Of a DNA stretch of 35,230 bases, positions 1-35,230 are shown in pieces. The stretch's first letter is position 1. Each line of letters opens with the position of its first letter. The stretch lies in the NCBI GenBank assembly GCA_002922725.1, contig PNEW01000010.1, forward strand, positions 1 to 35,230, in the 5' to 3' direction. The position numbers and the translations under genes are program-made. The stretch is from Verrucomicrobia bacterium Opi.OSU.00C (GTDB lineage Bacteria; Verrucomicrobiota; Verrucomicrobiia; Opitutales; PNEW01). A model generated the notes under the pieces. It was not told the origin of the DNA. It searched no databases and saw only the letters and a program-made list of their open reading frames with translations.

Positions 1-19
1 AGATGTGTATAAGAGACAG
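1..19 (+). other. Nextera transposase mosaic-end adapter (library artefact)
   Basis: Exact AGATGTGTATAAGAGACAG at the contig start; its reverse complement is at the other end. Confidence 0.98.
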
Positions 20-71
20 GTGTTGTTACACGATCGATTGCCGCCATTCAGAATAAATCGGTTTTGAAGTG

Positions 72-702
72 ATGACTAAACCACTGAGCAGCTTTCATCT
101 GGGAGTGTTTATTCTTGGTGGAGGTGCGTCTCTCCGCATGGGAAAACCTAAGTTGTTACTTCCATGGGGCGATACTTCAATTTTAGGCCATCTCCTACGT
201 CTGTATTCAAATGCAAACACTACTCAGGTTGCGGTTGTATGTAGTATTGGGGATGAAAAATATTATTGCGGAACTCGATCGACTTGCATGGCCGATTAAA
301 AGTCGCATTTTAAATCCAGAAATAACACCAGAGATGTTTAGTTCTGTCCTTTGCGGATTTAAATGGGATGGATGGCAAGCGGACATCTCGCATCTCGCAG
401 TCACTTTAGGCGATCAACCGTTGATCCGCGAAAAAACTATTACTGATTTAGTAGCCCACGCGATGCAAACCCCAAAAAATATATGCCAACCACTTTACAA
501 AAACAGGCGAAGACATCCAGTTATTATTCCTCGTCATATGACAAAAAAAGTCACATTTGAAAATTACCCTAATTTAAAATATGTCTTAAATGATTATAAA
601 GATAATATATCAGTCTATCCTTGCGACGACCCTGGACTAGTCATTGATATTGATACACCTGCTGATTATGAGGATGCACTTCGACACTTTAATAAGGGTT
701 AA
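72..702 (+). pseudogene. MobA/MocA-like molybdenum cofactor nucleotidyltransferase, frameshifted
   Basis: Two overlapping ORFs: LGGGASLRMGKPKLLLPWGDTSI in the first frame, then SVLCGF..AVTLGDQPLI..DIDTPADYEDAL in the second. Removing one A from the A5 run at 256-260 gives a continuous ...VVCSIGDENIIAELDRL.... Confidence 0.8.
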
Positions 703-879
703 AGTAAATATATTAATTATTTAGGTGCAGTTAATTTTTACCAGTTTTAACTTCGTAAAACTTCATGAAACTTTGCTCAAGGTGAAAAAGTTTTCAATCC
801 CTCCCCATTTTTTCTACCGTTACAGAAACAGAATTATTCTGTCCAGTTAGAATAGACAAAAGGTAAAACAATTGACCTC

Positions 880-1304
880 TTATAACATATCTGAGTCCCT
901 GTATTGGATATGGGTATCATAGGAAGAATGGACATAACACACACAATGTGCTCCAACTTGCTTGACGAGTTTGAAAAACCTTATGTCATTACTGCTATGA
1001 CCAAAGGGGTAAAATCGTTTAAGCTCTTAGTAAAGTATCCCTTGTATTTATCACTTAATTCATTTATCTCGAGAATATGTGGCGTTTTCTCATTATCATT
1101 GGCATGGGGAACAACAAACCTCTCGATGGTTTTCAATCTATCTGTAATCAGACCGACTGCTCATGCTGGATACTGGTTGGGTCTGTAAATAAAGTCATGT
1201 ACTTTGTCGAACCAATATTACTGAGCGTGTTAGAAATACTGGTCATTACCCTGTTACTACTCCCAACAGATCTTCGAATACTCCTAAAAATGGGGAGGCG
1301 CTAA
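880..1304 (+). pseudogene. Remnant of an OppB/DppB-type ABC permease (C-terminal part only)
   Basis: Frame 1 reads ITHTMCSNLLDEFEKPYVITAMTKGVKSFKLLVKYPLYLSLNSFIS..SMVFNLS and frame 3 reads VNKVMYFVEPILLSVLEILVITLLLLPTDLRI. Together these resemble the OppB C-terminal half, with frame changes and no N-terminus. Confidence 0.75.
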
Positions 1305-1306
1305 TT

Positions 1307-2485
1307 ATGAGTAAAAAAACAAAAATTTCTACTCAATTAAATGTTGATGAAGATCAAATTGATATAAGTACCGCAACTCTCTCGCAGTGGCAGCTTATAC
1401 GGTTACGTTTTTCAAAGCATCGTTTGGCAGTTGCTTCCTTTTATGTTTTAATTGTTCTCTATATCATGTCCATCTTTGCGGAATTTTTCGCACCTTATGG
1501 CAGGGATTGGCGTGACCTTGATCATGCTTATTGCCCTCCACAACTTCCCAAGATTAATTTAAGTCATGGTATTAATGTCAATGCTATGCATCGCCATATC
1601 GACCCAATTACTTTTAAAAAATATTATATTGAACAAAAGGAAGATTTTATACCATTGAGGTTTTTCGTCAAAGGTGAACCTTACAAACTCTGGGGGCTAA
1701 TCCAAATGGAGCGACGTTTTCTGGGAGTTGATCACAACGCTTACCAACTTCCGGAAAATGCAAAAGGAACACCCATACCAACATTCTATTTTCTCGGTGC
1801 CGATAAATTTGGCCACGATATATTCAGTCGTATAATTTATGGTTCCCGTATCAGCTTATCCATAGGCATCATCGCTATTATCATAACTTTTATTTTAGGA
1901 GTTACTATTGGTGGTATTTCTGGATATCTCAGTGGTCGCATAGACAACTTGATTCAGAGAACGATAGAGATTGTAAACGCCTTCCCACAATTGCCGTTAT
2001 GGCTTGCCCTCGCTGCTATTATGCCAAGTGATTGGCCTGCTTTAAGGGTATATTTTGCTATTACTATTGTCCTAAGTCTCCTTTCCTGGACAGGGCTCGC
2101 CCGAGTCGTTCGAGGAAGAATTCTTTCTCTACGCGAAGAAGATTATGCAGTAGCAGCCTATCTTTTAGGTGCCAGTCATAGGCGTATCATTTTTCGCCAT
2201 CTTTTGCCTGGATTCACTAGTCATATTATTGTTACTCTTACTTTAAGCGTACCTGGTATGATCTTAGGAGAAACCGCTTTGAGTTTTCTGGGGTTGGGGT
2301 TAAGACCACCAATTGTAAGCTGGGGTGTTATGCTACAAGAATGCATGAATTTGCAAGTTGTCGCTAATTACCCTTGGCTTCTTATGCCTGTAATATCTAT
2401 TATTCTAACTGTCCTTGCTTATAATTTTTTGGGTGATGGCTTACGCGACGCAGCTGATCCCTATTCTTCTCATATAACTCGATAA
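1307..2485 (+). CDS. oppC: ABC transporter permease, OppC/DppC type
   Basis: TM segments plus the EAA-loop region (DYAVAAYLLGASHRRIIFRHLLPG) and ETALSFLGLGLRPPIVSWG. Confidence 0.92.
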   Translation: MSKKTKISTQLNVDEDQIDISTATLSQWQLIRLRFSKHRLAVASFYVLIVLYIMSIFAEFFAPYGRDWRDLDHAYCPPQLPKINLSHGINVNAMHRHIDPITFKKYYIEQKEDFIPLRFFVKGEPYKLWGLIQMERRFLGVDHNAYQLPENAKGTPIPTFYFLGADKFGHDIFSRIIYGSRISLSIGIIAIIITFILGVTIGGISGYLSGRIDNLIQRTIEIVNAFPQLPLWLALAAIMPSDWPALRVYFAITIVLSLLSWTGLARVVRGRILSLREEDYAVAAYLLGASHRRIIFRHLLPGFTSHIIVTLTLSVPGMILGETALSFLGLGLRPPIVSWGVMLQECMNLQVVANYPWLLMPVISIILTVLAYNFLGDGLRDAADPYSSHITR

Positions 2486-2486
2486 A

Positions 2487-3518
2487 ATGTCCCAAGACGA
2501 AAAAAAAGATATTGTTCTTAGTGTCAAAGACCTAAAGGTAACTTTTACTACTGAGGAAGGTGTACTCTCGGCGGTAGACGGAGTAACATTTTCATTAGAA
2601 CGAGGCAAAGTTCTTGCCATCGTTGGAGAAAGTGCGTGCGGAAAAAGTGTAACTGCTTTCTCTATCCTCCGCTTGATTCAGAAGCCTGGTCAAATTGCAG
2701 GTGGTAAAATTATTGTCTATCCAAAAAATAAACCTCCGATTGATATTACTTCACTAACTGAAAAATCAGATATGCTTTACCAAGTAAGAGGTGGGCTCAT
2801 CAGCATGATCTTCCAAGAACCAATGACTGCTCTTAGTCCGGTACACACGATCGGCAACCAAATATGTGAAGCTATCCTTTTACACCAAAGCGTTACGAAC
2901 AAGGAAGCTGAAAAACACGCTATCGAAATGCTTGGAAAAGTTGGTATCCCTCAACCTGAACGACGGCTTCAACAATACCCTCATGAATTTAGTGGAGGCA
3001 TGCGCCAACGCGTGGTAATTGCGATGGCCCTTGTTTGCCAACCGGAAATACTCATCGCTGATGAACCGACAACCGCACTTGATGTCACAATTCAAGCTCA
3101 GATTCTAGATTTGATTAAAAGCTTACAAAGAGATCTAGGAACCTCAGTAATCTTTATTACTCATGATTTGGGAGTTGTGGCACAAATAGCTGATGACGTT
3201 GCTGTTATGTATCTGGGAAGGCTGGTAGAGCAAGCCTCAGTGAGAGCCGTGTTAAAAGATCCTCTTCACCCATACACGACTGGGCTACTTAAGTCTTTAC
3301 CGAGAAATGAAACCAAGCAAGCTAGGCTGCCTTCTATTACGGGGAATGTTCCCTCCCTCACCCATCTACCTACAGGTTGCCCCTTTCATCCCCGGTGCCC
3401 TGATTCAATACCCGGTGTTTGCGACGTTGGAGATAATCCTGTTATGGAAAGATTACCAAACGGTCGATTGGTATCTTGCTGTGGAGCAAGAAAATTTAAA
3501 GAAATGACAAAGACATGA
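2487..3518 (+). CDS. oppD: Oligopeptide/dipeptide ABC transporter ATPase, OppD/DppD type
   Basis: Walker A GESACGKS, signature FSGGMRQR, Walker [14 protein letters not shown]-terminal CPFHPRCP motif. Confidence 0.95.
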
Positions 3519-4381
3519 ATGATCTTAAAATAGAACCTCTACTGAAGGTTAAAAATTTCAGTAAACACTTTCCTATATATAGTCAGGGTTTTGGCAGAAA
3601 GCAGATTGATGTTATCAAGGCTGTCGATAATGTAAGTTTCAATCTCAATCCAGGTGAAACCCTAGGGTTAGTTGGAGAGAGTGGTTCAGGTAAGACCACA
3701 TGTGCGCGAACAATTCTACGTGCACTCAAACCCACTAGCGGGACAGTCATATTTAGAACCAATGGAGAAGCAATCGATTTGGTTAAGCTAAAGGAAAGGG
3801 AACTCAAACCTTTGCGTACACAAATGCAAATGATCTTCCAAGACCCTTTCTCTTCCCTTAATCCCCGGATGACGGTTGGAGATATAGTGGGTGAACCATT
3901 GTATATTCATAAACTCGCAAGAGGCAAGGAATTGATCGACCGTGTTGACGACATGCTCGTCAAAGTGGGAATGAAACCCGAACACCGCCAAAGGTATCCA
4001 CATGCTTTCAGTGGTGGCCAACGACAACGTATTGGCATTGCACGAGCACTTATTATGCGCCCTTCTCTTGTCGTATGTGATGAGGCTGTTTCCGCGCTTG
4101 ACGTCTCTGTGCAAGCCCAGGTTATTAATTTGCTTGAAGATCTGCAGGAAGAATTAAACTTAACTTATATCTTTGTTGCTCATGACCTTAGTGTAGTGCG
4201 TCATATTAGCAATCGGGTTGCTGTTATGCATCAGGGGAAAATTGTAGAGATAGATGAGACAGAATCGATATTTGAAACCCCACAACATGCCTACACCCGT
4301 ATGCTCCTTTCCGCAATTCCCCATCCGGATCCCGATATAAAACTGGAATTTACTCCAATATCCGACTCTACTGAAATTTGA
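3515..4381 (+). CDS. oppF: Oligopeptide/dipeptide ABC transporter ATPase, OppF/DppF type
   Basis: Walker A GESGSGKT, signature FSGGQRQR, Walker B LVVCDEAVSALD; ATGA overlap with the preceding gene. Confidence 0.95.
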   Translation: MNDLKIEPLLKVKNFSKHFPIYSQGFGRKQIDVIKAVDNVSFNLNPGETLGLVGESGSGKTTCARTILRALKPTSGTVIFRTNGEAIDLVKLKERELKPLRTQMQMIFQDPFSSLNPRMTVGDIVGEPLYIHKLARGKELIDRVDDMLVKVGMKPEHRQRYPHAFSGGQRQRIGIARALIMRPSLVVCDEAVSALDVSVQAQVINLLEDLQEELNLTYIFVAHDLSVVRHISNRVAVMHQGKIVEIDETESIFETPQHAYTRMLLSAIPHPDPDIKLEFTPISDSTEI

Positions 4382-4532
4382 TAATCTTAAAATAATCTGA
4401 TCTTTTTTATTTAATTAGGTTAGTCTAAAGCTTTAATTTCTTAAACAGGCATTATTTTCTTGGGTGAAACGAGCCTTTTTAAGGCCTCATGTGTAAATAC
4501 CGATCTTCTCGATATATACACATGCAACTTAT

Positions 4533-5405
4533 ATGATAACTATTTACCACCATTATTCTGCGGTTTTTATTCTCTTCGCCCTTTGCTTGTCTTGTAGTCC
4601 AGTCCCGAAAGAAGTTATCTACGATCTACGTGGGCAGGTAACCTCTATATATTCAATGAAAAATGAAATTACTATTAGGCATGAGAAAATACCGGGCTTT
4701 ATGCCCGCAATGACCATGCCTTTTAAGGTTAAGGATATCATGTTACTTGAAAAGAGAAGGCCCGGAGATTTTATCGAGGCAAAACTTGTTATAACTGATA
4801 AAGAAGCTTATCTAATCAATATAGTAAAAACTGGGTTTGAAGAACTTTTAATCCCCACTGAAACCTTCCAGAACTCTACAAATGCTGTTACCCAACTACG
4901 TAAAGGTGATTTTTTACCAGATGTAACTTTTATCGACCAAGATAATAGCCCACAAAATTTTAACGAATATCTTGGTAAGCAATTAATTCTTACCTTTATT
5001 TATACTCGTTGCCCTTTGCCTAATTTTTGCCCACTTATGGACCTACGCTTTCAATCTCTACAAAAAACGATCCTTAAAAATAAAGATTTAAAAGCGACAA
5101 CCAGGCTTTTCTCTATAAGCTTTGATCCAGAGTTTGATACTCCAAAAATCCTTAAACAATATGGCGATGAGCTCAAAGCGGATTATGAGATATGGAGTTT
5201 TCTAACCGGTGAAAAAGATGTTATTTTAAATTTTGCAGAACATTTTGGAATATTAGTTATAAATAATGAGAGTTCCCCTGAAGAAATCGTTCATTCGCTG
5301 CGAACAGTTATCGTGAATACTTCTGGAAGATTAGTTAAGATTTATCATGGTAACGAATGGACTTCCGAAGATATTTGGGAAGAAATAGCTCAATTACGTG
5401 ACTAA
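4533..5405 (+). CDS. Lipoprotein-like fusion of a CusF-like copper-binding domain and a SCO1/SenC domain
   Basis: N-terminal HEKIPGFMPAMTMPFKVKD (CusF_Ec-like), then TFIYTRCPLPNFCP and the distal EEIVHSLRTVIVN histidine region of SCO1. LSC is near the signal peptide end. Confidence 0.88.
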   Translation: MITIYHHYSAVFILFALCLSCSPVPKEVIYDLRGQVTSIYSMKNEITIRHEKIPGFMPAMTMPFKVKDIMLLEKRRPGDFIEAKLVITDKEAYLINIVKTGFEELLIPTETFQNSTNAVTQLRKGDFLPDVTFIDQDNSPQNFNEYLGKQLILTFIYTRCPLPNFCPLMDLRFQSLQKTILKNKDLKATTRLFSISFDPEFDTPKILKQYGDELKADYEIWSFLTGEKDVILNFAEHFGILVINNESSPEEIVHSLRTVIVNTSGRLVKIYHGNEWTSEDIWEEIAQLRD

Positions 5406-5696
5406 AAGTAATTAAATTTTAGAATTAAATTTGCCTCCCCGGGACCTTGATTTAATTAAAGATGTGGAAACAGTCTCAAAATAGATGCAGGAAATTACTA
5501 CCCCAAAGCAATAATTGATTCATAAAAATATAGGATCTGGGATTTTGGAATCAATGTCAGTAGAGACACATTGTATTGACCTAGTTTATTTGCAGATTAT
5601 CTTTTAAAGGCAGTAAAAGTATATTTCTTAATTAATATGTTACATAAGTTAAAAAGCACTGCTTGGTTTTTTGATAAAGTTCCTTATTCCAAGAAT

Positions 5697-6050
5697 TCAA
5701 AAAGGTTTATGAATAGCAAAAAAAGCGGCAATAGATGCCGTTAATATTAACAAAATATAGGCGCTTAATCGATATTTCCTCAGGTGGGTAGTCGCAAATA
5801 TTCCAGCTATAGATAATAGTAACCAAAGGATAAATTTCAACATTACCCAAGAAGGGACTCCATTGCTCAAATGTACGACTAATCCCAATCCGGTAATCAA
5901 GATTATAAACAATGCTACATGTGAAATAACTTTAAAAAGACGACTAAAACTATCAGAAAAAAATAATATTGCCATCGCGGTAATAAATAGAAAGACACCC
6001 GTAAGGTGAATAGTCTTTGAAAGGCTGTAACTAAGCATGGACCACCCCAA
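5697..6050 (-). CDS. Small multi-TM membrane protein of unknown function
   Basis: 117-aa ORF with about four hydrophobic segments. Confidence 0.6.
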   Translation of the reverse strand: MGWSMLSYSLSKTIHLTGVFLFITAMAILFFSDSFSRLFKVISHVALFIILITGLGLVVHLSNGVPSWVMLKFILWLLLSIAGIFATTHLRKYRLSAYILLILTASIAAFFAIHKPF

Positions 6051-6144
6051 ATTTTATCTTAAAGAACCACAAATGCATAATTAATAACTAAATTATTAAT
6101 TTTGGGTTGAGTCGATAGATTTCGATGACAATCTATTTATCAAT

Positions 6145-7026
6145 ATGGGAAAATCAAAAGAAATAAAAACCTATTCCGACCTCGCTGGAGATGGTGGTTC
6201 CGATATTATGGGACAAGTTATTGCGCACAAAGCCAAAATTGAAGCAAATCTTTCCGGCATCAAACAGGTCATTGCAGTTGGATCGGGTAAAGGAGGAGTT
6301 GGCAAAAGTACAATCTCAATGTATCTTGCATCTGCTTTTAACCGTTTAGGTAAAAGTGTTTCCCTTCTTGATGCAGATGTTAACGGGCCAGCCCTGGCTC
6401 GATTTGCAGGGCTTACTGATGCTCCGCTCATACCCGGTCAAAATGGTCTTATCGTCCCAAAAACTAAATCAGGCATTGGCGTCATTTCCTTTGGTAGCCT
6501 TGTGCCAGAATCAGAAGCCGTGGATTTTAAAAGTGTGGCAAGTGGTGATTCTCATGTATGGCGAGCAACTAAAGAGTTTTCAACTCTTGCAGATTTCCTC
6601 GCTGATACCGATTGGGGAAAACTAGACTATCTTCTTATCGATCTTCCTCCAGGTGCTGAAAGGTGCTTTCAATTCGCAGAGTTTTTTGGCCACAAAACAT
6701 CGTTTATACTTATCACCATCCCCTCTGAAGTTTCACAAGGTGTTGTTACACGATCGATTGCCGCCATTAAGAAAACACCATCTCCAATTATCGGATATAT
6801 CGAAAATATGAGTGGATATTACTGCATCGACTCTCAGGAAGTGAAGCCCTTGTTTCCCTCAGGTAATGCCAAATTGGATATCCCTTTACTAGGCTCAGTC
6901 CCGTTTGATCCAAGTGTAGCTGAGCATTGTGATCGAGGAACTGTTATCAACTATGCCAACGATTCTCCAACAAACATTTCTCTTCAAAGCATCGCAACAA
7001 AAATAACAAATACCTTGGAAGTCTAA
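6145..7026 (+). CDS. Mrp/NBP35/ApbC-like P-loop ATPase
   Basis: Deviant Walker A GSGKGGVGKST, LLDADVNGPALARF, LIDLPPGAE, IGYIENMSGYYC. Confidence 0.92.
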   Translation: MGKSKEIKTYSDLAGDGGSDIMGQVIAHKAKIEANLSGIKQVIAVGSGKGGVGKSTISMYLASAFNRLGKSVSLLDADVNGPALARFAGLTDAPLIPGQNGLIVPKTKSGIGVISFGSLVPESEAVDFKSVASGDSHVWRATKEFSTLADFLADTDWGKLDYLLIDLPPGAERCFQFAEFFGHKTSFILITIPSEVSQGVVTRSIAAIKKTPSPIIGYIENMSGYYCIDSQEVKPLFPSGNAKLDIPLLGSVPFDPSVAEHCDRGTVINYANDSPTNISLQSIATKITNTLEV

Positions 7027-7027
7027 A

Positions 7028-7534
7028 ATGAAATTTCTATGCACATCCTGTAATACCCAGATGAAACTGGTAAAGAATGAACCCCCACTAAGGCCCGATG
7101 ATCATGGGTCTCTATCCATTCGCTACGAATGTCCAGACTGTTTGTTAGAAATCGCAATGCTTACCAATGCATTTGAAACGCAGTTAGTCACTTCGATGGG
7201 AGTAGAAATCGGGGGGAAAACTGTATCAAAATCTCAGGGTATATCCCTTGACGAAAGCGGAAATATGGCAGAAGAGCATTCTGAGTCTGCATCTAAATGC
7301 CCTTTTTCTCAAATGGCTCGTGAATCCATGATTGAATCTTCGGAAACCGACTCTGTAAATAAGATTGAAAATGAATTTCCTTGGACAGCTCAGGCAATGG
7401 TTCGTTTGCAGAACATACCCGAATTTGCCCGTCCCATGGCAAAAAAAGGCATCGAAAAGTTCGCGCACGATGAAGGCTTCGCCCAAGTTACCGAAGAATG
7501 CCTTGACCGCGCTAAAGAAGAGTTCCAAATGTGA
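7028..7534 (+). CDS. Zn-ribbon protein with C-terminal PCP_red-like domain
   Basis: CTSC...CPDC at the N-terminus; FPWTAQAMVRLQNIPEFARPMAKKGIEKFAHDEGFAQVTEECLDRAKEEF at the C-terminus. Starts 2 nt after the mrp-like stop. Confidence 0.82.
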   Translation: MKFLCTSCNTQMKLVKNEPPLRPDDHGSLSIRYECPDCLLEIAMLTNAFETQLVTSMGVEIGGKTVSKSQGISLDESGNMAEEHSESASKCPFSQMARESMIESSETDSVNKIENEFPWTAQAMVRLQNIPEFARPMAKKGIEKFAHDEGFAQVTEECLDRAKEEFQM

Positions 7535-7647
7535 GCATAAGGCAATTCAGAATACATATTGAATACTGAAAGTGGGTAAATAGTGATTAATGGTAAGAAA
7601 CAAACTTACATCCTGTATCTTGAATCACATTGATTAACTGTTAAACA

Positions 7648-8988
7648 ATGCTAAACGAGGTGCCTAAAAATAAGTTCCAGCGTCCATATGTTATATCATG
7701 GAATTTAACTAACCGTTGTAATTTAAAATGTGAGCATTGCTATCTCGATGCAGGAGGTAAAGATGTTCGAAGATTATCAACCGATGGTTTTGCTGATCGT
7801 AGTGAACTAAACACCGCTCAATGCAAAGAGATCATTAATCAGATCGCTGAATTTGCACCTGAAGCTTTGACGATTCTCACTGGAGGGGAACCTTTGCTGC
7901 GAAAAGATATTATCGAGATCATTGAATATGGCAGTGAAAAGGATCTTTGGGTCGTTTGTGGAACAAATGGTGTTCTCATTACAGAAAGCCTAGCGAAAAT
8001 ACTAAAAGATAGTGGATTGCGAGGGTTGTCGCTTTCACTCGATTCACTAGATCCCGAAATTCACGACAGATTTCGCGGGGTAAAAGGCGCTTGGGAAAAT
8101 ACTGTTAACGGAGCAGAAATCCTTCATCGCGCTAACCTTTCCTTCATCGTTCAAACTACAGTTGGAAAACACAATTTTGATCAGATCGAAGCCATAGCTG
8201 ATTACGCTTATCAGAAAATGGGCGCAAAGGTTTTTAACCTCTACTTTCTTGTACCTACTGGTCGTGGTCAGTTCGTATCTGATATTAGCCAGAAGCAATA
8301 TAATGAAGTTTTAACAACATTTTCGCTTATCCAAAAAAAATATGAGCGGAAGATGATTACCAATGCGAAGTGTGCCCCCCATTATATTAAACACCTTTAT
8401 GAAGAAGATCCCAATTCCAAATTTTTAAAATCTTTTACTGGAGGAGCCGGTGGTTGCCCGGCAGGAACACAATACATGGGAATTCGACCTAACGGGGATA
8501 TGACTCCCTGTCCTTACCTACCAGTATTTGGTGGTAATTTAAAAAATGAAACAATGAATGAGATTTGGAATGAGTCTGAACTGTTTATGAGAATTCGACA
8601 ACGCAACAAACTTAACGATCGTTGCGGGGAATGTGAATTTAACGGTATATGTGGAGGCTGTCGGGCTCGTTCATTTGGAGCTACCGGTGATTATATGGCC
8701 GAAGATCCAATTTGTGATTTCAAGCCTGGGAAATATTCACGTGAGGCAATCAACAATAATTCTGGTCTGGTATACGGCCTTCCTCATAATCTCAATGAAT
8801 CTGAAGAGATTGAATGGAGAGATGATGCAAAAGATCGGATGAAAGAAATCCCTGCATTTGTCCGAGGTATGGTAAAGAAGTCGGTAGAATCTTATTGTCA
8901 TAAGAACAATATTCATTGGGTAACTGGTGATGTCCTCTCCCAAATACGCAAGAAAATGCCGACGCCAAAGATTTTCGGAAAGAAATAA
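7648..8988 (+). CDS. Radical SAM/SPASM protein (AhbD/NirJ-like) with C-terminal PCP_red-like domain
   Basis: CNLKCEHC radical SAM motif, TGGEPLL, SPASM cysteines (GGCPAGTQYMGIRPNGDMTPCPY; DRCGECEFNGICGGCRAR), then IEWRDDAKDRMKEIPAFVRGMVKKSVESYC. Confidence 0.88.
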   Translation: MLNEVPKNKFQRPYVISWNLTNRCNLKCEHCYLDAGGKDVRRLSTDGFADRSELNTAQCKEIINQIAEFAPEALTILTGGEPLLRKDIIEIIEYGSEKDLWVVCGTNGVLITESLAKILKDSGLRGLSLSLDSLDPEIHDRFRGVKGAWENTVNGAEILHRANLSFIVQTTVGKHNFDQIEAIADYAYQKMGAKVFNLYFLVPTGRGQFVSDISQKQYNEVLTTFSLIQKKYERKMITNAKCAPHYIKHLYEEDPNSKFLKSFTGGAGGCPAGTQYMGIRPNGDMTPCPYLPVFGGNLKNETMNEIWNESELFMRIRQRNKLNDRCGECEFNGICGGCRARSFGATGDYMAEDPICDFKPGKYSREAINNNSGLVYGLPHNLNESEEIEWRDDAKDRMKEIPAFVRGMVKKSVESYCHKNNIHWVTGDVLSQIRKKMPTPKIFGKK

Positions 8989-9099
8989 ATGCCACGACAT
9001 TGAATTGACATCATACCTAATTATTCAAATTATTTTGATGCTACCAAATTCATAATTTAAGCTAGGTTAATTCATATTAAACCCCTATAGATAAGATAC

Positions 9100-11169
9100 A
9101 TGTTTAAATCGATTCTCGTTCCTGTAGATAACTCAGACTATTCCAATCAAGCGATTAATATCGCTATTCAAATTGGAAAGAAATTCAACTCCTCAATGAC
9201 TGGCAATCATGTTTATGCTGCCAAGATGCATGATTATCGATTTAAGCAAATGGAGTTTACACTGCCAGGTGAATACCTCCAGGAAACAGAATTAGAAAGG
9301 CAACGAAAGATTCACGACAGCCTCATTACTATGGGGTTAAAACTCATTTCCGATTGTTATCTCAATGAGATGGATAAACTCTGCAAAGCAGAGGGGCTGG
9401 AAATGGAACGAAAAATGATTGATGGGAAGCATCATGAACAAATCTTGAATGACATGGAAGCTTCCAATTACGATCTTACAGTTCTAGGTATTAAAGGTAT
9501 TGGAAAAACTAAAGACAGCCAAATCGGTGCTGTTTGCCAGAGTGTTACCCGCCATGGTAAAGGTGATATCTGGGTGGTAAAACATGTCCCAAAGGAAGAT
9601 GAATCAGTACGTGATAAAATTCTCGTTGGGATTGACGGAAGCCCCCAATCGTTTGGAGCACTGATGACTGCAGCCGAATTGGCGGAAAAATTTAATAAAA
9701 AAATCACCCTTATTGGTATTTATGATCCTTATCTTCATTACATGGTATTCAATGGAATTGTCGATGTTCTTACCGATAAGGCTGCTAAGGTTTTCCGGTT
9801 CGAAGAACAGAACCAATTACATGAAGAAATAATTGATACTGGACTCGCCCAGATCTACCAATCACATCTAGAAGTCGCTGAAAAAATGCTGAAAGAGAAA
9901 GGTATAGAAGTAGAAAAAGTATTACTTGACGGTAAAGCCTTCCAAAAGATTCTAGATTATGCGCGCAAAAATCCTCCTTGGTTGTTGGTAGTTGGTAGAA
10001 TCGGGGTTCATAGTGACCTAGAAGATTCCGGTTTGGGAAGCAATACTGATAACCTATTGCGTATGGCCCCCTGTGATATATTACTCAGTTCACAATTAGT
10101 TCATCCAGAACTTGATCGTAAAGCCGAGGAGAGTATCCAATGGACACAGGAAGCCGAAGAAAGGATGACACGAGTCCCTCCTCTTGTAAAAGGCATTGCA
10201 CGCACTGGGATATTACGGCTTGCGGTGGAAAAAGGGCACAGTGTCGTTACTAATTCTTTAATTGACGACGCCATGGATCGTTTCATGCCTAAACAAACAG
10301 CAAAAGCAACCGATAAACTTGCAGAAACTTTAGCTTTTAACCAGGCACGTAAAGGTAACACGGCACTTTGTATTAGCTGCGGGACTACCGCCCAAGAAGA
10401 AAACCCTTTAAAATGCGCGGTTTGTGGGTCGATTAATTTTGAAATCATTACCCCAGAAACAATAGATAAAATTATTGAATCTGAAGGTGGAGCAAAAGAT
10501 GAAACTACATATGATGGGAAAAAGCTAACTTGGACCAAAGAAGCCCGCAAACTTTTACCAGCAATTAAAGACGCTTACCAGAAAAGACGGACAAAAGCCT
10601 ACATTGAAAAAGCCGCTCGGATGCGGCGTTTGAGTGCGATCACTCTAGATTTTGCTGAAGAAATTTTTAAAGAACTTGGGCATGAAGACAGCCTCGAAGA
10701 ACAGGCACAAGCATCTTCATCTGAAGATCCTAACACTCTTCTTGAACAAGAAATCAATAGTGGGTTTAAATTAATTGCCAGGGATGCAAAAGGAACACCC
10801 TTAAAATCAGTATTTGAATGGACTTCTGACGCTTCAGAACGAATTTTGCGTGTACCATCAGGTTTTATGCGAAATAAAGTTCAGGAACGAATAGAAAGCT
10901 TAGCTTTAGATAACAAAGTAATAACTATTGATATTAATCTAGTCGAAAAGGGTATTGAAATTGGACGAATGATGATGGAAGAAATGATCACCTCCCAAAG
11001 TAATGGGCAGGGTGCAGCAACCTATGATAAAAACAATTCAAGAATTGCTTCCTTACCGATTTATGGAAATGAAGATGTAAACGACTACCCTCCCAACCAA
11101 CCACCGAAAGAGAATCTCAATGAGGTCAGTGTTATGTCAGAATTAGATAAAAAACGTTCCGACTATTAA
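9100..11169 (+). CDS. Tandem universal stress protein domains fused to three PCP_red-like repeats and a Zn ribbon
   Basis: Two USP-like domains (FKSILVPVDNSDYS; DKILVGIDGSPQS), a CISCG..CAVCG zinc ribbon, and three W-T-x-E/D-A-containing helical repeats. Confidence 0.82.
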   Translation: MFKSILVPVDNSDYSNQAINIAIQIGKKFNSSMTGNHVYAAKMHDYRFKQMEFTLPGEYLQETELERQRKIHDSLITMGLKLISDCYLNEMDKLCKAEGLEMERKMIDGKHHEQILNDMEASNYDLTVLGIKGIGKTKDSQIGAVCQSVTRHGKGDIWVVKHVPKEDESVRDKILVGIDGSPQSFGALMTAAELAEKFNKKITLIGIYDPYLHYMVFNGIVDVLTDKAAKVFRFEEQNQLHEEIIDTGLAQIYQSHLEVAEKMLKEKGIEVEKVLLDGKAFQKILDYARKNPPWLLVVGRIGVHSDLEDSGLGSNTDNLLRMAPCDILLSSQLVHPELDRKAEESIQWTQEAEERMTRVPPLVKGIARTGILRLAVEKGHSVVTNSLIDDAMDRFMPKQTAKATDKLAETLAFNQARKGNTALCISCGTTAQEENPLKCAVCGSINFEIITPETIDKIIESEGGAKDETTYDGKKLTWTKEARKLLPAIKDAYQKRRTKAYIEKAARMRRLSAITLDFAEEIFKELGHEDSLEEQAQASSSEDPNTLLEQEINSGFKLIARDAKGTPLKSVFEWTSDASERILRVPSGFMRNKVQERIESLALDNKVITIDINLVEKGIEIGRMMMEEMITSQSNGQGAATYDKNNSRIASLPIYGNEDVNDYPPNQPPKENLNEVSVMSELDKKRSDY

Positions 11170-11174
11170 GGTGC

Positions 11175-12065
11175 ATGCCTTCTTTCAGGTTTTGTCGCCC
11201 TGATGATATTCCATTACTCACCGAAGCTATAAACAGGTGTTATGATGTTCATTTTCCCAATGTACCTCCGCTCACTATAGAGGGCTTTAAAAGAGAAGTT
11301 AAATATCTCAACCTTTGGTCCAGTTCATGCATGCTTGCCCTGGATAATGATGATCCTATTGGTGTTTTAATCGCGGCGAAAAGAGAAGCTTCTTCATTAA
11401 TCTTGAGGCTAGGGGTTCATCCTGCCTATAGAGGGAATGGGTACGGACATCATCTTGTGACTTCTTTAATTGATAAAATGGCTGTTCTGGGTCCACCATT
11501 GTTGACTGTCGTAATCCCAGATAAGAGAAAAGACTTACCCCTTTTTTTTAGAAAACTTAATTTTACATCACACAATAATTATTGGGATTTTATCACTACC
11601 ACTTCTTTACCTCCTCCAACATCTTCGCAGTGGGTCATTCCTGTTAGACTTGAGGATCTTGGAGATCGTTACCTCAGAAAAAAAGAAGTTGATAAAAGTG
11701 ATGAATCAGTGCTCGCATGGGAACGTAGAACGCAAACGCTCAATAACAGAAAAAGAGAAATCAAAGGGATTGGTATACCAGATGTAGATGGAATTGCCGC
11801 CTATCTATTTTATACCGAAGACGAACCTGGCAATCTTACCTCACATAAATCGGTTAAAATTTTAGGGCTTGGATGCAAAACCCAAGTGAAAGAACCGATG
11901 CTGCTCGGACTCTTGGTGCAATATTTATCCAATACAATTAACTCATCAATAGAAATCCCTAAGCTATCTGTTTATGAAGTTGATTTCTCCTTTTTGGAAA
12001 AAATCAATTTCAGGAAAACACAGAGTTATACTGAACACAAAATGATCACAACAAAATTTAAATGA
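11175..12065 (+). CDS. GNAT-family N-acetyltransferase, possibly two tandem GNAT folds
   Basis: RLGVHPAYRGNGYGHHLV acetyl-CoA binding motif. The C-terminal half resembles a second, degenerate fold. Confidence 0.8.
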   Translation: MPSFRFCRPDDIPLLTEAINRCYDVHFPNVPPLTIEGFKREVKYLNLWSSSCMLALDNDDPIGVLIAAKREASSLILRLGVHPAYRGNGYGHHLVTSLIDKMAVLGPPLLTVVIPDKRKDLPLFFRKLNFTSHNNYWDFITTTSLPPPTSSQWVIPVRLEDLGDRYLRKKEVDKSDESVLAWERRTQTLNNRKREIKGIGIPDVDGIAAYLFYTEDEPGNLTSHKSVKILGLGCKTQVKEPMLLGLLVQYLSNTINSSIEIPKLSVYEVDFSFLEKINFRKTQSYTEHKMITTKFK

Positions 12066-12130
12066 TTTTATTTATACTACTAAATTACGATTGAAATTTC
12101 TACAGTTATATTCTTAATTTAATAGAAGTT

Positions 12131-12895
12131 ATGATGAAGAAATTTATAGAAAAATTGCGGATAGGAGAAACACAATTTGGGTTTTCGATTAGTTATCCAG
12201 CACCAGGTATCCTTGAACGGATCGGTAAAGATTGGGACTGGGTATGGATTGATGGGCAACATGGGCAACTTGCTTATCAAGATATATTGGATCTTATAAG
12301 AGTTTGTGAACTCATGGAATTACCCGCGATCGCTCGCGTTCCTTCGCATGAATCGAGTCATATTGGTATGTTTCTTGATGCTGGAGCAAATGGTATTATT
12401 GTTCCACTTGTAAATACTATAGAAGAGGCAAAGTCTATTGTCGGTGCTGCAAAATTTCCACCTCTTGGTGAACGCTCTTTTGGCGGTAGGCGTATTATTG
12501 ATAGGAAAAGTCGTGATTTTGCTCAAACAGCAAATGAAGATACACTACTTATTGCCCAAATTGAAACACCAATAGCAGTTGAAAACGCTGAAGCAATTGC
12601 TGCGATTGATGGTATAGATGCATTATTTCTTGGCCCTGATGACATACTTTTAAGACGAGGAGTCTCTATGGGCGTTCCTCGAACAAAAAATACTTTGGGA
12701 AAAGATATGGAAGCTGTTGCCAAAGCAAGTAATAATCACAATAAATTCTCGGTAATGCCTGCATTCACTCCAGAGATTATAAAATATGGGCATTCAATTG
12801 GTTTTACTATGTTCGCCTCAGGTGCTGATACACAGTGCCTTACGGATGCTTCTGATCAAGCATCTAAAGTTGCTCGGCAATCTATACAAGGGTAA
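12131..12895 (+). CDS. HpcH/HpaI aldolase family protein
   Basis: WVWIDGQHGQLAYQD, ANGIIVPLVNTIEEA, GERSFGGRR, LLIAQIETPIAVENAEAIAAIDGIDALFLGPDD. Confidence 0.92.
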   Translation: MMKKFIEKLRIGETQFGFSISYPAPGILERIGKDWDWVWIDGQHGQLAYQDILDLIRVCELMELPAIARVPSHESSHIGMFLDAGANGIIVPLVNTIEEAKSIVGAAKFPPLGERSFGGRRIIDRKSRDFAQTANEDTLLIAQIETPIAVENAEAIAAIDGIDALFLGPDDILLRRGVSMGVPRTKNTLGKDMEAVAKASNNHNKFSVMPAFTPEIIKYGHSIGFTMFASGADTQCLTDASDQASKVARQSIQG

Positions 12896-12925
12896 TACCT
12901 AGAATTAAAAGATTCTGCGCGCTCA

Positions 12926-14533
12926 TCAAGTTGCTGAAAATTTCTTTCTTATTAGGAAAACGATTATCAATTCTAGTAAAAGGGCAAGAAGACCGTATGT
13001 TAACATTGGTACAATTGGTGATTTTTTTACCGAAGCCTTTAAATAAAGGCTGTACCATGCGGTAATACTACTGGCGATACCGTGTTCGTTGTTAAAACCA
13101 TCCCACACGTAAAAAGAAAGTGGAATAAAGCTTTCTTCGATAAAAGATACGCCTTCTTCCCCATCCAAATTACGATTGTACTTGAAGATAACTGACCACT
13201 CACCGTCCTCATAGTTGGAGAATGCTAATACGTGATTATCTACAGATGTAAGCCTATCATAGCCATAGCCCGTGTATTGCTTTACTTCATTTTTATTAGC
13301 TAGGTCTAAAAACGTAACATTTACACTATTCTTTTTATCTCCAAAAAGAAAATAAGGCTTCTTAAAGCCCGAAGTCATTTTACTTGGAACCTGTAAAGCA
13401 ACTGCATCAGAATATCTTTTATCACGCTCTTCGACAACCAGTGTTTTTTGCTTATTTTTCGGATTGTCGAGGTGAAATTTATCAACTAATATATCCGGAG
13501 CATTACTTCCTTTGGTATCCGCTTTCATATCATTCCAAGTAAGCAAAAATGCAATTGTTTCTTGATTGTAGATTGATCTAACTTCGATTGCATTTGCCGA
13601 AGGGAAAAACTCCCGCCCCGGTTCAATCACCTGTCCGACTAAAGGGAACAGTGCAGCTTCACTATTCTCAAAAAGAGATTTCCCTTGTGAAATATCAATT
13701 TCCTTTTCTGTATATTCCGCGATTATCGTCGTAGAATAGTTTGGTTCATCCTTTTCGGAAAGTGAATAAATATAATTTACCAGGTGCCAGCGATCTTCAG
13801 GTGTAATAGAATCTTTATATGACGGCATCGGTGTTCCATTTAAACCAGTAGTAAAGGCCCGGTACATGTCTTCACGTGTTGCACCACGTCGGAAAGTCCA
13901 TCTTTTTGTTAAATCAGCTGGTCGGATATGGTATTTTGTCTCGCCAAACCCGTCTTCAAGGGTTGGGGCCGATACCCCGCTGCCTCGCCCACTGTCACCA
14001 TGGCAACCATTGCACTCATTTAAGGAATAGAGTTCCTTACCTTTCAAAGCGGATTCTTCACTGTAAGGAGGAGCTTTAGAGAAAACTAGTGGGTCTACTA
14101 CAAAATCCGGGTCAGTAAAATCTTCATTAAAAGTTTTAAGATAATAAGTGAGGTTTTGATATTCTTCTTCAGTAAAACCGGGGAAAGCAGGCATACCCGA
14201 GTATGGCATTCCTTTTTTAATGACTTGTTTGATATCATCATCGGTAGGAAGTTCCCCACTTTCTGTGCTGCGAAGTTTATATTTCCCACTCGTAAAGTCT
14301 CTTGGTTTGGGATGAAAATATAGACTCGCGCTTCCTTTCCCATCTCCATCTATCCCATGACAATGGGCACAATAATTTACATATAGTTTTTTTCCTGACG
14401 CTTGCTCTACTTCAGTCCCCAAGTTTACTTCCGCTGAATAGAGGTTACAAATTGTAAATACCCCGATAATTATTAAGAGAAAAGAGCCCTGTAAAGATCT
14501 ACTCTTTTTAGAAAATTGCATTGTTAACTTCAT
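12926..14533 (-). CDS. Diheme cytochrome c fused to an ethylbenzene-dehydrogenase-like heme-binding domain, C-terminal TM
   Basis: CAHCHG and CNGCHG heme motifs, then LFPLVGQVIEPG..EVRSIYNQETIAFLLTWND..DAVALQVP..VWDGFNNEHG (EB_dh-like), and a C-terminal hydrophobic segment. Confidence 0.83.
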   Translation of the reverse strand: MKLTMQFSKKSRSLQGSFLLIIIGVFTICNLYSAEVNLGTEVEQASGKKLYVNYCAHCHGIDGDGKGSASLYFHPKPRDFTSGKYKLRSTESGELPTDDDIKQVIKKGMPYSGMPAFPGFTEEEYQNLTYYLKTFNEDFTDPDFVVDPLVFSKAPPYSEESALKGKELYSLNECNGCHGDSGRGSGVSAPTLEDGFGETKYHIRPADLTKRWTFRRGATREDMYRAFTTGLNGTPMPSYKDSITPEDRWHLVNYIYSLSEKDEPNYSTTIIAEYTEKEIDISQGKSLFENSEAALFPLVGQVIEPGREFFPSANAIEVRSIYNQETIAFLLTWNDMKADTKGSNAPDILVDKFHLDNPKNKQKTLVVEERDKRYSDAVALQVPSKMTSGFKKPYFLFGDKKNSVNVTFLDLANKNEVKQYTGYGYDRLTSVDNHVLAFSNYEDGEWSVIFKYNRNLDGEEGVSFIEESFIPLSFYVWDGFNNEHGIASSITAWYSLYLKASVKKSPIVPMLTYGLLALLLELIIVFLIRKKFSAT

Positions 14534-14548
14534 TATTACTAATCAAGA

Positions 14549-15382
14549 TTAATGGTGCTCCACTCGCGCCCTTGGATTATGTCCAGTAAAATCGTAAATA
14601 AAAAGGATGACATCCCATATTTCTTCCTCAGTAAGAAATTTCTCCCAAGCAGGCATTGCAGAACTCCAGGGACCTGATTCATCGGGGAGATCAGGGGCTC
14701 CTTTAGCAACCCGCCAAAAAACATATGACTCCTGTAATTGAGCAATTGTTCCAACATCAGCAAAATTAGCAGGTATTGGATTTAATCCATGTGCAAAAAT
14801 CCCTTTCCCCTCCAGGGTATCACCATGACAGAAAACGCAATTATTATAATATACTTTACGGCCTGCTTCAACGTGTTTTTGGAAATCGAGGGGGCTTTCT
14901 GTTTCTAAATGACGATATGGATTTTCAAGTTCATTAAGTATTAATTGTTTGCCTTGATAATTAATTTTAGTAGGTGGTGCAGGGTGGATACTTCTTCCAA
15001 ATACAGGCGCAACAATTTTTACTTGAGAACCAAAATATACCTTACCAGCAACAAGAACAGGAATTATTATGATTACAAGACCAAGGGGTAGTTTAAACTT
15101 CCGATTAACAAGAAATTGGATGACTGGATGAATAGCCTCCTTTAATCGCTGGGTGTCTGCGGTGATATAAAAGAAAAGCGCAATCGTAATGATTGCCATA
15201 AACATCTGAATAATAGAAGAAGGAAGTGGTGGTAAAATCGCATTTTTTAAAATTACGTAAAATGCAATCCACCAGGCAACTACCCAGAAAAGTGGGTTAG
15301 TGAAGGAGAGTCTTTTGCTCCTACTGATTAAATAAAAGATAAATAAAACAAAAAAGACTAGTGGTATGATTAGGTAATTCAT
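14549..15382 (-). CDS. Membrane-anchored monoheme cytochrome c
   Basis: N-terminal TM segments and CVFCHGDTLEGKG, then AMPAWEKFLTEEEIWDVILFIY. Confidence 0.88.
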   Translation of the reverse strand: MNYLIIPLVFFVLFIFYLISRSKRLSFTNPLFWVVAWWIAFYVILKNAILPPLPSSIIQMFMAIITIALFFYITADTQRLKEAIHPVIQFLVNRKFKLPLGLVIIIIPVLVAGKVYFGSQVKIVAPVFGRSIHPAPPTKINYQGKQLILNELENPYRHLETESPLDFQKHVEAGRKVYYNNCVFCHGDTLEGKGIFAHGLNPIPANFADVGTIAQLQESYVFWRVAKGAPDLPDESGPWSSAMPAWEKFLTEEEIWDVILFIYDFTGHNPRARVEHH

Positions 15383-16213
15383 CTAACTACCTTTTTTCTG
15401 CGAAAGAAATTCCACTAATGTTCGTAGTTGTTGGGGAGTAATATCTTCATCAAATCCAGCTCCCTGCAGGGTGGCGCTCATTACACCTTTAACAAAACCT
15501 TCTGTAACCACTGCATCGGGATCTATAATAGATTCTAATATTTCTGCCCTACTCAGCCTATCACCTACATCATAAAGACTTGGTCCGAGCAGTTGGACTG
15601 GATCTGTTAAGCTGTGGCAGGCCATACAAGCGTACTTATTAAAAAGCTCGTCCCCACTTAGATTATCATAAGAAGCACTCGCTTCATCATTGCTTACTAC
15701 CAAAGTAGGTGCCGGTGTTGCTGTTGCTGACGGATCAGCCGAGTATTTCAAATTTGTCTTCATGGTTACTGTTGGGGATCCCCCCAAACTTTGAAGATAA
15801 GCGATTACCGCTAATACTTCTGGCTGTGTTAAACTAATAGGTGCTTTATGTGCTGGTGTCATAATTGGGTTATAACCTTCAACGATATAGGCACCTGGCT
15901 CAAAAAGCGATTCAGCTAAATAATCAATGTCACTATAACCCTCTATACGCTCAGCTGCTCGCCCCCCAATTCCAGCTAGGTCCGGTGCACGTGAGCCATG
16001 AGATCCCATCGTATGACAAAGAAAGCAAGTCCCTTTACCAATGGATATTTTTTCTCCGACAACAACCATTTCTGCTGAGCTCATGTTTTCCCGAACTTCC
16101 GCGCTTTCCGGAGGGTGTGTCTCTTTTTGTGGGACCATTTGCCCTACGTACCAATAAAAAAGCGTGGTTAAGATAGTGAAGCAAAATATTTTAAAAACAT
16201 TCTTCATTTTCAC
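15383..16213 (-). CDS. Diheme cytochrome c, membrane-anchored or secreted
   Basis: CFLCHTMGSHGSRAPDLAGIG and CMACHSLTDPVQLLGPSLYDVGDR. Confidence 0.88.
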   Translation of the reverse strand: MKMKNVFKIFCFTILTTLFYWYVGQMVPQKETHPPESAEVRENMSSAEMVVVGEKISIGKGTCFLCHTMGSHGSRAPDLAGIGGRAAERIEGYSDIDYLAESLFEPGAYIVEGYNPIMTPAHKAPISLTQPEVLAVIAYLQSLGGSPTVTMKTNLKYSADPSATATPAPTLVVSNDEASASYDNLSGDELFNKYACMACHSLTDPVQLLGPSLYDVGDRLSRAEILESIIDPDAVVTEGFVKGVMSATLQGAGFDEDITPQQLRTLVEFLSQKKGS

Positions 16214-16216
16214 TGA

Positions 16217-17947
16217 TCAAGTATTCGGCTCCCAATCTTTCTTGTGGAGAAGCCCAGTAAGCCAGAAATTAAACATGATGAATACGAAGAAGATAATAAC
16301 AATACATGAAACCACAGTGCTGGCAAATCCAAGAGTTGGAGTATAGGCATCAACGGAAGTGTCTTTCATCACTTCATAAACGTGCCAATGTAAGCGAAGC
16401 CCAGAACGTACATAACCCATTAGCCCCATCAACCAGGTAAAAGTAACCGCAAGGAAAAATAACATGTACTGTGCTCTCGCAGGGATCTCCCCCCATTTAA
16501 TCTGACCGACAATACGTGCATTACGAAAAAGAAAAATGTCAATAATTGTAACCGATGTCATCGCGAATAATACAGAGATAACCTGGGGAACAGAAAGACC
16601 AATCCGCACTGTGGCTTCGACGAAATAACCAATCACCCCAATGGCAATGACAAAAATTATCGTTATCGCAAAAATTAGAAATTGAGCCGAATGACCAAGT
16701 GGTGCCCATGAAACTGTTGCCACTTTGTTTCCTCTTCGATAGAGAAGAAAACTGATATAAGTAGTAAGGATCATGATATTAACCGCCGTATTTTTTGCAG
16801 ACATCACACCCAAGATTCCAAGAACCGGGTGATGAGCTCCTCCCATTTTACGCGCTTCTTCTACCGTGGCTACAAGTGAATGTGGGGTTGCCCAAACAAC
16901 AAAACAGACTGTAATTGTTGCAAGAAGGTATTTAACAAATTTTTTATACTTCTCTGCTCCCTCTATTCGCTCCATACCTAACCATAAATAATAGTTAGCC
17001 CCGAGAAAGAGCATCCCAATAAGAACTGCTTGGATAATAAATAACCAGGAAAAAGCCCCTCCCATAAGCACCATACCCATTTGTGCGCGGAAAGCATAAA
17101 TTTCGCTTCCCAACCAATACCCGGCAAATGGCAAAGGAAGTAAAGCGGAAATAGCAATAAAGTTACCAACATACCCCATCCAGTCGTAATGAGCTTTTTC
17201 TTCTTTAGTTTTAGCACCTAAAAATTTAAACCCTGCATAAGCTGCAGCAATTGCTCCACCAAAACAGATATTGGCAATAACTCGGTGAATATTTATCGGC
17301 ATCCAAATATAATTGTTAACTGCATCCCAAGTACTTACCAGATTACCGGCCTCATCAATTCCACTTGGAGATGTCATAAAAGCAAGCCAGGCATTTGCAA
17401 TGAACATAATTGCTGTTCCTACGATATTTAAGCCTAATCCCAAAAGTAGGTGAACACGCGGTGAGAATTTACCCCATCCATAATAATAGCTGTATAAAAA
17501 CCCTGCTTCAGCAAAAAAGAGCAATCCATAAGGCCAAAAAGTCTTATCAAAAATGGAGATCAAGTAACTTGTGAATCTCGGATAGAGAATCATTAACATA
17601 AAAGTTAGGATTGCACCTAAAGTAGCAGTGAAGGAAAAAGAAACACTCAATAAACTAGTAAGTTCATGGGCTAGTTTATCGTAGCGTTTATCTCCTGTCT
17701 TATAACCTATAAATTCGATTAGTAGGGCAAACATTGGAACAGCCAAAACGAAAGCCGCATACATAAGATGCAATTCCCCTACCGCCCATATGGCAATCCG
17801 ACTACCAAAAAAGGGGAATTCTCGATAATCAACATCTGCACCACCACTCTGCGATTGCGCAAAGATTACTGTAGTTCCCGCTAAAAAAACTCCGAAGGAA
17901 ATTACAAACTTAATGATACTACTTTTATGATGTCCGCTCAGGATCAA
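16217..17947 (-). CDS. CydA-like (cytochrome bd quinol oxidase subunit I-like) protein
   Basis: SRIAIWAVGELHLMYAAFVLAVPMFALLIE, INIHRVIANICFGGAIAAAYAGFKFL, GYVRSGLRLHWHVYEVMKDT. Polytopic. No CydB gene in the window. Confidence 0.82.
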   Translation of the reverse strand: MILSGHHKSSIIKFVISFGVFLAGTTVIFAQSQSGGADVDYREFPFFGSRIAIWAVGELHLMYAAFVLAVPMFALLIEFIGYKTGDKRYDKLAHELTSLLSVSFSFTATLGAILTFMLMILYPRFTSYLISIFDKTFWPYGLLFFAEAGFLYSYYYGWGKFSPRVHLLLGLGLNIVGTAIMFIANAWLAFMTSPSGIDEAGNLVSTWDAVNNYIWMPINIHRVIANICFGGAIAAAYAGFKFLGAKTKEEKAHYDWMGYVGNFIAISALLPLPFAGYWLGSEIYAFRAQMGMVLMGGAFSWLFIIQAVLIGMLFLGANYYLWLGMERIEGAEKYKKFVKYLLATITVCFVVWATPHSLVATVEEARKMGGAHHPVLGILGVMSAKNTAVNIMILTTYISFLLYRRGNKVATVSWAPLGHSAQFLIFAITIIFVIAIGVIGYFVEATVRIGLSVPQVISVLFAMTSVTIIDIFLFRNARIVGQIKWGEIPARAQYMLFFLAVTFTWLMGLMGYVRSGLRLHWHVYEVMKDTSVDAYTPTLGFASTVVSCIVIIFFVFIMFNFWLTGLLHKKDWEPNT

Positions 17948-17995
17948 GCTCTTTCAATTAGAATAATTTCACGCCAATAAAAAAGACTTATTGAA

Positions 17996-18790
17996 TTACC
18001 ATAAGTCATCACCACTCTGCGCCTCTGTCTTTGATTTATCTACTTCGCGATTTAACCAATTCGTATAATCATCTTGACTCAGGACTTCGATAAACCCCCT
18101 CATAGTAGAATGCCCTGTGCCACACAACTGACTACATGCAATAAGGTATTTCCCAGTTTGAAGAGCCTTAAAAGTAACGGGAATACTTGAACCAGGAATA
18201 ATATCTTGTTTCACCCTCATTGCAGGAATACCAAAACTGTGTATGACATCTTTGGAGAGAAGGTGTGTAATTATCGGTTTATCTACTGGCATAAATAGGC
18301 GTTTAGCAACAACATCATCTGCCGCATTTGGGTCTTTCATATCCAACCCAAGCGGATTGGTCTGTACATCTATCAACTCAGGGGATGTATTGCCAAAAAC
18401 CCCATCTGTTCCTGAATAATGAAAATTCCAAGCAAATTGTTCTGCTACGACACGAATAACCACCGATTCTGATTCCTCAGGAAAATCGTCCGCCCACTGT
18501 GCCCAGAGTGGAATAGAAAATCCTACAAGCAAGACAATCTCAGCAATAATAACACCTACTTCCGCATAAGTATTCAAATGCGAACGAGTCCCCGTGTAAC
18601 TAGCCTGAGGATTACGCGTCTGTCTAAATCGGAATAGCACATAAACAAAATATAGTGACCATCCTATAAATAAGATGATTGCAAGCAAGTGTACCCACCA
18701 GTTTAAACTATCGAGTGCAGCTCCGTGCTCTGAAACATCAATGGGAAGCCATGGCATCCCGAAGAAGTCTTGCATTGGTTGTTCCATCAT
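17996..18790 (-). CDS. coxB: Cytochrome c oxidase subunit II
   Basis: Two N-terminal TM segments and CuA site ACSQLCGTGHSTMRG. Confidence 0.95.
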   Translation of the reverse strand: MMEQPMQDFFGMPWLPIDVSEHGAALDSLNWWVHLLAIILFIGWSLYFVYVLFRFRQTRNPQASYTGTRSHLNTYAEVGVIIAEIVLLVGFSIPLWAQWADDFPEESESVVIRVVAEQFAWNFHYSGTDGVFGNTSPELIDVQTNPLGLDMKDPNAADDVVAKRLFMPVDKPIITHLLSKDVIHSFGIPAMRVKQDIIPGSSIPVTFKALQTGKYLIACSQLCGTGHSTMRGFIEVLSQDDYTNWLNREVDKSKTEAQSGDDLW

Positions 18791-19050
18791 CGACCTTTCA
18801 TTATTTCTGAATTAGTACTTTGAAGTGAATAATCTCTAGATTTTTTCCACAGGTATATAAAAAAACCTGCAAAACCACAGAGTAAAGTTGAAATTACTAT
18901 ATAGAGGGAAATTATTGCCATATTAACACCTTCAGACATTTTCCCGGTCCCTGCGCTGAAGCAACTGCTACAAGCCACGAGTGGATGTGTAACAATTAAC
19001 AAGGTAATTAAAGTTAAACTATTTAAAAAATTACGGCAATTATATCTCAT
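18787..19050 (-). CDS. Small membrane protein within the cox cluster
   Basis: ORF overlaps the coxB start (ATGA); VACSSCFSAGTGKM then one TM segment. Confidence 0.65.
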   Translation of the reverse strand: MRYNCRNFLNSLTLITLLIVTHPLVACSSCFSAGTGKMSEGVNMAIISLYIVISTLLCGFAGFFIYLWKKSRDYSLQSTNSEIMKGR

Positions 19051-19235
19051 GGTAATAAATTCTGCATTTTATTAATAAAGGAATTACCATAAAAAAACAA
19101 AGCTATACCTGTGCCAATTGATCCAATACCGACAACTACATAGAAACCTGATTGTTGGAACGACCACCAACCGAATCCAAAGCACAGGATTAACGAAATC
19201 GTAATAAAAAATATGTGGAATATTTTTAAGGACAT
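19047..19235 (-). CDS. Small two-TM membrane protein within the cox cluster
   Basis: 62-aa ORF overlapping its neighbour by 4 nt. Confidence 0.55.
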   Translation of the reverse strand: MSLKIFHIFFITISLILCFGFGWWSFQQSGFYVVVGIGSIGTGIALFFYGNSFINKMQNLLP

Positions 19236-19553
19236 TTAATGTTTAACTGTAATTGTATGTGATATGACATCCAGATCCGTTACCACGGGAAGAACCATGA
19301 GGATAATAAAAAAAATGACTGTAAGGGAAAGAGACCATAAAATTAGTTTTTTTTCTGAAACTAGATGCATGAAGTAAGAAACTACTAACGATCCTTTTAC
19401 TAACGCGACGCACAAAGCTAGAGTAATAGTTGCCGGTACTGGTAAATTCAAATAAGAGACGGCAACGGTAATTACAGTCAGGCATAATAAGGCAACAAAA
19501 ATCGCAATGCAGGCCCGTATATGTTGATCAAGTTCTTCTAAGTTTTCAGCCAT
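19236..19553 (-). CDS. Cytochrome c oxidase subunit IV (COX4_pro-like)
   Basis: Three TM segments, ALCVALVKGSLVVSYFMHL. Start set at MAENLEELDQHIRAC rather than the longer ORF overlapping subunit III. Confidence 0.82.
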   Translation of the reverse strand: MAENLEELDQHIRACIAIFVALLCLTVITVAVSYLNLPVPATITLALCVALVKGSLVVSYFMHLVSEKKLILWSLSLTVIFFIILMVLPVVTDLDVISHTITVKH

Positions 19554-19564
19554 AGTTTTTCCTA

Positions 19565-20167
19565 TTACATGAGATAAAGCGTCGGGAAAAGGAAGATCCA
19601 AACAAGGTCCACAAGATGCCAAAAAAGTCCGGCACATTCCACCCTTCCGGTAAAGCGGGCTGGATCTGTGTTCCACATTTTCGAACCTATAAATTGTAAA
19701 TATGCCAATACCAACATACCGCCTATAACATGCAATACATGTAAACCAGTAAGAGTAAAATAGATGGCAAGAAATGTGCTCTCCGATGGGAAGAGTCCAT
19801 GATGAAGTTTTGCACTATATTCAAAATATTTTACCACGAGAAAGATCAAACCGCAGGCAATCGTTATGTAATTATAAAATCGGTACTTATTAATGTCTCT
19901 TCTCACCAGAGAAGCCCATGCCATAACCATCGTAATACTTGAAGATATAAGTACTACCGTATTTAGTGTCGCAAGTGGCACATTGAGAATTGATACACCT
20001 TCTGGCCAAATTTCTGCGCCAATACGAAGTAAAACGTAAGCAGAAAAGAGGCCACCAAAGAGCATGACTTCTGAAGCAAGGAATAGCCAAATCCCAAGCT
20101 TGGCATTGACCAATCCCGTGTCAGGTCTCGGTTTACTTACATATGGTATTTCAATTGTAGACATCAA
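19565..20167 (-). CDS. coxC: Cytochrome c oxidase subunit III
   Basis: KLGIWLFLASEVMLFGGLFSAY, FTLTGLHVLHVIGGM, GLFWHLVDLVWIFLFPTLYL. Confidence 0.95.
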   Translation of the reverse strand: MMSTIEIPYVSKPRPDTGLVNAKLGIWLFLASEVMLFGGLFSAYVLLRIGAEIWPEGVSILNVPLATLNTVVLISSSITMVMAWASLVRRDINKYRFYNYITIACGLIFLVVKYFEYSAKLHHGLFPSESTFLAIYFTLTGLHVLHVIGGMLVLAYLQFIGSKMWNTDPARFTGRVECAGLFWHLVDLVWIFLFPTLYLM

Positions 20168-20182
20168 TTTATCTCCTGAATT

Positions 20183-21985
20183 TCAAGTGGAAGCCCCTTT
20201 TTCAAATTGAGGGCTAAAATCTTTTGCTGCACCGGGAACACTATATTCATAAGGGCCATTATAAACTTCAACTGCAGATTCGAAATTTCCATGTCCTGGT
20301 GGTGATGGTGCTGCCCATTCGACTGTTGTTGCATTCCATGGATTGCGTCCTACCTTTTTCCCTTTCTTTATGCTCCATAATAAATTTACTAAAAAAATTA
20401 TCTGAACCAACCCTAATGCCCAAGCGGACATCGACATCCATTTGTTCAAATAAAGGTAATTTGCAGCATGGGAATAAAACCCCGGATCTATAATTGCCGT
20501 GGCATCAGCATAGGATGCCCCTCCATCATGTAAGCGCCTGTTTATTCCGGCCATTCCCTGAATTAACATAGGGAAAAATACCAAATTCATGAAAATTAGT
20601 GTTCCCCAGAAATGCAACTTCCCAAGTGTTTCATTCATTAAGCGGCCTGAAACCTTAGGGAACCAATAATAGATTCCAGCAAAAAGCCCAAAAAGTGTCC
20701 CGGGCGCTACGACGTAATGAAAATGGCCAATGACATATAAAGTATCGTGGAGGTGAATATCTGATGCGCTGAGCCCTAATGGTAAACCCGTTAAACCACC
20801 AATTCCAAACATGGGTAAAAATCCCAGGGCAAAAAGCATTGGCGTATTAAATCGGATGGATCCACCCCAGAGGGTAAGAAATAGACAGGAAAGAATAATG
20901 ACCGAGGGTACAGATATAATCATTGTTGTCGTTTGAAAAAAAGCGTTCAATGTGGTACCCATACCAGTCATAAACATATGGTGTGCCCAAACAGAAAAAG
21001 ACATGAATCCTAGAAAAATCAAAGAATAAACCATGAGTTTATAGCCAAAAACAGGTTTACGCGCATTATTCGTAATAACTTCGGTAACAATCCCCATCGC
21101 AGGTAAAATGAGGACATAGACCTCAGGATGAGCAAGAAACCAAAATAAATGCTGCCACAAAAGGGGACTGCCACCTCCACTGATATCGGCTACCTCACCA
21201 CTGATAACCAAACCTGTTGGCAGGAAGAAGCTTGTTCCTGCAACTCGGTCCATTAACTGTAATAGCCCGGCAGCTTCAAGTGGGGGAAAAGCAAGAAGAA
21301 GAAGCACAGCCGTTACCAATTGAGTCCATACAAAAAAAGGCAGCCGCATATAAGTCATTCCTGGAGCACGTAGCTGAATCGCAGTGACAATAAAGTTTAT
21401 CGATCCCATCAAAGATGAGGTAATTAAGAAGATCATTCCAACTAGCCAAAAAGTTTGTCCTAACCCGATATCAATGTCCGCAAGAGGCGCATAAGAAGTC
21501 CATCCAGACTTTGCTGCTCCTTCAGGGAGAAAAAAACTAGCAAGCATGATAACGCCACCAACAAAAAGACACCAATAACTGAATGCATTAATTTTCGGGA
21601 AAGCCATATCCACAGCTCCAATTTGCAAGGGTAAAACAAAATTCCCGAAGGCACCAAAAGCCAATGGCACAACACCCATAAATACCATGATAGTCCCATG
21701 CATCGCCCCAAAGGTATTATAAGTGTCAGGCGTCATGATACCGTTGTTGCCAACAAGAAATCCCAGAATAGGTAAAGGCTGATCTGGATAGGCCAAGCTC
21801 CAGCGCATAAGCATCATTAACCCAAACCCAAAGAACAGAAACAATCCACCGGTAATCGTATATTGAATACCAATCATTTTATGATCGGTAGAAAATATGT
21901 ATTTTCTCAAGAATGAAAGCTCTTCGTGATGTTCTTCGTGACTTACTTCAGACTTTTTTTCTTCAGTGATGGTCGTATCTGCCAT
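20183..21985 (-). CDS. coxA: Cytochrome c oxidase subunit I (A-type heme-copper oxidase)
   Basis: WFLAHPEVYVLILPAMGI, FSVWAHHMFMTGMG, HDTLYVIGHFHYVVAPG. Confidence 0.97.
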   Translation of the reverse strand: MADTTITEEKKSEVSHEEHHEELSFLRKYIFSTDHKMIGIQYTITGGLFLFFGFGLMMLMRWSLAYPDQPLPILGFLVGNNGIMTPDTYNTFGAMHGTIMVFMGVVPLAFGAFGNFVLPLQIGAVDMAFPKINAFSYWCLFVGGVIMLASFFLPEGAAKSGWTSYAPLADIDIGLGQTFWLVGMIFLITSSLMGSINFIVTAIQLRAPGMTYMRLPFFVWTQLVTAVLLLLAFPPLEAAGLLQLMDRVAGTSFFLPTGLVISGEVADISGGGSPLLWQHLFWFLAHPEVYVLILPAMGIVTEVITNNARKPVFGYKLMVYSLIFLGFMSFSVWAHHMFMTGMGTTLNAFFQTTTMIISVPSVIILSCLFLTLWGGSIRFNTPMLFALGFLPMFGIGGLTGLPLGLSASDIHLHDTLYVIGHFHYVVAPGTLFGLFAGIYYWFPKVSGRLMNETLGKLHFWGTLIFMNLVFFPMLIQGMAGINRRLHDGGASYADATAIIDPGFYSHAANYLYLNKWMSMSAWALGLVQIIFLVNLLWSIKKGKKVGRNPWNATTVEWAAPSPPGHGNFESAVEVYNGPYEYSVPGAAKDFSPQFEKGAST

Positions 21986-22045
21986 AGATTATAGTGTTTT
22001 TTAATGGGGGTAGTAAATTATAATATTTTTACTAGTAATTAACCT

Positions 22046-22879
22046 TTATCTTGAAAAAGCGAAATCGACTGTTTCATTTGAATCTGCTGCAACTGTGACC
22101 GTCGAAACCTGTGTTCCTAATTTCTCGTGCCAGGCTTCCACTTCGTAAGTTCCAGCTGGTAATCCAATAATTTCAAATTTCCCATCCACCCCGGTAACTG
22201 AAAAATAGGGATGACTCATAACTGCAGCATAGGAAAGCATCCAAGGATGTTTATCGCATTTTATACGAAACATGGACTCACTTTTTCTGAAACTACGTGG
22301 GGGAGCCTCGGTCATACTTCCGGGCATCGCTAAATTGAACTCTCTATTTTTTTCAGGAAGGGCGTGCACATTATGCAAGACTCCATCTGAGTTTTTAAAC
22401 ACTATGTTCTGTCCTTTCATAACTGCAAATACATGGGGCTTATAAGCACACCCCTCTTGATTCACTACCACAGGGGTTGTTGGTGGAGCGTATTTTTGTG
22501 CGCCCAAACCGCTTTTAATACTGACAAAGATATTCGCCATACTTTGACCCTCACCTAAAACTAGGGCCTCGCTTTTAGATGCCATTCCCCATTCCTCCCA
22601 TTTATGGACACAAACGGGTTCATCTGACATATCAAGTTCACGCATCTTTGGTGCATTACCTGTAAACTTAACTGTCCCGGTAATTTTCGCTCCTGATACT
22701 GGAACAGCAATAATCCCCTCTGCGGGTGCAGCAGGAGCCGTCACTTTTTTTACTTCATTTGTTATAGTTTTAGGTGCTGCCTCTTTCCCACCACAGCCAT
22801 AAGATACAAATAAAAGTATGACCCCTAGGAAAATCCCAAATGTATGTTTCATATTTAAATTATTCATTATTTTATTCAA
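22046..22879 (-). CDS. Lipoprotein with cupredoxin-like and carboxypeptidase-regulatory-like domain
   Basis: VSYGCGG lipobox-like, KGQNIVFKNSDGVLHNVHAL..FRIKCDKHPWMLSYAAVMSHPYFSVTGVDGKFEIIGLPAGTYEVEAWHEKLG. Confidence 0.75.
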   Translation of the reverse strand: MNKIMNNLNMKHTFGIFLGVILLFVSYGCGGKEAAPKTITNEVKKVTAPAAPAEGIIAVPVSGAKITGTVKFTGNAPKMRELDMSDEPVCVHKWEEWGMASKSEALVLGEGQSMANIFVSIKSGLGAQKYAPPTTPVVVNQEGCAYKPHVFAVMKGQNIVFKNSDGVLHNVHALPEKNREFNLAMPGSMTEAPPRSFRKSESMFRIKCDKHPWMLSYAAVMSHPYFSVTGVDGKFEIIGLPAGTYEVEAWHEKLGTQVSTVTVAADSNETVDFAFSR

Positions 22880-23344
22880 CTCTGTTCTTTAAGTTTCAAC
22901 TTCCCTTAACCAAAGTATTATTTTTAAGTTTATTTTTAAGTAAAATCTAAGACTTAGAAAATATATTCTAAGGGATTTACGATAAAGCATCCGTTTAATC
23001 GTGCCATTTGAACACTGTCAATTATTTATGTCATATTATAAAACTATTTTGCACACCATTTATTATAATGAAGTTAAAATTTATAATCGAAGTAGATCCT
23101 GTTTTAGCCTATATAAGTAATAGTCATAGTCATCCCATCTTCGATTGATATCTAAATCCACATAAATGAGACACCCCATTCTGAATCTTCCAAAGAATGA
23201 AATTTTTTATAGATCCTTGGTGTCACAGCCAATTTTACGATTATTTCCCTCCCGATTCTTTAACCCGGATTCCTCTTCCCAAGCACATTACGTTTGCCAC
23301 AACCTGATTGCAGCCATCATATTTTAATCTCAATTGTACCCCGA

Positions 23345-23848
23345 TCATTTAATAATTATCAAAATACCTTTCATTCCGGCTAAATAGTGCCCTGGGAAGG
23401 TACAGATATACTCATATTTTCCAGGTATTTCTGGCACAGTAAACTCTACGGTAACTGTTTCATCGGGTCCCGCCATTCCCGTATAAGCAATAATCTCTTT
23501 TTCACGATCTATTGGAATATATTCATTTTCCCTAGCCATTATCGCGGCCATCGAGAAATTCTTAGCATCAACACTACTATTAAGGAGAACAAAATTATGG
23601 GCCATTCCCATCTTAGGTATTTTACCAATATTTTTAAGAATAATTTTAATTTTTTCGCCTGCTTTGACTTCAATCTCTGTAATATCGAATTTCATTTGGT
23701 CATTGCCAGTAATAGAAATTATTCGAGCTTCAGAGGTTAAATGATGCGCTCCCTCTAAGATTGTCACTGTTCCCAATAAAACAACAATCAAGTTAAAGCC
23801 TAAAAGATATTTCCAATTACCTTTACCCATTTTTAAAGTCCTTTTCAT
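23345..23848 (-). CDS. Azurin/auracyanin-like type 1 copper protein
   Basis: MGMAHNFVLL plus YEYICTFPGHYLAGMKG, a His..Cys..His..Met type 1 Cu ligand set. Confidence 0.9.
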   Translation of the reverse strand: MKRTLKMGKGNWKYLLGFNLIVVLLGTVTILEGAHHLTSEARIISITGNDQMKFDITEIEVKAGEKIKIILKNIGKIPKMGMAHNFVLLNSSVDAKNFSMAAIMARENEYIPIDREKEIIAYTGMAGPDETVTVEFTVPEIPGKYEYICTFPGHYLAGMKGILIIIK

Positions 23849-23954
23849 AGAATTTTTATTTTTTACCCCACCTCGTAATTGTTTTGGATAAATCTTTATA
23901 CCGAGAAAATCAATCCTTTATTGTCCCTCTAAATATTCCAATTTGCCGAAAAGA

Positions 23955-24503
23955 CTATAATGCGATCTTTTTAAGACTATCCCCAACCTTTACCTTTCCA
24001 GCTTGTAAAATGGTCGCATAAACCCCTCGAAGATTATGCCTAACGCCCTCAGAGGAATCGAGATAATCTTTAACCTCCTGGCCATAACGGATAGCAAACT
24101 TATGACATCCAGTATGGGGTTGATCTGAAAGCTCAATCACTGCTTCTCCCAAGCTTAATCTTTGCCCTGGTCTCAATAAACACAAATCAAATTCAACAAT
24201 AAAATTATCCCCGGCCAATGACCAAAATTTTTTATCTGGAGCGATCAACCGCATTAACCTAGAATTAAAAAGAGACACTTGAGCACGTGGATCTGAACTA
24301 CCATCCTTAAGTTTCACCCAACATAAATTTACCCAACGATCACCTTCTACTCCGTTTTCAGGTGAAAGTTGTACTTCTTGCAGAGATTTTCTTTCATTCC
24401 TTACTGGGCGGATAAAAATAGCTTCGACCACACCCGCTTCTTTTGGGGAGTTAAAAACATTTGGCATGCCCTTCTCAATTTCTTCTCTTATAAGGTGTTT
24501 CAT
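23955..24503 (-). CDS. MOSC domain protein
   Basis: GVEGDRWVN, RAQVSLFNSRLM, GDNFIVEFDL, LRPGQRLSLGEAVIELSDQPHTGCHKFAIRYG. Confidence 0.88.
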   Translation of the reverse strand: MKHLIREEIEKGMPNVFNSPKEAGVVEAIFIRPVRNERKSLQEVQLSPENGVEGDRWVNLCWVKLKDGSSDPRAQVSLFNSRLMRLIAPDKKFWSLAGDNFIVEFDLCLLRPGQRLSLGEAVIELSDQPHTGCHKFAIRYGQEVKDYLDSSEGVRHNLRGVYATILQAGKVKVGDSLKKIAL

Positions 24504-24575
24504 CTTAATATGTTGTTACTTCCAAACACACACGACTTCAAAAAAGGTTGGGTTTATTTATCGTGTTCAATTAGA

Positions 24576-25421
24576 TTATGAATTACCAATTATTTCCTCG
24601 AGATTTAAAAGTTTTATCGCATTGTCTCGTAATATTTGTCGTTTCTGCTCTAAGGAAATTTCGGCATAATCAATTCGGGCACGCTGGAAGGCAGTAAAAT
24701 ATAGTGGGGTGTCAGTACCGAAAAGCAATCGATCGGCACCAATTTCACCTACCGCCCATTCTATCAAATTAGGCATAATACTCCTTGCGCTTGAAGTATC
24801 AATGTAAACACGATCATGTTTTATCATTTTTAATGCTTCAACTTGCAAATTGGCGCGCCCACTCGCCAAACCACCGTTACCTAAATGAGCAAAAATAAGA
24901 GGTGCCTCAGGAAATGCGTTTGCAAAAGTAATAAATTCATTGGGCCAGCTAAATTCATCTCCGCTGTGAGTTAAGACTACAGCCTTTTGCTCCGCAGCAA
25001 ATTTAAAAATTGTGTCACCATGTTCAGCTATAGGGTACTGATGTTCTACAGGGTGAATTTTAATACCCACGCAATGAGGTAAAGTAAGCATCTCACGTGC
25101 TTGATCAAAGGTCTGTGGTTGAAGTGGGTTGATTATCACCCATTGAAGCAAACCATTTGTTTGTGGAACGACTTTACCCGCTTCTTTATTCCCCTCCACT
25201 GCATCTGCCTGTCCGCGTGGGAATAAACCTAATAGCGGTGAAACCACTGTTTGTTTAATATTACACTTCCTCGCTCGTGTAGCAACTGTCTCTGCATCAC
25301 CAGATTGAAATCCAGATTCAAGACCTGTTCCCTTGTATGTATACTTACCGTAGTGTGCGTGAACATCTATAGCAGAGATCTTGAGACTTTGGGGTGGATA
25401 ATCTATTTTCTCATTCATCAT
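24576..25421 (-). CDS. Amidohydrolase-family (metal-dependent TIM-barrel) protein
   Basis: ISAIDVHAHYGKY, HCVGIKIHPVEHQYP, APLIFAHLGNGG, RLLFGTDTPLYF. Confidence 0.88.
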   Translation of the reverse strand: MMNEKIDYPPQSLKISAIDVHAHYGKYTYKGTGLESGFQSGDAETVATRARKCNIKQTVVSPLLGLFPRGQADAVEGNKEAGKVVPQTNGLLQWVIINPLQPQTFDQAREMLTLPHCVGIKIHPVEHQYPIAEHGDTIFKFAAEQKAVVLTHSGDEFSWPNEFITFANAFPEAPLIFAHLGNGGLASGRANLQVEALKMIKHDRVYIDTSSARSIMPNLIEWAVGEIGADRLLFGTDTPLYFTAFQRARIDYAEISLEQKRQILRDNAIKLLNLEEIIGNS

Positions 25422-25465
25422 TATTAATGCTCTGTTGTTTTAAAACTCTTTTAGAAAGTACTAGA

Positions 25466-26590
25466 TCACGCCTGTGGAAGGATCGCAATACGCAATGCTC
25501 TACTTCGGATAGCATGTTGAAATGCCTCTTCAACCTGATCGAGTCTGAATTTATCTGTTACAAGAGAACTGAATGGAAATTCATTGTAATTGTCTTTGAG
25601 AAATCTTAGGGCTTCAGCTAGATCAGGAGGAGTATAATTGTGAACACCGTAAATACTGATCATTCGTCGAATAATATCCTCTTCAAAAATAGGTGTTGGT
25701 GCAACGGGCGAAACCGCACCAACAAGAATGTAACGACCTCCAGTTCTTAACTGATTGAGGCCATCAGCCATCGCACCTGAAGCACCACTTAGCTCCAATG
25801 CTAGATCTACTCCTCGCTCTGAAGTCAATTTTTTAACAATTGAGTTGATTTTGCCTTCATCTTCAAACACTGACACACAACGAGTAGCACCAAATCGTAA
25901 AGCCATTTCCAAGCGCTTGCGGTCAATATCAGTGACTATTATCTCTCTAGCCCCATAATCATGTGCCATTGCACAGGCAGTTAATCCAAGCATTCCTGCT
26001 CCCTGAATAAGTAATACTTTCCCCCGACACCATTCTGCACCACCGCTTACACGAAACGCAGCCGCCACTGTAGCCGTTGCACAATTAGCTGGGCAGGCAA
26101 CCAAATCTGGAAGCTTCTCAGGCAAGGGAAAAACTGCCGTTCCGGCTACTAAATGGCAATAATCAGCCATCCCTCCACTTAAAGGATGCGTCGAGGATAG
26201 AACTTCATGCCCGTACTTGAAAAGATGCTCACATTTCTGAGGTAACCCATCGCTACAATAGAAACAATTCCCGCAACTCGCTGTAATCGACCAAGTCACT
26301 CTCATATTGGTTTGCAAAGGCCTACCATTAAAATCGCAAATGGGATCTCCCGGCCCAATTGCTACAATTTTCCCAATAATTTCATGTCCGAGGATAGTCG
26401 GAGTCTGTATGGATCGATGCCCATGATAGGTGTGTAAATCGCTACCACATAGTGTGCAGGCTGTAATTTGGACAAGAGCCTCACCGGGAGCAAGTTTTGG
26501 AACTGGGAAAAATTGATACTCTAATGGTTGGCCCGCAGAATTAAATACTGCTGCAGTAGTTTTTCCTCTACTCCAACATTTAACACTCAT
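25466..26590 (-). CDS. Zn-dependent alcohol dehydrogenase, resembling the phosphonate-catabolism-associated subgroup
   Basis: TLCGSDLHTYHG, LGHEIIGKIVAIG, CGNCFYCSDGLPQKCEHL zinc sites, VLLIQGAGMLGLTACA Rossmann motif; ATGA overlap with phnA. Confidence 0.88.
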   Translation of the reverse strand: MSVKCWSRGKTTAAVFNSAGQPLEYQFFPVPKLAPGEALVQITACTLCGSDLHTYHGHRSIQTPTILGHEIIGKIVAIGPGDPICDFNGRPLQTNMRVTWSITASCGNCFYCSDGLPQKCEHLFKYGHEVLSSTHPLSGGMADYCHLVAGTAVFPLPEKLPDLVACPANCATATVAAAFRVSGGAEWCRGKVLLIQGAGMLGLTACAMAHDYGAREIIVTDIDRKRLEMALRFGATRCVSVFEDEGKINSIVKKLTSERGVDLALELSGASGAMADGLNQLRTGGRYILVGAVSPVAPTPIFEEDIIRRMISIYGVHNYTPPDLAEALRFLKDNYNEFPFSSLVTDKFRLDQVEEAFQHAIRSRALRIAILPQA

Positions 26591-27856
26591 TGTTCCGTGC
26601 CATTAATTGTGAAATCAAAAACATCAAAATTACGCGGATCCTTTTCAGAACGGATAATATATTCGGGGGTAAGAGGTTTGGAAGTAATTAAAGGAACTTT
26701 TTCTTCGTATCTCCCTCCATGTGACCGGAGCGGTCCATCCAAAGCTGTAAGATCATGATATTTCGAGGTTTTCCCAAGAACAAAGTTTCGACTAGACATT
26801 ACGATGAATTCACCTGTACGATCATCAGGTAATTCAAGTTTTTCAACTGCTGTATTGTGATCGTAGACTTCAGTTACTCCCTCAATTTGCTTTAGTCTTT
26901 GCTCAATCCGTCTTTCAAGTTTAGGATCTTTAGGATGACTTAAGTGAATTATAACCAGCGATCCAAGGGCCCCATGATGTTTAACATAGGGATCTGTAAT
27001 TGGACAAATTACGCGTACACTTTCACCGAACTCATATTGTAAAATATTTTCCAGATAGACAACATTCGGTGACCCATCTGCTTTATGTTTTGCGTTCATC
27101 CCATGATCCGCGGTTATCCCGATAGTTGCACCAGTTTTCATTATGCGTCCAATCTCATAATCCATATGAGAATAGAACTCAAGAGACTCTAGTGTATCTG
27201 GTGAATACACGTGTTGAATATAATCCGTCGTTGAAAGGTACACAAAATCAGCTATATTTTTCTCTAGCAGTGCTGCTCCTGCACGAAGCACAAATAACGA
27301 TGCTTCAGCACTGTAGATTTCAGGTATAGGATAGCCAACGAACTCTTCAACCATTTCGATCCCATGCGTATCAATACGCGCCATGTTCGCTTTTTCTGCA
27401 GAAAATCTTATTCCATCTAGATCATGTGAGAGAATATCTCGTAATTTCTCTTTTGCTGTCACCATCGCAACTCTTCTCCCTATCTTGGCTGCTGAAGCCA
27501 GTATTGTTGAAGCACGTAGGTAATGTGCAGAATTCATCATTACTTCCTTCCCTGTTTTAGGATCGAGAAAAAAATTCCCACTTATGCCGTGACCAGACGG
27601 GGGTAATCCCGTGACAATGGATGCATTATTAACGTTAGTAAAAGAAGGTAGAGCACCTCGCGCCGTACATCGATAACCGTGATGCAACATTTTCGCAATG
27701 TTAGGAATACAATTTTTTTGCCAGACTGGCGTCGAGGTATTCGTTTGAACAACCGTCAAGACAAAGAATAGCGATAGGTTTATTTTTTAACTTATACTTA
27801 CGCTCGTTAATAAAAAAGTCAGCTGAGATAATCGAGTTAGTAGTGTTCGTTATCAT
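26587..27856 (-). CDS. phnA: Phosphonoacetate hydrolase, interrupted by a frameshift at an A7 tract
   Basis: SFTNVNNASIVTGLPPSGHGISGNFFLDPKTGKEVMMN, AMVTAKEKLRDIL, YLSTTDYIQH, ITADHGMNAKH. The N-terminus MITNTTNSIISADFFINERKYKLKNKPIAILCLDGCSNEYLDASLAK lies in another frame, joined at 27713-27719. Confidence 0.85.
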
Positions 27857-28072
27857 TAACAAAAAATTCTTAATTCCGTATAAATGCTCATTTATTATAC
27901 ACCTAATCTAATGGCTTAAAAGTTGATTATCAATTGCTTTTGCAAAAATTAATATTTTTATTCTATAATTACCCTTATTGCGAATCTATAGTTTGATGAT
28001 AAGAGAAATATTTATTCAAATAGACCCTCTACTTGACTAGGCGATAGTCCTCATAATAAAGTAATATGATTT

Positions 28073-28966
28073 TTGTTTAACATACACCATTTCATGACTG
28101 AAACCTACCTACTGGAAAATCTTAAAACCAGCGATTATAGTGAAGTAGCTAAAGCGGTTTTAGAAATTCAGTCTGAAGTGTTCCCAAAGGTTGATGCGTC
28201 AATGATCTCTGGATTGTTTAAAGACGTAACAGCAATGTTTAAAGGTAATTTTTGGAATTATCAGGCGATGGACACAGTTTACCACGACTTGGAACACACC
28301 TTACGGGTAACGCTTTGTTGGGTTCGAATGGTCGCTAACAGAAATCAACTCCATATCAAACCTGTAATAACAGACAAGAATTTTATCATAGGGCTACATG
28401 GGATAATCCTTCACGATATAGGGTTCCTAAAAGAAAATGGCGACCATGAAGGTACGGGTGCAAAATTTACCTTTGTACATGAGAAACGTAGTTGCGAGTT
28501 GGCATCTTTATACCTGAAAAAAAAGGGGTGGAATAAACGAGATATCTCTGCCGTCCAACACCTCATTAGTTGCACCGGGCCACGTAGTGTTATCGATGCT
28601 GTTTCCTTTAATAACAAACTTGAACGCATTATGGGTGAATCTGTATGCAGTGCTGACTATATTGGCCAAATGAGTGATCCTGCATATTTGCAAAAATTGC
28701 CTGCATTATTCCTAGAATTTGAAGAATCTGATAATTATCATAATATCCCCGTCGAAAACCGTATGTTTAAGAATACTGAAGAGCTTATCCGTGGTACTCC
28801 AGAATTTTGGAAAAATTTAGTAATCCCAAAACTGAAAAAGGAATGTCATGGCTTTTATAAATATCTCTCCCATCCATACCCTGACGGGATCAATCCATAT
28901 TTAAAAAAGATTGAGCATCATGTAAAAACTATCGAAAAAGATCTAAAAACCGCGTCAGTGGAATAA
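28073..28966 (+). CDS. HD-domain phosphohydrolase-like protein
   Basis: VYHDLEHTLRV, IILHDIGFLKENGDHEG, VCSADYIGQMSD. The true start may be ATG at 28094. Confidence 0.75.
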   Translation: MFNIHHFMTETYLLENLKTSDYSEVAKAVLEIQSEVFPKVDASMISGLFKDVTAMFKGNFWNYQAMDTVYHDLEHTLRVTLCWVRMVANRNQLHIKPVITDKNFIIGLHGIILHDIGFLKENGDHEGTGAKFTFVHEKRSCELASLYLKKKGWNKRDISAVQHLISCTGPRSVIDAVSFNNKLERIMGESVCSADYIGQMSDPAYLQKLPALFLEFEESDNYHNIPVENRMFKNTEELIRGTPEFWKNLVIPKLKKECHGFYKYLSHPYPDGINPYLKKIEHHVKTIEKDLKTASVE

Positions 28967-29104
28967 ACATTTTGAGAAACGGGGTTTAAAAATTGGAAAT
29001 AATTAAGTGGGTAACTTATTGTATAGGTTCTAAATTTACCCTATCTTCCCCTCTAATTGGATATATCTTTTATATCGTATATTTTTATTCAGAGACGAAG
29101 CTTT

Positions 29105-29123
29105 AATGCTTAATTTAAGCATT
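29105..29123. terminator. Possible terminator palindrome between convergent genes
   Basis: AATGCTTAA-T-TTAAGCATT perfect inverted repeat, 8 nt past the RidA stop. It is AT-rich, so weak. Confidence 0.35.
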
Positions 29124-29130
29124 TCTTAAA

Positions 29131-29595
29131 TTACTCTTCGATTTCAAAAATAGCTTCGATCTCGACAGGAATATTTCCTGGCAATACGACCATTCCCACA
29201 GCACTACGGGCACCTATTCCACATTCTTTTCCAAATACTTCGCCAAATAGTTCGCTGCATCCATTTATGACCGCCGGATGTTCCTGAAATTCAGGGGTGC
29301 TGTTAACCATGCCGAGTAGCTTTATAAGCCGACTAACTCGATCTAGAGTTCCAAGATTTGAGCGTAAGGTTGCCAGTATTGAAAGTCCTACCTGTCGTGC
29401 CGCCATTTGTCCAGCATCAAGAGTTAAATCATCACCTACCCTCCCTACAATCATCGATCCATCCAACTTTACAGGGCCGTGTCCAGATACATAAGCTATT
29501 TTTCCTGCAATTACTAATGGTTTGTAAACACCAGCTGGTTTGGATACTGGGGGGAGTTCAAGGTTTAGTTCAGAAATTCTGGCTTCCGCACTCAT
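29131..29595 (-). CDS. RidA/YjgF family protein
   Basis: IAYVSGHGPV, DAGQMAARQVGLSILATL, GIGARSAVGMVVLPGNIPVEIEAIFE. Confidence 0.93.
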   Translation of the reverse strand: MSAEARISELNLELPPVSKPAGVYKPLVIAGKIAYVSGHGPVKLDGSMIVGRVGDDLTLDAGQMAARQVGLSILATLRSNLGTLDRVSRLIKLLGMVNSTPEFQEHPAVINGCSELFGEVFGKECGIGARSAVGMVVLPGNIPVEIEAIFEIEE

Positions 29596-29828
29596 AGCTA
29601 TATTAATGTTTGAAGTTTCTCTTTATTAAAGGGACCTCTTGAATACGCACCTCGCGGTATTCCAACAACTGAATATCTACATCTGAATAGAACATAAATT
29701 AGATTATTGAAGAAAGAGAGATTGTTCTTCCCTTAAACCTAAAGCAAGTAATTTTATAACTATTTGTCATGAGTCATAACTATGTTATTCGGATGCTAGG
29801 TTCTCTTTTACCACCCATCAATTATAAC

Positions 29829-31730
29829 TTAATTATCGAATATTGAACTGTAAATTTTAATTTTTTCTTCAAAATCAGGCCGAAGCATGTGTTCTACTAA
29901 AGTAAAGTAATAACTGTCGCAGGGAAGGCCCGCTTCTATTCCTTTCTCAACAGCATGTTTTTGAGCGACAATAGTCTGCTTAAGTAACTTCACACCCTCC
30001 TGAGCATGTTCCACTTCTCGTGTATTGAGAAAAGAGCCGAATTTATTCATTGCCGACTGTTGCAAGTACATAACATGCAGTTCTGCTGCTTCAAATCGCG
30101 TACGTCTAATTTCTCTTTCTGCCAATTCACATAGCTGTGTTGACCATTCAGGTGAAATAGCTTCTTTAAGACAGTTCGCGTTATCATTCATCCTTATCGA
30201 TGCTTTTTCATAACCTTGAGCTATTATTTTCCCAAAATCTGTTGTTGTTTCAGGAAGCCAGCGGTAATCAAAATAAATTTTGAGGTCATGGTCGCAAGTC
30301 AACAAAGCCTGTTCATAGATCTGCCCTCGCTTAGTTAAGTAATTACACCAGGGTGTGGATTGTCCAGGTGCAATGCGCTTAGCAAGGTTTTCGATGTACA
30401 ATTCTGCCGTGATATTTCTATCCCAATGTGATTTTGCAAAGAGAAGCATATTGTAATCAGGTGCGATCGATGGACCCCCTACCTGTAATGACATATGACA
30501 TTCTATTTTTCTTTCCTCATATAGATACATATCTGCGATTATTATCGTGGGTAAAAAAGGATAGATTCCACGAAAAAGTATTTGATCAAAATAATATTCA
30601 AAAGTGTGCGCATCATCAACTCCTTCAAATTTGTGCATCCATGCCCTCAGGGCTTCAGAGTAAACCCGATTCCGCTTGCAAGATGGATTGTCTAAAGCAT
30701 GTCCGTAACATCTTTCACGGGGGGCAAAAAGCAGAAAGCATCCTTTTGAAACATCAATCTGGGTTCCTGGGAATAGCGTATCATGGTAAGCCAGTACAGA
30801 TATGCGCAAAGGTGAATTTTCTTCTTCTATAACTTCGACCAGACTCCTCATAGCTAACATTGACTGGTCTGACGGCGATAATGCTCGACTGGTTGGTGAA
30901 AAACACCACCCGCCTCCAGGTAAATCATCCGCCCATTTATGGATCGCGTAAATCCCCTTAAGTAAACCTAATTCATGGCGAAATCTTCTTTTTACTTCTG
31001 TTCGCGCTTCCTCATTCGTGACACAATAATTTAAATCGTTTGAACGTTGCCCATTAAAATCAGTTGGCTGCACCATACGATACCACTCAGGATTTTCACG
31101 AAAGTGTTCCCGAGCAATTAGTTTTGATAGATCGTGACCACCAACCTCCAGGCGTAATCCCAGTTCTTCCGCTAATGAAAGATCATCCATCTCATGTCTA
31201 AGCGCATTGAATCGTAGTTTTGCATAAAATCTCAACCATTCTTCATCCGTAAAATCTCCCGCATTTTTCCCTTCCCAAAAAATACCTCGGTAAGGAAACC
31301 GGGGATTGATAATCTCATCCCCTATAAAAAGCGTGGCGAGTTGATCATAAGTAGGTGCCCACTCCCCGCCTAAACCAGGATAAAGAAAAAGGTACCCTAA
31401 CCGTTCCGCTAGATCATAAGTCCCGTTAAGAATTCCCTTTGCCGAAGGTGAGCTTATCGTAAGCTCTGCTTTGGAAACGGTAATCCGATAGGCATCTTTA
31501 CCCATCTTCTTACCGTGTACCTCTGGTATTTTTGATACCGTTCCGGAAACTGATAACTGAAGAGAAAAATATACCTCACTTAACTCCTTATTAACTTTTT
31601 CGATCTTAACTCCACTACGATTGAGAAGACGTTCCATTTCAGTAACCGCATAATGATAGCAGCTTGAACTCCCTCTATAATGATTAATCAAGGTTATTTT
31701 TTTCGGAATACATAAATAATCGTTACCCAC
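29829..31730 (-). CDS. DUF4838-like, glycosidase-related protein
   Basis: Alpha-glucuronidase-N-like region (SSPSAKGILNGTYDLAERLGYLFLYPG), then a TIM-barrel-like region (PYRGIFWEGKN..FNALRHEMDD). Confidence 0.7.
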   Translation of the reverse strand: MGNDYLCIPKKITLINHYRGSSSCYHYAVTEMERLLNRSGVKIEKVNKELSEVYFSLQLSVSGTVSKIPEVHGKKMGKDAYRITVSKAELTISSPSAKGILNGTYDLAERLGYLFLYPGLGGEWAPTYDQLATLFIGDEIINPRFPYRGIFWEGKNAGDFTDEEWLRFYAKLRFNALRHEMDDLSLAEELGLRLEVGGHDLSKLIAREHFRENPEWYRMVQPTDFNGQRSNDLNYCVTNEEARTEVKRRFRHELGLLKGIYAIHKWADDLPGGGWCFSPTSRALSPSDQSMLAMRSLVEVIEEENSPLRISVLAYHDTLFPGTQIDVSKGCFLLFAPRERCYGHALDNPSCKRNRVYSEALRAWMHKFEGVDDAHTFEYYFDQILFRGIYPFLPTIIIADMYLYEERKIECHMSLQVGGPSIAPDYNMLLFAKSHWDRNITAELYIENLAKRIAPGQSTPWCNYLTKRGQIYEQALLTCDHDLKIYFDYRWLPETTTDFGKIIAQGYEKASIRMNDNANCLKEAISPEWSTQLCELAEREIRRTRFEAAELHVMYLQQSAMNKFGSFLNTREVEHAQEGVKLLKQTIVAQKHAVEKGIEAGLPCDSYYFTLVEHMLRPDFEEKIKIYSSIFDN

Positions 31731-32043
31731 TCTTTAAACCCCCAAAATATTGATCATACTTCTTTTATTATCACAAAAGAGCTCTTATCTTATTTAAACG
31801 CTGATTATTGCCACAAATTATGCCAATAGATTAGCCTGAAAATTGCGACCAGAATTTTAAGTGAGTTTATATACTTTGGGTATTATTTCCTATTCTGTTC
31901 CACAATTTCATTCCAATACCAAACCACTATTAATGGGTATATTTTACTCTATTACTTGATTTCTTACCTAGGAAATCTTAATTTTAAAATTCATGATCTC
32001 TTTCCTCTAAGGAGGGAGGTTCAATTATATTGGTAATTATAAG

Positions 32044-32799
32044 ATGAAAAAAATTTTGATAACTGGTATGAGTGGGTTGGTGGGTGGGATATTACGTAAA
32101 CATCTTGAACAAAACGAAGCCTATGTGCTTAGTGCTTTAAATCGAAGAGATGTTGAGGGCGTACCTACCACCCAAGCAGATCTCGGTGACCTGGACGCGA
32201 TTAAACCTGCTTTTATAGGACAAGATGTAGTTGTTCATCTAGCAGCACAAATTGAAGAGAATGATTTAGATTCTATGCTGCGTATTAATGTCATGGGGAC
32301 TTACAATGTTTTCGAAGCGTCAAGATTGGCAGGTGTTAAACGAATTGTTTATGCCAGCTCAGTAGCGACTTGTGCGGGGTGGACAAAGGAAGCGCCTTAT
32401 GAAGCTATATTTGCTGGTCGATATAACGAGGTCCCTGAAAAATGGCCCATGCTAACCCATGATATGGTTAGACCTATCGGTCTATATGGATCATCGAAAG
32501 TATGGGGCGAAGCACTGGCTCGTCATTATGCTGACGCTTATGACATTTCCATTCTCTGTGTACGTTTAGGTCGGGTACGCAAAGAAAACCGACCTGTTGA
32601 AATTCACGAGTACGCTGCTTTTCTGAGCCACCAGGACGCAGCAAATTTTCTTCATCGTTGTATCGACGCACCTTATTGTTTGAAATATGATATATTCTTC
32701 GCCTCATCAAATAACAAATGGGGAATTAGGGATATAGAGCATCCACGTAAAGTTTTAGGATATGTACCTCAAGATTCCGCTGAAGATTACAGACAATGA
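32044..32799 (+). CDS. NAD-dependent epimerase/dehydratase (extended SDR)
   Basis: ILITGMSGLVGGILRKHL, VVVHLAAQ, IVYASSVAT, YGSSKVWGE. Confidence 0.93.
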   Translation: MKKILITGMSGLVGGILRKHLEQNEAYVLSALNRRDVEGVPTTQADLGDLDAIKPAFIGQDVVVHLAAQIEENDLDSMLRINVMGTYNVFEASRLAGVKRIVYASSVATCAGWTKEAPYEAIFAGRYNEVPEKWPMLTHDMVRPIGLYGSSKVWGEALARHYADAYDISILCVRLGRVRKENRPVEIHEYAAFLSHQDAANFLHRCIDAPYCLKYDIFFASSNNKWGIRDIEHPRKVLGYVPQDSAEDYRQ

Positions 32800-33709
32800 C
32801 TAGAATTGACGGAATTGTCCCTATCATTCCAGTACCTTTTAACAAGGACGAATCTATAAATTTTTCAGATCTTAAAAGACTTGTGAAATATTGCGTGTCA
32901 TCAGGCGCATCGGCAGTTTGCCTCCCGGCTTATGCCAGTGAATTTTATAAATTGTCTGAAAATGAACGTGAAATGGTTATAGGTATAGCGGTAGAAGCAT
33001 CAGCCAATAAAATACCGGTAATTGGTCAAGCAAACCATGTATCTAGTCATATCGCTTGTGAAATGGCAAAACGCTATCAGGAACTAGGGGTGGATATAAT
33101 ATCAACGGCAGTTCCTCGTCTTTTCCCTTTAAATGAAAATGATATTATGATCCATTTAGGTCGAATCGCAGAATCGATTTCTCTACCTTTATTAGTACAG
33201 GATTTTAATCCAGGTGGCCCCACAATAGGAGCACAATTTATACAAAATTTTAACACAAGCCACCCTAATTTTACTTACATTAAACTGGAAGAACCATTGT
33301 TTGTTAATAAGCTAATCGCTATACGCGATCTTGTGAATGATCGGATTGGGGTCCTAGAAGGATGGGGGGGGGGTACTACATGTTAGAATTAATTCCTCAT
33401 GGACTGCACGGAGTAATGCCCGGAGTGGCGCTCCTTGAACCACTCAACCGCATCTTTCACTTAGCCAAAAAAGGAGATATGGAAAACGCAATGACGCAAA
33501 TGGGACAATTATTACCCTTTATTAATTACACTTTGCAAAACCTTGAATTATTTCTCCAATTAGAAAAACGCATACTTGCTAGAAGAGAAATAATTGAACA
33601 TCCCATAGTACGCGCTTCAACTTATACGCTAAGTGAAGCGGAATTGGACTATTCAGACCTACTTATAAAGCATGTATTAAAGGCTCTACCTGGGTCCCCA
33701 GACTCATAA
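32796..33709 (+). CDS. DapA/NAL-superfamily aldolase, frameshifted at a G10 tract
   Basis: IVPIIPVPFNKDESINFSDLKRLVKYCVSSGASAVCLPAYASEFYKLSENER, FTYIKLEEP (Schiff-base Lys region). The C-terminal part LELIPHGLHGVMPG is in another frame after 33364-33373. Confidence 0.85.
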
Positions 33710-33883
33710 ATACATGTGATCCTGTTAGAATCAATACACCTTATGATCACTATATCTTTAATCAAATTTTATGAAATATGAAATAGATTTGTGAATTAAA
33801 AAATATAGCTTCCACTATGTTATTTCTCTATTGGTTTTCAATTCCTAGAAGGTATTTATGGGCAATCTCCTTACTTTTATAAT

Positions 33884-33960
33884 GCGCCGCTAGCTCAATT
33901 GGATAGAGCACCTGACTTCGGATCAGGATGTTGGGGGTTCGAGTCCCTCGCGGCGTGCCA
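33884..33960 (+). tRNA. tRNA-Arg (anticodon TCG)
   Basis: Cloverleaf: acceptor GCGCCGC/GCGGCGT, D-arm tagctcaattggatagagca, anticodon stem-loop CCTGA CTTCGGA TCAGG, T-arm with GGTTCGAGTCC, encoded CCA. Confidence 0.95.
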
Positions 33961-34052
33961 TTTATATTCAACAGGTTACAAATATTGATATTTATTAGAT
34001 ACTTTACCATCCATCACTTGTCCGCCACTTTTAGACCCCTATTACCGTATTT

Positions 34053-35108
34053 ATGATAGATCATTCCGAAGTTCCCGGAACGGTAATTTCTCACAGCCCA
34101 GCCAGTAGCCAAGCTTTCATCGGTTCTCCTACTCTGAGTGTTCTTGCTAACGGTAATTACGTCGCCGTTCATGACTTTTTTGGACCAGGGACAGAAGACA
34201 ATGAAATGGCCGTCTTCGGCTCTGATGACAGAGGGGAAAACTGGAAGCAGCTTTCCCGTTTTAAAGGGCAGTGGTGGTCCACCCTTTTCCTTCATAAAGA
34301 TGCTCTCTATCTAATAGGCACCAGTCGCGAATATGGTGACGTCGTTATTCGCAGATCCAAGGATGGAGGAAATACATGGACGGACCCTAAAGATGGAGAT
34401 ACCGGGCTCATCCGTGACGATGCACATTATCATTGTGCACCGGTCCCCTTATTGATTCATAACGGAAGAATCTGGCGTGCCTATGAGTTGGCAGAAGGAG
34501 AACGTCCTCAATGGTCAGTGCTCGTTTTTTCGATCGCATTGGATGCAGATCTGCTCAAAGCAGATAACTGGCGTATAAGTAAACCGTTTAAATATGACTG
34601 GCCCGGTTCCAAGTGGATCGAGTGGATCGAGGGAAACATTATTTTAACCCCAGAAAAGAAGCTCGTCAACATTCTGAGAGCTAACGGGGAAGGAGCCGAC
34701 AAAGCGGCGATCGTGCACATATCGAATGACGGTTTGGATCTTTCGCACGATCGCGACAAAGACATCATTCACTTTCCGGGGGGCAGCTCTAAATTTACCA
34801 TCCGATATGACGAAAAGACTTCGCGTTACTGGTCCATCGGAAGTAAACAAAGCAACCCAAAAGCTTACCGTAATATACTCGTTCTCACTTCATCATGGGA
34901 CCTTTGGAACTGGAATGTTGAAGGAATACTTCTCCAGCACCTCGATGAGGTATATCACGCCTGGCAATATGTAGACTGGCTATTTGAGGGTAATGATATT
35001 ATTGCTGCGTCGAGAACGGCTTACGACGATGGGCTAGGTGGTGCGGCCACAGCCCATGATGCTAACTACCTTACTTTTCATCGTATTAATAATTTCCGTG
35101 TTTTTTAA
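34053..35108 (+). CDS. BNR-repeat/sialidase-like beta-propeller protein
   Basis: Asp-box motifs SDDRGENW and SKDGGNTW, with sialidase-like spacing. Confidence 0.8.
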   Translation: MIDHSEVPGTVISHSPASSQAFIGSPTLSVLANGNYVAVHDFFGPGTEDNEMAVFGSDDRGENWKQLSRFKGQWWSTLFLHKDALYLIGTSREYGDVVIRRSKDGGNTWTDPKDGDTGLIRDDAHYHCAPVPLLIHNGRIWRAYELAEGERPQWSVLVFSIALDADLLKADNWRISKPFKYDWPGSKWIEWIEGNIILTPEKKLVNILRANGEGADKAAIVHISNDGLDLSHDRDKDIIHFPGGSSKFTIRYDEKTSRYWSIGSKQSNPKAYRNILVLTSSWDLWNWNVEGILLQHLDEVYHAWQYVDWLFEGNDIIAASRTAYDDGLGGAATAHDANYLTFHRINNFRVF

Positions 35109-35211
35109 AAGCCTGGAATAATCTGAATTTCATTACCCTGTATGCGGCGAGGGTAGTTGAAAAGGTGCGGGGCCTGCATTTTGGCATTTATATTTTTCCA
35201 AAGTGCCAGGC

Positions 35212-35230
35212 CTGTCTCTTATACACATCT
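35212..35230 (-). other. Nextera mosaic-end adapter (library artefact)
   Basis: Exact CTGTCTCTTATACACATCT at the contig end. Confidence 0.98.

Follow-up and report, generated by a model that had tools for sequence, protein, structure and literature searches.

Gene Organization of the Locus

The window analyzed here comprises 35,230 nucleotides from Verrucomicrobia bacterium Opi.OSU.00C (genome G000). The open reading frames between positions 6145 and 12065 were confirmed at the coordinates given in an earlier note on this DNA, all of them on the plus strand. The first encodes a P-loop ATPase of the Mrp/NUBPL type (6145..7026, match 4e-56). It is followed by ZnR-PCP (7028..7534), which combines a Zn-ribbon-like N-terminus (CxxC...CxxC) with a C-terminal PCP_red domain, and by rSAM-PCP (7648..8988), an AhbD/NirJ-group radical SAM/SPASM enzyme which also ends in PCP_red. 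USP-PCP (9100..11169) contains two USP domains and three PCP_red copies with a CxxC...CxxC segment between the first and the second copy. The last frame encodes a GNAT acetyltransferase (11175..12065), probably an accessory protein. The close packing described before holds, but the exact gaps are 1 nt instead of 2 nt between the Mrp and ZnR-PCP genes and 5 nt instead of 6 nt between the USP-PCP and GNAT genes. Scans of the locus for promoters and terminators gave signals no higher than expected from shuffled sequence.

A respiratory operon lies on the minus strand. It encodes cytc-EB, a diheme cytochrome c with an ethylbenzene-dehydrogenase-like heme domain (12926..14533), a membrane cytochrome c with a single CXXCH motif (14549..15382), a diheme cytochrome c (15383..16213) and a bd-like, CydA-related cytochrome b (16217..17947), the partner which the PCP_red genes track. 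Next to it are the genes for cytochrome c oxidase subunit II (17996..18790), a COX4-like subunit (19236..19676), COX3 (19565..20167) and COX1 (20183..21985), the latter of the ordinary A-type with its HPEVY motif retained; this block is shared only with G004, a complete single-contig genome from the phylum of the window. A carboxypeptidase-regulatory-like protein (22046..22879, minus strand) has homologues at several bd-like loci. Upstream on the plus strand, a CusF and SCO1 fusion (4533..5405), syntenic in G004, probably delivers copper to the oxidase. Comparison with G004 revealed a conserved unit wider than 6145-12065, extending on the left to the SCO1/CusF genes (4533, 5697) and on the right over the whole respiratory operon to 22879.

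The PCP_red Domains

The earlier note had recognized a related helical module in three of the proteins and proposed that it is PCP_red. This was borne out by Pfam PF08369, which was significant in all three with scores of 49.5, 42.8 and 75.2 bits at a gathering score of 32.5 bits. The matches cover residues 119-163 of ZnR-PCP (E 4.5e-13), residues 390-433 of rSAM-PCP (E 5.5e-11) and three stretches of USP-PCP (E 4.1e-21). A genome-wide search recovered the copies in ZnR-PCP (7382..7516, 52 bits) and rSAM-PCP (8815..8946, 47 bits) as well as the first (10141..10272) and last (10819..10947) copies of USP-PCP, all on the plus strand, and located PCP_red in this genome only in the window. Because of these E-values and this restriction to the locus a chance match is excluded. 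The middle copy of USP-PCP (10531..10662, plus strand, residues 478-521 approximately) is divergent and matched our own profile weakly (11 bits), but its predicted secondary structure pattern is that of its two neighbours. PCP_red in the C-terminus of BchB and in structures 2l09 and 2kru is a small helical fold. For each copy the order strand, helix, long helix, strand, helix was predicted with moderate confidence. No invariant His, Cys or Met suggesting metal ligation was found in the aligned PCP_red sequences.

ZnR-PCP and rSAM-PCP resemble BchB/ChlB of the dark-operative protochlorophyllide reductase in carrying PCP_red at the C-terminus, and a copy from the window aligned with residues 462-506 of 2xdq_B (3e-5) and with the stand-alone NMR structure 2l09. 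Unlike BchB, none of the PCP_red proteins of the window contains the nitrogenase-like Oxidored_nitro domain, and no chlorophyll pathway is implied. At other loci the proteins fused with PCP_red are nitrogenase-like reductases (L067), siroheme reductases with NIR_SIR (16 of 30 loci), HutW/ChuW (L074, above the HutW/ChuW cut-off, and six more) and a heme-oxygenase-like protein (L058). These fusion partners support the suggestion that PCP_red is a tetrapyrrole-associated module. Literature searches on PCP_red or PCP reductase returned nothing relevant, nor did they yield an explanation for the role of the domain inside protochlorophyllide reductase.

Radical SAM Enzyme rSAM-PCP

AhbD/NirJ enzymes catalyze decarboxylation or propionate removal on iron tetrapyrroles (PMC7242693). 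The AhbD/NirJ families (TIGR04545, TIGR04055, TIGR04051) share the radical SAM and SPASM architecture and the cluster cysteines with rSAM-PCP and are its best-scoring curated families, AhbD with 311 bits and NirJ2 with 300 bits; peptide maturases scored far lower (PqqE, 125 bits). In 15 rSAM-PCP sequences C24, C28 and C31 of the CX3CX2C motif and the SPASM cysteines C270, C288, C326, C329, C335, C338 and C356 were invariant. In contrast to AhbD/NirJ, rSAM-PCP stays below every equivalog cut-off, carries an additional PCP_red domain behind a flexible tether predicted at residues 376-385, and is encoded beside a bd-like complex, not beside ahb or nir genes. It forms its own clade (SH-aLRT 99) beside the true AhbD proteins of the same genomes. 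Judged from these sequence features, rSAM-PCP is a distinct AhbD/NirJ paralogue. When named genomes were scanned with rSAM-PCP as query, one distant relative only was detected, from Syntrophaceae and without PCP_red; it served as entry point to the second phylum sampled.

AhbD being the best curated match, rSAM-PCP could be an alternative anaerobic AhbD-like synthase providing the complex with ordinary heme b at low oxygen. It is also the sole AhbD-family protein at E 1e-20 in G000 and G004. However, its 311 bits against AhbD (TIGR04545) are far from the equivalog cut-off of 500 bits; other full-length rSAM-PCP proteins reached 264-337 bits, and the separate true AhbD proteins 528-537 bits. 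Four Desulfobacterota genomes encode such a true AhbD above the cut-off in addition to rSAM-PCP, and ferrochelatase is present in G000, G004 and 7 of 8 other genomes. We consider this explanation unlikely, and a housekeeping heme b synthase is disfavoured since true AhbD and ferrochelatase occur separately.

The nearest solved folds, SuiB, PqqE and SkfB, are SPASM peptide maturases, and no AhbD or NirJ structure was among the matches listed. They point to a different substrate: rSAM-PCP might introduce a cross-link or another change into the bd-like subunit or a cytochrome c, with the PCP_red proteins positioning the substrate. At the site where CydA has Glu101/Glu108 (5doq numbering), the bd-like subunit indeed carries a Tyr-rich stretch that is almost invariant, Y140 and E147-x4-Y-x-Y-Y-Y-x-W158. 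Nevertheless, the HMM scores group rSAM-PCP with AhbD, NirJ2 and TIGR04053, those for PqqE and the mycofactocin enzymes being far lower. No conserved gene for a small peptide substrate was found, and PCP_red keeps the company of tetrapyrrole enzymes. Protein modification thus appears rather unlikely.

Other Proteins of the Module

In the Mrp protein the Walker A motif GSGKGGVGKS is intact. It shares the P-loop and the overall family with the Mrp/ApbC Fe-S carrier ATPases but in the window and in G004 it retains only one Cys of their C-terminal CxxC, the second being missing (ENMSGYYCIDS); homologues at other loci possess it. The proteins of the window and G004 are 62% identical, and a homologue lies within the same operon in G457. 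Membership of Mrp and the Zn-ribbon protein, as assumed in the earlier note, holds at some loci, and both are absent from others. The GNAT protein, also listed there as part of the system, was rejected as a core component because it is lineage-specific, being conserved only in G000 and G004. It also lacks PCP_red.

USP-PCP contains two Usp domains (PF00582) above the cut-off (E 3e-35) and one to five PCP_red copies depending on the locus. A plasmid search with this protein detected plain haloarchaeal USPs only. Together with rSAM, USP is the most constant partner, which would agree with a mainly regulatory module in which USP-PCP senses ATP or redox/oxygen and tunes the bd-like complex, PCP_red being a protein-protein docking tag. 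PCP_red without obvious metal ligands fits such a role. In Nitrospira marina four UspA proteins are raised at low O2, beside electron-transport operons which are raised as well (PMC8115632). Regulation does not explain, however, why nearly all loci retain a conserved radical SAM enzyme that is catalytically intact, or why PCP_red is fused to tetrapyrrole enzymes, and it seems quite unlikely.

Association with the bd-Like Cytochrome b

The N-terminal part of the bd-like protein (residues 47-285) aligned with the CydA structures 9r2g and 5doq. The quinol-loop motif GRQPW was absent in 26 bd-like sequences, and three cytochrome c genes adjoin the gene in the window. With partial CydA similarity, no quinol-binding loop and cytochrome c partners, the protein would by its sequence belong to the OR-N type CydA proteins. 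It resembles the bd-like oxidases of Nitrospira and Nitrospina (PMC3578206, PMC10839748, PMC12342949) in its CydA-aligning N-terminal half, the neighbouring cytochrome c genes and the missing canonical GRQPW motif. Nitrite oxidisers, anammox bacteria and numerous uncultured lineages possess such oxidases, which have been labelled enigmatic for more than a decade (PMC3578206). A text search of these three papers gave no match for radical SAM, and PCP_red maturation genes were not found in them either.

Co-occurrence was determined in 345 genomes of the phylum containing Syntrophaceae and 388 genomes of the window's own phylum. In the former the bd-like protein was found in 19 genomes. All 19 encode rSAM-PCP and/or USP-PCP, compared with 2 of the 326 genomes without it (Fisher 2.6e-29, the relatives counted not being phylogenetically independent). 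USP-PCP without a detected bd-like gene was observed in G501 and G666, both possibly incomplete. In the window's own phylum the pairing is kept in 2 of 2 genomes with the bd-like protein among the 388, and in addition in G004, where the whole 18-kb block is syntenic. Of 373 genomes of the window's order only G000 and G004 have any PCP_red. Elsewhere the arrangement differs: Mrp, ZnR-PCP, rSAM, USP, cytochromes c and bd-like genes share one strand in G457, 6 nt separate rSAM-PCP from the bd-like gene in G637, 4 nt separate USP-PCP from the cytochrome block in G476, and convergent genes or separate contigs occur as well. The neighbourhood recurs in a second phylum and the HMM similarity to PCP_red is significant; neither of the two outcomes named as refuting in the earlier note was observed.

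The link to the nearby respiratory cluster postulated there is strongly supported, specifically for the bd-like cytochrome b and the three cytochromes c. A module serving the aa3 oxidase was rejected for three reasons. Among the loci, only those of G000 and G004 contain the oxidase genes and the module recurs without them, COX1 is ordinary, and CtaA for heme A is encoded elsewhere in both genomes. The distribution of the block is patchy, and within the window's phylum it has probably moved in one piece, as expected of genes that are neighbours merely by inheritance of a mobile or ancestral block. Such neighbours without a common function are very improbable: order and strand vary, and co-occurrence is still 19 of 19.

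Proposed Function

With middling confidence we propose that the module serves heme maturation and is dedicated to the bd-like cytochrome b/c complex encoded next to it. This reading is carried by the domain assignments, the genome-wide and positional linkage, the placement of rSAM-PCP in a clade of its own with its cluster ligands intact, and the separate housekeeping ferrochelatase. rSAM-PCP would alter side chains of an iron porphyrin, giving a particular heme or heme precursor held by the bd-like subunit. PCP_red on its flexible tether may dock or hold the tetrapyrrole or partner proteins, USP-PCP could be a nucleotide-regulated scaffold or carrier and ZnR-PCP an adaptor, and Mrp might load the Fe-S clusters of the enzyme or power the hand-over. 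USP domains usually serve regulation and not cofactor building, which counts against maturation, as do the lack of invariant metal ligands in PCP_red, the peptide maturase folds nearest to rSAM and the USP-PCP genes of G501 and G666.

More tentatively, bd-like complexes may contain a hitherto unrecognised modified heme made by a pathway dedicated to it, with Mrp, ZnR-PCP, rSAM-PCP and USP-PCP as its four proteins, and PCP_red may be a general tetrapyrrole module of chlorophyll, siroheme, heme-degrading and heme-modifying machinery. Literature searches revealed no earlier description of the module. The nearly complete genomic pairing of bd-like oxidases with a radical SAM enzyme of the heme type predicts a special cofactor in these oxidases and names the candidate genes behind it. 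For PCP_red a common role is proposed, which would include that in protochlorophyllide reductase.

Genes Carrying PCP_red

The gene series on the plus strand starts with an Mrp/NUBPL-type P-loop ATPase (Mrp; 6145-7026) and is continued by a Zn-ribbon protein (ZnR-PCP; 7028-7534) and a radical SAM/SPASM protein (rSAM-PCP; 7648-8988), both with PCP_red at the C-terminal end. Next come a double-USP protein in which PCP_red occurs three times (USP-PCP; 9100-11169) and a GNAT gene (11175-12065). The earlier note had recognized PCP_red modules in three of these proteins. This was borne out by Pfam, since ZnR-PCP, rSAM-PCP and USP-PCP all surpassed the gathering score of PF08369. Within the 2.05-Mb assembly, a genome-wide search found PCP_red in these three proteins only. 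The divergent middle copy of USP-PCP gave a weak profile score; its predicted secondary-structure pattern matches that of the neighbouring copies. In the window Mrp and its homologue at L010:10305-11168, the CxxC motif has lost its second cysteine, which homologues at other loci keep.

A respiratory operon on the minus strand (12926-21985) converges on these genes from the right. It consists of COX1, COX3, COX4, COX2, a CydA-related cytochrome b (bd-like; 16217-17947) and three cytochromes c, the last of which is a diheme protein containing an EB_dh domain. The complete single-contig genome G004, from a different family of the same order, carries the whole block in identical order and orientation, with protein identities of 42-81%; the block is bounded by the CusF-SCO1 protein (4533) and the carboxypeptidase-regulatory-like protein (22879). 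Only the HpaI-type aldolase (12131) has no counterpart in the G004 block. Errors of assembly or binning in the draft genome, which is 82.6% complete, are thus excluded as the origin of the locus. Elsewhere in the window, a DHDPS-family gene (32796-33709) is apparently split into two overlapping frames by a frameshift or assembly error, the frame at 32796-33386 covering only profile positions 3-186 of 289. A 297-aa ORF (28073-28966) had no Pfam match at E 0.01.

Co-Occurrence with the bd-Like Cytochrome b

In the window's phylum a close bd-like homologue was found in 2 of 388 genomes, and these are also the two genomes with rSAM-PCP and USP-PCP. Any PCP_red was restricted to 2 of 373 genomes of the order, G004 and the window's own genome (G000). 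A second sample, entered via locus L009, comprised 345 genomes of the phylum containing Syntrophaceae (Desulfobacterota in GTDB). Here PCP_red occurred in 103 genomes, and the rSAM-PCP and USP-PCP types were concentrated in those encoding the bd-like protein. At E 1e-30 or better this protein was present in 19 genomes, all of which had rSAM-PCP (18) and/or USP-PCP (17), versus 2 of the 326 genomes without it (Fisher 2.6e-29; the two-phylum sample is narrow, related genomes are not independent and negatives were assigned largely on open-frame length).

At 16 loci, the window's included, the PCP_red and cytochrome groups shared one fetched contig stretch, and in most cases no more than a few hundred bases lay between the PCP_red genes and the cytochrome block. 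G457 has an operon-like arrangement, with rSAM, ZnR-PCP, Mrp, USP, three cytochromes c and the bd-like gene all on a single strand. Only 6 nt separate rSAM-PCP from the bd-like gene in G637, and 4 nt USP-PCP from the cytochrome block in G476; at other loci the two groups are often convergent, as in the window. Mrp and ZnR-PCP were each seen in only five genomes; therefore, rSAM and USP form the core. No COX genes were seen at fetched loci outside G000 and G004, and the aa3 oxidase was consequently rejected as a constant partner. The tie to the nearby respiratory cluster proposed earlier thus holds for the bd-like protein and fails for the aa3 oxidase.

Many PCP_red copies in the second phylum sit on other proteins. 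Siroheme-type NIR_SIR reductases with N-terminal PCP_red (16 of 30 inspected loci) were the commonest PCP_red proteins of the Desulfobacterota sample (L072, L025-L053 (16 loci), L113). HutW/ChuW-type heme-degrading radical SAM enzymes with N-terminal PCP_red occurred in both phyla (L074, L013-L018). Further carriers were nitrogenase-like reductases (Oxidored_nitro; L067:75-1838 has two copies, in a genome with several PCP_red matches) and MFS transporters with a moderately scoring C-terminal copy (L062:8973-10523, similar to magnetosome MamH; L063:7920-9470; L066:2290-3837). In one protein (L058:7759-9312) a heme-oxygenase-like domain is accompanied by three copies and a rubredoxin-like segment, and a P-loop ATPase gene lies nearby. 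PCP_red also stands alone in proteins of ~57-87 aa (L112, L144, L145, L120), as in the Nostoc protein whose structure, 2l09, has been solved.

The bd-Like Subunit

Residues 47-285 of the bd-like protein can be aligned to CydA. Among 26 homologues H60, H166, H221, H373 and H522 are nearly invariant, and none has the quinol-loop motif GRQPW. In an alignment with 5doq, Glu108 is retained as E147, but Glu101 has given way to tyrosine Y140, itself nearly invariant; a conserved stretch rich in Tyr comes next. These residues suggest a heme pocket altered relative to ordinary cytochrome bd. By description rather than clade placement, the subunit agrees with the bd-like/OR-N proteins found in nitrite oxidisers, which are thought to take cytochrome c, not quinol (PMC3578206, PMC10839748, PMC12342949).

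The Radical SAM Enzyme and Proposed Function

The best curated model for rSAM-PCP was AhbD, yet the score of 311 bits lies below the cut-off of 500; NirJ2 (300) and TIGR04053 (261) followed, and PqqE and mycofactocin enzyme models gave 125-132 bits. All aligned homologues keep the CX3CX2C and SPASM cysteines. In the tree, rSAM-PCP has a clade to itself (SH-aLRT 99), and the AhbD-like proteins encoded in the same genomes fall outside it. In G483 a second AhbD-like gene without PCP_red (L069:8076-9287; 494 bits) directly adjoins rSAM-PCP. A rival role for such an enzyme would be the local anaerobic supply of heme b. Ferrochelatase was present in 9 of 10 genomes checked, including G000 and G004, CtaA was found in G000, G004 and G386, and four genomes with rSAM-PCP encode a true AhbD, over the cut-off, elsewhere. 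Neither housekeeping heme b nor heme A therefore requires rSAM-PCP.

The predicted structure shows a confident barrel, a poorly ordered linker (376-385) and a folded PCP_red. Among solved structures, peptide maturases come nearest to it in fold, so that modification of a protein instead of heme stays a live alternative. In a further rival reading, the role of the USP proteins might be mainly regulatory, as low O2 induces USPs encoded next to electron-transport operons in Nitrospira marina (PMC8115632).

The individual parts are of known kinds. We found no description of their combination or of the near-exclusive bd-like tie in the literature searched, which was short on subscription papers. 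The linkage and the domain company are observed, and the substrate of the module and the roles of its proteins are inferred. rSAM-PCP would change side chains of a porphyrin, PCP_red may dock the tetrapyrrole or a partner, USP-PCP, whose PCP_red copies number up to five, could be a nucleotide-regulated scaffold, and ZnR-PCP and Mrp would assist. Most likely, these genes constitute a dedicated module by which a special heme is produced for, or inserted into, the bd-like complex.
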